A stretch of DNA of 64,000 nucleotides, from NCBI RefSeq assembly GCF_001412215.1, contig NZ_LLWP01000004.1:1-64000 (forward strand), written 5' to 3'. Position numbers and translations under genes: made by a program. The stretch's first letter is position 1; every line of letters begins with the position of its first letter. Under the pieces are notes generated by a model. The model was not told where the DNA came from, searched no databases, and was given only the letters and a program-made list of their open reading frames with translations. Below, in pieces: positions 1 through 64,000 of the stretch. The DNA is from Pedobacter sp. Hv1 (GTDB lineage: Bacteria; Bacteroidota; Bacteroidia; Sphingobacteriales; Sphingobacteriaceae).

Positions 1-3000
1 ACAGCAACAGATACCGATACACAGAATAGTGTTGCAGATCTACAAATCACCAATACCGATGGTAAAATTCAATATATTCCTGGTACCACAAATACTTATA
101 CTATTGTAGCAAGTAATGTAGGCCCAAGTGATGTAACTGGAGCAAGGGTTACCAATACACTTCCAGCGGGAGTTACTGGTACATGGACTGCAGTTTATAG
201 TGGTGCAGCAACTGGTACTGCTAATGGTACTGGTAGTATTTCTGAATTGGTAAATATGCCAAGCGGAACAACCGTTACTTATACTTATGTAGTAAGTGTA
301 CCAAGTAGCTATACAGGTAATTTTGTAAATACAGCTACTATTGCAGCTCCTGTTGGTGTAACCGATCCAACACCAGCAAATAATACAGCAACAGATACCG
401 ATACGCAGAATAGTACTGCCGATCTTAAAATTACAAATACAGATAATAAAGTTCCTTATGTGCCAGGTACTACCAATACTTATACGATGGTGGTTACCAA
501 TGATGGACCAAGTGATGTAATTGGTGCAACAGTGGCCAATACATTACCAGCAGGCGTAACTGGTACATGGACGGTAGTTTATACTGGTGGAGGTACTGGT
601 AATGCCAATGGTAGTAATAGTATTGCAGAAACAGTTAATTTGCCAAGTGGAGCTACAGCAACCTATACCTTTGTTGTAAACGTACCAAGTAGCTATACGG
701 GTAACTTTGTAAATACTGGAACAGTTACAGCACCAGCTTATGTAACCGATCCAACGCCTGCAAATAATACAGCAACAGATACCGATACACAAAACAGTAT
801 TGCCGATCTGAGGATCACCAATACCGATGGAAAACTGCAATATGTACCAGGTACCACAAATACCTATACCGTAGTTGTAGATAATGTTGGGCCAAGTGAT
901 GCAGTTGGAGCAACTGTTGTAAATGCACTTCCAGTAGGTATTTCTACCAGTAGTTGGACAGCAGTATATACTGGTGGAGCAACTGGTACAGCTAATGGAA
1001 CAGGTGGTATCAATGAAACGGTAAACATACCAATAGGTGGTAAAATTACTTATACCGTGGTGATGACCATTCCATCAGGCCGCACTGGCGATATGATCAG
1101 TATTGCAACAGTTGCAACCCCTGTAGGAATAACCGACCCAACCCCAGCAAATAACTCTGCTACAGATACAGATACCCAAAATAGCATCAGCGATCTTAGG
1201 GTAACAAAAATTGTTGATAACATGACACCAGATGCTGGATCAACAGTTAACTTTAAAATCACTGTGGTTAATGATGGACCAAGTGATGCCACTGGTGTTA
1301 AAGTTACAGACTTGTTGAAAGCGGGTTATACGTTTGTAAGCGCAACCCCATCGGTTGGTACTTACAATAACCTTACAGGCCTTTGGACAATAGGTAACCT
1401 CATTTATAACCAAAGTGTTGAATTGGCTATACGAGCTAAAGTTGTACCAGATGCATTAGCAGCTAATTATGTAAATACAGCGACTGTTACTGGCGATCAA
1501 CCAGATCCTACACCTGCTAATAATACTTCAACAATTACACCTGTACCAAGACAAGTAGTTGATCTAGCAATTACCAAAATTGTAGATAACCAAACACCTG
1601 ATGCGGGTAGCGAAGTTACATTTACCTTAAAAGTTGTAAATAATGGACCAAGTAGGGCTTCTAATGTAATGATGAATGACTTACTTAAAGCTGGCTATAC
1701 TTTTGTAAACGCTAATCCTTCAAGAGGCGTATATAATGTTGCTACAGGGATATGGCAGTTAGGTTTCTTAGAGGCTAATGAAGAAGTAACTATTGCTATC
1801 AAAGTAAAAGTTAATCCAGATTTGGCTGCAACTGAATATGTAAACACTGCCGTAGTATTTGGAGATCAATTTGAACATGTAACGGGTAACAACACAGCTA
1901 CAGTTACTCCTGTGCCTGTTCCAGTTGCAGATCTTCAAATTACAAAAACAGCGTCAAGTAATACACCTTCTATCAATACCAATGTTGTATTTACTTTAAC
2001 AGCAACTAATAAAGGCCCAAGTAATGCTACTGGAGTTAGTGTGAAAGACCTGTTAAAAGCCGGATATACATTTGTAAGTGCAACTGCATCAACAGGTACT
2101 TATAACAATACAACTGGTACTTGGACAATTGGTAATTTGGCCAGTGGTGCTTCTGTTACCTTAAAAGTAACGGCATTGGTAAAAGCAACTGGTCCGTATG
2201 ACAATACAGCTACGGTTACTGGCACAGAAAAAGATCCAATACCGGGTAATAATACAGTAACTATTACACCAGTACCACAAGCAACCCCAGTTGCAGTTAA
2301 CGATGAAGTTAAGCTATGTGGTGGTGGCAGTGCTACAGTGATCGATATCTTAGCAAACGATCTTAAATCAATTGCTGATCTTGATCCTTCAAGTGTAGTG
2401 ATCACTAAACAACCATCAAATGGTAGAATTACGGTAGATCCAGTAACAGGAAAAGTAACTTATACCCCTAATAACGGATATATTGGCAATGATGATTTTA
2501 GTTATACCGTAAAAGATAAAAACGGCGGTACTTCTAATGTTGCTAATGTGAAAATTGCCATTAATCAACCAATTATTGCGGTTAATGATAATGCAACTAC
2601 TAATCCAAATACAGCGGTTACCTTAGATATTTTAGCTAATGATATCAAAGGATCTGCAGACATTGTACCTAGTTCTGTTATCATAACACAACAGCCAAGC
2701 AATGGAACTTTAGCAATCGATCCGGTAACTGGTAAAGTAACGTATACACCAAATGTAGGGTTCTTCGGAACAGACAGCTTCAAGTATACTGTAAAAGATG
2801 CCAATGGATGTGTTTCTAATGTAGCCACAGTAGAAATCAAACTTAACGATCTGCCTAAAATTGGCTTAGCTAAGTCTGTAATGGCTGTTCAAAAACAACA
2901 AAATGGATCATACAATATTACGTATCACTTTGTTGTAGGTAATTATGGTACAGCAGTACTGAATAATGTAAGCATTAAAGACGACTTAAGACAAACCTTT

Positions 3001-3594
3001 AAAGGCGATGTATTTAGTGTGAAAAGCATTACTTCGTTAGGTGCCCTAAAAATTAACCCTCAGTACAACGGTAGTTCTAATACAGAAATGCTGTTGGCAG
3101 GAAATACTCTTGCTGTTGGAGAAGTTCAGCATATTGAAATGGTAGTTAACATTACCTTAAGTAACAATAAAGGCACTTATAACAATTCGGCAACTGCAGA
3201 GGGTACTTCACCTAGTGGATTAAAATCAACAGATATATCAACAGATGGCCTGAAACCTGATCCAACAATACCAGGAGATGTAACACCATCTATTCCAACA
3301 CCAGTAGACCTGACCAAACCTGGAGAGTTTATACCAGAAGGATTCTCACCAAATCAGGACGGAACGAATGACACATTTGTAATTAGAAACACCGGTAATA
3401 AACGTATTTCATTAGAAATTTTCAACCGTTGGGCAAATAGAGTGTACAGAAGTACCGATTATAAAAATGATTGGGCCGGACAAAGTAATGAAGGAGTTCG
3501 TGTAGGTAACGATTTACCTGAAGGAACATATTTCTACATTATAATAATTGATGGAAAAGATAAATATGTAGGTTCTATTACATTAAAACGATAA
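1..3594 (+). CDS. DUF11/Ig-like repeat surface protein with CHU_C (type IX secretion type B) C-terminus, 5'-truncated by window
   Basis: The frame is open from base 1, so the true start lies upstream; 1197 codons are visible. Three near-identical DUF11 units (about residues 9-393) carry the motifs GPSD, TGTW and DPTPANN. Three more divergent DUF11 units with LLKAGYTFV follow (about 394-760). Next come two Ig/cadherin-like units with VTYTPN and DxFxYTVKD (about 765-955), another DUF11-like unit, and a C-terminal CHU_C domain beginning near residue 1111 (IPEGFSPNQDGTND). CHU_C marks cargo of the type IX secretion system, so the protein is probably exported and attached or released at the cell surface as an adhesin or matrix protein. 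The PorP/SprF gene starts 2 bases after the stop, the usual arrangement for these adhesins. Cargo status is inferred from family knowledge. Confidence 0.9.
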   Translation, partial: TATDTDTQNSVADLQITNTDGKIQYIPGTTNTYTIVASNVGPSDVTGARVTNTLPAGVTGTWTAVYSGAATGTANGTGSISELVNMPSGTTVTYTYVVSVPSSYTGNFVNTATIAAPVGVTDPTPANNTATDTDTQNSTADLKITNTDNKVPYVPGTTNTYTMVVTNDGPSDVIGATVANTLPAGVTGTWTVVYTGGGTGNANGSNSIAETVNLPSGATATYTFVVNVPSSYTGNFVNTGTVTAPAYVTDPTPANNTATDTDTQNSIADLRITNTDGKLQYVPGTTNTYTVVVDNVGPSDAVGATVVNALPVGISTSSWTAVYTGGATGTANGTGGINETVNIPIGGKITYTVVMTIPSGRTGDMISIATVATPVGITDPTPANNSATDTDTQNSISDLRVTKIVDNMTPDAGSTVNFKITVVNDGPSDATGVKVTDLLKAGYTFVSATPSVGTYNNLTGLWTIGNLIYNQSVELAIRAKVVPDALAANYVNTATVTGDQPDPTPANNTSTITPVPRQVVDLAITKIVDNQTPDAGSEVTFTLKVVNNGPSRASNVMMNDLLKAGYTFVNANPSRGVYNVATGIWQLGFLEANEEVTIAIKVKVNPDLAATEYVNTAVVFGDQFEHVTGNNTATVTPVPVPVADLQITKTASSNTPSINTNVVFTLTATNKGPSNATGVSVKDLLKAGYTFVSATASTGTYNNTTGTWTIGNLASGASVTLKVTALVKATGPYDNTATVTGTEKDPIPGNNTVTITPVPQATPVAVNDEVKLCGGGSATVIDILANDLKSIADLDPSSVVITKQPSNGRITVDPVTGKVTYTPNNGYIGNDDFSYTVKDKNGGTSNVANVKIAINQPIIAVNDNATTNPNTAVTLDILANDIKGSADIVPSSVIITQQPSNGTLAIDPVTGKVTYTPNVGFFGTDSFKYTVKDANGCVSNVATVEIKLNDLPKIGLAKSVMAVQKQQNGSYNITYHFVVGNYGTAVLNNVSIKDDLRQTFKGDVFSVKSITSLGALKINPQYNGSSNTEMLLAGNTLAVGEVQHIEMVVNITLSNNKGTYNNSATAEGTSPSGLKSTDISTDGLKPDPTIPGDVTPSIPTPVDLTKPGEFIPEGFSPNQDGTNDTFVIRNTGNKRISLEIFNRWANRVYRSTDYKNDWAGQSNEGVRVGNDLPEGTYFYIIIIDGKDKYVGSITLKR
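26..1180 (+). repeat. Three tandem DUF11-coding DNA repeats of about 382-387 bp
   Basis: Units begin near 26, 408 and 793 and end near 1180. Each starts with a segment encoding NSxADL followed by ITNTD, and each ends with the DPTPANNTATDTDTQN segment. Nucleotide similarity between neighbours is high, more than protein selection alone needs, which suggests recent duplication or gene conversion. The array probably continues upstream of the window. Confidence 0.8.
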
Positions 3595-3596
3595 TT

Positions 3597-4526
3597 ATGA
3601 AAAAATATATAACATTAGCATTATTGTTGATATCAGCTTCTGCAAGCAAATTACATGCACAGCAAGAAGCAATGTACTCACAGTACATGTTCAATACGCT
3701 AGCTATTAACCCAGCCTACGCAGGGAGTAGAAATGTAACTTCGGCAACCGCTTTATACCGTAACCAATGGGTGGGTATAAACGGTGCGCCAGAAACCGTT
3801 ACCTTTTCTATCGATGCTCCATTAAATAGTAAAAAAGTAGGCTTAGGGCTACAAGTATTTAATGATAAGATTGGTATTACCAAAACTACTGGCGCATTTG
3901 CAAGTTATGCCTATCGTATTCGCTTACAAAAGGGAACACTTGCATTTGGTTTACAAGCCGGAGCAAGTCAATACAGAGCAGATTTCCAGAATGTATCACT
4001 GAACCCTGATCCATCAAACGATGTTGCATTTAATCAGAATGTAAATAAGGTATTGGTTAACGTAGGAACCGGAATTTATTACAACACCGATCGTTTTTAT
4101 ATCGGATTGTCATCTCCGCAATTGCTCAATAACAAACTCACCAATTTTACAGTTGAGACCAGCAATGTATTTAATGGACAAGCGCTCCATTTGTTTTTTG
4201 CAACAGGTTATGTTTTCCCACTTTCTGATGTGTTTGCACTTAAACCTTCTGTATTGGTTAAAGGTGTAAAAGGAGCACCAATTGAAGCCGATCTAAATGC
4301 CACCTTATGGATTAAAGACGTATTTGCAATTGGGTTGCAATATCGTACAAAAGCAGATATCTCTGCAATGGTAGAGATCCAAGCCAGTCCGCAGATCCGC
4401 TTAGGTTATGCCTACGATAGAAGTTTAACCAAATTGGTACAATTCAATAATGGAAGCCACGAGATCATGTTACGCTATGAATTTGGTTTCGAAAAAGGAA
4501 AAATATTATCTCCTAGATACTTTTAA
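3597..4526 (+). CDS. PorP/SprF family type IX secretion system membrane protein
   Basis: 309 residues with a Sec signal peptide (hydrophobic residues 5-17, cleavage near LHAQQ). The mature N-terminus has the family hallmark MYSQYMFN...INPAYAGSR, followed by a beta-rich outer-membrane barrel ending in a terminal Phe. PorP/SprF proteins are inner-leaflet outer-membrane proteins paired with CHU_C cargo and needed for its secretion or attachment. The gene starts 2 bases after the adhesin gene and is followed after 11 bases by the OmpA gene, so the three are almost certainly one operon. This is an accessory PorP paralogue dedicated to the neighbouring cargo rather than the core PorP, judging from context. 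Confidence 0.9.
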   Translation: MKKYITLALLLISASASKLHAQQEAMYSQYMFNTLAINPAYAGSRNVTSATALYRNQWVGINGAPETVTFSIDAPLNSKKVGLGLQVFNDKIGITKTTGAFASYAYRIRLQKGTLAFGLQAGASQYRADFQNVSLNPDPSNDVAFNQNVNKVLVNVGTGIYYNTDRFYIGLSSPQLLNNKLTNFTVETSNVFNGQALHLFFATGYVFPLSDVFALKPSVLVKGVKGAPIEADLNATLWIKDVFAIGLQYRTKADISAMVEIQASPQIRLGYAYDRSLTKLVQFNNGSHEIMLRYEFGFEKGKILSPRYF

Positions 4527-4537
4527 TATTTTAAGAC

Positions 4538-6637
4538 ATGCAGATTAGAAAGAATTATTTAGCTGTTATGATTGGTTTGTTCCTGCTACCATTTACAATG
4601 CAGGCACAGCAGAAATCTAACATTGCTTCATTCATGAACAAGGCAACTAAGGAATATACTTCACTTAGATATGTATCAACCATACAAATACTAACACAGG
4701 CCTTAAAAAAAGATCCAGAGAATGTTGCGGCCAAAGAAATGTTGGCCAACAGTTATAGAAAGATCAAAGAGTATGATAATGCGGCAATTTGGTATGCACA
4801 ATTAAGTGTTGCCAAAGAATTAAAGCCAGAATGGGCATTGCAGTATGCTGAAGTGCTGGCCAACCAAAAAAAATATGCAGAATCGGAAAAATGGTATCAA
4901 AAATACCAAACATTGGTAGCAACAGATGCTAGAGCAGCAGCTTTTGTAAAAGCCTATCCATCTATTACTGCTTTGGCAAAAGATCAAGGTCAGTTTAAGA
5001 TCAACTACACAGACCTGAATACGGTCAATTCTGAATATGCTCCTGCTTTTTATAAAAATGGATTGATCTTTAGCAGTAACCGTAATCGTTTTGAAGTAAC
5101 AAGAACCATTTTTGGTTGGGATGAAACGCCTTTTACAGATCTATATGTTGTTGATCAATTAAGTGACATTAAGGCTGTAAATACAGATAGCTTGATTAAA
5201 GAAGTTCGTCGCGATTCTCTAAAATTAAAAAAGCTATATAAAGTTAATGACGACGATACCCGTCCAACAAGTAATGACAGTAAAGTTCTAGGTAATTTAA
5301 GTTTGCCTTACAAAGAAGATACCCTAGGTCAACTATTTGTGCTCAATCAAAAAGCGAAACTAATCGGGGGTAAGGTCAATACAAAATATCATGAAGGACC
5401 TGCAGTTGCACTACCTGATGGATCATTAATCTTTACCAGAAATAATGTAATCAATGGTAAAACCGCAAAAAGTAAAGAAGGGATCAATAAACTAAAGTTA
5501 TATACGGCAAGTGGTCCAACTTGGGACAATATTGAAGCTTTCCCTTTTAACAATGACGAATATTCTGTTGGTCACCCGGCAGTAAACAAACAAGGTACAG
5601 TACTTATTTTTGCATCAGATATGCCGGGAGGCTTTGGTGGAGTAGATCTCTATTACAGTAAAAGAAATAGCTTAACAGAAGCATGGACTAAGCCTGTAAA
5701 TATGGGTAAAGCTGTGAATACCGAAGGAGATGAAATGTTCCCGTCAATTAGTGCAGATAGTATCTTGTTTTTTGCGTCTACAGGTCATCCAGGTTTAGGA
5801 GGTTTAGATATTTTTCAGATTGGTTTAAAGGGCGAAACAGCACAAGGAGTGGCATTGAATTTAGGTGCACCAATTAACTCTTCAGTTGATGATTTTGGAT
5901 TGATTAGATCAGAAAATGGAAAGACTGGCTTTTTCACTTCAAACAGAAGAGGAAACGATGATATCTATAGTTTTGTAGGCGAGAAAAAAGTGATCGTTGA
6001 AAAACCAGTATTCGCTTTAGAAGGTTTGGTGCTAAACAAAGAAACAAATTTACCGATCAAAGAGGCAACGGTTATTTTAACAGAACCTAACCTTGGCCCA
6101 ATAAGTGTAAAAACTGATATGAATGGGGCATTTAAATTTAAGTTGGCAGAAAAATCTGATTATACCCTAACAGGTGAAAAAGCTGGTTTTATGAAAGCTA
6201 CTGATTACGTAAGCACAAATGGGCTTACAAAATCTGAAGTGCTGAAAAGAAACTTGTATATGAGCGAAATTGTAATTGGTAAGGCCATAAAAATCGAGAA
6301 TATATTCTATGACTTTGATAAATATAACATCAGACCAGATGCAGCAATAGAGTTAGATAAATTGGTAACTGTATTGAAAGAAAATCCAACAATATGGATT
6401 GAGTTAGGCTCTCATACAGACAGTAGAGGTAATGATTTATATAATTTAAAGTTATCTCAAAACCGTGCAAATTCTGCAGTTGAATACATTATCAGTAAAG
6501 GGATCGCAAAAGAGCGTATTACTGCTAAAGGTTATGGCGAAACTATGCTGGTTAACAAATGCGCAAATGGTGTTAAATGTACCGAAGAAGAGCATCAGTT
6601 GAACAGAAGAACAGAATTTAAAATCGTAAAACAATAA
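4538..6637 (+). CDS. OmpA-family protein with TPR, PD40 (WD40-like) and carboxypeptidase-regulatory-like domains (PorE-like)
   Basis: 699 residues. A signal peptide (residues 1-23, ending MQAQQ) is followed by TPR-like helices (about 26-140), PD40 beta-propeller segments (about 165-485, e.g. FSSNRNRF and FFTSNRRGNDDIYSF), a CarboxypepD_reg-like sandwich (about 500-575) and an OmpA C-terminal domain (about 585-699). The OmpA domain carries the peptidoglycan-binding signatures YDFDKYNIRPDA and SHTDSRG...SQNRA. Such proteins anchor the type IX apparatus or its cargo to peptidoglycan. It is last in the operon with the CHU_C adhesin and PorP/SprF, and a strong terminator follows 50 bases downstream. 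The domain order matches PorE-like proteins, but orthology with PorE is not established here. Confidence 0.9.
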   Translation: MQIRKNYLAVMIGLFLLPFTMQAQQKSNIASFMNKATKEYTSLRYVSTIQILTQALKKDPENVAAKEMLANSYRKIKEYDNAAIWYAQLSVAKELKPEWALQYAEVLANQKKYAESEKWYQKYQTLVATDARAAAFVKAYPSITALAKDQGQFKINYTDLNTVNSEYAPAFYKNGLIFSSNRNRFEVTRTIFGWDETPFTDLYVVDQLSDIKAVNTDSLIKEVRRDSLKLKKLYKVNDDDTRPTSNDSKVLGNLSLPYKEDTLGQLFVLNQKAKLIGGKVNTKYHEGPAVALPDGSLIFTRNNVINGKTAKSKEGINKLKLYTASGPTWDNIEAFPFNNDEYSVGHPAVNKQGTVLIFASDMPGGFGGVDLYYSKRNSLTEAWTKPVNMGKAVNTEGDEMFPSISADSILFFASTGHPGLGGLDIFQIGLKGETAQGVALNLGAPINSSVDDFGLIRSENGKTGFFTSNRRGNDDIYSFVGEKKVIVEKPVFALEGLVLNKETNLPIKEATVILTEPNLGPISVKTDMNGAFKFKLAEKSDYTLTGEKAGFMKATDYVSTNGLTKSEVLKRNLYMSEIVIGKAIKIENIFYDFDKYNIRPDAAIELDKLVTVLKENPTIWIELGSHTDSRGNDLYNLKLSQNRANSAVEYIISKGIAKERITAKGYGETMLVNKCANGVKCTEEEHQLNRRTEFKIVKQ

Positions 6638-6686
6638 AATTAGTTTAATACGAGGTCAATATCCCTATAATCATCCCGCAATGTAG

Positions 6687-6717
6687 AACCGCTTATTTTT
6701 GTAAGCGGTTTTTTTAT
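6687..6717 (+). terminator. Rho-independent terminator of the adhesin/PorP/OmpA operon
   Basis: Perfect 9-bp stem AACCGCTTA/TAAGCGGTT (6687-6695 with 6702-6710) with a T-rich loop and a following T run. Confidence 0.9.
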
Positions 6718-6752
6718 GCAAAAAGGAATTTTGTAAAAAGATGCAAAAAGGG

Positions 6753-6808
6753 TTTAGTCCTGAGAATCGACCGTTTTGTCCTGAGAATCGTGCCTTCTGT
6801 ATAAGAAA
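6753..6808 (+). promoter_or_regulatory. Array A: three half-sites at 21-bp spacing (LytTR-type operator candidate)
   Basis: Half-sites TTTA-GTCCTGAG, TTTT-GTCCTGAG and TTCT-GTATAAGA have their G at 6757, 6778 and 6799, exactly 21 bp apart. The first two share the 13-mer GTCCTGAGAATCG. LytTR regulators typically bind direct repeats about 21-22 bp apart (established for the family); assignment to the LytTR gene at 8168 is inference. Confidence 0.6.
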
Positions 6809-7061
6809 TTATAAAAAACACCTTACATTTTGCATCTTTCACTCGGTTATTAATATTTGAGCGTTTGTAGACCCGTTTTCTCTTCCCTGTCTTCTGTGGA
6901 CAGGGAAAGACAACGGATTAAAGAAATACAAACAAATAACCATCTCTCATACCTTTCCTATACCTTTTCATGTTGATATGTTTACTGGCTGCATAGCTAG
7001 GCAAGGCTGATGCTGTTTCAGGATCTTATCAAAACATCTTCCGTTTAAAAAATTGAAAAGG

Positions 7062-7149
7062 TTTAGTCCTGAGAATCGGGCCTTTCGTCCCGGATCTGAG
7101 GGGTTCTGTATAAATAATTAGGTGCCTTTTAGAGATGGAACTACCTTGA
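7062..7149 (+). promoter_or_regulatory. Array B plus -7 element: promoter of the AraC gene
   Basis: Half-sites GTCCTGAG (7066), GTCCCGGA (7087) and GTATAAAT (7108) are 21 bp apart, and the module is clearly related to array A. TACCTTGA (7142-7149), a partial match to TAnnTTTG, begins 34 bp after the third half-site, the same offset found at five other arrays. The AraC start codon follows at 7171. Confidence 0.65.
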
Positions 7150-7170
7150 ACCGTTCTAATTGCTGTAATT

Positions 7171-7953
7171 ATGATACAAATTAATAAAATAACAAGAAAA
7201 CAGTTCGTAAACGAAGAGATCATTTGTACTTATCCCTTACGCATATTTGTATTGGAAAAAGGTTTTGGTGTAGTTAAAATTGATGATCAAGAATTGGATT
7301 TTTTAGCTGGCAGAGTTTATTTCATTCCAAAAAATGCAGCTTTACATATAGAAGGTTTCATATCATCGGCTTATGTTATTTCTATTGATCAATTGTTATA
7401 TCAAACCTTTACTTTACAAAGTCACTTTAACCCCCAAATTAATCTTTTTAATCAGATGGGTAATATGTTCGATTTGGGTTGGGGTAGTTTGGAAAACGTT
7501 TTTCCTACAATTAAACAATTAGAGGCCGAATTAGATAATGGAGCCGATTTTGAACAGCTTACGCAATTGTTTTCATTACTCTTAATAGACTCTAATCCAT
7601 ATCCATATCATCATTTGGTAAATGAGCAATATTCTTTTAAAGAGGCAATTATGCAAAAATTAACACACCTTATTGAAGATAATTTTAGAGCACAGCGTAC
7701 CGGAGATTTTTATGCAAAAGAAATGGGCTTGTCTTCAAAAGACTTGAATCTAATTTGCAAAAGAACAACAGGTAAATTGGTTGTCGATTTAATAATGGAA
7801 AGACTGATGCATGAAGCGGAATATCTACTGTTAAATACACAAAAACCAGTTAAATCTATTGCAAATACACTTGGCTTTTTCGAATCATGGGATTTTGCGA
7901 TCTATTTTGAGAAACTTCGAGGCAAAACACCATTTGCTTACCGAACCAAATAA
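7171..7953 (+). CDS. AraC-family transcriptional regulator
   Basis: 260 residues. The N-terminal part (about 20-95) resembles a cupin-type sensing domain (RIFVLEKGFG, RVYFIPKNAALH). The C-terminal 95 residues form the double helix-turn-helix of the AraC family: AKEMGLSSKDLNLICKRTTG for the first HTH, then VKSIANTLGFFESWDFAIYF and a GKTPFAYR ending for the second. Its promoter carries array B, so it is probably controlled by a LytTR regulator, and it sits next to the LytTR response regulator, the peptide and the LanB gene. It may relay the signal to further genes. The ligand is unknown. Confidence 0.85.
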   Translation: MIQINKITRKQFVNEEIICTYPLRIFVLEKGFGVVKIDDQELDFLAGRVYFIPKNAALHIEGFISSAYVISIDQLLYQTFTLQSHFNPQINLFNQMGNMFDLGWGSLENVFPTIKQLEAELDNGADFEQLTQLFSLLLIDSNPYPYHHLVNEQYSFKEAIMQKLTHLIEDNFRAQRTGDFYAKEMGLSSKDLNLICKRTTGKLVVDLIMERLMHEAEYLLLNTQKPVKSIANTLGFFESWDFAIYFEKLRGKTPFAYRTK

Positions 7954-7979
7954 CAATATTTTCTACCTACCTATGTAAA

Positions 7980-8012
7980 ATGGTCATTCTTTAATGAATG
8001 GCTATTTTTTTG
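7980..8012 (+). terminator. Rho-independent terminator after the AraC gene
   Basis: A 10-bp stem with two G-T wobbles (7980-7989 with 7996-8005) is followed by seven T. Confidence 0.8.
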
Positions 8013-8051
8013 CCTTAATTTTTTCATATTCAGCCTGTTTTTGAAAAATGG

Positions 8052-8105
8052 ATTTATACGAAACCGTTCATTTTCGATACGAAAAGCTCAAATCTCAGGA
8101 CTAAA
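8052..8105. promoter_or_regulatory. Array C: three 21-bp-spaced half-sites upstream of the LytTR response regulator
   Basis: Read on the minus strand the half-sites are TTTA-GTCCTGAG, TTTC-GTATCGAA and TTTC-GTATAAAT, starting at 8101, 8080 and 8059. The first matches arrays A and B. Because GTAT/ATAC half-sites are nearly self-complementary, the array can also be read on the plus strand toward the LytTR gene at 8168; there a TA dinucleotide lies 35 rather than 34 bp after the last half-site and the -7 match is poor. Autoregulation is plausible, but the orientation is uncertain. Confidence 0.55.
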
Positions 8106-8167
8106 GTTCAATTTATTTTGAAAAATATTGGCTAATACCCTATATTTATTCAATTCCTAAATTTGAT

Positions 8168-8914
8168 ATGTATAGATGCGTAGTAATTGATGATGAAGCT
8201 CATGCGATTGAGGGTATAAAAAAATATATCGACAATGTTCCTGAATTAAAATTGGTAGCCACTTATACCGATCCTCTAATCGCATTAAAGGAAATTGGCG
8301 CAATAGGAACAATTGACCTTATATTTTTAGATGTTGATATGCCTAAAATTACAGGTATTGAATTGGCAAAGGAAATTAGAGGACAAACAAAAAAGCTAGT
8401 TTTTACCACTGCACATACCAAGTATGCTTACGATGCCTTTAAAGCAGATGCTGACGATTATTTGCTAAAACCATACTCGTTAGGGCAGTTTTTGATTTGT
8501 ATCAATAAACTGTTTCCAAAACATGAGCAGCGCCAAACTGAAGAAAAACCCAAAGACAATAAAGCCGATTTTTTCTTTGTAAAAAGTAGAGAAGAAAGCC
8601 CTAAACTTGTTAAAATTAGCTATTCTGACATTTTAATGGTCGAAAGCAAACGAAATTATGTGTTGATCTATACCAAATATAAACAAGTTTTAACCTACAT
8701 GTCTTTAACTGAAATAGCCAACATATTACAAGAGCATTCTGATTTTATTCAGTTGCAAAGAGGGTTTATCATTAAAAAAGAGGCAATAGAATCTGTAGAT
8801 GGCCATAGTGTTAAAATTATCAATGGTATTGAATTAATTGTTGGCGACAATTACAGAAAAGAATTTGCCGTATTTATTGCAGAGAAATGGTTAAGAACAG
8901 GGAAAACCAATTGA
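8168..8914 (+). CDS. LytTR-family response regulator (REC-LytTR)
   Basis: 248 residues. The REC domain (1-120) has the acidic pair VIDDE, phosphoacceptor Asp55 in FLDVDMP, Thr in FTTAHT and Lys in LLKPYS. The LytTR DNA-binding domain (about 140-245) has KISYSDILMVESKRNYVLIYT and FIQLQRGFIIKK. LytTR proteins bind direct repeats on one face of the helix. It is presumably the partner of the LytS-type kinase at 9226, whose gene is separated from it only by the oppositely oriented peptide gene. The 21-bp-periodic arrays A-D around it are the obvious candidate targets (inference). Confidence 0.9.
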   Translation: MYRCVVIDDEAHAIEGIKKYIDNVPELKLVATYTDPLIALKEIGAIGTIDLIFLDVDMPKITGIELAKEIRGQTKKLVFTTAHTKYAYDAFKADADDYLLKPYSLGQFLICINKLFPKHEQRQTEEKPKDNKADFFFVKSREESPKLVKISYSDILMVESKRNYVLIYTKYKQVLTYMSLTEIANILQEHSDFIQLQRGFIIKKEAIESVDGHSVKIINGIELIVGDNYRKEFAVFIAEKWLRTGKTN

Positions 8915-8925
8915 TTCTCCCTGTT
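8896..8925. terminator. Bidirectional hairpin between the LytTR gene and the peptide gene
   Basis: Stem AACAGGGA/TCCCTGTT (8896-8903 with 8918-8925) overlaps the last codons of the plus-strand LytTR gene and lies 14 bases past the stop of the minus-strand peptide gene, so it could end both convergent transcripts. There is no long T tract. Confidence 0.5.
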
Positions 8926-8938
8926 AATGGAATAAATA

Positions 8939-9112
8939 TTATTTTCCAGTGATGCCAGATGTCCCTAAAATAATTGTTAACATACCAGACGAATTTGAAG
9001 TTGTCACCGTCATGTTTGTGGTTGGCTCTGTCGGTGCATCGTTGTTTTGTACACTGTTTTGTTGATAAATGAAAAGTGTGTTTTGGTTGATTTTGAATGT
9101 TTTGCGTTTCAT
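8939..9112 (-). CDS. Short Ser/Thr-rich, Cys-free peptide; candidate LanB substrate (RiPP precursor)
   Basis: 57 residues, ATG at 9112-9110, TAA at 8941-8939. The basic N-terminus MKRKTFKINQNTLFIY resembles the Lys-rich leaders of Bacteroidota class I lanthipeptides. Residues 28-57 hold 13 Ser/Thr in 30 positions (e.g. TTNMTVTTSNSSG), but the whole peptide has no Cys. It lies between the LytTR regulator and its kinase, and 1.2 kb from a LanB dehydratase encoded on the same strand. A dedicated promoter precedes it: array D and TAAGTTTC at 9138-9131, 34 bp after the last half-site. Codon periodicity is too short to test. I infer that it is a precursor whose Ser/Thr are dehydrated. With no Cys and no LanC nearby, lanthionine rings could not form within the peptide. 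Confidence 0.7.
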   Translation of the reverse strand: MKRKTFKINQNTLFIYQQNSVQNNDAPTEPTTNMTVTTSNSSGMLTIILGTSGITGK

Positions 9113-9130
9113 AATGTTTTAATTTTTTAT

Positions 9131-9218
9131 GAAACTTAGTGTAGTAATTACTTCAATAGAAAAAATTTATACAGAAAGGCTGTTTACCGATACAGAACTC
9201 TTTTTTTACAGTACAAAA
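9131..9218 (-). promoter_or_regulatory. Array D plus -7 element: promoter of the Cys-free peptide
   Basis: Minus-strand half-sites TTTT-GTACTGTA, TTCT-GTATCGGT and TTCT-GTATAAAT start at 9214, 9193 and 9172 (21-bp steps). TAAGTTTC at 9138-9131 begins 34 bp after the third. Predicted transcription starts roughly 13 bases before the ATG at 9112. The array also sits immediately upstream of the divergent kinase gene (9226) and may control both. Confidence 0.7.
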
Positions 9219-9225
9219 GGTTATT

Positions 9226-10321
9226 ATGTCAAAAAGTATGGAGTGGTTAAAAAGAAATAAATATGATCTTATAGCGTGGCTTGGTTTCGTGTTTTACGAA
9301 ACTATTCTAGTGGGGTTACTATTTAACCAATTTGTTAATTTTTTCATTTATTTTGCTCATTATGCTGTAATTATTGTCTTTTTTTATATTCATGCCAACT
9401 ACACCTTACCATATACGCTAAAAAATAAAACAAGGGCGATATTTCTTTTGCCAGCCATAATTATTGTACAAATTACTTTATATATTTTGGCTCATCGTTT
9501 AGTCGATATCATTTTGTTTGCATTGGAGATTATCAAACCTGATGCTTATAACAAATTTGGTTCTGATTACATTCTTAGAAATATATATCGGGGTTTGTAT
9601 TTTTTAGGATTTTCTACAGGATATTATTATTTACGCAATTACTTTAAGGAACGAAAAAAGACCGAAGAATTAGAAAAACAAAGGCTGAATGATGTCATTT
9701 TGCAGCAACAGACAGAGCAGGCTTTGGCCAAAGCACATAATGCCTTTTTGAAAGCACAAATTAATCCCCATTTTTTATTCAACACGCTAGATTTTGTTTA
9801 TCACCATGTAAATGAGCATTCGCCAATGGCAGGCGAGACCATTATCAGTTTAGCACAAATGATGAGATATGCAATTGATGCAGATAAAATGGGTGAGTTT
9901 GTAGAATTGGGAGATGAAATAGTACAGGTAGAAAACCTGATTTATCTCTATCAGATTAGAAAAAAACAATAAGCTAGAGATTAGCTTGGATTATACAGCA
10001 GAAGTAAGGAAAATTCAATTTATTCCACTTATACTGCTTACGCTTGTAGAGAATATATTTAAACATGGCAACATTACTACCGAGGGGCACGGTGCTCAAA
10101 TTACCTTAACAGTGGTTGAAGATGTTTTTTATATGGAAACAGAAAATCTGATCAGTAGAAATATTAGTAAAATAAGCAATAACGCAGGTATTTCTAATAT
10201 TGAAAATAGGCTACGTTATGCTTATGGTAATGATTTAACATTTACCTATGGCCAAATTGAGGATAATCATTTTAAGGTTAGCATAAGCATTCCTATAACT
10301 GCTTTAAGCGTGCCCGCTTAG
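9226..10321 (+). pseudogene. LytS-type sensor histidine kinase interrupted by a one-base frameshift in an A7 run
   Basis: Frame one (9226-9972, 248 codons) has about four membrane segments and then the His_kinase motif QINPHFLFNTLDF with the phosphoacceptor His. It stops at 9970 just after the run A7 (9960-9966). Removing one A joins it to the downstream frame (through 10321), giving RKNNKLEISLDYTAE. This frame contains the ATPase N-box LVENIFKHG and the G-box-like GISNIENRL. Together the pieces make a normal-length kinase of about 365 residues, the expected partner of the LytTR regulator at 8168. The break separates the H-box from the ATP-binding half, so the protein as read could not autophosphorylate in cis. 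A sequencing or assembly error in the homopolymer, a genuine null allele and phase variation are all possible. The 3' end overlaps the convergent LanB gene by 29 bp. Confidence 0.85.
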
Positions 10322-13115
10322 TCTGTAGCAACTTTAACAAGTAATGATATAGAATAGTTTCGTGCTTGCGTTGATCTGAGGCAAAAAGCCTGTTCACATG
10401 CATATGAATAAGATCTGCTAACATGGTTTCCGGTTCGTTGATAGCAATGCACTTCGCCATAATTTTATGAAGTACCTTTTGCCTGCTGCTTACATAAGGA
10501 ACAGCCAACACTTTTGAAATTTCATTGTTGTTTTTGAAGGTGGCAAAATTGAGGTTCAGTTTTTTAAAAATTTCAATATCCATTTTCATTTCTTCTGCAA
10601 AATTAGCAGCCACTTTTTTTACAAAATCAATTTGCTGGTCAATGCTGTTTGTATAACAATTGCAAAAGAACTGCATGGTCTGTAAACCATAAATATATAA
10701 TTCTTCTATTGTTTTGGCATTTTTAAGAATATTGATGACCAGTTTGCTATCGAGATAGAAAAAATGTTCAACCAAATCTATTCTTGTAGAGCCATATCTT
10801 TTTGTCTCGCGGTAATAGGTTTTGAGCTCAATATCCTTAACTGTTTCCGAAAGTAAAAAAGGTTCAAATAGGTTTTTAAATGAGGGTAGAAGAATGGCAA
10901 TAGAATCTGTGTTTTTAACCTTTAATCGTAAACGGATATGTGGAGAAGGATCATCGTATCGAATAAAAAACCACTGCTCTAATAAAAATCGATAGTTTTT
11001 AATGAAAGTTTGAATTTGCTGTAACAATAGCGTATTACTGGTATATGGATGACAATAAATCTCAAAATATAACCAATCGCTACCAGGTAGTTTAATGTCT
11101 GTTGGCTTTCTAAAATTTTGTGCAGCATGATTTAACTCTTCTAATGGAGCATAAATTCTCTCTTTATGATAGTAATTGACAATATATTGTGGAGCATAAC
11201 CATTTCCATTTTCGTCTTTTAAAAAGTCAACAGGTGCAATTAAGGCCTCGGTAATATATAGATCTGCTCCATTTTGCTGTCTCGAATAATTTAAAAAAGC
11301 CAATAGATCTTCATCTTGATCAGGATGAAAGGTCAAGGTCTGATCACCGTTTCCGGCTTTAAATGGTAAAGAAATTTTTTGAAGGACTAACCATTTTTTA
11401 AATTGTTGGATTGTTTCTTCAACTGATTCTTCCTTTTTGGGTTTGCAGTAAACTGATGGGACCAACCATTGTGCAGGAGCAACAATGATGTGTTTAAAGT
11501 ATACCCTTGGGTAATGCTCAAGACCTGGGAAGTATTCGTTGAGCGTAAATTGAAGGTTGCTTTGAATGCCTTGGTGCTGGAGGTCGCAAAGAAAACGATA
11601 TACTGCCAGATCTGATCGCGAATAATTATATGCCGAAGAAATTCGTGGAACTAATCGTTTGCCTAATTTTTTTGAGCTCAGTATAATTTCGTCACTTTTA
11701 ATACCGATCATAATATCATTCAGCTCAATTGGATTGGCTGAGGTAGACCAGCTCAAAATTGGGAGTTCGTGTGTATAGATGTGATTTCTTCTATTGACGT
11801 TGTCAATATTTTTTTCTGCCTGGTAGGCAATATCAAAAAAAAGAACTGTTGGGTTTACCTCATTTTCTAAATCAGCTATTTCTTTTCCGTAAGCCCCAAG
11901 CTCATCATTGGCTAAAGTAAAACGTCCTAATAGTGAATTTGCCGTGCAACCTCCTAAACTTTCCATCACAACATTGTCTTGATATAAATGAAAAATAAGG
12001 CTAAAAGTATTGGGTAAAGGATGAGGAAGATGAAGCTGTTGTTGTTCGAAATTTTGAAGATCGATCTCTTCTCCTTTGATAATTTTGTTCAATAGCAAAC
12101 GATGTAATTTGGTGTATTCAAATTGATTTTTGAAGTTGCTGTTAATTTTTGCTGCTTTTAAAATTTCTATCAGATCATTGGCATGGTATTGCTGTTCGAG
12201 ATTTCCATAGCCAATGCCAAGTTCTGGATCCATAGCCATAGCAAGTGGAATGTGTCGCTGTTCGTATTTTTTAATAAATGCAAGTTTAAATTCTCTTAGA
12301 TTGTTAGAGATGGGACTAGACTTGATATTTCGTAAACAATTGATCAGCTCAGGTATTTGTTGGAGTTTCTTTTGGTCAAAATACCCTTGTATTTTACGTT
12401 CAGAAAGTATGTAATCGATACTTTTATCCCTTTGGTTAGCCTTTATTCTTTTAAAATAGTCTTCACCAGTGATATTAGGAAACAAGTCTGTTGAAATGAG
12501 TTGCAAGGCAATAAGTTGGCGAAGTAGATCTTTACTACTGGTTTCATTAATTTGAAATTCGGTTTTTAGATATGCACATAAATCTACAATACTTGTTTTG
12601 GTCGTACAGATTTTTAAGATTGTTTTCAATTCATCAAAAGAAATAACCGAAGACAATTGAAATTGCCCATCTTTAAAACTGATATACCTGATTTCATTTC
12701 CTACTTCATATACTGTAGAATTACTGAGGATAAAGGTGGCATGATTTAAACTGTCTTTAACATCTACATCGCTATCTTTCTCACTCCAATCTGTAAATGT
12801 ATGTTCCATCATCAGCGATTGAAGTTGGGCAGGTTCTGTAACGTCGTTGTGTAGCGGAAAAGTAGAAAATGACGCAAAGGAACCAAAGGGGGTTGCCCTA
12901 TATCTGGCCCTATTAAAATATTTCCAAATGGTAAACTGTATTTTTTGGGGGAGCAATTCTATTTCGTTTACTTTTTTATCTGCAATTAATGCATAAAAGA
13001 TAGGAGAAGAGGTTTTGATCTTTTCTTTTAACTCCTCCCAAACGGATGTCAATGTGTTTTCAATTGGGAAAGCTGGAGTGCGACAAATAATTAATTGAAA
13101 TGGTGTAATTTTCAT
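10293..13115 (-). CDS. Full-length LanB-type lantibiotic dehydratase (glutamylation + elimination domains)
   Basis: 940 residues from ATG at 13115; an in-frame ATG at 13187 would add 24 residues, but the family-like N-terminus ITPFQLIICRTPAFP follows the internal Met. The N-terminal dehydratase domain shows RYRATPFGSFASFS, the classic TPFG motif of Lant_dehydr_N. The C-terminal about 270 residues match the SpaB_C/thiopeptide-type domain (DWLYFEIYCH, QWFFIRYDDPSPHIRLRLK). LanB enzymes use glutamyl-tRNA to glutamylate Ser/Thr of a precursor and then eliminate glutamate to give dehydroalanine/dehydrobutyrine. Both halves are fused here, so it should be self-sufficient for dehydration. The likely substrate is the Ser/Thr-rich peptide at 8939-9112. 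No LanC cyclase, protease or dedicated transporter is adjacent, and no 21-bp array was found at its promoter. Confidence 0.9.
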   Translation of the reverse strand: MKITPFQLIICRTPAFPIENTLTSVWEELKEKIKTSSPIFYALIADKKVNEIELLPQKIQFTIWKYFNRARYRATPFGSFASFSTFPLHNDVTEPAQLQSLMMEHTFTDWSEKDSDVDVKDSLNHATFILSNSTVYEVGNEIRYISFKDGQFQLSSVISFDELKTILKICTTKTSIVDLCAYLKTEFQINETSSKDLLRQLIALQLISTDLFPNITGEDYFKRIKANQRDKSIDYILSERKIQGYFDQKKLQQIPELINCLRNIKSSPISNNLREFKLAFIKKYEQRHIPLAMAMDPELGIGYGNLEQQYHANDLIEILKAAKINSNFKNQFEYTKLHRLLLNKIIKGEEIDLQNFEQQQLHLPHPLPNTFSLIFHLYQDNVVMESLGGCTANSLLGRFTLANDELGAYGKEIADLENEVNPTVLFFDIAYQAEKNIDNVNRRNHIYTHELPILSWSTSANPIELNDIMIGIKSDEIILSSKKLGKRLVPRISSAYNYSRSDLAVYRFLCDLQHQGIQSNLQFTLNEYFPGLEHYPRVYFKHIIVAPAQWLVPSVYCKPKKEESVEETIQQFKKWLVLQKISLPFKAGNGDQTLTFHPDQDEDLLAFLNYSRQQNGADLYITEALIAPVDFLKDENGNGYAPQYIVNYYHKERIYAPLEELNHAAQNFRKPTDIKLPGSDWLYFEIYCHPYTSNTLLLQQIQTFIKNYRFLLEQWFFIRYDDPSPHIRLRLKVKNTDSIAILLPSFKNLFEPFLLSETVKDIELKTYYRETKRYGSTRIDLVEHFFYLDSKLVINILKNAKTIEELYIYGLQTMQFFCNCYTNSIDQQIDFVKKVAANFAEEMKMDIEIFKKLNLNFATFKNNNEISKVLAVPYVSSRQKVLHKIMAKCIAINEPETMLADLIHMHVNRLFASDQRKHETILYHYLLKLLQTKRARLKQL

Positions 13116-13260
13116 GTTTTTTGTTTTTTTGTTACTAATAATGAATTGAGCTACCATTTTGTTATAAGGAAACGCTAATATTCTCATATTTTGATAATCA
13201 CTGCGATTTTAATCAAACACTTTAATCTTAACCAATTGATTAATTTAACTTTGTGGCTGT

Positions 13261-13701
13261 ATGAAAAAAGTTACTTTGTTTAGGCCTTTAAAAACCGATT
13301 ATCTAGAACTAATTAACGTTTGGGAAAGATCAGTACGGGCAACACATCATTTTTTAGACGAAAAAGATATTGTTTTGTATAAAGCATTAATATATAATGA
13401 TTATTTGTATCAAGTAGACTTATATGGGGTTAAACAGAATAAACATATTTTAGGTTTTATAGGGTTAGACGGCGATACTATACAAATGTTATTTATTGAT
13501 CCAATTGCAAGGGGTAAAGGAGTAGGTAAATATTTGATAGATTTTGCCATTAAACAAAAGGGAATTAGAAAGGTAGATGTGAATGAGCAAAATGAGCAAG
13601 CTGTTGGCTTTTATCTCCATTTGGGATTCAATATAACAGAACGTTTTGAAGAAGATGCTAGTGGTAGGCCATACCCTATATTGGCAATGGAATTAAAATA
13701 G
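13261..13701 (+). CDS. GNAT-family N-acetyltransferase
   Basis: 146 residues. The acetyl-CoA-binding motif A is IDPIARGKGVGKYLI (about residues 80-94), followed by the motif B-like VDVNEQNEQAVGFYLHLGF and a C-terminal strand with Pro-Tyr-Pro. The fold is a single GNAT domain of typical length with no signal peptide. Substrate unknown. The start is 146 bases from the divergent LanB start at 13115, and TAACTTTG upstream fits a -7 element. Because GNATs sometimes modify or detoxify RiPPs, a role with LanB is possible, but the divergent orientation gives no strong support. Confidence 0.85.
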   Translation: MKKVTLFRPLKTDYLELINVWERSVRATHHFLDEKDIVLYKALIYNDYLYQVDLYGVKQNKHILGFIGLDGDTIQMLFIDPIARGKGVGKYLIDFAIKQKGIRKVDVNEQNEQAVGFYLHLGFNITERFEEDASGRPYPILAMELK

Positions 13702-13779
13702 CTTTTCTTTTTGCCTTGACAAGACAATAATATTTCAAATAAAGCGTCTATATACCAAGACGTTAAATAAATAAATCAG

Positions 13780-13810
13780 CGGAGATTATCGAGAGGTATC
13801 TCCGTTTTTT
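13780..13810 (+). terminator. Rho-independent terminator after the GNAT gene
   Basis: Stem CGGAGAT/ATCTCCG (13780-13786 with 13798-13804) followed by six T. Confidence 0.8.
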
Positions 13811-13925
13811 ATGAGCTGTCAATTTAAAAAATCCCCTTTTTGATCTAAAAATGACATTTTTTAATAGGTTACTAAATTTAATTGTATATTTTTGCTAAAA
13901 ATAATAGTATTTCACTGCCCTTGAT

Positions 13926-14237
13926 ATGACTGTAACTGTCCTTGCTATATTTGATGAGTTTAATCAGAATGCTCCTTTAGCAAAAGTAATGAAAGAAAGA
14001 TTAATTCGCCTAGCTGCCGAATTACAAGACGTACATTTGAAAAGCTTAACTACAATAGAGCCTTTAACAGAAGATGTGGTTGTTTACATTTCATATAACC
14101 CGAAGTTTACTGTACGTTGGAGGATTGTAAACGATGTGCCTCTTGCTATAGAAAAAGAAGTTGCTGAGCATTGCGCTACCTTAGGGTATATTGTTTGGAA
14201 AACGGCAGCTATTAATGTCTTTAAAGGAAAAGAATAA
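13926..14237 (+). CDS. Hypothetical protein, 103 residues
   Basis: I do not recognise the family. It is a small soluble protein with an alternating helix/strand pattern. Visible segments include LAIFDEFNQNAPLAKVM, an Arg/Glu-rich helix (KERLIRLAAEL) and a hydrophobic strand VVVYISYNPKF. There is no Cys pair, signal peptide or membrane segment, and only one Cys (EHCAT). A clear Bacteroidota -7 match (TATTTTTG, about 35 bases upstream of the ATG) supports expression. It converges with the DUF1579-like gene, only 3 bases apart. Confidence 0.6.
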   Translation: MTVTVLAIFDEFNQNAPLAKVMKERLIRLAAELQDVHLKSLTTIEPLTEDVVVYISYNPKFTVRWRIVNDVPLAIEKEVAEHCATLGYIVWKTAAINVFKGKE

Positions 14238-14240
14238 ATT

Positions 14241-14678
14241 CTAATCTTTAACCAGCTTAATTTCCATATACCTTTTCCAATCTGTTCCATTCTCAGATTG
14301 TTCCCAGTTGCCAGTAAGTTCGTTGTTGTCATTACTGAAATTGCCATTAAACCGAAGTTTTTTGCCAATAAAGGTCCAATTTTTATCATCATTTAACACA
14401 ATGAACGAGCCTTCTTTGCCGTGGGTATCTATATATTGAATTTTAAAATTGCCAGTTAGTTTGTCGTAGTTGATCAACTCACTGCTTTGTACTCTTTCTA
14501 ATCCTATGTATACATTTACTTTATGCAATAGCATTTTGCCACCAGGTAGCCATTCATAAGTATCATAGCCATTGATTTTAATTTCAGGCGCTGTATGAGT
14601 GGCATAAATTTTTCCGGTTGTACTCCATTTCCCTATAAATGGCTGTAATAACGACAATTTGTGATGGTTTTGTTTCAT
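14241..14678 (-). CDS. DUF1579-like lipocalin/FABP-type protein
   Basis: 145 residues with the N-terminal signature LLQPFIGKWSTTGKIY and a run of beta strands ending GNWEQSENGTDWKRYMEIKL, typical of small DUF1579-like beta-barrel proteins. Biochemical function in the family is not defined. There is no signal peptide, so it is probably cytoplasmic. It stands alone between the convergent hypothetical gene (13926) and the XRE regulator on the same strand. Confidence 0.65.
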   Translation of the reverse strand: MKQNHHKLSLLQPFIGKWSTTGKIYATHTAPEIKINGYDTYEWLPGGKMLLHKVNVYIGLERVQSSELINYDKLTGNFKIQYIDTHGKEGSFIVLNDDKNWTFIGKKLRFNGNFSNDNNELTGNWEQSENGTDWKRYMEIKLVKD

Positions 14679-14830
14679 GCAATCTTAAAAATTTATAATA
14701 AACAATAAGTTAGATTGAGATTTGACCTGTACAACCAATTAAATGGCAAATTGTGTGCCGTTTTTTTAATTAATTTAAGATGAATTTGTTAGTGAACTAA
14801 TAAAGAGAAGAAATTTGATGGAGTAGGGGC

Positions 14831-15055
14831 TTAATTTGTACTGAACAAATCGTTCATCGTTATATTTAATGCTTCAGCTATTTGCATTAAGATATATCCA
14901 GAAGCATTTACCCGCCCATTTTCTATTCTACTTAAACTTTGGAAGTCTTTATTGATCAATGCTGCCAATTGGGCCTGAGTTAAACCTTTGCTCACACGGA
15001 AATGGACAATTCTTTTGCCTAATTCTTTCTTGAAAAGTTCTAAATCTTTAGCCAT
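14831..15055 (-). CDS. XRE-family helix-turn-helix regulator (Cro/CI type)
   Basis: 74 residues consisting almost only of an HTH_3 domain: FRVSKGLTQAQLAALINKDFQSLSRIENGR, then ILMQIAEALNITMNDLF. This is the usual size of small stand-alone XRE regulators in Bacteroidota. There is no toxin-like partner next to it. The upstream region contains the hairpin-rich element at 15151-15361, which it might regulate or be regulated by, though nothing shows this directly. Confidence 0.85.
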   Translation of the reverse strand: MAKDLELFKKELGKRIVHFRVSKGLTQAQLAALINKDFQSLSRIENGRVNASGYILMQIAEALNITMNDLFSTN

Positions 15056-15150
15056 GCTGCAAACTCAAAAGATTTTTATATAATTAACTAAACGTATTTG
15101 CTTAGTATTCTGATTTTTATTATATTTGATTTTAGAAGAGGTATTTTTAA

Positions 15151-15361
15151 GAGTCTTGTAACTACACAATCTGACGCCGTAATGCAAGACAGCAGAATTA
15201 TGCCCATATCTATGTGTAGATGTGCTATATTCGCATATCGAAATAGATGTGGGGCTGCTGTAAATCCATATACGTAAGGCGTCAGATACTTTAAGTAGTT
15301 ATGGTTTGTAGCCCCACATATATTACCTACAACCCAACAAGACTCGTATAATCGATACGAG
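15151..15361. other. Hairpin-rich palindromic element of about 210 bp (MITE-like or structured RNA)
   Basis: Nested inverted repeats occupy this non-coding stretch: GAGTCTTGT (15151-15159) with 15337-15345; TCTGACGCC (15170-15178) with 15278-15286; ACAGCAG (15189-15195) with 15255-15261. An inner imperfect arm lies near 15202-15213/15242-15254. A competing 10-bp pair, 15247-15256 with 15310-15319, crosses the main stem. A separate perfect hairpin CTCGTAT/ATACGAG closes the block (15343-15349 with 15355-15361). The pattern fits a miniature inverted-repeat element or a structured transcript. No transposase, target-site duplication or second copy was recognised in the window. Confidence 0.5.
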
Positions 15362-15363
15362 CT

Positions 15364-15516
15364 ATGCAAGAACAAATTAAAATTGCTTTTAATAGAAATG
15401 TTGCTTCCTTGCCAAGAGAAGCATTTAACCTTGCATTTTTAGCTCAATTGGTCCAATCTATTTTTGGATTTTCTTTCATCATTTTAATCTCTCTGGTAAT
15501 CTGTAGTCCTGAGTAA
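15364..15516 (+). CDS. Possible 50-residue small membrane peptide
   Basis: ATG at 15364, three bases after the hairpin block, TAA at 15514-15516. It has a polar N-terminus (MQEQIKIAFNRNVASLPREA) followed by a strongly hydrophobic segment (about residues 22-47). It could be a single-pass small protein, a remnant of a larger gene, or a chance open frame. No homologue is recognised and no strong -7 element was found. The rest of the 572-bp gap between 15056 and 15627 holds only the hairpin element and an inverted repeat (GAGCGTT near 15563 with AACGCTC near 15605). Confidence 0.3.
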   Translation: MQEQIKIAFNRNVASLPREAFNLAFLAQLVQSIFGFSFIILISLVICSPE

Positions 15517-15627
15517 ATAACATATGCTCCCTATTTACAAAATTAACCGAACAAATACCTAGAGCGTTTTAGAACAAGTTTCTAGCTGGGAACTGTAAGC
15601 AAAGAACGCTCGCAACCTACACTACTT

Positions 15628-16215
15628 ATGAAAAAAATAACGATATGTATCGTATGGGCAATGCTATGCCTAAATTTTGAGGCCAATAGCCAAGAAATTA
15701 AACCACTCAAGCTCGGCCAGAAAATACCGATGGCAATTTTACAACAAACAATGCCACAACTAACAGGCAATAGTTTAAAACCAGATAGCCTAACATTAGC
15801 TACTTACAAAGGCAAATTTATTATTCTAGATTTTTGGGCTACTTGGTGTAGCAGTTGTATCTATCAGTTTGCTAAGCTAGAAAACTTACAGCAAAGGTAT
15901 CAAGACCAAATCAAGATACTTTTAATAAATGCAGTATATACAAAAGATACGCCACAACGGATGTATGGCATTTTAAGTGGAGAAAAGGCCCCCTTTATTA
16001 AAAGCAGTTTACCCAGTGTTTATAATGATACTGTGTTATCAAAATTGTTTCCGCATGCTTACTTACCGCATTATGTATGGCTAGGCCCAAAAGGCGAATT
16101 TCTGGCACTTACCAATACCGATATGTTGAATGAACAAACCATAAAATCTGTATTAGAAGCCTACAAACAAGATGAAACCGCAACTGCCAAACTTTTAAAG
16201 CAGAACAAACTATGA
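15628..16215 (+). CDS. TlpA-like thioredoxin-fold protein
   Basis: 195 residues with an N-terminal signal peptide (hydrophobic 5-18). The thioredoxin fold has the active site WATWCSSC (about residues 71-78), preceded by KGKFIILDF, and a cis-Pro region near YLPHYVWLGPKGEF. TlpA/ResA-like proteins are periplasmic thiol-disulfide oxidoreductases. The stop overlaps the start of the downstream SusC gene by four bases (ATGA), so the genes are translationally coupled. TlpA-like proteins next to SusCD pairs are common in Sphingobacteriaceae; the protein may assist envelope folding or act on the imported substrate. Confidence 0.85.
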   Translation: MKKITICIVWAMLCLNFEANSQEIKPLKLGQKIPMAILQQTMPQLTGNSLKPDSLTLATYKGKFIILDFWATWCSSCIYQFAKLENLQQRYQDQIKILLINAVYTKDTPQRMYGILSGEKAPFIKSSLPSVYNDTVLSKLFPHAYLPHYVWLGPKGEFLALTNTDMLNEQTIKSVLEAYKQDETATAKLLKQNKL

Positions 16216-19200
16216 GAGCGCTTGTATGCATTGTATGTTTGTTGATTAGCCTAGGTGTTAATGCACAACAATTTAAAGGGATTGTTTACGGTCTACCAGA
16301 TAGTACGGTTTTGATTGGCGCAAGTATACATATCTCAGCTAAAATTAATCTCCAGACCGATAGTAAGGGCAGTTTTACGGTCAATCTGCCTAATGGTAGT
16401 TACTTGGTTAAAATCAAATATTTGGGTTATAAAGAATTACTTCAAGAAATTAAGGTGCCAAGTGTTGATGTTTTTAAGTTCTACCTACAACCCGATGTTA
16501 GTTTTTTGCAAGAGGTTAAGATCTACACAGGCTATCAAACCCTATCAAAGCAACAAGCTACGGGTTCGTTTCAGAGCATTGGCAATAAGGTGCTCAATGA
16601 ACAATTTAGTACAGATATATTGAGTAGGCTAGAAGCAGTAGCTAATGCGGTTACAGTAGACCGTAGATCGACCACAAGCGGACGCTTAATGGTTAGGGGC
16701 CTGAGTACATTAAATGGGAATAGAGATCCTTTAATTGTCTTAGATAACTTTCCTTATCAGGGAAATATCGAGAATATCAATCCGAATGATATCGAAACCA
16801 TCACCATACTTAAAGATGCAGCAGCTACTGCTATATGGGGCAGTAGGGCAGGTAATGGTGTAATTGTTCTAACTTCAAAAAAGGCTAAGCTAGGTCAACC
16901 TTTAATGGTTGCACTAAACAGTAACCTGAGTATTGTAAACAAACCAGATCTGTTTACCATTAAACAAATGTCTACTGCCGATTATATCGATGTAGAACAA
17001 TTTTTATATGATAAAGGGTTTTACAATTCAAAAATAAACGCTACAAGTAAACCTGTGCTATCTCCATTTATTGAATTGGTATTGGCTAAAAAGAATGGCA
17101 CAATCACTGCCGAAAGCTTCAATGAAAAATTGGGTCAGATGAAAACAACCGACCTAAGAAACGAATTGAGTAGAACAAATTACCAACAGGCCATTAAGCA
17201 ACAATATGCCCTAAATGTAAGTGGTGCTGAAAAAAGGATAGATTGGAGTGTTTTGGTAGGCTATGATGATCATTTGTCAGCCTTGGCAGCTAAAAGTTCC
17301 AGATTGAGTTTAACCACTAGAAATTCGTTACGGATTGCAAAAGGATTACAGCTAGATTTTGGAGCCACTTATACTTTAAATTCATCAGTAAATGGTAAGG
17401 CCGCTTATACCGATCTGGATAATGGATCGGGTATAATCTATCCGTATATAAAGTTGAGAGACGAAAATGGCAATCCTTTGGCCTTACCCAAAACTTATTC
17501 AAATTCTTATCTCAATAGTTTAAATAAGAATGTTTTTTACGATTGGAACTATTATCCAGCTACTGATTATCTAAATAATAAGCTTAAAAGTTCTTCAAGA
17601 GACTTATTGGCAAATGTAGCCCTGAAATACAATATTGTAAATGGACTAACTGCCCAATTGAATTACCAGAACGAAAGACAGGTGACGAGTAATAAGACTA
17701 TTTATGGTGTAAATAGTTATACCGTACGCAATATTGTCAATTCGTTTACTCAAGTTAATAGTGCAGGTGTAGCCACAAGAGTTATCCCTATGGCAGAAAT
17801 TTTAGACCAGACCGAAAATATTTTAAAGTCATACAATGTAAGAGCGCAACTGAATTACGATCAAACTTGGGGCAAACACCAATTAAATTTTTTAGGTGGA
17901 TTGGAAATCAATGAAAATAATCTGGAAGGACAAGGCAATAGGGTATATGGTTATGATGATGAAAATCTTTCTAGTGTTTTGGTAAATTTAGCCACAACAT
18001 ACCCCAATTATATTACCAAATCTTTAGGATATATCAATCCAGGCCCAAATGGATTAAGTAGCCGATTGAATAGATTTGTTTCTTTGTACAGTAATATAGC
18101 CTACAACTTTAAGAAAAGGTATATCCTTTCTGCAAGTGCCAGAAAAGATGCATCTAATCTTTATGGCCTAAACACCAATGATAAATGGAAACCACTTTGG
18201 TCTGTTGGTGTGGCTTGGCTAATTAACGACGAGCCATTTTATCAAATCTCTTGGTTGCCCCAACTAAAGTTAAGAGCAAGTTATGGTTTTAGTGGTAATG
18301 TAGATCTTAGCCGTACTGCAGTAACTACCATTTTGAATACCTCAACCTCTGTTTTTACCAATACACCTGTTGCCAGGTTTGATCAATTCAGTAATCCAGA
18401 TTTAAGATGGGAAAACGTAGGTACAACTAATATAGGGATAGATTTCTCTTTCAAAAATAATAGACTATCTGGTACCATCGAACTTTACCAAAAGAAAGCA
18501 ATCGATTTATATGGTTCTAGTCCGGTCGATTTTACTGCTGTCCCTACATCAGCATTGATTAAAAATGTAGCCAGTATCAGGGCAAGAGGGCTTGATATAA
18601 CACTGAGGTCTCAAAATACAAATGGAGTATTGAAATGGAATACTGACCTTAATTTCAATGTGTATAAAGACAAGGTTTTGGCCAATTATCAAAGTAGTAA
18701 CCAAGGAAGTATTTTTGTAGGCAATGGAAATATTGCCACCGCTATGGAGGGATATCCTGTGTATAGTGTGTTATCTTATGCTTGGGCAGGCCTAGATCCA
18801 ACAAATGGCAATCCACAAGGATATTATCAAAACAAAATTTCTAGTGACTATAACCTGCTTACAGGCAGTACAGTTAAAATTACCGATCTAATTTACCATG
18901 GTCCGGCCTTTCCAAGCATTTTTGGTACCCTAGGTAATACATTTATGTACAAAGGCATAAGCTTGGCAGCAAGGTTAAGTTATAAGTTTGGCTATTATTT
19001 TAGAAGAAGTAGTATTAACTATACCAGTCTTTATAATTCTGGAACGGGGCATCTAGATTATGCAAAAAGGTGGCAAAAACCAGGTGATGAAACAAATACT
19101 GAGATACCTTCATTGGTTTATCCAGCCATAAATAGAAGAGATCAATTTTACAATAATGCCGAAATATTGGTAGAAAAAGGAGACCATATTAGGCTTGCTT

Positions 19201-19394
19201 ATATTTCTTTGGCCTATTCATTTAATGAGCAATGGTTAAAACGTATGCCATTTAAAACTATTCAATTACAGGCCGGTGCCAGCAATTTAGGAATACTTTG
19301 GCGGGCAAATAATGATGGTATTGATCCAGATTATCGTGATAATGTGATTTTACCAAGCAAATACTTCTCTCTAGGTGTGAATTGTACATTTTAA
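16212..19394 (+). CDS. SusC/RagA-family TonB-linked outer-membrane protein
   Basis: 1060 residues. Signal peptide (to about residue 19, GVNAQQ), a CarboxypepD_reg-like domain (about 22-100), a plug domain (about 110-225) with VRGLSTLNGNRDPLIVLDN and ATAIWGSRAGNGVIVLTSKK, then a 22-strand-type barrel ending in an aromatic C-terminus (NCTF). SusC proteins import oligomers through the outer membrane using TonB energy, together with the SusD lipoprotein encoded 11 bases downstream. There are no glycoside hydrolase, peptidase or ECF sigma/anti-sigma genes in the locus, so the substrate cannot be guessed. Confidence 0.92.
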   Translation: MRALVCIVCLLISLGVNAQQFKGIVYGLPDSTVLIGASIHISAKINLQTDSKGSFTVNLPNGSYLVKIKYLGYKELLQEIKVPSVDVFKFYLQPDVSFLQEVKIYTGYQTLSKQQATGSFQSIGNKVLNEQFSTDILSRLEAVANAVTVDRRSTTSGRLMVRGLSTLNGNRDPLIVLDNFPYQGNIENINPNDIETITILKDAAATAIWGSRAGNGVIVLTSKKAKLGQPLMVALNSNLSIVNKPDLFTIKQMSTADYIDVEQFLYDKGFYNSKINATSKPVLSPFIELVLAKKNGTITAESFNEKLGQMKTTDLRNELSRTNYQQAIKQQYALNVSGAEKRIDWSVLVGYDDHLSALAAKSSRLSLTTRNSLRIAKGLQLDFGATYTLNSSVNGKAAYTDLDNGSGIIYPYIKLRDENGNPLALPKTYSNSYLNSLNKNVFYDWNYYPATDYLNNKLKSSSRDLLANVALKYNIVNGLTAQLNYQNERQVTSNKTIYGVNSYTVRNIVNSFTQVNSAGVATRVIPMAEILDQTENILKSYNVRAQLNYDQTWGKHQLNFLGGLEINENNLEGQGNRVYGYDDENLSSVLVNLATTYPNYITKSLGYINPGPNGLSSRLNRFVSLYSNIAYNFKKRYILSASARKDASNLYGLNTNDKWKPLWSVGVAWLINDEPFYQISWLPQLKLRASYGFSGNVDLSRTAVTTILNTSTSVFTNTPVARFDQFSNPDLRWENVGTTNIGIDFSFKNNRLSGTIELYQKKAIDLYGSSPVDFTAVPTSALIKNVASIRARGLDITLRSQNTNGVLKWNTDLNFNVYKDKVLANYQSSNQGSIFVGNGNIATAMEGYPVYSVLSYAWAGLDPTNGNPQGYYQNKISSDYNLLTGSTVKITDLIYHGPAFPSIFGTLGNTFMYKGISLAARLSYKFGYYFRRSSINYTSLYNSGTGHLDYAKRWQKPGDETNTEIPSLVYPAINRRDQFYNNAEILVEKGDHIRLAYISLAYSFNEQWLKRMPFKTIQLQAGASNLGILWRANNDGIDPDYRDNVILPSKYFSLGVNCTF

Positions 19395-19405
19395 GAAAAT
19401 TAAAT

Positions 19406-20770
19406 ATGAAAAAGATATTATTTATGAGCACTTTATTGCTCATGATAACAATAAGTCTGGTGTCTTGTAAAGATTATTTAGAGGCAAAACCAGATAAAAA
19501 ATTAAATACCCTTTCCTCATTAACAAGTCTTCAAGCTATCTTGGATGATCATGTACGTTTAAATATACGCGCTAATTACGCTGCTGAAGTGGCTTCTGAT
19601 AATTACTATCTTACAGATAATGCACTAGTTGCTATTATATCAGAAGGGGATAAGAAAATATACAATTGGGAAAAGAGTGATGACATGTTTGAAGGAGTAA
19701 ATGACAATTGGTATTATAGCTATTTGGCAGTTTATTATGGCAACTCGGTAATTGAGAATATCGATAAGATTGATAGGAACACCAGCAATTATAGAGATTG
19801 GGATAACATCAAAGGACAGGCTTATTTTTACAAAGGTAGTTCCATGTTACATGCTGCATTTGTATGGACACCTGTTTATGATGAACAAACGGCTTCAACA
19901 AGTCTGGGTTTGCCCATAAGAGCAAGTACTGATTTTAATGTCAAAAGTACAAGATCGACACTGGCGCAAACCTATGCCCAATTGATTGATGACCTTAAAA
20001 AAGCAACAGCATTACTTCCTGTTGGCCAAGTGCATACCATGCGTCCATCAAAAACAGCAGCTTATGCAATGCTATCTCGTACCTATTTAGCAATGAATAT
20101 GTATACAGAAGCAGGTTTATATGCTGATTCTGTACTTCAATTAAATGATCAATTGTTAGATTATAATGAGATCAATGCTACATCGGTAAATCCATTTCCA
20201 TCTTACAAAGGTGAAGTGTTATTTAACCTTACCATGGTCAATCCACCTATAATAGATGAAGCTAATGCCTATGTTGTAGACGAACTTTACCAGCAATATG
20301 AAGCGAACGATTTAAGGAAGAAGATTTTCTTTAAAAATGCTGGTTCTGGGCTTTATTCATTTAAGGGAAACTATTCAGGTACACCTTTGCTTTTTGCAGG
20401 GCCGGCAGTTGACGAAATGTATTTGAACCGAGCCGAAAGTTTTGCCCGTAATCACAAATTAACCGAGGCATTAAACGATTTAAATAAGTTGATGATCAAA
20501 AGATGGGATAAAACAAAACCTTTTCCCACTTATGTAAGTACAAATCAGGCAACAGTATTAGATTGGATTTTGACTGAACGCAGAAAGGAATTGTTAATGC
20601 GTGGCATAAGATGGAGCGACCTGAAACGGTTAAATAAGCTGGGTTACGAGCTTACCATTTCCAGAAAATACAATTTAAATAAATCCGCTTTGGCTCCAAA
20701 TGATAGCAGATATGCTATGCCATTGCCTAGAAGCATCATTGAGTTAACAGGGATGCAACAAAATCCATAA
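19406..20770 (+). CDS. SusD/RagB-family outer-membrane lipoprotein
   Basis: 454 residues starting at ATG 19406. An upstream in-frame ATG at 19382 would overlap the SusC gene and spoil the signal sequence. The lipoprotein signal MKKILFMSTLLLMITISLVSC has Cys21 as lipidation site. SusD-like TPR helices follow, with the C-terminal signature DWILTERRKELLMRGIRWSDLKRL typical of RagB/SusD. It caps the SusC barrel on the cell surface and binds the imported ligand. Third gene of the TlpA-SusC-SusD operon, ended by the hairpin at 20780-20808. Confidence 0.92.
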   Translation: MKKILFMSTLLLMITISLVSCKDYLEAKPDKKLNTLSSLTSLQAILDDHVRLNIRANYAAEVASDNYYLTDNALVAIISEGDKKIYNWEKSDDMFEGVNDNWYYSYLAVYYGNSVIENIDKIDRNTSNYRDWDNIKGQAYFYKGSSMLHAAFVWTPVYDEQTASTSLGLPIRASTDFNVKSTRSTLAQTYAQLIDDLKKATALLPVGQVHTMRPSKTAAYAMLSRTYLAMNMYTEAGLYADSVLQLNDQLLDYNEINATSVNPFPSYKGEVLFNLTMVNPPIIDEANAYVVDELYQQYEANDLRKKIFFKNAGSGLYSFKGNYSGTPLLFAGPAVDEMYLNRAESFARNHKLTEALNDLNKLMIKRWDKTKPFPTYVSTNQATVLDWILTERRKELLMRGIRWSDLKRLNKLGYELTISRKYNLNKSALAPNDSRYAMPLPRSIIELTGMQQNP

Positions 20771-20779
20771 CTGAAAAAA

Positions 20780-20808
20780 ATTAGGCGGGTTTTTAATTCC
20801 CGCCTAAT
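20780..20808. terminator. Bidirectional terminator between SusD and the small secreted protein gene
   Basis: Stem of 10 bp, ATTAGGCGGG/CCCGCCTAAT, with A-rich sequence on the left that serves as the T tract for the convergent minus-strand gene ending at 20812. Confidence 0.85.
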
Positions 20809-20811
20809 GAT

Positions 20812-21129
20812 TTATAACTTCGTAGTTACCGCATTGTTATTGATCATTACAGCAGTTGTTGAAGGCAATTCCAGAAAATCTTGGAACTCGTTGATGTCAC
20901 CATTAAAAGCATATTGACAAACTAAAGTGCCCGCTAATCCGCAATCCGGACTTTCATCATCAACTAATCTCCAATTATCAATGTCTTTAATATCAACCGC
21001 TGCTGTAGAGTTGATAATGTATTGATATTTGGGTGTATTGTGCTTAACCTTAAAAGCACTAAGGGTAAATGCTAAGGTCATTCCTAAAAATAAAATAAAC
21101 AATGCCACCGAATTTTTTAAATTTTTCAT
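20812..21129 (-). CDS. Small secreted protein, DUF6520-like
   Basis: 105 residues with an N-terminal hydrophobic signal (VALFILFLGMTLAFTLSAF). The mature part is small with two Cys in a C-x8-C arrangement (DCGLAGTLVC). This layout (signal, short acidic domain, one Cys pair) resembles the Bacteroidota-specific DUF6520 group, whose function is unknown. It converges with the SusD gene. Whether it belongs with the peptide export island to its right is unclear; no 21-bp array was found upstream on its strand. Its N-terminus lacks a GG leader. Confidence 0.6.
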   Translation of the reverse strand: MKNLKNSVALFILFLGMTLAFTLSAFKVKHNTPKYQYIINSTAAVDIKDIDNWRLVDDESPDCGLAGTLVCQYAFNGDINEFQDFLELPSTTAVMINNNAVTTKL

Positions 21130-21604
21130 AGATGTTACTGCTTTATTGCATTTGAAAAAACAGTCGAAAAAGTTGGTTTAAATTGATAATTTTTCTACCA
21201 TTTTGGTAGGTAGTTAACCAAGAAAAGAAGATTCCTAGAACCCAAATTGCTTCTGTTTGTGCTTTGTATTTTTTGCGATGCTGATTATGATTTACAGTTA
21301 TCTTTCAAAATTAGAATGCACCGGTTATTTAATGGATTGGCTTGGGGTATGATTTGACAGACGATACCAGAATTTTGGACGAACGATGTTTTTAGAAAAT
21401 CGTGTAATTTATAGTTAAAGTTAGATTGATTTTGTTTAAATACTTATAAATGAGATTCTTGAATTCTAAAATAGACAATGTATACACTACAGGTCTTTTG
21501 ATATACGCAAGAATGGCTTTGGTACTAATTCTTTCTTTTTAAAATTTTAAATTATTAGACTTAAATAGAATTAAGGCATATATCTTAACTCATTTTTAGT
21601 CAAT
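21130..21604. other. 475-bp divergent intergenic region
   Basis: It contains array E (21476-21529), a -7 element for the LytTR gene (21556-21563) and a small hairpin CTACCA/TGGTAG (21195-21200 with 21204-21209). No additional coding region or terminator was recognised. Confidence 0.6.
21476..21563 (+). promoter_or_regulatory. Array E plus -7 element: promoter of the membrane LytTR gene
   Basis: Half-sites CAAT-GTATACAC, TTTG-ATATACGC and TTTG-GTACTAAT start at 21480, 21501 and 21522 (21-bp steps). TAGACTTA at 21556 begins 34 bp after the third half-site, as at the other arrays. Confidence 0.65.
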
Positions 21605-22429
21605 ATGGATTTTAATATCGATAGAATGAAAGGATCAATTGGGCATAAAGTAAATCGCCATGTTAGATATCCAGGTTATTTATGGAGGTGGTTATTTGCA
21701 ATGTTTACCGCCAATTTGATTGTCATCAATAAGGGTAGTTGTTTTTGCGTAGCTATTTATACAGCTGAATTTTATGGCATCGAATTTTTGTTTGATACCT
21801 GCATCGTGTTTATATTAATCCATATAGTGGTTAATGTCACTGCTTATTTAGATAGTCAATACCCTTGGCATAAAAACAATCAGAAAAGGATACAAAAACA
21901 AATTTTATTAGGTGTTTGTATGCCCATATTACTTGTAGTGCCTCTACAGCTATTTTATGTTTTACTACATGAAAGAGATGTGGACAAGTCTTTTTTCAAT
22001 ACCTATTTGTATCAAATTACCTTCTCCTTATTGGTTGTAAATATTTATTTATTCTATTGCTGGAGCAAAGAGGATAAGAAAAAAGAAGATACTCCAAAGC
22101 TTACTATAAAACCGATTAAAAACTTTGATTTTGAATTATATAAAGACATTGCCTGTATTTATATTGAGGAAAAGAATTATTTCTCACTAAGTTTTAAAGG
22201 CGAAAAAATGGGCTGGAACAATACTTTGTCAGAAAGCATGCTTTTTCTTCCATCGGTAGATTTTTATCCTATTAAACGTTCTTTTATTGTAAATAGATTA
22301 GCCATTTTAGAAATGAGAATAATCAATGCTAAAAAGACTAAAATTTTATTGAAACCACCAATTGATATGGAAATCGAAATTAGTCAACGAGAAAATGCTG
22401 GCTTTAAAAAGTGGTTTGCGAAAAAATAG
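21605..22429 (+). CDS. Membrane-anchored LytTR-domain transcriptional regulator
   Basis: 274 residues without a REC domain. The N-terminal half has about four hydrophobic membrane segments (roughly residues 28-50, 58-82, 98-122, 133-153). The C-terminal part (about 175-270) fits a LytTR DNA-binding domain: IACIYIEEKNYFSLSF, VDFYPIKRSFIVNR and a terminal basic helix. One-component membrane LytTR regulators sense signals or inhibitors in the membrane. Its own promoter carries array E and it borders the Cys-rich peptide genes, so it is a candidate regulator of the peptide island, perhaps alongside the response regulator at 29487. Confidence 0.8.
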   Translation: MDFNIDRMKGSIGHKVNRHVRYPGYLWRWLFAMFTANLIVINKGSCFCVAIYTAEFYGIEFLFDTCIVFILIHIVVNVTAYLDSQYPWHKNNQKRIQKQILLGVCMPILLVVPLQLFYVLLHERDVDKSFFNTYLYQITFSLLVVNIYLFYCWSKEDKKKEDTPKLTIKPIKNFDFELYKDIACIYIEEKNYFSLSFKGEKMGWNNTLSESMLFLPSVDFYPIKRSFIVNRLAILEMRIINAKKTKILLKPPIDMEIEISQRENAGFKKWFAKK

Positions 22430-22452
22430 CTTTAGGTAAGTACCTAATAAAT

Positions 22453-22477
22453 GAGGTCGACTTGATAAGCCGACCTC
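22453..22477 (+). terminator. Hairpin after the LytTR gene
   Basis: Stem GAGGTCG/CGACCTC (22453-22459 with 22471-22477) between the LytTR gene and the convergent peptide gene. There is no T tract, so its efficiency is doubtful. Confidence 0.45.
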
Positions 22478-22527
22478 TGGGTGCTAGAATTATAGTTTTG
22501 GAATAGGTTCTATTTTAGGGCATTATT

Positions 22528-22740
22528 TTAAACTGCTGTTAAGGTGCATTTGCCACCAAAATCACACAGTTCTGGCGAACACCATCTTAAACAGAAATTA
22601 TAGCCTGTGAATCTACAATTTCCGTCTTGGTCAATTACAATAGGTAACCAAGCGGCTTCTTCGCAATTGGCCATTTCTGGGGTAATACCGCCAACAATTT
22701 TTTTCATTTCAGCTTTGCTGAGTAAGTTTACTTTTTTCAT
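22528..22740 (-). CDS. Double-glycine leader peptide with six Cys (type 2)
   Basis: 70 residues. The leader MKKVNLLSKAEMKKIVGG is the GG-type secretion leader of Bacteroidota peptides (compare the TIGR04149 'natural product precursor' group) and should be cut after GG by the C39 transporter. The mature about 52-residue part has six Cys (ANC, GNC, YNFC, RWC, ELC, GKC), enough for three disulfides, and differs in spacing from the two type 1 peptides. The start lies 34 bases after the stop of the upstream peptide (22775-23023), so they are probably co-transcribed. Function as bacteriocin, signal or small extracellular protein is unknown. Confidence 0.85.
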   Translation of the reverse strand: MKKVNLLSKAEMKKIVGGITPEMANCEEAAWLPIVIDQDGNCRFTGYNFCLRWCSPELCDFGGKCTLTAV

Positions 22741-22774
22741 GAGCTCTTATTTTTATTTATAGAATAGCGGACTG

Positions 22775-23023
22775 TTAACTTTCAAGAATAGAAAGACACT
22801 GGTAAGTCCCCTTGTATAACTGACCTCTGCAGAAGCTTTCAGCATCGCTAAGTGAAGTGCAGCATACAGTAGGGAAATTGATCAGTTCAAGTCCTCCATC
22901 TTCTACGCCACAAACTACATAGGCTGCTGTGCAAGGTGGATTTCCGGGATCGCCTGGAGGAAGGCCACCACCAATAATTTTCTTTAGTTCAGCTTTACTA
23001 AGTAAATTTACTTTTCTCATCAT
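22775..23023 (-). CDS. Double-glycine leader peptide with six Cys (type 1)
   Basis: 82 residues starting at ATG 23023; an ATG three bases downstream is also possible. The leader KVNLLSKAELKKIIGG is followed by a Pro/Gly spacer and six Cys. The pattern PPC-x6-C ... CCTS ... SFC ... QC is shared with the peptide at 28948 (SYC-x7-C ... CCTS ... AFC ... GC), so the two are paralogues about 6 kb apart. The transcript carries the structured leader at 23060-23142 and the array F promoter. Export and cleavage by the C39 ABC transporter and oxidation by the VKOR fusion are inferred from context. Confidence 0.85.
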   Translation of the reverse strand: MMRKVNLLSKAELKKIIGGGLPPGDPGNPPCTAAYVVCGVEDGGLELINFPTVCCTSLSDAESFCRGQLYKGTYQCLSILES

Positions 23024-23059
23024 TTAAATTTTTAACTTTGGTTGTATAAGATTTTGTAA

Positions 23060-23142
23060 TCCAGTCACGCCTGGCTTACTTAGGCGATATCGATAAACGT
23101 CGATACTCGTTAATGGGCAGTTTCGTTGCAACCGGACTGCCC
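23060..23142 (-). ncRNA. Structured 5' leader of the peptide transcript (copy 1)
   Basis: In the minus-strand RNA, a 7-bp stem GGGCAGU/ACUGCCC (23142-23136 with 23121-23115) closes the loop CCGGUUGCAACGAA. It is followed by a 7-bp stem GUAUCGA/UCGAUAU (23106-23100 with 23093-23087) with loop CGUUUA, then CGCCUAAG and a short CGCCU/AGGCG stem. The loops and linkers match copy 2 (29240-29319), while the stems differ and stay paired, which is evidence of RNA-level conservation. It lies between the predicted transcription start and the ATG. Confidence 0.65.
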
Positions 23143-23170
23143 TTTTTCTTTGAAATAGAATTGATTAATC

Positions 23171-23258
23171 TTAAGTTAAACTGTAAATGTTGTTTAAACA
23201 AAAATATTGTACCAAATGGCCTTACATTAGTATGAAATAGCTTCCACCGTATATAACT
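23171..23258 (-). promoter_or_regulatory. Array F plus -7 element: promoter of the two Cys-rich peptides
   Basis: Minus-strand half-sites AGTT-ATATACGG, TTTC-ATACTAAT and TTTG-GTACAATA start at 23254, 23233 and 23212. TAACTTAA at 23178-23171 starts 34 bp after the third. The third half-site and flank (TTTGGTACAATATT) are identical to array H. This and the leader account for most of the 377-bp gap 23024-23400; the remainder (about 23260-23400) shows nothing recognisable. Confidence 0.65.
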
Positions 23259-23400
23259 TTATTTTTGCTTTTTGAGGAAAGTGATTTTTGATGCGCATTA
23301 AAACGATCAGATAATATCTAATTTTTCGCAAAGAGAATCGAGAAAATTCAAGATTTTGATGGAGGTTGTTTGACTATATTTATTTTGATCAGCTACTTTA

Positions 23401-24720
23401 TCAATTGCTACTGTTCAACATTTTTGTCATGTTTCTTAAAAAGCGCTGTAATAGTGAGCTTTCTCTGGTAATAATTTCAGCATCTGCTACCATACCTGGT
23501 TTTAAGATAATGGGGTGTTCTGGATTTTTCTGCTCAAATTTTCCAAAATCTACTTTGGCAATAAATACACTGTCTTTTAGGGCAACATCTGTAATAAAGC
23601 TTATTTTTCCATTAATAATGCCATATTCTTCAAATGGATAGCTTCTTAATTTAACTAAGGTACGTTGACCAAGGTGAACTTTTCCCATGTTGTATTGAGG
23701 GATCTGAACTTCACCAAAAAAATCTGTATTGCCTGGGTTTACAATAAACAGTTCTTGATTAACATTTACATTTTGATTTTCTTGTAAAATGCCTGCATAA
23801 CCTACTTTACCAGCAAGAGGGGCAAATACAACGTATTTCATTAACCAAGCCTCAGTTTCATTAATCATACTATTTAAGGCCTGATTAAATTTTGCCTTTT
23901 GTTCTTTAATGGTATTGTCTAAGGTTTCAATTTCTTTTTGTTTGGCCAAATAACTTGAATTGTTGTTTAATAGGGCAGTAGCACTTTGTTGTAAAGGGTA
24001 TTTGCTAGACAGATACTTGTTTTCTTGTTGTTTAAACTCATTGTTAGAAATTGCCTTGTTGTTTTTTAGTACTTTGTAAGCTTCATATTCTTCTTGTGCA
24101 TTGGCATATTCTTGTTCTTGTATCTTTTTTTGTTGGTTAATCTGTTCTTGCAATTTTTTAATCTCTACCAAGTCTTTTTGCAGGTATGCCTTTTGGGTTA
24201 AATAAAAACCGCCATTTTGTGTATTGATAAATTGCAGATATTCCTGATAAAAGGATTGGTAATTGCCCTGTAGTTCGCCAAGGTTCAAATTATTGCCTAA
24301 GAAATCCTTATCATTTAATGTTGGAGAATTTGTTAATTGTTGATTTAAGGTTTTGAGTTTATTCGCTAATGTAATTACATCGTTATGACTAGCTGTACTT
24401 TCTATAAAAGCCAAGGGTTGTTTGTTTATAACCTGCTCATTATCTTTTACTAAGATTTTGATAAGCTTGCCAGATTGATGAGATATTACTCCCTTAGGTG
24501 AGTTTAGTGAGTTTACCTTCATTGAAGTTTTTACCACATCTGGATATCTGATAAATGCAGACATTAAAATAATGGTCAATAAAACAAGCAGAATTAAAGT
24601 AATACCTCTCCTTAAAATCCATGAGGGTACCGCAGTAATAATTTCATTAACTTCTTCACTTACTGCCCAATCAGTTACTGAAGCGTTATCTTGTTCTTTA
24701 TGTTGTTCTTCTGTTGGCAT
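23401..24720 (-). CDS. HlyD-family membrane-fusion/adaptor protein
   Basis: 439 residues. A cytoplasmic N-terminus is followed by one membrane anchor (about 36-57, GITLILLVLLTIILMSAF), a split lipoyl/biotinyl-like domain (SHQSGKLIKILVKDNEQV and VFAPLAGKVGYAG), a long coiled coil rich in Gln/Lys/Glu (about 170-300), and a beta-barrel/C-terminal region. HlyD proteins connect an inner-membrane exporter to an outer-membrane channel. It lies 38 bases downstream of the C39 ABC transporter gene on the same strand. No TolC-like gene is in the window, so an outer-membrane partner must come from elsewhere. Confidence 0.9.
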   Translation of the reverse strand: MPTEEQHKEQDNASVTDWAVSEEVNEIITAVPSWILRRGITLILLVLLTIILMSAFIRYPDVVKTSMKVNSLNSPKGVISHQSGKLIKILVKDNEQVINKQPLAFIESTASHNDVITLANKLKTLNQQLTNSPTLNDKDFLGNNLNLGELQGNYQSFYQEYLQFINTQNGGFYLTQKAYLQKDLVEIKKLQEQINQQKKIQEQEYANAQEEYEAYKVLKNNKAISNNEFKQQENKYLSSKYPLQQSATALLNNNSSYLAKQKEIETLDNTIKEQKAKFNQALNSMINETEAWLMKYVVFAPLAGKVGYAGILQENQNVNVNQELFIVNPGNTDFFGEVQIPQYNMGKVHLGQRTLVKLRSYPFEEYGIINGKISFITDVALKDSVFIAKVDFGKFEQKNPEHPIILKPGMVADAEIITRESSLLQRFLRNMTKMLNSSN

Positions 24721-24758
24721 ATTTTTATAAAAGTTGTAACACCTATTTTGACCTTACA

Positions 24759-26942
24759 TTAGTTCAGTTCTAATTGGTTTTTTACCAGTTGGTAATATTC
24801 TCCTTTGTTTTTGGTGAGTTCGGCATGTGTACCCTGCTCAATAATAATTCCTTTATCAAGTACTACAATGTTGTCTGCATTTTTAACAGTGCTCAATCGG
24901 TGGGCAACCACAATTACTGTTCTTCCCTTAAAGAATTCTTCTAGGTTTTGCATAATGATACTTTCGTTGTTGGCATCAAGTGCATTGGTTGCTTCATCAA
25001 AAAAGATATACTCGGGGTCCTTATAAACGGCTCTCGCAATCAAAATCCTCTGTTTTTGACCTTGGCTAATTCCATTTCCTTCTGCACCTATTTTTGTATT
25101 CAATCCTAGTGGTAAGCCTTCAATTAGGTCTGTGATATTGGCTACCTTGATGGCGTGCTGTAGTTTTGCCATATCAGGAATTTCGTCGGCAACGGCAATA
25201 TTCTTAGCAATGCTGTCCGAAAAGATAAAACCATCTTGCATTACAATACCGCATTGTCCACGCCAATAACGATAGCCAATTTGGTCTATGTGTGTAGCTC
25301 CAATCTTAATTTCTCCTCTTTGAGGGGTATAAAAACGGAGTAGGAGTTTGAGTATGGTTGTTTTTCCACTACCGCTCATGCCCACAATTGCTGTGGTTTT
25401 GCCTTCAGGTATATTCATGGAAATACTTTTTAGTACAGGCTCATTACCAGCTCCAGGGTAGGTAAAACTCAAATCTTGTATGCCTATGCTCTTATTCATA
25501 GGTAACTCTTTGAGGAAGGTTTTTTCTAAAGGTTCTTCATCGTCCATCTGGTGGATCTCATTCAAACGCTCTAAACTGATTTTAGCATCTTGTAAAGACT
25601 GGATAAAACCCAACAGCTGTTCGATAGGGCTATTTACTTGCCCAACAATATATTGAATGGCCATCATTCCACCCAATGTCAATTGGCCATCAATTACAGA
25701 TTTAGCCACCAAGAAAGTGATGATGATATTTTTACCTTCATTGATAAAGAAGGCACCCGCCTGTTGAATTTGCCCCAACGAAAGACTTTTGATGCTGAAC
25801 TTAAATAAACCCGCTTGTAACCTTTCCCATTCCCAACGTTTTTGCTGCTCGCAGTTATTGAGTTTTATTTCTTGCATACCGCCAATAAGCTGCACAATAC
25901 TGCTCTGGTTCTTTGAAGAAATATCAAAACGTTTAAAATCTAAGTCTCTTCTCTTCTTTAAAAAGGCAATTACCCATAAAGAATAAAGTACACTACTGAC
26001 TAAAAAGATAATAAAAATATTGATGTTATAATAAGCAAGAACCCCAGTAAAAATGATCAGGTTGAACATCGAGAATATGGTGCTCAAAGTTGATCCTGTT
26101 AAAAAGCTCTCAATTCTTCGTTGGTCATTCATTCGTTGCATGATGTCTCCCGTCATTTTGGTGTCGAAGAAGCTCATCGGCAATTTCATCAGCTTGATCA
26201 GGAAGTCTGTTAAAATGGAGATGTTAACCCTTGTACTAATGTGTAACAAAATCCATGAACGGATAAAATCTACACTCATCCTTCCTAAGAACAACATGGT
26301 TTGAGCAATGAGGATAATGTAGATAAAGTTGAGATTTCGGGTATTGATCCCGATATCTACAATTGACTGTGTAAGAAATGGAACAATGAGCTGTAACAAA
26401 CTGCCTACACCAAGGCCCACAAAGAGTTGTGCAACCAACTGTTTATATTGGTAAAGATAGCGGAGCAAATATGCCCAGTTTAATCCATTGTTCTTGTCGC
26501 CTTCCTGTGCGTATAAGTCTGGAGTAGGAGATAAGATCAATACAATACCTTGGCTTTCGGTATTGTTGTGGATGCTACTCCAACGTTGTAAAAACTCTTT
26601 CTCTGTAAATTCTATTAATCCTTTGCCGGGATCGGCGATATAATAAATTCCTCTTTTAATTTTATAGAGTACCACAAAATGGTTCTGGTTCCAATGCAGA
26701 ATTGCTGGTAAATTTATTTCTGCTAGCTGAGCTAAATTAACTCTGTTCCCAGTGGTACGAAAGCCAATTTTTTCAGCGGCTTCGCTAATACCTAATAGAG
26801 AAACCCCTTCTCGGTTAATACCAGAGATATCTCTTAAACGTTGTAGGTTGAAATTTTTACCATAATGTTTTGCAACCATCCTAAGACAGGTAGGGCCGCA
26901 GTCCATTTGATCAGGTTGTTTAAAGAATGGAAATTTTTTCAA
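24759..26942 (-). CDS. C39-peptidase ABC exporter for double-glycine peptides
   Basis: 727 residues. The N-terminal C39 peptidase domain (1-130) has an intact catalytic set: Cys15 in QMDCGPTCL, His88 in NHFVVLY and Asp104 in IADPGKG. A six-helix transmembrane domain follows (about 165-445), then an ABC ATPase with Walker A VGMSGSGKTT, signature SQGQKQR, Walker B IFFDEATNALD and switch His in VAHRLST. Such exporters cut GG leaders in the cytoplasm and pump the mature peptide out. The three GG-leader peptides flanking it are the obvious cargo. Its upstream region (26943-27163) lacks a 21-bp array, so expression may be constitutive or differently controlled. Confidence 0.95.
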   Translation of the reverse strand: MKKFPFFKQPDQMDCGPTCLRMVAKHYGKNFNLQRLRDISGINREGVSLLGISEAAEKIGFRTTGNRVNLAQLAEINLPAILHWNQNHFVVLYKIKRGIYYIADPGKGLIEFTEKEFLQRWSSIHNNTESQGIVLILSPTPDLYAQEGDKNNGLNWAYLLRYLYQYKQLVAQLFVGLGVGSLLQLIVPFLTQSIVDIGINTRNLNFIYIILIAQTMLFLGRMSVDFIRSWILLHISTRVNISILTDFLIKLMKLPMSFFDTKMTGDIMQRMNDQRRIESFLTGSTLSTIFSMFNLIIFTGVLAYYNINIFIIFLVSSVLYSLWVIAFLKKRRDLDFKRFDISSKNQSSIVQLIGGMQEIKLNNCEQQKRWEWERLQAGLFKFSIKSLSLGQIQQAGAFFINEGKNIIITFLVAKSVIDGQLTLGGMMAIQYIVGQVNSPIEQLLGFIQSLQDAKISLERLNEIHQMDDEEPLEKTFLKELPMNKSIGIQDLSFTYPGAGNEPVLKSISMNIPEGKTTAIVGMSGSGKTTILKLLLRFYTPQRGEIKIGATHIDQIGYRYWRGQCGIVMQDGFIFSDSIAKNIAVADEIPDMAKLQHAIKVANITDLIEGLPLGLNTKIGAEGNGISQGQKQRILIARAVYKDPEYIFFDEATNALDANNESIIMQNLEEFFKGRTVIVVAHRLSTVKNADNIVVLDKGIIIEQGTHAELTKNKGEYYQLVKNQLELN

Positions 26943-27066
26943 ATGTATAGGGCTTACTTTGGTTGTTGATCAAACTGTGTTTTATGTTTTCTAATATATC
27001 AATTAATACCTGAATGATACAAGTTATGGTAGTTTTTTAATTCGCTTATTTAAAGTAAAATGAATT

Positions 27067-27092
27067 GGGCTACCAAAAAAATCAGTAGCCAC
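27067..27092 (-). terminator. Hairpin downstream of the VKOR fusion gene
   Basis: Stem GGCTAC/GTAGCC with an AT-rich loop, about 70 bases past the VKOR stop on the minus strand. There is no clear T tract after the stem, so this is tentative. Confidence 0.35.
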
Positions 27093-27163
27093 AAAAAGTC
27101 AAGCTGTAAAATAAAAATCAGCTGAACAATTAGATTTCCTTTATTTCCTGAACTAAAGTAATA

Positions 27164-28759
27164 TTAGGTCAATAAATATTTAATGTCTTCTAAACGATAA
27201 GGTTCAGGCAGTTTGTAGCCATTTACCAATATGGTTGGTGTAAAGGCAATTTCGGTTAAATCGCACCAAGCCTTTTGTTTTTCGGTTACCATGCTCATAT
27301 CCTTATCAAAGGTAATTGGGTATTGAATAGCCCAAGACTCATATTTTTTGCTGCCTTGTTTATACCAGTCGTTTAGCGCATTTTCTAATAACTTGGTGTC
27401 GTTTAGTAAGCTAAGTGCTGTTACATGTCTAGAAACCTTTGTTTTTTCATCATCATCATGGTTAGCGGTAGTGAAAATGATTTTCAATTGAATATCATCA
27501 CGCACATTTAACCATTGGTCTAATGTTTCATGAGCCTTTGCACAAGGGCCACAAAAAGGATTACTTACCATGGTAATTACAGTTTCGGCATTAGGATTTC
27601 CTAGTATGATTGGCATTAAATCGTCTGGTACAGCATAACGAGGTTGGTTGGTTAACACTTGATTAAATAAATCGCTGTTATATTTGAATTTTTTAAGTTG
27701 TTGTTTTAACGGTTTAAATTGAGCCGTTTTTAACAATAGTGGTTTAAGAAAAGCCCAGGTTAAAATTGGGAGTGCAAAACTAATTACTAAAGGTAAGATA
27801 TATTGGAACTGTAAGTTAGTTGTAGAGATTTCAAAATTAGAAGGATAAAAAACATTAGTTAAAAATTCTAACCAAAGGATAGCTTGTACCGTACAGCACA
27901 ATACGCACCAATTTTTTTGCTTGTATTGATAGCTAATAGAATATACGGTATAAGGTAAGGCAAGTACATTTAGCCAAACAATTAGCGGTAGTGAGGCAGG
28001 ACTGATCAATAAGGTTAAAAATGAACCTGTAAAATAGAAAAAGCCTACTTCACTCCAACTTAGCCAAGAAGTAACTTTAGCTGCATCAGATTTAAGAATT
28101 GCATTACAGTTGTTTTTATTGCCCAAGCTACATAGATTTTGTACCAATGGATTATTGGCGTCTATGCTGTGCATAAGGAGCAATACACTTACAGCAATAC
28201 CGGTAATTTTAAAGAACAATAATAATCCATAAGAAATGCTGGAAGTTTGGTAATTGATGGTTAACAGTATTGCAGCTAAAATGACCAATAATAATGCAGG
28301 AATTTTCAAAGCATTAAATGTTTGTGCTACAGATTTTGTCTGATAATCAATTTCGCCACTTTTTGAGCTGGCCGTAGCATGTAAAGCTACACCGCTCCAT
28401 AGTTTTAAAAATTCCTCTTCAGGAAGTTCAGCTTTTTGTTTTTTCTCATCACTATAGATTACTTTACCATTGGTTATTTCGTGTATTAACATAAAATAGC
28501 CCCCATTAATTTTACTATGGGCAATAAATGGAAATTCTAAATCAGCAGGATCATATTCTTGTTTAGAAATTTGGTAGGCTTGGTTAGGCACATGCCATTC
28601 TGTTAAACAATCATTTATAGCTAATAAACTTGGGTATTCTGGATGATCTTGTAGGTTATCATCAACAGTTGTAGAATTTACTTTAACATTTAGGGCTTTA
28701 AGTAGTAGGTTAACTACAGCCGATGCGTTACTTTGTTTAGGTTGTAAAAGATTGAGCAT
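27164..28759 (-). CDS. C39-like / VKOR / thioredoxin fusion protein (disulfide-forming enzyme)
   Basis: 531 residues in three parts. Residues 1-130 resemble a C39 peptidase domain but lack the DCG nucleophile and have Tyr where the catalytic His is expected (GGYFMLIHEITNGKVIYSDE), so it may only bind leaders. Residues about 150-340 are a multi-pass VKOR domain with loop cysteines Cys210 and Cys218 (NCNAIL) and the CXXC Cys285-Cys288 (WCVLCC). Residues about 355-531 are a DsbA/thioredoxin-like domain with Cys403-Cys406 (FCGPC). VKOR passes electrons from a thioredoxin-like oxidant to quinone, making disulfides. Placed with Cys-rich GG peptides, it probably oxidises them during export. Its promoter has array G. 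Confidence 0.9.
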   Translation of the reverse strand: MLNLLQPKQSNASAVVNLLLKALNVKVNSTTVDDNLQDHPEYPSLLAINDCLTEWHVPNQAYQISKQEYDPADLEFPFIAHSKINGGYFMLIHEITNGKVIYSDEKKQKAELPEEEFLKLWSGVALHATASSKSGEIDYQTKSVAQTFNALKIPALLLVILAAILLTINYQTSSISYGLLLFFKITGIAVSVLLLMHSIDANNPLVQNLCSLGNKNNCNAILKSDAAKVTSWLSWSEVGFFYFTGSFLTLLISPASLPLIVWLNVLALPYTVYSISYQYKQKNWCVLCCTVQAILWLEFLTNVFYPSNFEISTTNLQFQYILPLVISFALPILTWAFLKPLLLKTAQFKPLKQQLKKFKYNSDLFNQVLTNQPRYAVPDDLMPIILGNPNAETVITMVSNPFCGPCAKAHETLDQWLNVRDDIQLKIIFTTANHDDDEKTKVSRHVTALSLLNDTKLLENALNDWYKQGSKKYESWAIQYPITFDKDMSMVTEKQKAWCDLTEIAFTPTILVNGYKLPEPYRLEDIKYLLT

Positions 28760-28776
28760 ATGTATGAAATTTCCTA

Positions 28777-28864
28777 TAAGATTAGTTAAGCAATTTCATA
28801 TAAAAAAATTTATTATACGAAATAGCTTCACCGATGTATGAATTGTCTTTGTGGGAGTATATTG
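28777..28864 (-). promoter_or_regulatory. Array G plus -7 element: promoter of the VKOR fusion
   Basis: Minus-strand half-sites CAAT-ATACTCCC, ATTC-ATACATCG and TTTC-GTATAATA start at 28860, 28839 and 28818. TAATCTTA at 28784-28777 begins 34 bp after the third. Confidence 0.65.
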
Positions 28865-28947
28865 TTGCTTTTAGGGCAGAAATTATACTCGTAATTGTGA
28901 TGGTATTGTTACAAAGTAAAAAGGAGAGCTATTGCCCTCCCTTTTAT

Positions 28948-29202
28948 TTAGTCAATTAGTACAGGTTCATTCAGATTACAGCCATATGCTGAACCAGATG
29001 GGCAGAAGGCCTGCGCTTGTGCCATGCTTGTGCAACAAGCATAAAAATAAGAATTAGCTTCACCACTACCACCGTTTGCTATACAAATCACATAGCCTTT
29101 TGGTGCACAATAGCTAGGATCGCCACCTGGAGTTTCTGGTGGAACTCCGCCACCCATTATTTTCTTTAATTCGGCTTTGCTCAACAGGTTTACTTTTTTC
29201 AT
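28948..29202 (-). CDS. Double-glycine leader peptide with six Cys (type 1 paralogue)
   Basis: 84 residues. The leader MKKVNLLSKAELKKIMGG is nearly identical to those at 22528 and 22775. After a Pro/Gly-rich spacer it has six Cys with the type 1 pattern (SYC-x7-C, CCTS, AFC, GC). It is upstream of the VKOR fusion on the same strand but has its own promoter (array H) and structured leader. Likely exported by the C39 ABC transporter and disulfide-bonded. Activity unknown; bacteriocin, toxin or signalling peptide are all possible. Confidence 0.85.
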   Translation of the reverse strand: MKKVNLLSKAELKKIMGGGVPPETPGGDPSYCAPKGYVICIANGGSGEANSYFYACCTSMAQAQAFCPSGSAYGCNLNEPVLID

Positions 29203-29239
29203 TTTCTTGAATAATAATTGATTGAATTTTAATACAAGT

Positions 29240-29319
29240 CTTCCACGCTGACCTGCTTATGGCGATACCGATAAACGTCGGTATTCGTTTGTTGGATTTT
29301 CGTTTGCAACCGGAATCCA
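29240..29319 (-). ncRNA. Structured 5' leader of the peptide transcript (copy 2)
   Basis: In the minus-strand RNA: stem UGGAUU/AAUCCA (29319-29314 with 29298-29293) around loop CCGGUUGCAAACGAA, then stem AUACCGA/UCGGUAU (29284-29278 with 29271-29265) around loop CGUUUA, then CGCCAUAAGCAGGUCAGCGUG. The loop sequences match copy 1, while the first stem is entirely different and the second has a U-A to C-G swap, all pairing-compatible. Confidence 0.65.
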
Positions 29320-29343
29320 TTCAGTAAAAATATTTAATTCCTT

Positions 29344-29431
29344 AAAAGCTAGTTATTTATTCTCAATCAAAAAAGAATATTGTACCAAAGCCGCTCTAGC
29401 GAGTATAAAAGCCCTGTTACAGAGTATGAAG
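29344..29431 (-). promoter_or_regulatory. Array H plus -7 element: promoter of the type 1 paralogue peptide
   Basis: Minus-strand half-sites CTTC-ATACTCTG, TTTT-ATACTCGC and TTTG-GTACAATA start at 29427, 29406 and 29385. TAGCTTTT at 29351-29344 starts 34 bp after the third. The divergent LytTR response regulator gene starts 56 bp from the array edge and may share the control region. Confidence 0.7.
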
Positions 29432-29486
29432 TGGTTTCTGGTTTCAATTAAAAAACATAAATTGCAATGACCAAAAAGGAGACAAT

Positions 29487-30236
29487 ATGGATTTGAAATG
29501 TATAATTATAGACGATGATCAATATGCCATTGATGCACTTGTTAAATACATTAATGAAATGCCTGGACTTTCTGTGCATCAAACATTTCAAAAGCCTTTA
29601 GAAGCACTGATCTCGACTAATGACCAAGTTGATTTTATATTTTTAGATATTGAAATGCCAGAAATCTCTGGATTGGAGCTAGCGGAGAGTTTAAGGTCAA
29701 AAACGAAATTTCTAATCTTTACCACTAGTCATCCTAGTTATGCTTTAAAGGCCTTTGATTTACATGCCGACCAATATTTATTGAAACCGATTAGTTTTTC
29801 CAAATTTGCTTTAGCTATTAATTATTTATTGAAGAATAATCAAGATAGTTTAAAAGTTAAACCAGAAGTAAAAGAAGAACAAATTACACCTGTCAAAAAA
29901 GATCGCTTACAGTTTATTAAAGCAGATCAAAAATATGCCTACCATTATATTGATCCAAATGAGATCGTATATGTAGCTGCAGCTAAAAATTATGTGGTGA
30001 TCCATACCGCTAAAGAACAGTTTGTAACGCACATGGGGCTAAACCACATCGATGCGGCGCTTAGTAAAGACGATTTTATTAGAATCTCTAAATCATATCT
30101 TATTGCTAAAAATGCCATTAAGAAAATAGATGGCAGTAATATCAAATTGAAAAATTGCGATATTGATTTTCAAGTAGGAGGTGCCTATCGCACTGCTTTT
30201 TTAGCATTTATGAATGCTAGCATGCTAATGCCATAA
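29487..30236 (+). CDS. LytTR-family response regulator (REC-LytTR)
   Basis: 249 residues. REC domain with IIDDD, phosphoacceptor Asp54 in FLDIEMP, FTTSHP and LLKPIS; LytTR domain (about 140-245) with IDPNEIVYVAAAKNYVVIHT and FIRISKSYLIAK. It is divergent from the peptide at 28948, with the array H control region between them, and no histidine kinase is adjacent. It could be activated by the LytS-type kinase at 9226 (if functional) or by one outside the window. Together with the membrane LytTR (21605) it is a leading candidate to bind arrays E-H. Confidence 0.9.
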   Translation: MDLKCIIIDDDQYAIDALVKYINEMPGLSVHQTFQKPLEALISTNDQVDFIFLDIEMPEISGLELAESLRSKTKFLIFTTSHPSYALKAFDLHADQYLLKPISFSKFALAINYLLKNNQDSLKVKPEVKEEQITPVKKDRLQFIKADQKYAYHYIDPNEIVYVAAAKNYVVIHTAKEQFVTHMGLNHIDAALSKDDFIRISKSYLIAKNAIKKIDGSNIKLKNCDIDFQVGGAYRTAFLAFMNASMLMP

Positions 30237-30288
30237 GCAAATTGTTTTAATAAGATTCATTGCATACCTAGTTAGACTTTTTATTGAG

Positions 30289-30654
30289 TTATTCTCCCAA
30301 TTCTTGTTCTTCTTTTTTAGCGATCAATTTATTCTTTTTAAGGTCGATACGGATAAGGTTATAAATGCTCATATAAACATTGGCAATCCAAATTATAGAA
30401 AAGCCTGCAATGAAGTAACCTCGCCATCCATCATACAACAAGGTGTATTTGGTAATGATCAAGAGCAGTACGGTAACATAATGGCTAAAGCAATATTCGC
30501 AAGTAAAAAGATAAAAGAACTTGCGTTGGTATAGCTTAGTGCAATTGGTAGATTTACTGACACAAAACTCCCTTAATTCTCTAAAAACCTCTTCTTTGGT
30601 GAACGTCCAGGCAATGCAGGCAACAGGTATGGCAAGTATAAATATGTTTTCCAT
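30289..30654 (-). CDS. Small membrane protein with a CxxC motif
   Basis: 121 residues with an N-terminal hydrophobic segment (2-18), two central membrane segments (about 57-75 and 79-100) and a basic cytoplasmic tail. A TCEYCFSHYV motif precedes the second helix, resembling the tCxxC...hW region of DUF1360-type small membrane proteins. Function unknown. It converges with the LytTR gene at 29487 and does not look like an immunity protein by sequence alone, though small membrane proteins near bacteriocin genes often have that role. Confidence 0.6.
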   Translation of the reverse strand: MENIFILAIPVACIAWTFTKEEVFRELREFCVSKSTNCTKLYQRKFFYLFTCEYCFSHYVTVLLLIITKYTLLYDGWRGYFIAGFSIIWIANVYMSIYNLIRIDLKKNKLIAKKEEQELGE

Positions 30655-30763
30655 AAGCTAAGTAGATCACAAACAGGTTAATAACCCATAATAGCCTAAT
30701 TATGTTTTGTGCTCTTTTTAAAACTTTTTATCAGATCAATTGCTTTATATCAAATAAAAGGAT

Positions 30764-30982
30764 ATGAAAAATCAACAACTGCCTAAAAAGGAAGAATTTA
30801 AAATAGTTTCGAGGCCTAGTAACGAAGAAATAGAAGAGGATGGAGAAGGGCATTATCAAAGTAGAACTGAACGATATGAAGAACAAACCATAGTTCGACT
30901 GGATGATGAGCGTATTGCTGAAGATTTAAGTAAGATTGAAAACAACAATAATGAGCCCTTTAGGAGATTGGAAGATAAATAA
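30764..30982 (+). CDS. Small acidic hypothetical protein
   Basis: 72 residues, highly charged (Glu/Asp/Arg-rich, e.g. NEEIEEDGEGHYQSRTERYEEQ), with no membrane segment or Cys. Probably cytoplasmic and partly disordered. The family is not recognised. Good ATG start; it precedes the CmoA-like gene by about 100 bases in the same direction. Confidence 0.55.
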   Translation: MKNQQLPKKEEFKIVSRPSNEEIEEDGEGHYQSRTERYEEQTIVRLDDERIAEDLSKIENNNNEPFRRLEDK

Positions 30983-31085
30983 GATCAGGCTTTTAAATCA
31001 ATTTTGAAGCTTGTGCCCATGTAAAGCCAACGACTAAACCATTTGGAGATTTGATAGTCCAATATTCTACAGTTAAGCGTGATTT

Positions 31086-31826
31086 ATGGGTAAGAAAGAT
31101 AATTTAGATCATGTTTTCAAAGACGAGATCAAAAAACCGTCCGATTTTAAGTTCGGTGCAACGGTAGCTAATGCTTTTGACGACATGGTTGAACGTTCAG
31201 TACCCTACTACAATGAGATTCAAAGAATGATTATTGAGTTGGCCATTGAACATGCATTACCCCATACCAATGTGGTAGATTTAGGCTGTTCTACAGGAAC
31301 AACAATGATTGGCCTGAACCCTTATGTAGATGAAACAATTAAGTTTATAGGGATAGATGATTCTGCAGAAATGTTAAAAAAATGTGATGTTAAATTGAAA
31401 CAAGCTCATTTTAAACGCAATTATGAATTGGTGATTGCAGATTTGCATGAAGATATTAAAATTGAAAATGCTTCTGTTGTGATCCTTTGTTTAACCTTGC
31501 AATTTGTTAGACCCATTTATCGAGAAAAGCTATTAAAGAAGATATACGATGGACTGGTACCAGGTGGTGTATTGATCATTTCAGAAAAAATACTGGCAGA
31601 GGATAGTTTGTTTAATCGAAATTTCATTAAATATTATTACGACTACAAGCGTCGCAACAATTATAGCGAAATGGAAATTTCGCAAAAAAGAGAGGCATTA
31701 GAAAATGTTTTAATTCCTTATAAGCTAAGCGAAAACTTTAAAATGCTTAGAGAAGCTGGTTTCCCACAAACAGAAACTTTTTTTAAATGGTATAATTTTT
31801 CAGGTTTTATTGCAGTAAAAAACTAA
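31086..31826 (+). CDS. cmoA: Carboxy-SAM synthase CmoA-like methyltransferase-fold protein
   Basis: 246 residues. The family hallmark FDDMVERSVPYYNEIQRMI is followed by the SAM-binding motif VVDLGCSTGTTMIGL and the FIGIDDSAEMLKKC region. CmoA converts SAM and prephenate to carboxy-SAM, used by CmoB to make cmo5U34 in tRNA. No CmoB is adjacent; instead an ICMT-like methyltransferase starts one base after the stop. The enzyme may feed a tRNA pathway elsewhere or serve a different carboxymethyl reaction. Family assignment is strong, pathway less so. Confidence 0.85.
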   Translation: MGKKDNLDHVFKDEIKKPSDFKFGATVANAFDDMVERSVPYYNEIQRMIIELAIEHALPHTNVVDLGCSTGTTMIGLNPYVDETIKFIGIDDSAEMLKKCDVKLKQAHFKRNYELVIADLHEDIKIENASVVILCLTLQFVRPIYREKLLKKIYDGLVPGGVLIISEKILAEDSLFNRNFIKYYYDYKRRNNYSEMEISQKREALENVLIPYKLSENFKMLREAGFPQTETFFKWYNFSGFIAVKN

Positions 31827-31827
31827 T

Positions 31828-32550
31828 ATGATCACCATAGGCAACTTCTTTTTTAAGTACAGAAACTTTTTGTTTATTTTCTTGTACTTGGCACTGTTTA
31901 TTCCGTCGCCACAAATTTTTACCGCAAGTGTTTTCGGCCCTTATTATTATTTATTCCCATTGTTTATTGGTTTGTTGATTACTATTTTGGGCCAACTTAT
32001 CCGTGGTGTAGCCATTTCTTTGGCTTACATTGTGCGTGGGGGCAAGAACAAAAATGTATATGCAGATGATCTTGTAACAGAAGGCTTTTTTAACCATTGC
32101 CGTAACCCTTTATATGTAGGTAATATTTTAATGTTGCTAGGTGTAGGTATACTGATCAACTCGTTATTGTTTTTGATCGTTTTTATGCCTTTGTTCTTGT
32201 TCATTTACCAAGCTATCGTTTTGGCTGAGGAAAACTTTCTTAGAAATAAATTTGGTGCTCAATTTGAGGCTTATTGTAATCGGGTAAACAGATGGTTGAT
32301 TAATTTTAGTGGATTAACCCAAACGATTTCGAGCATGTATTTTAATGGAAAACGCTGGTTGATTAAGGAATACAATACCCAAACAATTTGGATGTTAGGA
32401 ATTGTAGTGATTTTACTTTTCTATCACCCACAACTTACCAATGGTAACGAAAGCCTAAGAAATACCCTTGGCATTGTTGCTGCAGTTATATTAGCTACTT
32501 ACTATCTAACCATTAGATATTTGAAAAAGAGCAGCACCTGGAAAGGTTAA
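31828..32550 (+). CDS. Isoprenylcysteine carboxylmethyltransferase (ICMT/PEMT)-family membrane methyltransferase
   Basis: 240 residues, mostly membrane segments. The catalytic-region signature is LVTEGFFNHCRNPLYVGNILMLLG followed by AEENFLRNKFGAQFEAYCNRVNRWL, which matches the PEMT/ICMT family SAM-binding site (RNPxY...E..L...G..Y..Y). Bacterial members methylate lipids or unknown substrates. Tight coupling to the CmoA-like gene (one base between stop and start) raises the possibility of a shared pathway, but bacterial ICMT homologues are rarely characterised. Confidence 0.85.
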   Translation: MITIGNFFFKYRNFLFIFLYLALFIPSPQIFTASVFGPYYYLFPLFIGLLITILGQLIRGVAISLAYIVRGGKNKNVYADDLVTEGFFNHCRNPLYVGNILMLLGVGILINSLLFLIVFMPLFLFIYQAIVLAEENFLRNKFGAQFEAYCNRVNRWLINFSGLTQTISSMYFNGKRWLIKEYNTQTIWMLGIVVILLFYHPQLTNGNESLRNTLGIVAAVILATYYLTIRYLKKSSTWKG

Positions 32551-32559
32551 AATAGATGC

Positions 32560-34002
32560 TTATTCTACTTTTAAATCTTTAGACTGACTAACTATTTTTT
32601 GATAAGGATTGCGCATAAACATTTCTAAATAATCAACCCCATTTACCGTAAAACCAGAAGAGTGTGCCCGGTTATGGATGAGTAACAATTGACTATTTGG
32701 CATTGTTCTTTTAATGAGTTTATTGTAAAAAGGTCTACACCATGGATCTGCATCGCCAGCCGAAAGTAATACGGGTATGCGGCTATAAACAGGTGTTTTG
32801 GCAAGCTGAGGTTCAGGTTTTACTTTCCAGCACTCGCAAATTGGATGGTTAACATTGTTGAAACGGTAACCTTTAAGCCATGGTAAAACTTCTTCTTGTT
32901 TTTGAATAAGCAAAGGATCTGCATAAGCGATCTGCTCCGAACAATAGATGGAGTAGCGCATACCTAAAGACAAGCTCGGGTTGCCACTAAATACATCATC
33001 TAAAACTTGTTTAACGTAAGGTTCATGTTTACCACTGATAATTTCTTGAATAACAAAAGGAACCGACTTTAGTTGAGAATTATCCATTCTACCAATGATG
33101 GCATCTAATAGTTCTTGTTTGCCATAGAAGATCGGAATGACTTTGTTTGTGCCTTTTTCAGTGTAATCCAATTTGATTTTTTTTGTTCCAAATTCCTTGA
33201 AATATTCCTGAAATCTACTGCGAAGATTTTGATATTGAACTTGATGGCTAGAATCGGCTTCACAGTTATCGAATACCTGATTTAAAGCTTCATTGATGTT
33301 GAACAAACCATTTTCCTCATAATTGACATAGCTAGGTAGGGGAGAGTTAAGTACAAGTGCCTTAATCCCCTCGGGATGATTTCTGGCAACGGTTAACATT
33401 AAACCACCACTGTATGAAATCCCTACCAAGGTAATCGATTCAATTTTCAATACTTTTTTAAGATCAGCAATATCTGCAGCACTTTCTATGGTATTATAAG
33501 CAGAAAGGTCAATGTCTTGGTCTGTAAATTTCTTTCGGCCGGTTTTAACAGCAGCTAAAACCAACTTTTCTGGTGGTAGATTATCTCTATAGGCTTGTTT
33601 AATGGCTTCACCCACTTCAGGAAGATCCAAGGAAGGGATTGATTTTTTTGTACCCCTTTGATCAAAGGCAATAAAACCACCATACTTTAAAAATCCAGAA
33701 GATTCAGAAATCTGGTCGATATTGGCAATGGTACTATATCCTGGGCCACCTGTGGTGTAAAGAGAAATATTTTGTGTAGAATCTGCTGCTGTTTTTCTGA
33801 CAAAAAGAAAAGGAATTTTAATCTGACGACCATTTACTTGCTGTCTATTCTCGGGTACCACTAAATAACCACATCTAGCAATTACACCTGGGCCAATTTT
33901 AATAGTGCAGGCAAAAGATTCTATTTTAGGCTGGTAATTTTGTGCACTAGCAATAGAAAGGGTAACGAAATAGCTAATAATGGTAAATGCAATTGCTCTC
34001 AT
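32560..34002 (-). CDS. Secreted alpha/beta hydrolase with TAP-like C-terminal domain
   Basis: 480 residues from ATG 34002, which gives a clean signal peptide (FTIISYFVTLSIASAQ); an ATG nine codons upstream is less likely. The alpha/beta hydrolase core shows the oxyanion segment TGGPGYS, the nucleophile elbow GISYSGG, and a C-terminal TAP-like region with Asp in AGDADPWC and His in NRAHSSGF. The layout matches the proline iminopeptidase/tripeptidyl aminopeptidase group. Probably a periplasmic or secreted peptidase or esterase. Stands alone, convergent with the ICMT gene. Confidence 0.85.
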   Translation of the reverse strand: MRAIAFTIISYFVTLSIASAQNYQPKIESFACTIKIGPGVIARCGYLVVPENRQQVNGRQIKIPFLFVRKTAADSTQNISLYTTGGPGYSTIANIDQISESSGFLKYGGFIAFDQRGTKKSIPSLDLPEVGEAIKQAYRDNLPPEKLVLAAVKTGRKKFTDQDIDLSAYNTIESAADIADLKKVLKIESITLVGISYSGGLMLTVARNHPEGIKALVLNSPLPSYVNYEENGLFNINEALNQVFDNCEADSSHQVQYQNLRSRFQEYFKEFGTKKIKLDYTEKGTNKVIPIFYGKQELLDAIIGRMDNSQLKSVPFVIQEIISGKHEPYVKQVLDDVFSGNPSLSLGMRYSIYCSEQIAYADPLLIQKQEEVLPWLKGYRFNNVNHPICECWKVKPEPQLAKTPVYSRIPVLLSAGDADPWCRPFYNKLIKRTMPNSQLLLIHNRAHSSGFTVNGVDYLEMFMRNPYQKIVSQSKDLKVE

Positions 34003-34062
34003 ATTTCTTTTTAGGCAAATTAAGGTCAAAACAAAAAGAATAGAAAGTAAAAATCGGACAAT

Positions 34063-34872
34063 TTACACCATTTGCATAGAAAGCTTTTGGCCCGTAAACT
34101 TTACTACATCTTTGTAGAAATGGCTCATGTCATAATATCCATAAATGTAGGGAGAAAAAGAAATACGCTTATCTACATACGCTGTTAAGGCAATTCTGGC
34201 TCTATTCATTGCCATAAAATTCTTAGGATTTGTGCCTACCATTTTTGTAAAATAACGGTACATGCTTTTATCACTTATGGCCAATTGCTGTACTATTTCT
34301 TTATTTTTTAGTTCCAAGCCAGACAAATGGAAGGTGTCAATTGCTTGTTGGATGCACGTGAAATAATGATTCGTTTTTTTATTGGTATGGAGTTTGGCTA
34401 AAAAGAGCTCCTGAAGAAGGGAAATGCGATCGTTTATTGAACTTAGGTTTTTTAACTTTTTGATTGATGAATTAGGAATAAGTTCATTTAAATTAACAGT
34501 ATCACTTCCAATTTTAGCTTGACTGATACCAAATATGGCTTCTAAGCCACCGGGGAAGAATTTAATCGTGAAAATATTATCCAGTGGTAAATTTCTTCTT
34601 TCAATTATCTCATTTCTTAATACCAAAACATCTGTAGTCTCATTGATACATTGCCAATGGTCTCCATTTTTTAAATGATAAGGGCTTCCAAGATTAATCC
34701 AAATGGTAGGGGTATAGCTTGGGAAAAGCTTAACCGTAAACTCTTCGGTTTGAATATGAGTCTGTGTGGCTTCGATTGAGGTTTCTGAGAAAAATTCGAT
34801 ATAGGGAGCTAGTGCTGCACAACGCAGTTCAAATAGGTACAGTTTTTTGATGTTCTCAAAGATTTCCGTCAT
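34063..34872 (-). CDS. AraC-family transcriptional regulator
   Basis: 269 residues. The N-terminal domain (about 15-130) has the beta-rich pattern seen in DUF6597-type sensing domains (LFPSYTPTIWINLGSPY, FTIKFFPGGLEAIF). The C-terminal HTH_18 region runs from about 175 (KNKEIVQQLAISDKSMYRYFTKMVG), with the second helix pair near the end (YGYYDMSHFYKDVVKFTGQ). It is 60 bases upstream of the hydrolase gene on the same strand and may share its transcript. Ligand unknown. Confidence 0.8.
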   Translation of the reverse strand: MTEIFENIKKLYLFELRCAALAPYIEFFSETSIEATQTHIQTEEFTVKLFPSYTPTIWINLGSPYHLKNGDHWQCINETTDVLVLRNEIIERRNLPLDNIFTIKFFPGGLEAIFGISQAKIGSDTVNLNELIPNSSIKKLKNLSSINDRISLLQELFLAKLHTNKKTNHYFTCIQQAIDTFHLSGLELKNKEIVQQLAISDKSMYRYFTKMVGTNPKNFMAMNRARIALTAYVDKRISFSPYIYGYYDMSHFYKDVVKFTGQKLSMQMV

Positions 34873-34997
34873 AAGTTAACTCTTTCTATTTGACGCTCGA
34901 TTTAAAAAATAGTTGCGTTTAAAAATAAAATAAATTAAAATCATTGATTATCAGTATTTTATATTTTTTATTGCATGATTTTTATCTTACCTCTTGC

Positions 34998-35018
34998 TTC
35001 GTACGAAAAACATCGTAC
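34998..35018. promoter_or_regulatory. Candidate BlaI-type operator
   Basis: A perfect 10-bp palindrome TTCGTACGAA (34998-35007) overlaps a spaced inverted repeat GTACG-N8-CGTAC (35001-35005 with 35014-35018), ten bases before the BlaI start. BlaI/MecI repressors bind inverted repeats at their own promoter, so autoregulation is likely. Confidence 0.6.
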
Positions 35019-35027
35019 CTTTGAGAT

Positions 35028-35414
35028 ATGGAAAGTAATAAAGTTGAAAATAATTTGCCAGAACCTACTAAAGCAGAGCTAGAGATTTTGCAGGTGCTTT
35101 GGGAGTTCGGTCCTTCTACTGTTCGTTTCATTAATGATAAATTGAATGTACAGCGTGAAGTAAATTATACATCTACATTAAAACAGATGCAGATTATGAC
35201 AGAGAAGGGGATATTGAAACGCGACGAAAGTCAGATGAAACACATTTATATTCCTGTTGAAGCAGAATCAAAAACGAAAGACCAATTGTTAGATCGTTTT
35301 GTAAATACTTTATACAAGGGCTCTGCTTCTCAATTGATGATGCAATTATTGGGGAATGAAAAAACCTCTAAAGCAGATATTGAAGCCATCAAAAAAATGC
35401 TTAACGATCAATAA
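35028..35414 (+). CDS. BlaI/MecI/CopY-family winged-helix repressor
   Basis: 128 residues. The winged-helix domain has LPEPTKAELEILQVLWEFGPSTVRFINDKL and VNYTSTLKQMQIMTEKGIL, exactly the BlaI pattern, followed by the dimerisation helix region (LLDRFVNTLYKGSASQLMMQLLG). BlaI repressors are inactivated by cleavage after a signal from the M56 membrane peptidase, encoded here 27 bases downstream. A palindromic operator candidate sits just upstream. No beta-lactamase is nearby, so the regulated target is more likely the M56 gene and the TonB barrel. Confidence 0.9.
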   Translation: MESNKVENNLPEPTKAELEILQVLWEFGPSTVRFINDKLNVQREVNYTSTLKQMQIMTEKGILKRDESQMKHIYIPVEAESKTKDQLLDRFVNTLYKGSASQLMMQLLGNEKTSKADIEAIKKMLNDQ

Positions 35415-35441
35415 TAATTTAAAAATCTAAATAGAACCACA

Positions 35442-37439
35442 ATGGATTTTAAACTCTTTCACTTCGTATCAGAAAATTGGCTACAGGCCATAGGTGTTAC
35501 ACTTTTCCATTCACTTTGGATTGGTGTGGTATTGTCTGTAATTACTGCAGTAATGATGTTGCTGACCAGAAAATCAAGCGCTGCTTTAAGGTATCAATTA
35601 CTTACAGGCTGTTTATGTCTTTTTGTATTGGCCATTGGTATCACATTGTATATGGAGTTAAACCGCACTTCGATCAGTTCATCGGCTGCTGCTACTACCA
35701 TTCATCTCAAAAAAAATAGTGAGGTAACCATTCAGACTTTGCAACAACAAATTACCAAGGCCCCAATTGATATTTCAGGTAAAGTTGATCAATTATTGAA
35801 CCTTTGGAACAGTTATGCCGCACAAATTGTATTGATCTGGTTTTTAATTATCTGTGCCAAAAGTGTGCACTTACTGCTAGGTTTAAATACCATATTTTAC
35901 TTGAAAAGGAACAAAATATTTGAAGCAGGTAAGTTATGGGAGAATAAATTGATAGCATTGGCTGATCAATTAGAAATCCGTCAAAAAGTTAAGATTGTTC
36001 AGTCTGGCATTGCAGAAGTGCCTATGGTGGTTGGTCATTTTAAACCACTAATTCTAATTCCCCTTGGTTTGTTAAACGGCTTATCTATGGCAGAGGTAGA
36101 AGCCATTCTGTGCCATGAGTTGGCGCACATTAAGAGAAGAGACTATTTGGTTAATCTGTTACAATCTTTTATAGAAATTATATTCTTCTTCAATCCAGCA
36201 ATTTTATGGCTTTCTAAATTAATTAGAACAGAAAGAGAGAATTGTTGTGATGATATTGCATTGACCTGTGTAGCAGATAAAAAGAGTTATGTGAAAGCAC
36301 TACTTTCCTGTCAAGAATTTCAAATGAATACACCAGAATATGCAATGGCTTTAACTGGCCGAAAAAGTGACTTGCTTAATCGAGTAAGCAGAATGTTATT
36401 CAACACCAAATCAACCTTAAATAAAATGGAAAAAACAGTATTGACCCTTGCAATGGTATTTGTGTTCTTATTTTCTGCTGCTTTTAGCAATGCTGAGAAT
36501 AAACAAGTTGCCCCTGTAAAAAAACAGATCTTGAACCAAGATACTGCCAAAAAGAAATTACAAAAAATAGTTCCATCTCAGTCTAGTACAACTACCCAAG
36601 CAAAAAATGTAACCATTATCAAAGCACAACTTTCGGCTAAAGAACAAGCAGAGATGGATGAAGCAGAGGCGAAATTTGCTGCAGCGCAAAAAGAATATGA
36701 AGCAAATGAGCAAAAGTATAAGTTAAATGAAAAAGAGTATGCCAAGAATGAAGCTAAATATGCACTAGCCGAAAAAGAATATGTTAAAAATCAGCTAAAG
36801 TATAAGGCTCATCAGGATAAATATGCCAAAGATGAAGTTGCTTATCAACAAAATGAGCAACGTCATCAGGCTGCAGAAGATCAACACAAGAGAGATGCCA
36901 AACGATATAGTCAAGATTCATTGAGATACGAAAAGTATAAAAAAGATATTTACCCTCAAACTCCTGCTACACCACAACCTTTAGCACATGGAATGGCTTC
37001 ACCAGCACCAATTCAGCCAATTGTTAGTCCTATTTCACCACTATCTCCTGTTAATGCAAAAGCAAAACCATTACCTGCTACTAGGCCTGCACCCTTAAGT
37101 GAAATCAATCCAATATCACCTACTACTCCTGCTACGCCATCTACAACAATAGCGCCTATTAAAGGTACAAGTAAAGCTGCTACAAGTAGTAGAAAGAGCA
37201 TATCTATTACAGATGGAGGCGATGTTGATTCGGATGAGCTAAGTGATCGAATTAATAATGAACTATTGAAAGATGGTATCATTAGCCAAACCAAACAATT
37301 GTCTTATAAATTAGATAAAGATGGTTTATGTGTAAATGGCAAAAAACAATCAGAAGAGATATCGTCTAAATATAAATTAAAATATTTAAAAGCTTCAACA
37401 TCAGCACTTTTGTATAATTACGAAGTTAATACTAAATAA
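35442..37439 (+). CDS. M56-family (BlaR1-like) membrane metallopeptidase with charged repeat tail
   Basis: 665 residues. Several N-terminal membrane segments flank the M56 zinc-protease domain with the HELAHIKRRD motif (about residue 226) and the downstream ERENCCDDIAL ligand Glu region. A last membrane helix (about 333-352) leads to a periplasmic tail with a Lys/Glu/Tyr/Gln-rich imperfect repeat (units like EKEYxKNxxKY, about 400-500), a Pro/Ala-rich linker (about 508-580) and a short C-terminal domain. BlaR1 relatives sense envelope signals and cleave BlaI. The penicillin-binding sensor is absent and replaced by the repeat tail, so the inducer is not a simple beta-lactam. Confidence 0.88.
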   Translation: MDFKLFHFVSENWLQAIGVTLFHSLWIGVVLSVITAVMMLLTRKSSAALRYQLLTGCLCLFVLAIGITLYMELNRTSISSSAAATTIHLKKNSEVTIQTLQQQITKAPIDISGKVDQLLNLWNSYAAQIVLIWFLIICAKSVHLLLGLNTIFYLKRNKIFEAGKLWENKLIALADQLEIRQKVKIVQSGIAEVPMVVGHFKPLILIPLGLLNGLSMAEVEAILCHELAHIKRRDYLVNLLQSFIEIIFFFNPAILWLSKLIRTERENCCDDIALTCVADKKSYVKALLSCQEFQMNTPEYAMALTGRKSDLLNRVSRMLFNTKSTLNKMEKTVLTLAMVFVFLFSAAFSNAENKQVAPVKKQILNQDTAKKKLQKIVPSQSSTTTQAKNVTIIKAQLSAKEQAEMDEAEAKFAAAQKEYEANEQKYKLNEKEYAKNEAKYALAEKEYVKNQLKYKAHQDKYAKDEVAYQQNEQRHQAAEDQHKRDAKRYSQDSLRYEKYKKDIYPQTPATPQPLAHGMASPAPIQPIVSPISPLSPVNAKAKPLPATRPAPLSEINPISPTTPATPSTTIAPIKGTSKAATSSRKSISITDGGDVDSDELSDRINNELLKDGIISQTKQLSYKLDKDGLCVNGKKQSEEISSKYKLKYLKASTSALLYNYEVNTK

Positions 37440-37595
37440 ATAGGCCAATCACCTTTTAAATCTATTTTTTTATTGCTGAAACAAATCGTCTACTTTTTAG
37501 TCGAATGGATAACTATTGCCCTAGTTTTAGCAATGCCTAGGTGTAAATAATAGAAAACCAACCAAATAAACAGCACTATAACTCAATTTCCCTAA

Positions 37596-40043
37596 ATGAA
37601 ACTTAAATTATTTACATTCATAGTTTGTACCATCTTTACCCTAAATTTTGCGAATGCACAACAAACAAGTAAAGTTTCTGGTCAGCTAAAAGACAACAAC
37701 GATAAGGCAATTGAATATGCAACAGTAGCCATTTTTAAAGCGAAAGACTCAGTATTGATTAAAACTACATTAACTGAAACAGATGGGAAATTTAGCTTTG
37801 ACCAACAGGCATATGGAAGCTACCAGATCCGTATTTCTGCCATGGGCTACAACAATTACCGTACGGCCATATTCGAATTCAATGCCAATACAAATACGAT
37901 CGATCTTGGTACCATTAAGTTGGTGGCTTCACCTAATATGCTGAAAGAAGTAAGTGTAACAAAGGCTAAGGCTTTTGTTGAACGAAAAATAGACCGTACT
38001 GTAGTAAATGTTGATGCATTGATCTCTAATGCAGGAAGTACAGCATTAGATGTACTATCTAAATCGCCAGGTGTAAACGTTGATCAGAATGGAGCCATTA
38101 GTTTAAAAGGAAAAAATGGCGTTAATATTTTTATTGATGATAAACCTGCTTACCTATCTGGTGCCGATTTAGAAAACTATCTTCGTTCTTTACCTTCTTC
38201 TGCTTTAGATCAGATTGAGATCATGACTAATCCTCCGGCAAAGTATGATGCTGCTGGTAATGCTGGGGTAATTAACATTAAAACAAAAAAGAGCAAGATT
38301 GTAGGGTTTAACGGGGGAATAAATCTCGCTTTAAATCAAGGAGAACTCAGTAGATCTAACAACAGTTTCAATTTCAATTACAGAAAAAATAAGATCAATG
38401 TATTTGGAAATTTCAGCTATAACCTAAACAATAGCTTTACAGATTTAGATTTGAATAGGACCTACAAAAATCAAAATGGAAGTGTAAAATCTTATTTCAA
38501 CCAGAATAGCTATTTCAAGAGACATGGCAATACCTTCTTCCTTAAAACCGGAGTAGATTATTACCAGTCTGATCAAACTACTTGGGGTGTAGTAGTAGGG
38601 GCAATGAACCGAATTTCTACCCAGGTAAATAACAATACCAGTAATCTTTTTAATCCTGCCATGCAACCAGACTCTATCATTGTGGCTCGTAATGAAGATG
38701 AAATCAATTTTAAAAATGGAAGTGTTAACCTTAATATGAGGCATAAATTTGATGGGCAGGGAAAGGAACTGACTTTTGATGCAGATTATATCAAGTACGA
38801 TAACCAAACCGATCAGATGTATTACAATTACAGTTACTTTCCAGATCGAAGATTAAAGTATCAGGATATCCTGAGTGGTAACCTCCCTTCAAATATTGAT
38901 ATCTACTCTTTAAAAACTGATTATACGCATCCTTTAGCTAAGAGCATTAAGTTAGAAACGGGCTTGAAGTCGAGTTTTACTAAAACTGATAATATTGCCG
39001 ATTACAGAAATACAGCAAATAACCAAACCTCAATAGATTACGATAAGAGCAATCACTTTATTTATAAAGAACATATCAATGCTGCGTACTTAAATTTAAG
39101 CAGAGAGGGCAAACACTTTTCTTTTCAAGCAGGTTTGAGGTTAGAAAATACCATTTCTAACGGCCATCAGTTGGGTAACGCAATGAAACCAGACTCTAGT
39201 TTTAAAAGAACCTACACCAGTTTGTTCCCTACATTTTATGTAACCTATAAATTAGATACTTTAGGCGATAATCAATTGGGCCTTAACTATGGCAGAAGAA
39301 TAGATAGACCATATTATCAAGATCTAAACCCATTCTTCTCACCTTTAGATAAGTTTACCTATTATGTTGGTAACCCATTTTTAAGACCAGCATTTACACA
39401 GAGTATTGAATTGTCGCATACTTACAAAAATAAAATCACCACCACATTTGGTTACAGTAGGGTTAAAGACGATGTGAATGAAACGATTGAAATTGTAAAT
39501 GGAACTTATTACAGCAGACCAGGTAACGTAGGTAAAACAACCGTTCTAAATATTTCGGTAGATGGAAATTTCAATCCTACAAAATGGTTGACCCTACATC
39601 TTTATGCAGAGTTTGTAAACATGAGGTCTAGTACCGACTTTTATACAGGTTATTTAGAAACCAATGGAAGCTTTTTCCGTACTACTCCAAACCTCCAATT
39701 GACCTTTAGCCCTACTTGGAGCGGAGAGCTCAATTATAGATATCAAAGTAGGTTAAAAAATGTGCAATTCATTATTGGTGCGTATAGTGAGGCTGGTTTG
39801 GCAGTACAGAAGAAACTAAGTCCAAAAACAACTTTAAAGCTGGCTTTGAATGATATGTTTAGAGGTCGTATCATCAATGGAGTAATCAATAACCTTGCTT
39901 TAACCGAAGCAAATTGGAAAAATAAGAGTGATTCTAGAACTGCTGTTTTGAGCTTTAGCTATCGTTTTGGTAAAACATTTTCTACCAAGGCAAGAGCCGA
40001 ACAATCGGGTGCAGAAAGCGAGAAAAGTAGGGTAAAGAATTAA
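37596..40043 (+). CDS. TonB-dependent-receptor-like outer-membrane beta-barrel protein
   Basis: 815 residues. Signal peptide (to about residue 21, FANAQQ), CarboxypepD_reg-like domain (about 25-115), plug domain (about 125-235; LDVLSKSPGVNVDQNGAISLKGKNG and ALDQIEIMTNPPAKYDAAGNAGVINI) and an outer-membrane barrel of the OMP_b-brl_3 type to the C-terminus. Genes of this type commonly follow BlaI/M56 pairs in Bacteroidota, so it may be a regulated target. Substrate unknown. No SusD partner is present. Confidence 0.88.
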   Translation: MKLKLFTFIVCTIFTLNFANAQQTSKVSGQLKDNNDKAIEYATVAIFKAKDSVLIKTTLTETDGKFSFDQQAYGSYQIRISAMGYNNYRTAIFEFNANTNTIDLGTIKLVASPNMLKEVSVTKAKAFVERKIDRTVVNVDALISNAGSTALDVLSKSPGVNVDQNGAISLKGKNGVNIFIDDKPAYLSGADLENYLRSLPSSALDQIEIMTNPPAKYDAAGNAGVINIKTKKSKIVGFNGGINLALNQGELSRSNNSFNFNYRKNKINVFGNFSYNLNNSFTDLDLNRTYKNQNGSVKSYFNQNSYFKRHGNTFFLKTGVDYYQSDQTTWGVVVGAMNRISTQVNNNTSNLFNPAMQPDSIIVARNEDEINFKNGSVNLNMRHKFDGQGKELTFDADYIKYDNQTDQMYYNYSYFPDRRLKYQDILSGNLPSNIDIYSLKTDYTHPLAKSIKLETGLKSSFTKTDNIADYRNTANNQTSIDYDKSNHFIYKEHINAAYLNLSREGKHFSFQAGLRLENTISNGHQLGNAMKPDSSFKRTYTSLFPTFYVTYKLDTLGDNQLGLNYGRRIDRPYYQDLNPFFSPLDKFTYYVGNPFLRPAFTQSIELSHTYKNKITTTFGYSRVKDDVNETIEIVNGTYYSRPGNVGKTTVLNISVDGNFNPTKWLTLHLYAEFVNMRSSTDFYTGYLETNGSFFRTTPNLQLTFSPTWSGELNYRYQSRLKNVQFIIGAYSEAGLAVQKKLSPKTTLKLALNDMFRGRIINGVINNLALTEANWKNKSDSRTAVLSFSYRFGKTFSTKARAEQSGAESEKSRVKN

Positions 40044-40169
40044 AAGATACAGCAATGTAAAAGGGTTGGTGCGAGAAAAAGGAATAGATTTTAGATTAGT
40101 TATTAGTTTTTCCCCATCTCCACCGCCCATTTTACATTTTCATTGCCCATTTTATAATACCTTTGCTAG

Positions 40170-41021
40170 ATGAAACATCCTAAAATTGGTTGGATTGGCC
40201 TTGGCAAAATGGGTATTCCAATGGTTCAAAACTTAATAAATGCAACTTTTCCGGTAATTGTTTACAACAGAAATAAGGCTAAAGCAGCCGCATTTTTAGC
40301 CGAAGGAGTAGAAATGGCAGAGTCGCCAGCAACTTTACTAGATACAACTGATGTTGTGATTTTGATGATTGCAGACGATCAAGCAGTAAAGGATGTTTTT
40401 AACGGTGAAGCTGGATTATTCAGTTCATCGGCCAGCGGAAAAATCATCATCAATATGAGTACCGTATCTCCGGCTATTAGTAAAGAGATGGCTGCGCTAT
40501 GTGTTCAGAAGGGAAACCAGTATATCGATGCTCCAGTTTCTGGGAGTGTGAAACAAGCTACCGATGGGAGTTTGGTAATTATGGCTGGGGGTGCACAAAC
40601 TGCTTTCGAAAGTGTGAAACCTATATTTGATACCTTAGGTAAACTAGCCTTACATATTGGTGAAAATGGCATTGGAAATTCAGCGAAACTAGCCATCAAT
40701 ACATTATTGGGCTTCCATGCACAGGGTTTGGCCGAAGCCGTGGTGTTTGCACAAAATCAAGGCGTTAAAACCAATGATTTGATGGAACTGATTAACAATA
40801 GCGCTTTAGGAAATGTATTTATGAAAATTAAAGGAGAAGCTATTTTAAATGATCAATATCAAGCAGCTTTTGCCTTAAAACACATTGCTAAAGATTTACG
40901 CTTGGCAAAAGCAGAGGGTTTAAATTCGCCATTGGCCGATACCTTGTTTAATAGTTTTCAGCAGGCAGAAACCGATTTAGGTGAAGAAGACATCATTGCT
41001 ATTATTAAAAAAGTGAAGTAA
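40170..41021 (+). CDS. NAD(P)-dependent beta-hydroxyacid dehydrogenase (HIBADH family)
   Basis: 283 residues. N-terminal Rossmann motif IGWIGLGKMGIPMVQNL, substrate-binding signature YIDAPVSGSVKQATDGSL, catalytic Lys in IGNSAKLAINTLLG and a C-terminal all-helical domain with KDLRLA. The family includes 3-hydroxyisobutyrate, tartronate semialdehyde and succinic/glyoxylate reductases; the exact substrate cannot be told from sequence. Stands alone. Confidence 0.88.
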   Translation: MKHPKIGWIGLGKMGIPMVQNLINATFPVIVYNRNKAKAAAFLAEGVEMAESPATLLDTTDVVILMIADDQAVKDVFNGEAGLFSSSASGKIIINMSTVSPAISKEMAALCVQKGNQYIDAPVSGSVKQATDGSLVIMAGGAQTAFESVKPIFDTLGKLALHIGENGIGNSAKLAINTLLGFHAQGLAEAVVFAQNQGVKTNDLMELINNSALGNVFMKIKGEAILNDQYQAAFALKHIAKDLRLAKAEGLNSPLADTLFNSFQQAETDLGEEDIIAIIKKVK

Positions 41022-41190
41022 ACGTTCATTAACGTCACCTCATCTTTTTAAAATATTTTGTTCATTTTCTGTTCATTTTTATTTGGTTAAAACTTTTTAA
41101 TTGTTGTCTTGTTTCTAGTTTTGTGTATCTGATAATCAGTTAGATATCGTAATTTTTAACTATTGTTTCAACATTTAAAATTAATCTACG

Positions 41191-41394
41191 ATGAGAAATC
41201 AAAATTTCAGAGCAGAAGTGCAACAAACCAAACAATCGGGTGCAAATAGATTAGAATGGGGAGCCCACAATCCTAATTTAAAAGCACACCATCTTATTAA
41301 TCATTCCAAGTATACCATTAACGACCCCAACGAATTATTAGCAGATATAGCGTATGATGAAAGTAGTAAGAACCAAAGTGCTGCTAAACGCTGA
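41191..41394 (+). CDS. Small hypothetical protein
   Basis: 67 residues, polar, rich in Asn/Gln/His, with no membrane segment or Cys. A -7 match (TAGTTTTG, 41116-41123) lies upstream and a strong terminator follows immediately, so it is a complete single-gene transcription unit. Family not recognised. Confidence 0.6.
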   Translation: MRNQNFRAEVQQTKQSGANRLEWGAHNPNLKAHHLINHSKYTINDPNELLADIAYDESSKNQSAAKR

Positions 41395-41412
41395 TTGTTA
41401 TAGCAGATAAGA

Positions 41413-41446
41413 AAGCCAATTGTTTACATACAGTTGGCTTTTTTGT
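41413..41446 (+). terminator. Rho-independent terminator
   Basis: Stem AAGCCAA/TTGGCTT (41413-41419 with 41434-41440) followed by a T-rich run. Confidence 0.85.
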
Positions 41447-41465
41447 TTTTTCTGGGCCTAAAAAG

Positions 41466-41530
41466 TGATATCAATCATTATTTAAGATGACAAGCACACG
41501 GTAAGCTACTTGGCTTTTAAAATAATTTTG
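41466..41530 (+). promoter_or_regulatory. FNR/FixK-type box and -7 element of the 590-residue protein gene
   Basis: TGAT-ATCA-ATCA (41466-41477) centred at 41471.5; TAATTTTG (41523-41530) begins 51.5 bp from that centre, the same geometry as the 45646 and 50039 boxes. Confidence 0.7.
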
Positions 41531-41562
41531 GCAGAACTAATACATACAGCTCAATTCTTTAT

Positions 41563-43335
41563 ATGGCACACCAATTTCATATCCCCGTTTTAGGTTTAGG
41601 ATATTCAATAGATACCCCTTTAAAAGTAGCACGTTACGGCATTTCTTCGGTTGTTTCCATTGTTGATGATGAACTGATTGAAAGAATGAGGAAATACCAT
41701 CTTGAACAGCATCAGTTAACGTATGTTGTTATTCCAAAAGGCGCTGCAGATTACCGTAGTAAAAGAATTACAGCCTATTTAGATCTTTTAAACAACTTGA
41801 TCACTGCGCAATTTGAATTGCTTAAACAGCAAGATTTTAGCCTCGGAAGTGACATTTGTAGATACTTTGAACTATTGCCAGAACATAGCCAATTGAAACA
41901 GGGTTATGATCTGATGATGGAATATCCAGAAGGAGAAGGTAAACGCATTTTTCAGCAGATTTTACGTCAACAGATGCAAGTTGGAACCATTGATGTCAAT
42001 ATCATGGCGAAGGTTGATAAACTCAATTTTGGCAAGGATGACACCTATTTGGGCGATGAAAATACAGATGCACTAGCTGCTTTAAGAGGTTTTGCAAAAA
42101 GCAATGTCCAATCTTCGGTGATCTTGTCTGCCGGAATGAACCCACGTCTGTATGGTTACTTAACTGAATTTGAAGATTTTTATCCCGATGAAAATGGGGA
42201 GTTAAAAAAGAAGATCATTTTAAAAGTGAGCGATTTTCGCTCTGCATTTATCCAATCGAAATTTTTAGCAAAGAAAGGATTATGGGTTTCTGAGTTTAGG
42301 ATAGAGTCGGGCTTGAATTGTGGTGGACATGCTTTTGCGACCGAAGGTTACCTGTTAGGGCCAATTTTGGAAGAGTTTAAGCAAAAGAAAGCCATTATGA
42401 TAACAGAGTTATATCAACTATATACAACGGCATTAACGGAGAGAGGAAACCTTAAGATAGATTTACCAAAACAGCGTTTAAGTGTACAAGGTGGTATTGG
42501 AACTGCTACAGAAAACGAATTTTTGTTTAAACAGTATCAAGTCAATTCTACAGGTTGGGGAAGCCCGTTTTTACTAGTGCCAGAAGTAACCAATGTTGAT
42601 GACCATACGCTAGGAAAATTAACAAAAGCTACTGAAAATGATTTTTATTTGAGCAATTCATCTCCATTGGGTGTATTGTTCAATAATTTTAAGGGCAGTG
42701 GCATAGAAGAACAGCGCTTAGAAAGAATGGCAAAGGGTAGGCCTGGTAGCCCCTGTACCAAAAAATATTTGTGCACCAATACGGAGTTTACCACCCAGCC
42801 AATTTGTACAGCATCTAGGGAATATCAAAATCTAAAGCTCAAGCAATTGGAAACTTTAGCTTTGCCAGAACAAGAGTTTAAACAACAATTTGAGATTATT
42901 ACAGAAAAGATCTGTTTATGCGAAGGCCTTTGTACATCAACCTATATTAAAGCAGGCATTGTAAAGCCTAAGGAAAGTAAAGCAGTAGCCATTTGTCCCG
43001 GCCCAAATTTGGCCTATTTCTCAAACATCTATTCCTTAGATCAAATGGTTAACCATATTTATGGCAAAGCCGATTTGTTGGCAAAGGTGCAACGACCTCA
43101 TTTTTTGATCAAAGAACTCAATCTGTACATCGATTACCTGCAAACTGAAATTCAGTTGCATTTAAAAGACTTAAATGATAAAAAGCAAAAACAGCTCTCT
43201 AAGTTTAAAACACAGCTGTTAGATGGAATTGATTATTATAAAACGCTTTTCAATCAACAGGCACAATTGATCAAAGATCAGTTTTATAAGGAGCTTTTGG
43301 TTTCGGAAAATGTATTGAACAATACGGTGATTTAA
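41563..43335 (+). CDS. Conserved hypothetical protein of the microaerobic island, possible TIM-barrel/FeS protein
   Basis: 590 residues, no signal peptide. The N-terminus (PVLGLGYSIDTPLKVARYGISSVVSIVDD) recalls FMN-dependent TIM-barrel enzymes of the nitronate monooxygenase type, and QGGIGTATENEFL is phosphate-loop-like. A Cys-rich region (about 400-475) has CTKKYLC, PIC, ICLCEGLC and later AICPGPN, enough to bind an iron-sulfur cluster. The last about 80 residues are helical and Lys/Gln-rich. I do not recognise a characterised family. The FNR-type promoter and position before FixL-like/REC-FNR genes suggest a role in redox metabolism under low oxygen. Both cofactors are inferences from motifs. 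Confidence 0.7.
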   Translation: MAHQFHIPVLGLGYSIDTPLKVARYGISSVVSIVDDELIERMRKYHLEQHQLTYVVIPKGAADYRSKRITAYLDLLNNLITAQFELLKQQDFSLGSDICRYFELLPEHSQLKQGYDLMMEYPEGEGKRIFQQILRQQMQVGTIDVNIMAKVDKLNFGKDDTYLGDENTDALAALRGFAKSNVQSSVILSAGMNPRLYGYLTEFEDFYPDENGELKKKIILKVSDFRSAFIQSKFLAKKGLWVSEFRIESGLNCGGHAFATEGYLLGPILEEFKQKKAIMITELYQLYTTALTERGNLKIDLPKQRLSVQGGIGTATENEFLFKQYQVNSTGWGSPFLLVPEVTNVDDHTLGKLTKATENDFYLSNSSPLGVLFNNFKGSGIEEQRLERMAKGRPGSPCTKKYLCTNTEFTTQPICTASREYQNLKLKQLETLALPEQEFKQQFEIITEKICLCEGLCTSTYIKAGIVKPKESKAVAICPGPNLAYFSNIYSLDQMVNHIYGKADLLAKVQRPHFLIKELNLYIDYLQTEIQLHLKDLNDKKQKQLSKFKTQLLDGIDYYKTLFNQQAQLIKDQFYKELLVSENVLNNTVI

Positions 43336-43385
43336 TAGCTAATCAGCAATAAAAACTTGATTATATTTGGACCATATACAGGTAC

Positions 43386-44570
43386 ATGGAAAGAGCAAAA
43401 CTATTAAATGCAATTATAGAAAATGCCATTGATGGAATTATTACCATTGATGATAAAGGTATTATTGAGCATATTAACCCAGCTGCATTGACCTTATTTG
43501 GTTTTGATAGAGCTGAGCTTGTAGGTAAAAATGTTTCGGTATTAATGCCTGAGCCAGACAAGGCTAGGCACGATGGTTACATCTCCAATTACAACCATAC
43601 TGGCGAAAGACATATTATTGGTATTGGTAGAGAAGTAACTGGAAAACGAAAAGACGGAACGATGTTTCCGTTTAGACTTGGCGTAAGCGAAGTGAAATTT
43701 AGCGACCGCAAAATCTTTACAGGTTTTATACACGACTTGAGTAGACAGAAGGATGATGAGTTAAGAATCAAAAGTTATACAGAAGAGTTAGAGAGCAAAA
43801 TCAAAGAACGTACCCAAGAATTGATCAGGTCTATCAACGAATTAGAAACTGCAAAAGAACATGTAAGTGCCATGTTCGAAAAAGAAAAAGAACTTAATCA
43901 GCTTAAAACACGTTTTGTTTCTATGGCCTCACATGAGTTCAGGACACCCTTAAGCTCAATACAATTATCTGCTTCATTAATAGATAAGTATACTTTAAAG
44001 CAAGATGCAACAAGTGTAGAGAAACATACCGCTAAAATTAAAAATGCAATCAATAACCTCACCACTATTTTAAACGATTTCCTGTCTTTAGAGAAGTTGG
44101 AAGCAGGTAAGGTAGAAGCTAACATACATTGGTTTGATATTTTTCCTTTTGCTGAAGAAATAGCAGAAGAGATGCAGTTGATTAGCAAACAGAACCAATT
44201 GATTGTTTACGAACACAAGGGAACAACTGGTCAGGTTTTGTTAGATCAGCACCTGCTTAAAAACTGTATCATTAACCTCATCTCTAATGCCATCAAATAC
44301 TCTGGAGAAGATACAATGATCCAGTTCAATAGTGTGATCAATAACAATGAGCTAATCATTGAGGTAAAGGACAATGGCATTGGCATTCCGGCAATGGACA
44401 TCAATAGCTTGTTTGAACCATTTTTTAGAGCGCACAATACAGGCGATATCCCCGGTACAGGTTTGGGCTTGAATATTGTAAAACGTTATGTAGGCTTAAT
44501 GAATGGGACGGTGAGTTGCGAGAGTGCACAGAACGTGGGTACTACTTTTAGGCTCCATTTTAAATTTTAG
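43386..44570 (+). CDS. FixL-like haem-PAS oxygen-sensing histidine kinase
   Basis: 394 residues, soluble. The PAS domain (about 1-120) carries the FixL haem-pocket signature RHDGYI...GERHIIGIGREVTGKRKDG; His76 matches the haem ligand and Arg82 the conserved distal Arg of rhizobial FixL. A coiled-coil linker leads to HisKA (phosphoacceptor His in MASHEFRTPLSS) and HATPase_c (N-box NLISNAIKYS, G-boxes DNGIGIP and GTGLGLNIV). In rhizobia FixL autophosphorylates when oxygen is absent and activates FixJ. Here the next gene, 23 bases downstream, encodes a REC domain fused to a CRP/FNR regulator. -7 match TATATTTG at 43362-43369; no FNR box. Confidence 0.9.
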   Translation: MERAKLLNAIIENAIDGIITIDDKGIIEHINPAALTLFGFDRAELVGKNVSVLMPEPDKARHDGYISNYNHTGERHIIGIGREVTGKRKDGTMFPFRLGVSEVKFSDRKIFTGFIHDLSRQKDDELRIKSYTEELESKIKERTQELIRSINELETAKEHVSAMFEKEKELNQLKTRFVSMASHEFRTPLSSIQLSASLIDKYTLKQDATSVEKHTAKIKNAINNLTTILNDFLSLEKLEAGKVEANIHWFDIFPFAEEIAEEMQLISKQNQLIVYEHKGTTGQVLLDQHLLKNCIINLISNAIKYSGEDTMIQFNSVINNNELIIEVKDNGIGIPAMDINSLFEPFFRAHNTGDIPGTGLGLNIVKRYVGLMNGTVSCESAQNVGTTFRLHFKF

Positions 44571-44593
44571 ATCAAGGGTTAAATTATCATGCT

Positions 44594-45622
44594 ATGAAAA
44601 AGGCTTTAATTATTGAAGATAGTGACGATATTAGAGAAGGTACTGCTGAAATTTTAGATTTGGCAGGCTACCAAACATTTACAGCTAAGAATGGTCGTAT
44701 AGGGGTTGATCTGGCGCTAAAACATATTCCAGATGTGATTTTGTGCGACATTATGATGCCAGAACTTGATGGTTATGGCGTACTTTATCTTTTACAGAAA
44801 AACCCAACTACCGCTACCATCCCTTTTATCTTTATGACAGCCAAAGCAGAACGTGCTGATATGCGTAAAGGAATGGAAATGGGAGCCGATGATTACCTGA
44901 CCAAACCATTTGATGATGTAGAGCTCTTTAGCGCTATTGAAAGCCGTTTAAAAAAAAGAAGCAAGCCCTCAGGCTTCAGATCAGCTGCTACTGATAAAGA
45001 AACATTATTTGCCGAGCTTAAAGCTAAAGGTAAAAACCGATCTTTTGCCAATAAACAACTCATTTATGTAGAAGATGATGAACCAGCTTATCTTTATTTC
45101 ATCAACAAGGGGCAAATAAAGACCTACAAGCGATCAAAAGATGGAAGAGAGCTCTCATCAACACTGTACAAAGATGGCGATTTCTTTGGCTACGAAAGTC
45201 TTTGCAACGGCACTAATTACGCCGATAACTCAGCAACCATGGCCGATAGCGAATTGTTGTTGATTGCCAAAGCAGATTTCATGGACTATTTGCACAACCA
45301 TCAGGAAATTGCTGGAGCATTTATTGGCTTATTGTCTGGAAGCGTACAGGAAAAAGAAGAGCAGATGCTCAAATTGGCTTATTTCTCTGTTAGAAAACGT
45401 GTGGCAGAGGCTTTGGTGCAGGTGGCCGGTAAATTTGGTGATGGAAAATCTGATACCTGTACCTTAAAAATATCCAGAGACGATTTAGCTGCTTTGGTAG
45501 GCACAGCCAGTGAAACGGTAAGTAGAATGTTGGCAGATTTCAAAGATGAAAAACTAATTGAAAAAACAGGTAATGCCATCCATATAGTTTCAATTCAGAA
45601 ACTAAAAAACATCAAACAATAA
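44594..45622 (+). CDS. Response regulator fused to CRP/FNR-type regulator (REC-cNMP-HTH)
   Basis: 342 residues. The REC domain (1-125) has IIEDSDD, phosphoacceptor Asp52 in CDIMMPELDG, MTAK and TKPF. A cyclic-nucleotide-type effector domain (about 150-235, GDFFGYESL) and a Crp winged helix (about 265-335, ISRDDLAALVGTASETVSRMLADF) follow. No Cys cluster for an FNR-type FeS centre is seen, so oxygen information should arrive by phosphotransfer from the FixL-like kinase. It merges the roles of FixJ (receiver) and FixK (CRP/FNR DNA binding). Likely targets are the three TGAT-N4-ATCA promoters in this island. Confidence 0.92.
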   Translation: MKKALIIEDSDDIREGTAEILDLAGYQTFTAKNGRIGVDLALKHIPDVILCDIMMPELDGYGVLYLLQKNPTTATIPFIFMTAKAERADMRKGMEMGADDYLTKPFDDVELFSAIESRLKKRSKPSGFRSAATDKETLFAELKAKGKNRSFANKQLIYVEDDEPAYLYFINKGQIKTYKRSKDGRELSSTLYKDGDFFGYESLCNGTNYADNSATMADSELLLIAKADFMDYLHNHQEIAGAFIGLLSGSVQEKEEQMLKLAYFSVRKRVAEALVQVAGKFGDGKSDTCTLKISRDDLAALVGTASETVSRMLADFKDEKLIEKTGNAIHIVSIQKLKNIKQ

Positions 45623-45645
45623 GCTGGTCATTTCGTCAATTATTA

Positions 45646-45710
45646 TGATGAAGATCACTTTTTAGCCTAACTATTCTCATCAGAAACATTAGGCCACTGC
45701 TTTAGTTTTG
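45646..45710 (+). promoter_or_regulatory. FNR/FixK-type box and -7 element of the hemN-ccoI-ccoS operon
   Basis: TGAT-GAAG-ATCA (45646-45657) centred at 45651.5; TAGTTTTG (45703-45710) begins 51.5 bp downstream of the centre. Confidence 0.75.
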
Positions 45711-45722
45711 CATATCAATATT

Positions 45723-46154
45723 ATGCAAATGAAAGCGATAGCTTATAACATTCAACCAAAAGAGAAAGAGTGGTTAATTGTAGCTAACTACAAAAAACAC
45801 GATATCACCATTATTGCAAATAGCCTAAACTTAGACACTTTGGCTTTTGCAAATGGCAAAGAAGCCCTGATTATTTTTAATGAAGATCCTTTAGATAAAG
45901 CTTTAATTGATGGTTTAAAGTTATTAGGAATCAAATATATAGCAACTTCATCTTATGCAATAGATCATATAGACTTGAATGCTGCTGCGGTAGCTGGTTT
46001 AAAAATTGCCAATGTACCTTTTATGGCCGATAATGAACTGAAGACCATGCATCAGGTGATTAAAAACCTCGACAATTGGGCCGAAGGTAAATGTGTAGGT
46101 AAAGCCTGTTGCTGTCAAAATAGTTGTGCTATTAAACCTTTAAAAGAAGGGTAA
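45723..46154 (+). CDS. Stand-alone D-lactate-dehydrogenase-like N-terminal domain with Cys-rich tail
   Basis: 143 residues from ATG 45723, which is just past the predicted transcription start; ATG 45729 is an alternative. The body matches the N-terminal catalytic half of D-2-hydroxyacid dehydrogenases (MKAIAYNIQPKEKEWL, IKYIATSSYAIDHIDLNAAAVAGLKIANVP), but the NAD-binding Rossmann domain and catalytic Arg/Glu/His part are missing. It ends in KCVGKACCCQNSC with six Cys. The stop overlaps the hemN start (TAATG), so they are coupled. With no NAD site it cannot be a dehydrogenase. The tail could bind metal or haem/FeS intermediates; a role in haem or copper handling for cbb3 assembly is a guess. 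Confidence 0.75.
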   Translation: MQMKAIAYNIQPKEKEWLIVANYKKHDITIIANSLNLDTLAFANGKEALIIFNEDPLDKALIDGLKLLGIKYIATSSYAIDHIDLNAAAVAGLKIANVPFMADNELKTMHQVIKNLDNWAEGKCVGKACCCQNSCAIKPLKEG

Positions 46155-47491
46155 TGGAAACGGCTCTATTAAAAAAATATAATGTTGCTGCACCAAGGTA
46201 TACCAGTTATCCAACGGTACCTTATTGGGAAAATGAAAATTTTAACCAAGAGAAATGGTTCAAGTCGCTGACCCTAGCTTACCATCAAAGCAAAGCAGAA
46301 GGCATTAGCCTTTACATTCATTTACCTTTTTGCGAAAGTCTTTGTACTTATTGTGGCTGTAATACGCGGATCACTAAAAATCATGCGGTAGAAAGTCCCT
46401 ATATCACTTCTGTGATCAAGGAATGGGAGATGTATTGTACTTTGCTTGGCGAACGGCCTAAGATTAAAGAATTACATTTAGGTGGTGGAACACCTACATT
46501 TTTCAGTCCAGAGAACTTACAATCCCTGATTTCGGCGATTGTAAAAGAAGGGGCAGATGAGATCGAATGCTCTTTTGAGGGTCATCCAGCCAATACTACG
46601 CTCAATCACTTGCAAACTTTATATCAATTGGGTTTTAAAAGAGTGAGTTTGGGCATTCAAGATTTCGATCAGAAGGTACAGCACTTGATCAACCGTTTTC
46701 AAACGCCAATGCAAGTGGCTACGCTAACTGATCAGGCAAGGGATATTGGTTACCATTCGGTTAATTTTGATCTGATCTACGGTTTACCGGGTCAAACGCC
46801 CGAGGGATTAGCCAAAACCATTGCAGCAGTAATTCAAATGGAACCAGATCGGATTGCATTTTACAGCTATGCCCATGTGCCATGGTTAAAACCTGGTCAA
46901 CGTTATTATACAGAAAAAGACATTCCACAGGGCGACGAAAAGTTTGCGCTTTATCAATTGGGTAGAACATTATTGATGGAAGCAGGCTACCAAGAAATTG
47001 GGATGGATCATTTTGCTTTAAAAACAGATTCATTATATCAAGTGAGTGAGAAAGGGCAGTTACATCGAAATTTTATGGGTTACACCCATCAGCATACCCA
47101 GATTTTGTTGGGCCTGGGTGTTTCGTCTATTAGTGATTGCGGTGGAGCCTTTGCACAAAATGCCAAAACAGTAGAAGGATACAGCCAACAGATTGCTAAT
47201 GGCTCATTTGCGATTGAAAAGGGACATATTTTAAATGCCGACGATCGAGTAATTAGCCAACACATCCTTAACCTGATGTGTAAAAATGCAACACAATTTG
47301 ATCATGAAATTCCAGCAGTAATTAAAGAACGTTTACAGCCTTTGCTCAAAGATCAACTCGTAGAGTTAGGTGATCAAGAAGTGGTGGTTTCGGCATTAGG
47401 GAAATCTTTTCTAAGAAACATCTGTATGGCATTTGATGACAGGTTATGGCAAAAACAGCCCACAACTTGTCTGTTCAGTACAACAGTATAA
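46154..47491 (+). CDS. hemN: Oxygen-independent coproporphyrinogen III oxidase
   Basis: 445 residues. Radical-SAM cluster motif HLPFCESLCTYCGCNT (C-x3-C-x2-C, then Cys), LGGGTPTFFSPE and a C-terminal HemN domain. It converts coproporphyrinogen III to protoporphyrinogen IX without oxygen, supplying haem when oxygen is low, which fits its place in an FNR-controlled operon with cbb3 assembly genes. The Cys-x2-Cys-x-Cys motif and length around 450 favour genuine HemN over HemW. Confidence 0.9.
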   Translation: METALLKKYNVAAPRYTSYPTVPYWENENFNQEKWFKSLTLAYHQSKAEGISLYIHLPFCESLCTYCGCNTRITKNHAVESPYITSVIKEWEMYCTLLGERPKIKELHLGGGTPTFFSPENLQSLISAIVKEGADEIECSFEGHPANTTLNHLQTLYQLGFKRVSLGIQDFDQKVQHLINRFQTPMQVATLTDQARDIGYHSVNFDLIYGLPGQTPEGLAKTIAAVIQMEPDRIAFYSYAHVPWLKPGQRYYTEKDIPQGDEKFALYQLGRTLLMEAGYQEIGMDHFALKTDSLYQVSEKGQLHRNFMGYTHQHTQILLGLGVSSISDCGGAFAQNAKTVEGYSQQIANGSFAIEKGHILNADDRVISQHILNLMCKNATQFDHEIPAVIKERLQPLLKDQLVELGDQEVVVSALGKSFLRNICMAFDDRLWQKQPTTCLFSTTV

Positions 47492-47502
47492 AATTGACGG
47501 TA

Positions 47503-49887
47503 ATGAGGGATGAAAAAAGCACATTAACAGATTTGGTATGTTACCATTGTGGTGAGGCCGTATCAGGAATTGATTTGAATTTTGACGATAAGCATTTTTG
47601 TTGCGTAGGTTGTAAAAGTGTTTATCAGATTTTGGCCGAAAACAAAATGTGTAATTATTATGCCTATAACGATACGCCAGGGCAAAGACTAAACGAAAGC
47701 AAACATTACGAATATCTGGATGAAGAGTCGATCATTACCCAACTTATCGATTACAAAGATCGAAATTATACCATTGTCACTTTTTATATCCCAGCTATTC
47801 ACTGTAGCTCGTGTATTTGGCTCTTAGAGCATTTGTATAAGATTAACCCTGCTATCTATAGCTCAAGAATAGATTTCCTTAAAAAAGAAGTCACCATTAG
47901 CTATAAACACCAAGAGGTTTCATTAAGAAAAGTAGTTGAGGTTTTGGCCAATATAGGTTATGAGCCTGCAATTAGCCTACAAGATGTGGTGAAAGAAAAA
48001 AGCAGTTCGGTAAACAAGGCTTTGATTTTAAAGATAGCCATTGCAGGTTTTTGCATGGGTAATGTAATGCTGTTCAGCTTTCCAGAGTACTTTGGTTTAT
48101 CGGGCATAGAGCAACAATTTCAATACTTGTTTGCTTGGTTAAATCTGGCATTTTCAATTCCAGTTACCTTTTATTGTGGTAAAGAGTACTTTGTTTCGGC
48201 TATTACGAGCCTCAAGCACAAACATATTAATTTAGATACGCCGTTGGCCATTATCATTGCCGTGTTATTCATTAGAACAGCACTATCGGCTTTATTAAAT
48301 GATGGTCCTGGTTTTGCAGATACCTTAACAGGATTGGTATTCCTTTTATTGATGGGTAAGTGGGTTAAACAACGTACCTATCATCACATCTCCTTTGATA
48401 GAGATTACCGTTCTTATTTTCCTATTGCCATTACTACCTTAAAAGAAGGGAAGGAAAAACCAGTGGCCATTAATGAATTGAAGGTAGGCGATCGGTTATG
48501 GATCAGAAATGGGGAATTGGTTCCTGCAGATGCAATTTTAATGAAAGGTGATGCCTGGATGAACATGAGCTTTGTAACAGGAGAAACAGAACCTCAACAG
48601 AAAGTACTGGGAGAGATCATTTACGCTGGAGGAAAACAACTGGGAGAAGCCATAGAGGTTGAAGTGGTTAAACTGCCATCGCAAAGTTATTTAACAGGTC
48701 TTTGGAATAAAGAACATTATCAAGATAATTTAAAGCAAAACTTTAACGATAGTGTAGCCAAATATTTCAGTGTTGCTGTATTTATTATTGCTTTTGCAGC
48801 AGCAGGATATTGGTTTTTTCAAGCAGATACTAACAAAGCATGGGCAGCTTTTACTGCAGTGATTATTGTAGCTTGTCCTTGTGTATTGGCTTTAAGTACA
48901 CCTTTTACTTTATCAGCCATTTTATCGGTATTTGATCAAAAAGGTTTTTATGTGAAAAATACAGATGCGGTAGAACAATTGGCCCATTGTAATGCCATTG
49001 TGTTCGATAAAACGGGAACCTTAACCAGTAGCGAAAATGCGAAGATCTATTTTACTGGGGTATTGAATCAGGAAGAGGAGATGTTGGTGGTTTCTTTATT
49101 ACATCATTCTTCACATCCTTTAAGCCGTCAGATTTTAAAGAGTTTAACCACTGGAAAATTTTATCCCATCTCTAAATATAAAGAAATTGCGGGCAAGGGG
49201 ATAAGAGGGGTGGTAAACAACCGGATGGTTTATGCTGGGAGCGAAAGGATTTTACCTTTCCATATTACAACAAATAAGCAAAGCGGGGTTCATTTGGTTA
49301 TCGATAGTACGTATAAGGGCTGTTTTGTGGTAGAACAAGAGTGGCGTAAAGACCTGCAACATCTGGTTTCAAAACTGGAAAAGAGATTTAGCTTAAAAGT
49401 GCTCTCAGGCGATACCAATAAAGATGAAAAGGCTTTGAGAACCATTTTTGAACCTACAACTGATATCAGGTTTGAACAAAGTCCCCGCCAAAAGCTAGAG
49501 GCAATCACCAATCAACAAAGTAATGGAGAGCGGGTAATGATGCTCGGTGATGGATTAAATGACGCAGGAGCCTTAAAACAGGCCAATTTTGGCATTGCCA
49601 TAACCGATAACATCAATAATTTTACCCCAGGCTGTGATGCCATATTGAAAGGGAGTTCGTTAAATTACTTACCCAAATTTTATCAATTGAGTAAAGATGG
49701 CCTGAAAATCATCAAAATCAGCTTTGCTATTGCCATCGCTTACAATTGTATTGGGCTGTATTATGCAGTACAGGGCACACTTTATCCTTTGGTTGCTGCA
49801 GTGCTAATGCCCATCAGTACCATTACCATTATCAGTTTTACTACACTGGCTACCCGATTTTTTGCCAGAAAAAATAAATTGACATGA
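47503..49887 (+). CDS. ccoI: Copper-transporting P-type ATPase CcoI/FixI for cbb3 oxidase assembly
   Basis: 794 residues from ATG 47503, 11 bases after the hemN stop; an earlier in-frame codon would overlap hemN. The N-terminal Cys-rich metal-binding segment is CYHCGEAV...CCVGCKSVYQIL, followed by a degenerate HMA domain (HCSSCIWLLEHL). The P-type core has the CPC metal site (VACPCVLAL), phosphorylation motif DKTGTLT and hinge GDGLNDAGAL. CcoI exports or delivers copper for the CuB centre of cbb3 oxidase. The stop overlaps ccoS by four bases. Confidence 0.92.
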   Translation: MRDEKSTLTDLVCYHCGEAVSGIDLNFDDKHFCCVGCKSVYQILAENKMCNYYAYNDTPGQRLNESKHYEYLDEESIITQLIDYKDRNYTIVTFYIPAIHCSSCIWLLEHLYKINPAIYSSRIDFLKKEVTISYKHQEVSLRKVVEVLANIGYEPAISLQDVVKEKSSSVNKALILKIAIAGFCMGNVMLFSFPEYFGLSGIEQQFQYLFAWLNLAFSIPVTFYCGKEYFVSAITSLKHKHINLDTPLAIIIAVLFIRTALSALLNDGPGFADTLTGLVFLLLMGKWVKQRTYHHISFDRDYRSYFPIAITTLKEGKEKPVAINELKVGDRLWIRNGELVPADAILMKGDAWMNMSFVTGETEPQQKVLGEIIYAGGKQLGEAIEVEVVKLPSQSYLTGLWNKEHYQDNLKQNFNDSVAKYFSVAVFIIAFAAAGYWFFQADTNKAWAAFTAVIIVACPCVLALSTPFTLSAILSVFDQKGFYVKNTDAVEQLAHCNAIVFDKTGTLTSSENAKIYFTGVLNQEEEMLVVSLLHHSSHPLSRQILKSLTTGKFYPISKYKEIAGKGIRGVVNNRMVYAGSERILPFHITTNKQSGVHLVIDSTYKGCFVVEQEWRKDLQHLVSKLEKRFSLKVLSGDTNKDEKALRTIFEPTTDIRFEQSPRQKLEAITNQQSNGERVMMLGDGLNDAGALKQANFGIAITDNINNFTPGCDAILKGSSLNYLPKFYQLSKDGLKIIKISFAIAIAYNCIGLYYAVQGTLYPLVAAVLMPISTITIISFTTLATRFFARKNKLT

Positions 49888-50063
49888 ACATCCTTTACTT
49901 TTTAATTGCTTGCAGCGTTTTAATGGCCCTGATTTTTTTGGGTGCCTTTTTCTGGGCGCTAAAAAACGGACAGCATGACGATGTGCATACTCCCGGGATC
50001 CGTATCCTTTTTGACGATGAAGTAGAAACGAAAGAATCTGATAAAGATCACTTTTCGGAGTAA
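49884..50063 (+). CDS. ccoS: cbb3-type cytochrome oxidase assembly protein CcoS
   Basis: 59 residues, ATG at 49884 overlapping the ccoI stop (ATGA). One N-terminal membrane helix (ILYFLIACSVLMALIFLGAFFWALKNGQ) is followed by a short acidic tail containing DDVHTPGIRILFDDE, the usual CcoS form. CcoS is needed for cofactor insertion into cbb3 oxidase. Its last codons contain the FNR-type box of the next operon. Confidence 0.9.
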   Translation: MNILYFLIACSVLMALIFLGAFFWALKNGQHDDVHTPGIRILFDDEVETKESDKDHFSE

Positions 50064-50103
50064 CCGCTATCATCAGCTTAGCGAGCAGACCTAAATACCT
50101 TTG
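50039..50103 (+). promoter_or_regulatory. FNR/FixK-type box and -7 element of the ccoNO operon
   Basis: TGAT-AAAG-ATCA (50039-50050, inside the ccoS 3' end) centred at 50044.5; TACCTTTG (50096-50103) begins 51.5 bp downstream of the centre. Flanks resemble the 45646 box (AGATCACTTTT in both). Confidence 0.8.
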
Positions 50104-50124
50104 GTCTATAACAAAACACAATAT

Positions 50125-52266
50125 ATGCAGTTAGAAAAATTTACCTACGACAACAAGATTGTTCGCAATTTTGGGCTTGCCACTATAGTTTGGGGCATTA
50201 TCGGAATGACAGTAGGTTTGCTTGTTGCCATGCAGTTGTTTAAGCCTAGCTTAAATATGGGCAACCAGTACACTACATTTGGTCGCATTAGGCCATTACA
50301 CACCAATGCTGTAATTTTTGCCTTTGTGGGCAACGCCATTTTTATGGGCGTTTATTACTCTTTACAACGTTTGCTAAAGGCCCGCATGTTTAGCGATGTG
50401 CTCAGTAAAATCCACTTTTGGGGCTGGCAGCTCATCATCGTTTCGGCAGTAATTACGCTTCCACTTGGTTTTACCTCATCGCATGAATATGCAGAGCTCG
50501 AATGGCCAATTGATATTGCCATAACCTTAATCTGGGTAGTCTTTGGCATCAACATGTTCGGTACCATCTTTAAACGCAGAGAGCGCCATTTGTATGTGGC
50601 CATATGGTTTTACATTGCCACGTTTGTAACCATTGCCGTACTGCATATTGTCAATTCGTTCCAATTGCCCATCTCTTTTCTTAAAAGCTATTATGTGTTT
50701 GCAGGGGTACAAGATGCACTGGTACAATGGTGGTATGGACACAATGCGGTGGCATTTTTCTTAACTACACCTTACTTGGGCATGATGTACTATTTCTTGC
50801 CTAAAATGGCCAATAGGCCTGTTTACTCTTATAAATTGAGCATTCTGCATTTTTGGTCGTTGATTTTTATCTACATCTGGGCTGGCCCGCACCATTTATT
50901 ATACACCTCTTTACCTGGTTGGGCCCAATCTTTAGGGGTAGCTTTTTCTATCATGCTCATTGCACCAAGTTGGGGCGGAATGATCAATGGTCTGCTCACC
51001 TTGCGTGGCGCTTGGGATAAAGTGCGTGAAGATGTGACACTTAAATTTATGGTGGTAGCCTTAACCGCTTATGGTATGGCTACGTTTGAGGGGCCAATGC
51101 TCTCTTTGAAACAAATTAATGGTGTAGCCCACTTTACCGATTGGATTGTGGCACACGTACATGTGGGTGCCCTAGGTTGGAACGGATTTTTAACCTTTGG
51201 TGTATTGTATTGGTTAATCCCTCGATTGTATAAAACCGAACTGTACTCTAAAAAGATGGCCTCTTTCCATTTCTGGATCGGTACACTAGGTATCTTATTT
51301 TATGCGGTGCCAATGTATTGGGCAGGTTTTACACAAGGCTTAATGTGGAAAGAGTTTACCCAAGAGGGATTGCTGAAATACCCTAACTTTTTAACCACCA
51401 CCCTACAAATTATTCCGATGCATGTATTACGTGCCATAGGGGGGGCTTTATACTTAGCTGGGGTAATTGTAATGACCATTAACCTTGCCAAAACCATGTT
51501 GAGGGCAAAATTGGTTGCTAACGAACCTGCAGAAGCAATGCCTTTGGCTAAAACCATTGTAGAAACCGATCCATCAGACCGAAAATGGCACCGTGTTTTA
51601 GAACGTAAACCAATGAAATTTATGGTATTCTCTTTAATTGTGATTTTAATTGGCGGGATGATTGAGATGATGCCAACTTTTACTATCCAATCTAATGTGC
51701 CTACCATTGCCAGTGTAAAACCTTACACACCACTAGAGCTACAAGGAAGAGACTTATACATTAGAGAAGGCTGTGTAAACTGCCATACCCAAACTGTTCG
51801 TCCTTTCCGTTCGGAGACTGAACGTTACGGCGAATACAGTAAAGCGGGAGAGTTTGTATACGACCATCCGTTTTTATGGGGAAGTAAACGTACTGGTCCA
51901 GACTTGCATCGTGAGGGTGGCAAATATTCTAATGCATGGCATTTTAACCACTTGTTAGACCCTACATCTATGTCGCCCGGAAGCATTATGCCCTCGTACC
52001 CTTGGTTAATTGAACAGAAACTGGATATCACTACAACTCCAAGTAAAATAAGGGCCATGCAGACCTTAGGGGTACCTTACCGTGTTGATTTTGATAAGGA
52101 GGCAAATGCTAAACTCATGGAGCAAGCAACAACCATTGCCAGCGATCTCAAACAGAACAATATTAAGGTAAAAAGTGATCGAGAGATCATTGCCATTATT
52201 GCCTATTTACAGCGTTTAGGCACAGACATTAAAGCAAATACAACTCCAATTCCTTCAAACCAATAA
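50125..52266 (+). CDS. ccoN: cbb3-type cytochrome c oxidase, fused subunits I and II (CcoN-CcoO)
   Basis: 713 residues from ATG 50125, just after the -7 element at 50096. Residues 1-470 are the CcoN haem-copper core with about 12 membrane helices and haem/Cu ligand His in LHTNAVIFAF, GHNAVAFFLT, GPHHLLYTSLP and HVHVGALGWN. After a membrane anchor (about 510-530) comes a CcoO-type mono-haem cytochrome c domain with CVNCH, RTGPDL and distal Met in SPGSIMPSYPWL. The CcoNO fusion is typical of Bacteroidota. It reduces oxygen with high affinity and pumps protons. Confidence 0.95.
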   Translation: MQLEKFTYDNKIVRNFGLATIVWGIIGMTVGLLVAMQLFKPSLNMGNQYTTFGRIRPLHTNAVIFAFVGNAIFMGVYYSLQRLLKARMFSDVLSKIHFWGWQLIIVSAVITLPLGFTSSHEYAELEWPIDIAITLIWVVFGINMFGTIFKRRERHLYVAIWFYIATFVTIAVLHIVNSFQLPISFLKSYYVFAGVQDALVQWWYGHNAVAFFLTTPYLGMMYYFLPKMANRPVYSYKLSILHFWSLIFIYIWAGPHHLLYTSLPGWAQSLGVAFSIMLIAPSWGGMINGLLTLRGAWDKVREDVTLKFMVVALTAYGMATFEGPMLSLKQINGVAHFTDWIVAHVHVGALGWNGFLTFGVLYWLIPRLYKTELYSKKMASFHFWIGTLGILFYAVPMYWAGFTQGLMWKEFTQEGLLKYPNFLTTTLQIIPMHVLRAIGGALYLAGVIVMTINLAKTMLRAKLVANEPAEAMPLAKTIVETDPSDRKWHRVLERKPMKFMVFSLIVILIGGMIEMMPTFTIQSNVPTIASVKPYTPLELQGRDLYIREGCVNCHTQTVRPFRSETERYGEYSKAGEFVYDHPFLWGSKRTGPDLHREGGKYSNAWHFNHLLDPTSMSPGSIMPSYPWLIEQKLDITTTPSKIRAMQTLGVPYRVDFDKEANAKLMEQATTIASDLKQNNIKVKSDREIIAIIAYLQRLGTDIKANTTPIPSNQ

Positions 52267-52269
52267 ATC

Positions 52270-52452
52270 ATGTTTAAACAAATAAAAGACTTAGCTGGAG
52301 GCGAATTTTTCTTGATCAGCTCGCTCATTATATTCATGGTATTCTTTATTCTGGTAACGATTTACCTGCTCAAGTTAAATAAACACTACATCAGCTTGAT
52401 GAGTAACCTACCTATAGAAGACAATCAAACAGAACAAAATGAAGAAGATTAA
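52270..52452 (+). CDS. ccoQ: CcoQ-like small cbb3 oxidase subunit
   Basis: 60 residues with one membrane helix (FFLISSLIIFMVFFILVTIYLL) and an acidic tail. It lies between ccoNO (3 bases) and ccoP (14-bp overlap), the standard CcoQ position and size. CcoQ stabilises the cbb3 complex. Confidence 0.85.
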   Translation: MFKQIKDLAGGEFFLISSLIIFMVFFILVTIYLLKLNKHYISLMSNLPIEDNQTEQNEED

Positions 52453-53374
52453 CTTAAGTATGTTGATGCTATTTTTTAGCATGAGTGTTTTTGCCAAGAC
52501 AGAAGAAGCTGTTGCACCAATTGCTCACAAACCGAGTATAGGTTTAAGTACTACAGAATTATTGATCATTGCTTTGTTGGTGTTTGCAGTGGTATTGCTC
52601 TTTGTATCTACCACGCTTTTTAGGGCATTTAAGGTAATGTACAAGGAAAAGCTTCAGCCAACGCCTTACCAAAAATATGTGGCTGAAGAACCATTGGATT
52701 ATGAGGAATGGTTGGCGCAAAAAAAGACCAAACCAAACATTTGGACTAAATTATTAAGCCTAAAGCCAATTGAAGAAGAAAAGAACATGGAAATTCCACA
52801 TGCATATGATGGGATTAAGGAACTGAACAATCCGGTGCCAGCATGGTTCAACTTTCTGTTCTATGGCACCATGATTTTTGCAGTGGGTTATCTCTACTAC
52901 TACCACATTGGCGAATATGGAGAACGACAAGATGCAGAGTATGAAACAGAAATGGTTAAAGCGGCCGAAGATAAAAGAAATTTTTTGGCACAATCGGTAG
53001 GTAATATCGACGAGAATTCTGTAAAAATTGATCCTGCTCAAATTGAAACTGGTAAAGCTGTATTTAATGGCAATTGTATTGCTTGTCATGGAGAACATGG
53101 ACAGGGCTTGGTTGGACCAAATTTAACCGACGAGTTTTGGTTGCATGGTGGCAGTATCAATGACATATTTAAAACCATTAAATATGGAGTGCCAGAAAAG
53201 GGCATGGTGAGTTGGGAGAAAAGCATGAGTCCTAAAAATATCAGTGAGGTAACAAACTATATTTTATCCATACAGGGAACCAAGCCTGCTAATGCAAAAG
53301 CCCCACAAGGCGAAAAATATGAACCTAAAGGTGTGGAGGATAACGTGAAAAATGAAAGCAGCCCTAAAAAATAA
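52439..53374 (+). CDS. ccoP: cbb3-type cytochrome c oxidase subunit III (CcoP), mono-haem
   Basis: 311 residues. An N-terminal signal-like segment and membrane helix are followed by the CcoP N-terminal signature HAYDGIKELNNPVPAWFNFLFYGTM and helix, then a single cytochrome c domain with NCIACHGEHGQGLVGPNL and distal Met in GMVSWEKSMSP. Proteobacterial CcoP has two haems; this form has one. It passes electrons toward CcoN. Confidence 0.93.
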   Translation: MKKINLSMLMLFFSMSVFAKTEEAVAPIAHKPSIGLSTTELLIIALLVFAVVLLFVSTTLFRAFKVMYKEKLQPTPYQKYVAEEPLDYEEWLAQKKTKPNIWTKLLSLKPIEEEKNMEIPHAYDGIKELNNPVPAWFNFLFYGTMIFAVGYLYYYHIGEYGERQDAEYETEMVKAAEDKRNFLAQSVGNIDENSVKIDPAQIETGKAVFNGNCIACHGEHGQGLVGPNLTDEFWLHGGSINDIFKTIKYGVPEKGMVSWEKSMSPKNISEVTNYILSIQGTKPANAKAPQGEKYEPKGVEDNVKNESSPKK

Positions 53375-54722
53375 CACCACAAAAGCAAAAGGCAGAAATT
53401 TTATCTACCCTAAAAAGCCTTCAGGTAAATTATATACCTATCGCAAATGGGTAAGTTATGTATTGCTGTTATTGCTATTTGCCTGTCCCTTTATAAAGTT
53501 CAATGGCGAACAGTTAGTGTTGTTGAACTTTATAGAGCGCAAGTTTGTATTTTTCGGATTGATTTTCACTCCGCAAGATTTTTATCTCTTTGCATTGGCA
53601 ATGCTGATATTTATCATTTTTATTGTCTGTTTTACGGTTATTTTAGGTCGGCTTTGGTGTGGTTGGGCCTGTCCACAAACCATTTTTATGGAAATGGTTT
53701 TCAGGAGAATTGAATATTGGATTGAAGGTGATGCCAATCAACAGAAAAAACTGGATGCACAAGAATGGGATACCACAAAAGTTTTAAAAAAAGGAAGTAA
53801 GCACTTTTTATTCTTGCTCATTTCCTTCGGTATTGCCAATACCTTTTTAGCCTATTTGATTGGTTCTGATACTTTATATAAAATTATTACCGAGCCAGTA
53901 AGTGAGCATGTTACAGGCTTTTTGTCCATCTGGTTATTCACCTTTATTTTTTACGGGGTTTTTGCTTATGTACGCGAAGTAGTTTGTACGGTCATTTGTC
54001 CTTATGGAAGGTTGCAGGGAGTTTTATTAGATAATCAAAGTTTAATTGTAGCCTATAACGAACAACGTGGCGAACCTCGAGGACATCTTCAAAGAAATGT
54101 GCTTAATGCTGAAAAAGGCGATTGTATTGATTGCGGTTTATGTGTACAGGTTTGTCCTACCGGGATTGATATCCGTAAAGGAACACAGTTGGAATGTGTA
54201 AACTGTACCGCCTGTATTGATAGTTGTAATGAGGTGATGTTGAAGATTAATCGACCTTCTAACCTAATCGGTTTTTACAATCAAGACTTTATCCAGCATC
54301 AAAAGCCTTTTAAATTGAGTTTTAAAGCTTATGGTTATGCTGCGGTTCTGGTGGTAGTACTGTTTGTTTTTTCTAGCCTGATTTATAAAAGGCAGGATGT
54401 AGAAACAACTGTATTGAGAGCGAGTGGAACTTTATACCAAACCAGAAATGATGGTACGGTGAGTAACCTGTACAATGCAGAACTGATCAATAAGACCAAT
54501 AAAGCGATTAAATTTCAGTTCAAATCTCAAAACCCTGAAGATCAAATTGAATTTATCCAAGTGCCAACTGTATTGCCAAAAGAAGGGACTGTACACCTTA
54601 CTTTCTTTCTGGTTAAAAAGGCAGCATCAATTAAAAAATATAAAACAGATGTGGTGTTTGAAGTAAAGGCCAATAATCAAATCATTAGTACCACTACAAC
54701 AACTTTCTTTTCACAACCATAA
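53352..54722 (+). CDS. ccoG: CcoG/RdxA-type polyferredoxin, cbb3 oxidase accessory protein
   Basis: 456 residues. Multiple membrane helices; NapH-like motif GRLWCGWACPQT; two ferredoxin motifs CIDCGLCVQVCPTGID and CVNCTACIDSC; C-terminal Ig-like FixG domain. CcoG is a cupric reductase that supplies Cu(I) for cbb3 assembly. It overlaps ccoP by 23 bp, showing tight coupling. Confidence 0.93.
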   Translation: MKAALKNNTTKAKGRNFIYPKKPSGKLYTYRKWVSYVLLLLLFACPFIKFNGEQLVLLNFIERKFVFFGLIFTPQDFYLFALAMLIFIIFIVCFTVILGRLWCGWACPQTIFMEMVFRRIEYWIEGDANQQKKLDAQEWDTTKVLKKGSKHFLFLLISFGIANTFLAYLIGSDTLYKIITEPVSEHVTGFLSIWLFTFIFYGVFAYVREVVCTVICPYGRLQGVLLDNQSLIVAYNEQRGEPRGHLQRNVLNAEKGDCIDCGLCVQVCPTGIDIRKGTQLECVNCTACIDSCNEVMLKINRPSNLIGFYNQDFIQHQKPFKLSFKAYGYAAVLVVVLFVFSSLIYKRQDVETTVLRASGTLYQTRNDGTVSNLYNAELINKTNKAIKFQFKSQNPEDQIEFIQVPTVLPKEGTVHLTFFLVKKAASIKKYKTDVVFEVKANNQIISTTTTTFFSQP

Positions 54723-54754
54723 AGCGGTTGATTATAGAATTTAATACTTATCAT

Positions 54755-55183
54755 ATGAACTGGGGAACAAAAATTGTATTAGGAATGGTAGCTTTTATGC
54801 TCTTCATCATCGCAATGGTAATTTACATGTTTAATGTACATGGCAATGATGCTTTGGTTGAAGAAGATTATTACGAAAAAGGGATCAATTATAATCAAGA
54901 ATACAATGCCAAGCAGCAGGTGATTGATGACAAAGCAGAGCCTATCATTACAGTCAATGAAAACCAAATCATTATCCAACTAAAAGACAGTGCCACTTAC
55001 GAGTTGAAATTGATGCGTCCGGCCTCGGCAAAAGACGATATTCGAATCAAAGGGACTACAATTGGGCAAGCCAATCTAATTTTATTAGACCGTAAGCATC
55101 AACATACTGGTTTGTGGTTTTTAGAACTGAAATGGAACAGCAACCAAAAAGCTTATCTATTTAAAAAGAACATCACCTTGTGA
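54755..55183 (+). CDS. ccoH: FixH/CcoH-family cbb3 oxidase assembly protein
   Basis: 142 residues from ATG 54755 (MNWGTKIVLGMVAFMLFIIAM). One N-terminal membrane helix, then the conserved ALVEEDYYEKGINYNQEYN motif and a small periplasmic beta domain. CcoH is needed for stable cbb3 assembly. Confidence 0.9.
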   Translation: MNWGTKIVLGMVAFMLFIIAMVIYMFNVHGNDALVEEDYYEKGINYNQEYNAKQQVIDDKAEPIITVNENQIIIQLKDSATYELKLMRPASAKDDIRIKGTTIGQANLILLDRKHQHTGLWFLELKWNSNQKAYLFKKNITL

Positions 55184-55881
55184 ACGATTTACCACTCGCA
55201 TTTTTAATGGGTTTATTAGGGAGCTTACATTGTGCCGTAATGTGTGGTCCATTAATGTTGAGCTTACCCCTGCAAAAGGCAAGTTATTGGCATTCGGCTG
55301 GGCAATTATTGGCTTATCAATTAGGCAGGATCATGATTTATACCTTATTGGGTCTATTGGTAGGTTGGGTAGGGAGTAGTTTCAGTGTTTTTGCCAGTCA
55401 AGAAACTTTAAGCCTCACAATTGGTATCGTTCTCATTTTATTTACAGTTTTGCAGCTCAGTGGCCGTTACCACAAAAGATTAAGCCTAATCCAGTTGAAA
55501 ATGGTTAGCCCGATTAGTAGCTTAATGGGCAAGCTCTTTGGAAAACCTTTTTGGGGATTTTTTGCAGGCATGTTAAATGGATTGATCCCCTGTGGGATGG
55601 TTTATTTGGCACTTTCAACAGCTTTAAATACAGCAAGCTTGCAAGGGGGAGCAATATTTATGTTCTTGTTTGGTTTAGGTACAACACCCTTAATGATGCT
55701 GATCTCGTTGGGTGGCATCTACCTGAAAAAATATATTCGTTTCAACACCCAAAAATTGGTGCCATGGTTGATGCTTTTTGTCGGCACCTTGTTTATTTTA
55801 CGTGCTGCGGCATTGGGTATTCCCTTTTTATCGCCAAACACTACTCATCATGTGCATGGTAAGGTAGAAGTATGTAAGTAA
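55180..55881 (+). CDS. SafE/DsbD-like membrane protein (sulfite exporter TauE/SafE family, COG2836 type)
   Basis: 233 residues, GTG start at 55180 overlapping the ccoH stop by four bases. Six or seven membrane helices; the N-terminal motif LMGLLGSLHCAVMCGPLML and the repeated-half motif GMLNGLIPCGMVYLAL (conserved Cys/Pro pair) match the family found at the end of Bacteroidota cco operons. It probably handles copper or reductant for cytochrome assembly, not sulfite. Last gene of the operon. Confidence 0.85.
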   Translation: MNDLPLAFLMGLLGSLHCAVMCGPLMLSLPLQKASYWHSAGQLLAYQLGRIMIYTLLGLLVGWVGSSFSVFASQETLSLTIGIVLILFTVLQLSGRYHKRLSLIQLKMVSPISSLMGKLFGKPFWGFFAGMLNGLIPCGMVYLALSTALNTASLQGGAIFMFLFGLGTTPLMMLISLGGIYLKKYIRFNTQKLVPWLMLFVGTLFILRAAALGIPFLSPNTTHHVHGKVEVCK

Positions 55882-55924
55882 CGAGCATTCTTCACATTCC
55901 TGTCATCTATTTTGATTTAATTGG

Positions 55925-55952
55925 TATATCGGGAAAAGTCGATATATATTTG
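55925..55952 (+). promoter_or_regulatory. Promoter and operator of the ArsR-type gene
   Basis: Inverted repeat TATATCG/CGATATA (55925-55931 with 55940-55946) abuts and partly overlaps the -7 element TATATTTG (55945-55952). Repressor binding there would block transcription. The ATG is only four bases past the -7 element, so the mRNA may be leaderless. Confidence 0.55.
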
Positions 55953-55956
55953 CCGC

Positions 55957-56256
55957 ATGGATCAAGTAGAGTTATTCAAAGCGCTTTCTAATAAAACCAG
56001 GTTACAGATTTTAGGCTGGTTAAAAGAACCTGAAAAACATTTTCCGGAACACAAAACCAATTGCGCATTTAATGGGGTTTGTGTTGGGCTTATTCAAAAA
56101 AAGTCGGGTTTAACACAATCTACCGTATCAGAATATCTGTCTATTTTACAAAGGGCGGGTTTGGTTACAGCAACCCGAATGGGGCAGTGGACCTACTATA
56201 AACGAAACGAAGCCGCCTTTGAGGCTTTGAGTAACCTCGTTGCATCCGAGTTATAA
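55957..56256 (+). CDS. ArsR-type winged-helix repressor
   Basis: 99 residues from ATG 55957. HTH core: FKALSNKTRLQILGWLKEPEKHF, LIQKKSGLTQSTVSEYLSILQRAGLV, then the wing ATRMGQWTYYKRN. Two Cys (NCAFNGVC) sit before the recognition helix and could sense metal or oxidation. It precedes the flavin oxidoreductase gene by 11 bases, an arrangement seen for redox- or xenobiotic-responsive pairs. A palindromic operator lies at its own promoter. Confidence 0.88.
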   Translation: MDQVELFKALSNKTRLQILGWLKEPEKHFPEHKTNCAFNGVCVGLIQKKSGLTQSTVSEYLSILQRAGLVTATRMGQWTYYKRNEAAFEALSNLVASEL

Positions 56257-56267
56257 TGATTTAATTT

Positions 56268-57278
56268 ATGAGCACAAAACAACTATCGGCACTGCCTTAT
56301 TCGGTGCTAGATCTAGCTACAGTAATAGAAGGTAAAACACCTGCAGATACCTTTAAAAATAGCGCCATATTAGCGCAACATACCGAGCAATTGGGTTTTA
56401 AAAGGTATTGGTTGGCCGAACACCATAACATGATCAGTGTGGCCAGTTCTGCCACGGCTGTATTAATTGGTCATATTGCTGGCAAAACTAAAACAATTAG
56501 GGTAGGCTCTGGAGGCATTATGCTGCCTAACCATTCGCCATTAATCGTAGCAGAGCAATTTGGTACCTTGGCTACTTTATATCCCGATCGCATTGATTTA
56601 GGTTTGGGCAGAGCACCCGGATCGGATCAGTTAACCGCTATGGAAATTAGAGGAGAGCGTTTTGCAGCACCACATCACTTCCCACAAGATGTGTTGAAAT
56701 TGCAAAAATACCTTTCCAGCACCAATAGCGAAAGCAAAGTAAGAGCCATTCCAGGCGAAGGAACAGAAGTACCCATCTGGATTTTGGGTTCAAGTAGCGA
56801 AAGTGCACATTTAGCGGCATCTTATGGCTTGCCTTATGCTTTTGCCAGTCATTTTGCACCTGCTTATTTTCTCGAAGCGATTACCATCTATAGACAGAAC
56901 TTCCGTCCTTCGGCCTACTTGAAAGAACCTTATGTAATGGCCTGTGTAAATGTAATTGCAGCAGACACAGATGAAGAAGCAGAAAGATTGTCGAGCTCTT
57001 TAAAACAAGCTTTTTTAGGCATCGTAACCAATAAACGTAAATTGTTGCAACCACCGGTTGACAATATGGATGAGGTTTGGGATGTGATGGAAGAAGAGGC
57101 GGTTAACCAAATGCTGGCCATTTCTTTTATTGGTGGACCAGAAAAACTAAGTACCCAATTGAGCTCATTTTTGGCACAAACCCAAATTGATGAAATGATG
57201 ATCACTTCTAATATTTATGATCATGAAGCCAAATTGTACTCACATCAACTTTTTGCAGAAATTGTAAAAAAAGGATAA
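56268..57278 (+). CDS. Luciferase-like LLM-class flavin-dependent oxidoreductase
   Basis: 336 residues, TIM-barrel bacterial-luciferase family. Motifs: [11 protein letters not shown] at the N-terminus, [60 protein letters not shown]. Members reduce or oxygenate small compounds using FMN; substrate unknown. Probably co-transcribed with the ArsR gene. Confidence 0.9.
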
Positions 57279-57279
57279 A

Positions 57280-57325
57280 AAAAGCGAACGCTGGTTTGTG
57301 CAGACACAAACCAGCGTTCGCTTTT
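57280..57325. terminator. Strong bidirectional terminator with 21-bp perfect stem
   Basis: 57280-57300 pairs perfectly with 57305-57325 (core GCGAACGCTGGTTTGTG). A run on one side and T run on the other serve both convergent genes. The OsmC stop codon (57326-57324) overlaps the stem end. Confidence 0.9.
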
Positions 57326-57725
57326 AGCTCGTTAAAATTTGAATCGGGTTGGTTAATAATTTATGAATAGGGCATTTGTCTGCAATTTGCATTAAACGTG
57401 CCCTTTGTTCGTCGCTTATGGCGCCCGTAAATTCTATTTTTCTGGTAATGGTGGTCGTTTTGCTCATTTCTTCCTCTTTGCAAATGGCCAAGTCAATTTT
57501 AATAGATTCTAAGGGCATTTCTTTTCTATCAGCATACATTCTGATGGTGATGGCCGTACAACTGCCTAAGCTGGCCAAAAGTAGGGCTCCGGGCGACATT
57601 CCTTCGTCAGTTCCACCTAATTCTGTTGGTTCATCAGCATAAATTAAATGTCCGCCCGCATAAACCTTGGTTTTATATTTAGATTGATCTAATTCTGTAA
57701 TTGCCGTAATCAGTGTGCTACTCAT
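57324..57725 (-). CDS. OsmC/Ohr-family protein
   Basis: 133 residues from ATG 57725; an upstream start would give an unlikely Phe-rich extension overlapping the divergent PaaI gene. OsmC features: GMSPGALLLASLGSCTAITIRMYADRK with the first peroxidatic Cys, and DKCPIHKLL with the second. OsmC/Ohr proteins reduce organic or fatty-acid hydroperoxides using the Cys pair. Convergent with the flavin oxidoreductase. Confidence 0.9.
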   Translation of the reverse strand: MSSTLITAITELDQSKYKTKVYAGGHLIYADEPTELGGTDEGMSPGALLLASLGSCTAITIRMYADRKEMPLESIKIDLAICKEEEMSKTTTITRKIEFTGAISDEQRARLMQIADKCPIHKLLTNPIQILTS

Positions 57726-57770
57726 ATTTGTATTTTTAATCCCTAAATTTGTGGTAAACATAATTATAAA

Positions 57771-58214
57771 ATGGAAGAAAAAAACGAAGCACAGCAACGA
57801 TTATTGATTTTTCAGTCTTTTAAAGGAAAAGAAATTACCCAATCTCCTTCGCATTTTATGAATTGGTTAAAGCCCATATTGATTAGTGCAGAAAGGGGAG
57901 AACTACATTGTAGTTATTTGGTTAGAAAGGAAATGACCAATCCCTATGGTATTTTACACGGAGGAATTACCGCTGGCATTATCGACGATTTAATTGGTGC
58001 AACCGTATACACTTTAGGTCTCAGCGCACGTTATACTACTGTAAATAACAACATAGATTATTTTGCTCCTGCTAGCGAAGGAGATCTGATTACCGCTAAA
58101 ACAAGCATCGTAAAACAGGGTAGGGCAATCATCAACCTACAATGCGAAGTTTTTTTGCCAACTAAAGACCGCCTCATTGCCAAGGGCTACTCTAATATGT
58201 TGAATATCGGGTAG
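57771..58214 (+). CDS. PaaI-type hotdog-fold thioesterase
   Basis: 147 residues. Hotdog signature YGILHGGITAGIIDDLIGATVY, central TTVNNNIDYFAPASEGDLITAKTS and strand RAIINLQCEVF. PaaI-like enzymes hydrolyse acyl- or phenylacetyl-CoA. Divergent from the OsmC gene, start codons about 45 bases apart. Confidence 0.88.
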   Translation: MEEKNEAQQRLLIFQSFKGKEITQSPSHFMNWLKPILISAERGELHCSYLVRKEMTNPYGILHGGITAGIIDDLIGATVYTLGLSARYTTVNNNIDYFAPASEGDLITAKTSIVKQGRAIINLQCEVFLPTKDRLIAKGYSNMLNIG

Positions 58215-58315
58215 TTGATTTAAAGTTTAAGAACGATTTATTATTCTAAATTTAACTTTGGCTAAACATTTTATAGAGAAATTTGTTAATAGATCATCAC
58301 CCTAAACTTATAGCC

Positions 58316-58573
58316 ATGTTAAACGATTATTTAAACCTACAGTTTGATGTTAAAGGCAAAACCTTTAAAGGATTCTGCATGAGAATTCATGATGATTTTC
58401 ATTTGACCTATGCAGTAATTTTAGAAGATTGTCATTCTTTTTGTATTTGGTTGGATGATAAGACTTCATTATGGCGTTCTTCTAAGTTTACAAATTTAGA
58501 TGCTGGTGTATTAGACCAGATTATTGATAAATTGGTACATAAAGAAGAAACAAATCTCTTAACTGTTTCTTAA
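58316..58573 (+). CDS. Small hypothetical protein
   Basis: 85 residues from ATG 58316. It alternates beta strands and ends with an amphipathic helix (DAGVLDQIIDKLVHKEE); includes CMRIHDDFHLTYAVILEDCHSFCIWLDD with three Cys. Soluble, family not recognised. About 100 bases after the thioesterase. Confidence 0.55.
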   Translation: MLNDYLNLQFDVKGKTFKGFCMRIHDDFHLTYAVILEDCHSFCIWLDDKTSLWRSSKFTNLDAGVLDQIIDKLVHKEETNLLTVS

Positions 58574-58609
58574 GCAAGCCTATTTTCCTTATTTAGATTA
58601 ATTTTGATT

Positions 58610-58631
58610 CTTAATATGACGTCGTATTAAG
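58610..58631. promoter_or_regulatory. 22-bp near-perfect palindrome upstream of SusC
   Basis: CTTAATA-TGACGTCG-TATTAAG is symmetric except for one base pair. It lies 20 bp upstream of a -7-like TAATTTTC (58652-58659) and 55 bp before the SusC start, a good position for an operator or activator site. Confidence 0.5.
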
Positions 58632-58686
58632 TTATAGCAAATGATTTTTTGTAATTTTCATTTAACTTAAACTTAATTCACAGAAT

Positions 58687-61600
58687 ATGAACAGAAAATC
58701 TATCCTCATTTTATTTGGATTCTTACTGTTCGCAATGGTTACCTATGCCCAAAAAACCTTAAGGGGTAAGGTAACAGATGTTGCGAATGGAAATGGAATG
58801 CCTGGTGTAAGCGTTGTGGCTAAGGGTACAAGTGGTGCTGGAGCCAGTACTCAACCCGACGGAACATACACGATCAACGTGCCAACAAATGCTACCATCT
58901 TAGTATTTACTTATTTAGGTTTTACCACTAAAGAAGTAAGCATTGGCAATAGCAGCGAAATCAATGTCGCATTAAGTGAAAGTGCCCAAACTTTAGAAGG
59001 TATAGTCGTAACGGCCTTGGGTATCAAACGTAGTGAAAAATCTGTAGGTTACGCTACACAACAAATTAAAGGAGATAACCTCACCTTAACCAAAGAACAA
59101 AATGTGATTGGATCTTTAGCTGGTAAAGTTGCCGGTGTTCAGGTAACTGGTTCTTCTGGTGCCAGTATGGGAGGTACACAAAAAATCAAGATTAGAAGTG
59201 TAAATTCAATTACTGGTGGTGGACAAGCCTTAATGGTGGTTGATGGTACACCTATTGCACAAAGTAATTTTGGGGGCGATGCCAATGGTGTCGATTACGG
59301 AAACGTATCTCAAGATATCAACCCTGAAGACATTGAAAATATCAGTATTTTAAAAGGACCAGCTGCTTCTGCACTTTATGGCATTAGAGGACAGTATGGT
59401 GTAATTTTAATTACCACAAAAAAAGGAGCAAAAGGTGCTAAAAAAGTTAATATTGGCATTAATTCGGCATTCTCTGTAGAGAAAGTAGGCAACTTTTTAC
59501 CCTTGCAAAATATATATGGTGTAGGTAACAACCAAACCTTTCTAACCTTAACTGGTGGACAAAAATATGTAAATGGCAACGATGAAAGCTGGGGCCCGAA
59601 AATGGATGGTACACCTGTAAGGATGTATTACAGTTTTTATCCCCAAGATGCTGAATTTGGAAAGCTGACTCCATTTCTTCCACAGCCAGATAACGTTAAA
59701 GATTTTTACGAAACTGGACAGAATGTAAACAACGGTATTTCAGTAACTGGTGGCAATGAAAATATGAACTATAGATTGAGCTATAACAATGCTTATATCA
59801 ATGGTGTAATTCCGAATACCTGGTTAAAAAGAAATAACCTGGGTTTAAGCTCTTCTTTAAATATTACAGAGAAATTGAGTGTTGGAGCCAATGTAAATTA
59901 TGCAAATAACGATGGGCAAAGACCAACACAAGGTTATCAGGGTTCTTTTACAGGTGCTAATCAGTGGTTCCAACGAAATATAGATATCAACCGTTTACGC
60001 AACTATAGATATGCAGATGGTACCATCTTAAACTGGAATGTTAACCCGAATACTACTACAGGTATCATAACCAATAATAGACCGAGTGACTGGAATAATC
60101 CATTTTTTGATGCTTATGAAGTATTAAACAATGACAGTAGAGATCGTTTATTTGGTGATGTAAACGCGACCTATCAAGTATTACCTGAGCTTAAACTAAG
60201 TGGATTTGTGCGTTCAGATATGTTTATTCAAAACATTACACACAAGGAGGGCTTAGGAGGCCGTTTGGTTGATGGTTACCAAGTTGGAAAATATCAGAAT
60301 ACAGAAAACAACTATGAGTTTTTAGGCCAGTACAGCAAAAATTTTAACGATTTTTCTGTGAATGTAAATGTTGGGGCTAACTTATACACGGTTAAATATT
60401 CGCAACAATTTCAAGCTACGGTAGGTGGTTTGAGTAGTCCAGGCTGGTATTCTGCAGCGGCTTCAATTGATAGACCAACAAGTACTTCGTTTTTAAGACA
60501 GAAACAAGTTAGAAGTGTATATGCCATGGGTTCATTTGGCTATAAAGACATGTTCTTCTTAGATGCATCGATTCGTAACGATATTTCTTCGGCATTGCCA
60601 GACAATAACAACTCTTACTGGTATCCGTCAGTTTCTGGAAGTTTTGTGTTTAGCGAATTAGCCAAATGGAATGCACTATCTTTTGGTAAGTTAAGAGCCA
60701 GTTATGCCATTGCAGGTTCTGATTTGAGTCCTTATCAAACTACCTTTACTTATGGGGCTGGTGCTAATTATCCTGCTACTGCTGGAGCTATCAATACCTT
60801 GTTGGTACCTGATAAGTTAAAAAACCCTTTGATTAAGCCATCTTTTGCCAATTCTTTTGAGGTAGGTTTGGATCTGAAATTCTTTAAAAATCGCTTAGGA
60901 ATGGAATTTACCTATTATAACCAACAGAATAAAGATCAGATTATAGACCTTTCTGTTTCTGGTGCTAGTGGGTTTGACCAAACTGTAGTAAATGCAGGTT
61001 TGATAGAGAATAAAGGGGTAGAGTTAACCTTAAGTGGTAGACCAATTCAATCTAAGTTTTTTACTTGGGATGCTACCATAAACTTCGCCAATAATAAAAA
61101 CAGAATTGTTGATTTATATCCAGGTATCAGCATTCTACAAAATGATGTGGCTTCTTATTCAAGTCAAAATATCTTCTTGTACTCTACGGTAAAACAGTCG
61201 TTTGGTAACTTGGTAGGTCCGGGTTATAGAAGAGATGCAGCAACTGGAAAGATCTTATTAGGTGCAGATAACATGCCTTTATTTGATGCTGCAAAAGATT
61301 TTGGTAGTGTATTGCCATCATTTACCGGAGGTTTACAAAACACGTTTAGAATAGGAAGATTTGACCTTGGTGCCATGATCGATTTTCAAAAAGGAGGACA
61401 ATTCTTTAGCTGGTCAAAAATGCTTTCTACCAAATCTGGTCAAGCAGACATTACAGCAGCCATGAATGAAAACGGAAAAAATGTACGCGATCCTTTGGCA
61501 GATGGAGGAGGGGTTAAAGTAAATGGTATTTATGGCCCTGGTACAAAAATAAATAATGTGGATGTAAGCGGTCAGGAATTTAATGGTTTTGTTGATGCAA

Positions 61601-61905
61601 GAACCTATTACAGAGCCAATCTGGGAACTCGTATCTATGATGAATGGATTTACAGTGCTTCTTATATTAAATTACGTGAAGTAAGTTTAGGTTACAACTT
61701 CGATTCTAAATTGTTAGGTAAAACCCCATTTAAATCTGCAAAATTGGCCATTATAGCCCGTAACCCAGTAATGATCTGGCAAAAAGCACCTAAAGGTTTA
61801 GACCCTTCAGAATTGTCGTCGGGAAGTGCAGCAATTAGCTGGATTGAAAAAGGAGAGTTCCAAACCGTACGTTCTTTTGGTGTTAATTTAAGCCTAACAT
61901 TTTAA
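58687..61905 (+). CDS. SusC/RagA-family TonB-linked outer-membrane protein
   Basis: 1072 residues. Signal peptide (to about residue 21, VTYAQK), CarboxypepD_reg-like domain (about 24-100, VSVVAKGTSGAGASTQPDGTY), plug (about 108-230; GQALMVVDGTPI, ALYGIRGQYGVILITTKKG) and barrel ending SLTF. Works with the SusD lipoprotein encoded 10 bases downstream to import an unknown ligand. No degradative enzyme or sigma/anti-sigma gene is adjacent. Confidence 0.92.
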   Translation: MNRKSILILFGFLLFAMVTYAQKTLRGKVTDVANGNGMPGVSVVAKGTSGAGASTQPDGTYTINVPTNATILVFTYLGFTTKEVSIGNSSEINVALSESAQTLEGIVVTALGIKRSEKSVGYATQQIKGDNLTLTKEQNVIGSLAGKVAGVQVTGSSGASMGGTQKIKIRSVNSITGGGQALMVVDGTPIAQSNFGGDANGVDYGNVSQDINPEDIENISILKGPAASALYGIRGQYGVILITTKKGAKGAKKVNIGINSAFSVEKVGNFLPLQNIYGVGNNQTFLTLTGGQKYVNGNDESWGPKMDGTPVRMYYSFYPQDAEFGKLTPFLPQPDNVKDFYETGQNVNNGISVTGGNENMNYRLSYNNAYINGVIPNTWLKRNNLGLSSSLNITEKLSVGANVNYANNDGQRPTQGYQGSFTGANQWFQRNIDINRLRNYRYADGTILNWNVNPNTTTGIITNNRPSDWNNPFFDAYEVLNNDSRDRLFGDVNATYQVLPELKLSGFVRSDMFIQNITHKEGLGGRLVDGYQVGKYQNTENNYEFLGQYSKNFNDFSVNVNVGANLYTVKYSQQFQATVGGLSSPGWYSAAASIDRPTSTSFLRQKQVRSVYAMGSFGYKDMFFLDASIRNDISSALPDNNNSYWYPSVSGSFVFSELAKWNALSFGKLRASYAIAGSDLSPYQTTFTYGAGANYPATAGAINTLLVPDKLKNPLIKPSFANSFEVGLDLKFFKNRLGMEFTYYNQQNKDQIIDLSVSGASGFDQTVVNAGLIENKGVELTLSGRPIQSKFFTWDATINFANNKNRIVDLYPGISILQNDVASYSSQNIFLYSTVKQSFGNLVGPGYRRDAATGKILLGADNMPLFDAAKDFGSVLPSFTGGLQNTFRIGRFDLGAMIDFQKGGQFFSWSKMLSTKSGQADITAAMNENGKNVRDPLADGGGVKVNGIYGPGTKINNVDVSGQEFNGFVDARTYYRANLGTRIYDEWIYSASYIKLREVSLGYNFDSKLLGKTPFKSAKLAIIARNPVMIWQKAPKGLDPSELSSGSAAISWIEKGEFQTVRSFGVNLSLTF

Positions 61906-61915
61906 TTTTAAGCAT

Positions 61916-63352
61916 ATGAAAAATACATATAAATCTATTTACATCTGCTGTTTAACGCTATTGATGTTGGGCAGTTGTAAAAAGTTCGATTCAGCTATCA
62001 ATACAGATCCAAATAGCCCAACAAAGGCCTCTGGAACACAGCTGATAGCCAATGCGCAATTGTTTTTACCTGGGATGAGTTCATCACCTTATGGGGTGCA
62101 TTATCCTCAATATCTTTCTAACACTTCATTTACAGATAACAGTAGGTATGTAACCGTAAATTTTAACTTTTACGGATTATATACAGGCCCATTGATGAAC
62201 TTGGAAAATGTAATCAACAATGCCAGTTTAGATGCCAACGAGGGTCCAGTAGTGAACCAAATTGCGGTAGCTAAGATCTTGAAAGCCTATTTTTTCTGGC
62301 ATATGACTGATAGATGGGGAAATTTACCTTATAGTGAAGCTTTAAAAGGAAGCGCCAATTTTACGCCTAAATACGACACGCAGCAGGCCATCTATAACAG
62401 TTTATTTACTTTGCTAGATGAAGCCAATGCAGCGATAGTGAGTGGGAACATTAAAAATGATATTGTTTATGGTGGTGATGTAGCGAAATGGAAGAGATTA
62501 GGCAATACCATCCATGCTTTAATGGCTTTGCGCTTAAGTAAGGTTGATGCTACAAAAGGAGCAGCAGAATTTAATAAGGCTGTTACCAACGGAATGATGA
62601 CAGCTAATACGGATAATTTAAGCTATCCACATTTGGCAGAGCAAAACAACGAGAACTACTGGTATAATTCCTTTACACGTTTAGGTAGAAACTGGTTTGC
62701 AGTAAGTAAGCCAGTAGTAGACTATATGCAACCCTTAAATGATCCACGTTTACCAGTTTTTGCAAATAAACCAGCAAATACTGCCATTACCAATTATGTT
62801 GGGTTAGATTATGGTTTACCGGGCTCTACCACGGTGGTGATTAATAATTTTAGTTTATTGGGCAGCAATCTGCGTTTGCAGAACTCTCCAGTGGCCTTGG
62901 TTACTTATGCGCAATCTTTATTTGCAATGGCAGAGGCGGCAAAAATTGGCTGGATAGCCGGAACTGATGTAACCGCTAAAGCAAATTATGATAAAGCCAT
63001 AGAATTTTCGATCAGACAGTGGAACAACAACGATATCAGTGGTTTAGCGGCTTACATGGCCAATGCAGATGTAGCCTATGATTCTAACGATGCCTTAAGA
63101 AAAATTGGTAACCAGAGATGGGTACATTTGTTTTTGCATGGTTATGAAGGTTGGGCAGAATGGAGAAGAACAGGTTTTCCTAACTTTATCTCGCCTGCGC
63201 CAAATAACAATGGAGCATTAATCCCAAGAAGAGAAGCTTATCCAACGCAAGAGCGAGCCAATAATACCGTAAATTATAATGCGGCAGTAGCTGCTTTCCC
63301 TTATGGCGGAGTAGACGATTTAAATGCAAGAGTATGGTGGGATAAACCTTAA
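61916..63352 (+). CDS. SusD/RagB-like outer-membrane lipoprotein
   Basis: 478 residues with lipoprotein signal (LTLLMLGSC, Cys20-21 region). The sequence fits the SusD-like_2 branch: FFWHMTDRWGNLPYSEAL, ANAAIVSGN, and C-terminal QRWVHLFLHGYEGWAEWRRTG followed by the IPRREAYP ending. Ligand-binding partner of the preceding SusC. Confidence 0.92.
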   Translation: MKNTYKSIYICCLTLLMLGSCKKFDSAINTDPNSPTKASGTQLIANAQLFLPGMSSSPYGVHYPQYLSNTSFTDNSRYVTVNFNFYGLYTGPLMNLENVINNASLDANEGPVVNQIAVAKILKAYFFWHMTDRWGNLPYSEALKGSANFTPKYDTQQAIYNSLFTLLDEANAAIVSGNIKNDIVYGGDVAKWKRLGNTIHALMALRLSKVDATKGAAEFNKAVTNGMMTANTDNLSYPHLAEQNNENYWYNSFTRLGRNWFAVSKPVVDYMQPLNDPRLPVFANKPANTAITNYVGLDYGLPGSTTVVINNFSLLGSNLRLQNSPVALVTYAQSLFAMAEAAKIGWIAGTDVTAKANYDKAIEFSIRQWNNNDISGLAAYMANADVAYDSNDALRKIGNQRWVHLFLHGYEGWAEWRRTGFPNFISPAPNNNGALIPRREAYPTQERANNTVNYNAAVAAFPYGGVDDLNARVWWDKP

Positions 63353-63373
63353 TTCTTTGATTTGATGATTATA

Positions 63374-63410
63374 AAAAAGCCCTGTTCTATAAGTTAGAAC
63401 AGGGCTTTTT
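63374..63410. terminator. Bidirectional terminator after SusD
   Basis: Perfect 16-bp stem (63374-63389 with 63395-63410; core GCCCTGTTCTA) with A run and T run on either side, serving SusD and the convergent gene at 63428. Confidence 0.9.
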
Positions 63411-63427
63411 GATTGAAGTATGTATTT

Positions 63428-64000
63428 TTAACTGTTTCCAAAAAACAAGTAGGCCAAACCAATAGCGGTACAAACACCAACCAGATCTGCCAACAACATT
63501 GCACCAACTGCATAACGTGTATTTTTAATGCTTACAGAGCCAAAATAGACGGCTATTACATAAAATGTGGTATCAGATGCGCCTTGGAAAATACCAGATA
63601 ATTTACTGGCAAAAGAATCGGCACCATAAGCTGTCATGGTATCTACCATCATTCCTCTAGCAGCACCACCACTTAAAGGTCTAATCAACGCCGTTGGTAA
63701 GGCTTCTACAAAGCGGGTATCTGCCCCTAAAAAGGCAAATAGATTTTTAATGCCCAAAATTACTACATCAAAGGTGCCGCTGGTTCTTAACATGCTGATG
63801 GCTACCAGCATACCTACCAAGTAGGGAATGATTTTAACCGCAGTTTCAAAACCATTTTTTGCGCCATCAATAAAAGCGTCAAACACATCTATCTTTTTGT
63901 AAATGCCACCCAAAACAATCAATAGAAAAACAAGCAGGATAAGACCATTGCTCAATATGCCAGAAAACTGTTTAATGCCATCGGCATTAAGTGAGGTAAC
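63428..64000 (-). CDS. Nucleoside-recognition (Gate) membrane protein, SpmB-like C-terminal part, truncated by window end
   Basis: The frame stays open to base 64000, so the start lies beyond the window; 190 codons are visible. Several membrane helices with Gate-domain features: AVKIIPYLVGMLVAISMLRTSG, LIRPLSGGAARGMMVDTM and GASDTTFYVIAVYFGS, typical of spore maturation protein B relatives. In Bacteroidota SpmA and SpmB are often fused, so the missing part may be SpmA. Transport role unknown. Confidence 0.88.
   Translation of the reverse strand, partial: VTSLNADGIKQFSGILSNGLILLVFLLIVLGGIYKKIDVFDAFIDGAKNGFETAVKIIPYLVGMLVAISMLRTSGTFDVVILGIKNLFAFLGADTRFVEALPTALIRPLSGGAARGMMVDTMTAYGADSFASKLSGIFQGASDTTFYVIAVYFGSVSIKNTRYAVGAMLLADLVGVCTAIGLAYLFFGNS

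Follow-up and report, generated by a model that had tools for sequence, protein, structure and literature searches.

The window, a stretch of 64,000 nucleotides, carries a gene for a cysteine-free, Ser/Thr-rich peptide that is placed between a histidine kinase gene and a response regulator gene, next to a gene for a complete LanB. This cassette is probably a peptide-signal two-component system in which a class I lanthipeptide dehydratase modifies the peptide. Many related species have the arrangement too, some of them in several copies per genome, and it may therefore represent a widespread peptide signalling system that is so far undescribed. The features on which the analysis is built are the following.

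8056–8084, minus strand: direct repeat TTTCGTAT, two copies at 21-bp spacing, upstream of the response regulator gene and pointing away from it
8168–8914, plus strand: response regulator with receiver and LytTR DNA-binding domains (Pfam domains)
8939–9112, minus strand: Cys-free, Ser/Thr-rich precursor peptide of 57 aa (open reading frame, family alignment); proposed leader, about residues 1–22 (K.FKINQNTLFIY); the proposed core starts at about TEPTTNM and runs to the C-terminal end; boundaries placed from the alignment
9128–9141, minus strand: conserved block CACTAAGTTTCATA ahead of the start codon of the peptide gene, putative promoter element
9169–9218, minus strand: three directly repeated elements at 21-bp spacing, upstream of the peptide gene (TTTTGTAC, TTCTGTAT, TTCTGTAT)
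9226–10321, plus strand: sensor histidine kinase (PF06580) in two frames, 9226–9972 and 9986–10321
10293–13115, minus strand: LanB-type dehydratase, 940 aa from the ATG at 13115 (PF04738 and PF14028, TIGR03891, NisB 4wd9)

A complete dehydratase and a precursor without cysteine

The longest LanB reading frame spans 10293–13187 on the minus strand, and 13115 is the better start because homologues mostly align from about residue 15–25. Both Pfam domains are present, Lant_dehydr_N (E 5e-63) and Lant_dehydr_C (E 8e-54), and the protein matches NisB 4wd9 with an E-value of 3.4e-23. The positions aligned to NisB Y80, R83, R87, R784 and H961 are invariant in 19/19 LanBs. In the numbering of the LanB itself, the residues invariant in 19/19 are Y90, R93, R97, R422, R752, R754, E794, R797 and H928; T99 is found in 17/19. 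The position of NisB D299 is not conserved (D in 4/19), but the NisB variant D299A still dehydrates. The sequence-only reading had described a full LanB with glutamylation and elimination domains, on the same strand as the peptide and 1.2 kb away. The domains and the catalytic residues of NisB bear this out, and about 1.18 kb separate the peptide start from the LanB stop, a gap filled by the plus-strand kinase gene in its two pieces. PEARLs (peptide aminoacyl-tRNA ligases) are LanB-like enzymes with a glutamylation-type domain and no elimination domain, whereas the window enzyme has Lant_dehydr_C with its catalytic residues. Linaridins depend on Lin-type dehydration enzymes.

A new reading of the frame at 8939–9112 agrees with the earlier description of a 57-residue peptide with no cysteine and 13 Ser/Thr among its last 30 residues; the leader had been called Lys-rich, and the N-terminus is indeed basic. 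The window peptide is the sole convincing match in a search of its own genome (E 2.9e-15; the next, 0.5), which is that of a soil-type member of the Bacteroidota. When NCBIfam precursor families were sought for 37 members of the peptide family, none was found, and Pfam gave matches at chance level only, so an assignment to a known curated RiPP precursor family in either database was rejected.

The search of related genomes that had been proposed for LanB next to short Cys-free frames found a peptide homologue in 90/101 LanB loci with two peptide models, which were seeded by 26 members typed from these same loci. A screen of whole genomes, run apart from this with 37 aligned members, found the family in 105/145 genomes of the genus. 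LanB homologues, all LanB types pooled, are present in 116/145: both occur together in 104 genomes, LanB only in 12, the peptide only in 1 and neither in 28 (Fisher p 2e-19, without correction for relatedness). Cysteine is absent from 181 of the 191 distinct family peptides, and the other 10 have a single one. Where the models found nothing, seven weak candidates were read by eye, five of them with Cys (L108, L109, L124, L127, L128). The concern that the frame might not be conserved beside homologous LanB genes is removed, because a Cys-free precursor and a complete LanB are conserved across species. The peptide dN/dS is about 0.16 over 46 between-locus pairs of equal length with at least 60% amino acid and 70–95% nucleotide identity, a selection that lowers the value; the wrong-frame control gave no usable pairs.

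The kinase–peptide–regulator cassette

The kinase–peptide–regulator setting, the tandem peptide copies and the cassettes that lack LanB had all escaped the sequence-only reading. The kinase frame changes at a run of A near 9960 and is a single open frame in most relatives; the break in the window strain is either real or an assembly error. The peptide gene is divergent from the kinase gene and within 2.5 kb of it for 163/164 peptide genes having a kinase in the locus, and in the sole exception (L048) the kinase start is over-extended. Within LanB loci, no family member lies outside this slot. The peptide gene or genes stand between kinase and regulator, opposite to the regulator, in 80/90 peptide-bearing loci. 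In 8/90 the kinase adjoins the regulator and the peptide lies outside (L114–L116, L118, L119, L121, L122, L126; LanB 25–30% identical), and in 2/90 kinase or regulator is missing (L034, L117). Kinase homologues are present in 99/101 LanB loci and regulator homologues likewise in 99/101; besides these and LanB, no family of open reading frames of at least 120 aa occurs in more than 39/101.

The cassette also exists away from LanB. Of 20 peptide genes examined at sites remote from LanB (L272–L291), all 20 have such a setting (kinase in 19, regulator in 19, LanB in 0), and Pfam confirmed His_kinase in 4/4 and Response_reg with LytTR in 3/3 of the remote cassettes tested. Eleven of them come from 7 genomes in which LanB was matched once (in G010 and G026, first-look candidates were partly scored). 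In a skim of 20 class-wide LanB loci with a Ser/Thr filter, kinase and regulator were found in 7 (L240, L241, L243, L244, L245, L249, L259), of which 4 have a Cys-free peptide divergent from the kinase; L244 has a Cys-bearing frame on the kinase strand. The other 13 gave no kinase or regulator match, and three of them (L248, L257, L258) show Cys-bearing precursors. The link to the cassette is thus not a property of all LanBs. The genome of the window encodes 38 LytTR domains, and kinase–regulator pairs of these families are common, so the adjacency of the peptide could in principle reflect mere regulation. As possible functional partners, T9SS/OmpA-type genes near 29–34/101 loci and SusC/SusD/TlpA genes near 15–16/101 were considered, but common ancestry or background frequency could account for them; 10 PorP matches, fragments counted, occur in the genome of the window.

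Many peptide and regulator promoters have repeats at a spacing of 21 bp. In the genome of the window, the exact two-repeat pattern of the peptide promoter occurs once in 4.9 Mb, and the block at 9128–9141 may correspond to the Bacteroidota -7 element TAnnTTTG, which it resembles. A perfect 9-bp repeat at a lag of 21 is present in 19/89 peptide promoters (shuffles, mean 0.2) and in 6/89 LanB upstream regions. Repeats that reach 8 of 9 at this lag are found upstream of the peptide in 40/89, of the regulator in 40/88 and of LanB in 12/89, and the 20 remote cassettes likewise show the peak. Exact TTYYGTAT pairs occur at three places in the genome, two of which are the window locus and match by construction. 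With one mismatch allowed, the degenerate site gave 15 matches in its own genome against 17 for the control, which is background level; a regulon of the regulator did not emerge from the site search. In the same orientation, the peptide site scored 7.05 in the regulator upstream region and 6.86 in shuffled sequences (40 loci). The inverted site reached 30 of 32 in 11/88 regulator upstream regions, the same orientation in 7 and shuffles in 0; as shuffling destroys the repeats on the regulator side, the support from this comparison is weak.

Tandem peptide copies gave 151 within-locus pairs from 23 loci. Their last 20 codons have a pS of 0.48 and a pN of 0.039, and their N-terminal part a pN of 0.15 and a pS of 0.46; the C-terminal sequence is common to the copies and is conserved, not diversified. 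The divergence of the peptide tracks the sensor part of the kinase more closely than the kinase part (partial rho 0.29 vs 0.13, in a Mantel-type test that ignores phylogeny).

In the mechanism that we propose, the leader, a basic stretch and then T[LV]F[VI][YF]K as a likely beta-strand, would dock on LanB, which would glutamylate Thr/Ser of the DPTT-type C-terminal part and then eliminate the glutamate. The sequences fit a linear product with dehydrobutyrine and dehydroalanine, and no lanthionine ring would form since both Cys and LanC are lacking. After export and removal of the leader, the membrane kinase, whose gene stands head-to-head with that of the peptide, would sense the processed product. 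In turn, the LytTR regulator may bind the repeats at 21-bp spacing in the promoters of peptide and regulator, which would close an autoinducing feedback loop. In many relatives, one LanB may serve several cassettes, tandem or scattered. A broader reading, which we offer tentatively, is that the Sphingobacteriaceae have a multi-channel network in which kinase–peptide–regulator channels share one LanB acting in trans and the signals are linear, Dhb-rich peptides.

The absent cyclase, the C39 neighbour and other readings

LanC (PF05147) gave no match in the window's own genome, and the idea of a LanC encoded elsewhere in it finds no support. Among the 100 LanB regions examined, LanC was matched in three (L070, about 6.2 kb from LanB; L123; L125), of which only L070 has a recognised peptide. 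This agrees with the earlier claim that LanC is absent. Another Cys-containing precursor and a LanC just outside conserved synteny had been named as a finding that would overturn the claim, and this point is touched in part. Cys-containing GG-leader peptides with a C39 exporter do lie in the window at 22.5–29.2 kb, 9–16 kb from LanB (the C39 ABC exporter itself at about 10–12 kb), and no LanC accompanies them. The ABC and HlyD genes of two close relatives (G027, G091) are 85–87% and 77–78% identical to those of the window and stop about 0.1 kb short of LanB, in its orientation; Cys-bearing GG peptides lie about 5–8 kb upstream of LanB there. Six other relatives have the C39 exporter (85–88% identical) on a different contig or 1.2 Mb from LanB. 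The exporter, with at least 85% identity, is present in 8/10 other genomes searched, and a C39 homologue occurs in 5/100 other LanB regions (L033, L035, L056, L123, L125). This cluster is probably a system separate from the LanB cassette because its exporter is remote from LanB in the six relatives and LanC is absent, and the GG peptides, which have their own C39 transporter, are unlikely to be hidden LanB partners. A link of export to C39 is possible in some lineages, not in general. The earlier interpretation is thus supported in part: it holds for a conserved pair of Cys-free precursor and complete LanB without LanC, and it did not take in the kinase–regulator setting.

LanB products known to date are mostly antimicrobials and many RiPP clusters contain regulators, so the peptide might be a linear dehydrated, bacteriocin-like antimicrobial whose production is switched on by a two-component system that responds to the environment and not to the peptide, with tandem copies raising the yield. 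This is unlikely: the recurring families that were identified include no recognised gene for immunity, export or proteolysis, the peptide genes are tied to kinase and regulator even without LanB, and the C-terminal part is conserved. It is somewhat less likely again that the peptide, modified or even unmodified, stays in the cell or at its membrane and tunes the kinase or the regulator from inside. Only 6/191 peptides have GG/GA within residues 15–35, and a recurrent gene for an exporter or leader peptidase was not seen among the 101 LanB loci, so action inside the cell is conceivable; the divergent gene may also be co-regulated with the kinase. Against it, the homogenised C-termini of the tandem copies and the retention of LanB speak for a mature product of defined form.

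Trapping of dehydro residues by other nucleophiles (His or Lys in an aza-Michael addition, or Cys of, for example, the GG peptides) would give a cross-linked product, and we regard it as improbable. His is found within the last 25 residues of 85/191 peptides, and the Cys-bearing cluster is near LanB in the window and in the two close relatives, but more than half of the peptides lack His, that of the window included, and the C39 homologue is remote or rare elsewhere. Frames of 57 codons are common by chance, yet a chance frame beside an unrelated LanB is hardly credible and is refuted by the conservation of the family, its fixed slot, the dN/dS and the co-occurrence with LanB. The kinase–peptide–regulator setting, the tandem copies with one C-terminal sequence and the LanB-less cassettes favour signalling over an unusual antibiotic.

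Known systems and biological meaning

Class I lanthipeptides of Bacteroidota (pinensin, PedA of Pedobacter lusitanus, and peptides of Chryseobacterium and Runella) also have a LanB with both domains, and the K.xKKT[IL] stretch of the leader resembles the KKTIAKLN leader of the L258 precursors. The family described here differs in having no LanC, Cys or GG site, in the cassette and in the LanB-less cassettes elsewhere in the genome. LanBs of Bacteroidota have been co-expressed in E. coli with GluRS/tRNA-Glu (PMC9993889). In the Gram-positive pheromone systems ComCDE and Agr, a small peptide gene likewise lies beside a kinase and a LytTR-type regulator, and the AgrA/ComE sites are direct repeats about two helical turns apart. 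The present cassette differs from them in its PF06580 kinase, its LanB dehydratase and the lack of AgrB or a recurring ABC exporter. Nisin autoinduction (NisA, NisRK) runs through a two-component system, with kinase and regulator families that differ from those here. Nisin has rings, a transporter, immunity and a protease, whereas here there are several cassettes per LanB. It is described as a LanB-dehydrated peptide that induces its own production (PMC4341554). The cyanotins and prochlorosins, with one synthetase and many scattered substrates, recall one LanB with many cassettes, but their enzyme is a class II LanM, and they are not known to have a kinase and regulator at each substrate. Some cyanotin substrates have no Cys, according to passages of PMC7268733. 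Passages of PMC10301443 tie a lanthipeptide-synthetase homologue, the LanM-like CA_C0082 beside Clostridium agr loci, to quorum sensing. CA_C0082 lacks catalytic residues, acts as an effector and is dispensable for the signal peptide, while LanB here keeps its catalytic residues.

In titles, the beginnings of abstracts and passages of the literature, no combination of LanB, Cys-free peptide and kinase–regulator pair is described, and within this coverage linear Dhb-rich peptide signals would be a chemical class undescribed for bacteria; the Pedobacter lusitanus work (Caetano 2020; Bothwell 2021), the most pertinent, lies beyond it and could affect how new the finding is. It is easy to dismiss LanB genes that lack a LanC as broken lanthipeptide clusters, and LanC-based mining, as far as passages of PMC7268733 describe it, is blind to such loci. 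If the signalling model is true, the Bacteroidota would gain a peptide-based system of cell–cell communication, the persistence of full LanBs without cyclases would be explained, and these loci would be a source of dehydratases that accept Cys-free substrates.

Architecture of the LanB locus

By sequence, this locus of a Bacteroidota genome combines a complete LanB with a conserved peptide gene, mostly lacking Cys across its family, and with a slot made of a histidine kinase (HK), the peptide and a response regulator (RR). The genes are arranged as follows.

8168-8914, plus strand, receiver-LytTR response regulator, on the far side of the peptide
8939-9112, minus strand, Cys-free precursor peptide MKRKTFKINQNTLFIYQQNSVQNNDAPTEPTTNMTVTTSNSSGMLTIILGTSGITGK, ORF of 57 aa
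9226-9972 (bearing the Pfam match) and 9986-10321, plus strand, sensor histidine kinase (PF06580) split over two frames
10293 (stop side) to 13115 (best start, ATG), minus strand, LanB, 940 aa

Because the HK lies on the plus strand between the peptide and LanB, with the RR beyond the peptide, the order is RR>, <peptide, HK>, <LanB. The sequence-only reading had described a 57-residue peptide with zero Cys and 13 Ser/Thr within its final 30 residues, and these figures were reproduced on the ORF. The HK frame is disrupted at an A homopolymer near 9960 and is a single open frame in most relatives; the break may be a mutation or an assembly error.

The dehydratase had been read as a full LanB with both domains and a start at 13115, which is also the best start found here. 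It is matched by Pfam Lant_dehydr_N and Lant_dehydr_C, by TIGR03891 and by NisB in the PDB (E 3.4e-23). Residues R422, R754, E794 and R797, aligned to the functional NisB residues R464, R786, E823 and R826, are invariant in the 19 aligned LanBs, and T99 is present in 17. Y90, R93, R97, R752 and H928 are likewise invariant (19/19) and align with NisB Y80, R83, R87, R784 and H961, the first three in a weakly aligned segment (6.6 bits) that holds an evident RxTPFG motif; these NisB residues are named in a mutagenesis study (PMC4341554). The position of NisB D299 is not conserved (D in 4/19), and in NisB D299A kept dehydration according to the same study. The domain matches and the nine invariant aligned residues make a full two-domain dehydratase likely. 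In other families of the class (genomes G427, G173, G231 and G360 among others), LanB matches end near residue 680 in frames of ~740 aa, and G231 and G173 carry the C-terminal domain on a separate frame, as split LanBs.

Conservation of the cassette and its peptide

The sample comprised the window and 100 regions around LanB homologues, taken from a longer list as mostly top matches plus distant types. Relatives were searched for LanB beside Cys-free short ORFs, and the peptide frame was found to be conserved: two small HMMs (E < 1e-3) recovered 165 family members at 90/101 loci, a count that is partly circular, as the 26 seed peptides come from these loci, while the divergent slot is independent of seeding. 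Among the other 11 loci, L113 and L129 fell below threshold (E 0.07 and 0.24), and seven (L108, L109, L120, L124, L125, L127, L128) hold a small Ser/Thr-rich ORF by eye, with Cys in five and no HK called at L128. No candidate was seen by eye at L094 and L123. The candidates of L109, L127 and L128 (about 4611-4751, 11535-11672 and 11703-11855) have CC or TCG ends and are possibly a Cys-using branch of the family. A member was also found at 75/80 loci with organism names (Pedobacter, Mucilaginibacter, Hufsiella, Olivibacter), many of them on contigs common to the first set. Both sets together give 191 distinct trimmed peptides, of which 10 have one Cys and 161 a [DNHE]P[TSIVP] motif, with a mean of 7.9 Ser/Thr in the final 25 residues; the consensus is MK.K..KI...TLFVYK..........TDPTT...TTT..TG.

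The setting is equally regular. An HK is in the locus for 164 peptide genes, of which 163 lie no more than 2.5 kb from it in divergent orientation; in the lone exception the HK start is over-extended. Peptides sit between HK and RR, always on the opposite strand to the RR, at 80/90 loci; at 8/90, with distant LanBs, HK adjoins RR and the peptide lies outside the pair, and at 2/90 HK or RR is absent. Homologues of HK and of RR each occur in 99/101 LanB loci. The HK/RR/LanB layout of the window recurs at 64 loci, with LanB reversed at 15, RR closer to LanB than HK at 14 and other differences at 8. Besides these three genes, no ORF family (at least 120 aa) is present in more than 39 of 101 loci. 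Some further recurring families were read by eye and taken to be HtpG, a large repeat protein, PorP-like and OmpA-like proteins and regulators; no recurring exporter or protease was recognised among those read at the 101 loci, families identified in part.

A row of genes at 1-6637 of the window encodes a giant surface protein built of DUF11 repeats and bearing a CHU_C domain for type IX secretion, PorP/SprF and an OmpA/PD40 protein. Genes that cluster with the OmpA-type one occur at 33 further LanB loci, and at 29 of these PorP-like and large repeat proteins lie next to the OmpA-type gene in a different arrangement. Genes for a TlpA-like thioredoxin, SusC and SusD follow at 15628-20770, with similar genes at 15-16 of 101 loci each, not clearly over background, and a 105-aa protein with a borderline DUF6520 match (25.4 bits; cut-off 25.4) at 20812-21129.

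For the peptide, dN/dS was 0.16 over 46 pairs of sequences from different loci, none of them used twice, a value biased downwards by the exclusion of pairs below 60% aa identity. Loci carry 1 to 8 copies, with a single copy at 66. Within loci (151 pairs, 23 loci), pS was 0.48 and pN 0.039 over the final 20 codons, and 0.46 and 0.15 ahead of the FVYK stretch. Given low pN with high pS at the C-terminus, the copies, silently different, mostly keep one C-terminal product, other lineages having other products; this pattern is expected of a product that has a specific partner. Recent gene conversion by itself would be expected to remove the silent differences as well. The peptide also co-varied with the membrane part of the HK when the kinase part was held fixed (partial rho 0.29; reverse comparison with the kinase part, 0.13; 82 cassettes), a value reached by 0/300 label permutations with phylogeny ignored. 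It is suggestive that peptide divergence tracks the membrane part above the kinase part. By hydropathy, the first 200 HK residues hold 2-4 membrane segments in 77/82.

Promoter repeats and cassettes without LanB

LanB-less copies of the cassette, co-occurrence of LanB and peptide, and promoter repeats can likewise be read from the genomes. Upstream of the window peptide (9169-9218, minus strand), TTTTGTAC, TTCTGTAT and TTCTGTAT follow in exact 21-bp steps, the exact repeat pair occurring once in 4.9 Mb, and TTTCGTAT stands twice, 21 bp apart, upstream of the RR (8056-8084). Over 89 peptide promoters, from related loci and hence not independent counts, the mean best repeat was highest at lag 21, scoring 7.40 of 9 against 6.03 in shuffles, and 19 promoters have a perfect 9-bp repeat at this lag (shuffles 0.2; next best lag 4). 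Repeats of at least 8 of 9 at lag 21 lie upstream of 40/89 peptides, 40/88 RRs and 12/89 LanBs. A spacing of two helical turns between direct repeats is typical for LytTR regulators, and the repeats here fit candidate sites through which a regulator would act on its own locus. The sole other exact TTYYGTAT-N13-TTYYGTAT site of the genome (C4:417994; region L293, 1501-1529), which has a glycosyltransferase-like gene on one side and a divergent gene on the other, is possibly an extra target or chance.

A whole-genome search with a 37-member alignment found the family in 105/145 genus genomes (341 matches). Twenty listed matches far from listed LanB matches were chosen, and their regions hold one family peptide each (20/20, all without Cys) and no LanB (0/20). 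A divergent HK is present in 19/20, the contig ending there in the 20th, and an RR in 19/20 (absent from L276). Pfam matched His_kinase in 4/4 and Response_reg with LytTR in 3/3 of those tested. The maximum again falls at lag 21, with a value of 7.1 compared with no more than 6.2 at other lags and 5.55-5.95 in shuffles. Seven genomes in which LanB has a single match (G002, G010, G021, G026, G079, G101, G122) supply eleven of these peptides, the count in G010 and G026 being made with part of the first-look candidates unscored. Across the 145 genomes, LanB and peptide are both present in 104 and both absent from 28, while 12 have LanB alone and one (G100, 80% complete) has the peptide alone (Fisher p 2e-19, uncorrected for relatedness). 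The simplest reading is that one LanB would serve several cassettes. The window's own genome has one match of each.

Class-wide, HK/RR were matched in 7 of 20 LanB loci and in none of the other 13. Four with HK/RR (L240, L241, L243, L245) have Cys-free DPT/DTT-type peptides divergent from the HK; L244 deviates, with a Cys-bearing ORF on the HK strand. Three without HK/RR (L248, L257, L258) have Cys-containing precursors, with a GG-type leader in the latter two. Because a KKT stretch is common to the leaders of both types, docking of the leader on LanB is supported as a probable role.

Export, cyclisation and the proposed signalling

A peptide-export cluster lies further along the window.

22528-29202, HlyD gene, C39 ABC transporter, C39-like/VKOR/thioredoxin protein and peptides
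22528-22740, 22775-23023 and 28948-29202, three Cys-containing GG-leader peptides (KKVNLLSKAE.KKI.GG)
29487-30236, LytTR regulator, part of the cluster 22528-30236

C39 ABC homologues occur in 5/100 other LanB regions. The ABC and HlyD genes run directly into LanB in G027 and G091 (L300, L301), with Cys-rich GG peptides further upstream; the same exporter is on a different contig from LanB in G028, G045, G049, G058 and G103 and 1.2 Mb off in G122. We take the cluster as a separate export system, linked to LanB in some close relatives. As the sole exporter candidate seen, it might serve both its own GG peptides and the LanB peptide. The sequence-only reading had set a nearby Cys-containing precursor with LanC against its proposal: such precursors are in the window, and PF05147 had 0 matches in its own genome, which bears out the claimed lack of LanC. 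The domain was matched in 52/145 genus genomes and in 3/100 fetched LanB regions: about 6.2 kb from LanB in L070, adjoining a LanB of 26% identity in L123, and as a fragment about 3.8 kb off in L125. HMM search recognised no member of the peptide family in L123 and L125.

A full-text literature search, with Pedobacter lusitanus lanthipeptide work outside it, returned no description of such a system. In PMC7268733, lanthipeptides were mined through LanC, and for this reason LanC-less LanB/peptide loci would be overlooked. PMC10352776 gives no LanB in Bacteroidales, and passages of PMC10880069 and PMC9576775 hold nothing of this kind. The agr loci described in PMC10301443 differ in having a LanM-like protein instead of LanB.

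In the favoured explanation, LanB would dehydrate Thr/Ser of the peptide to give a linear product. After leader removal, the peptide would be released and sensed by the HK, with feedback through the regulator on its own locus. A single LanB may act in trans on the peptides of several cassettes.
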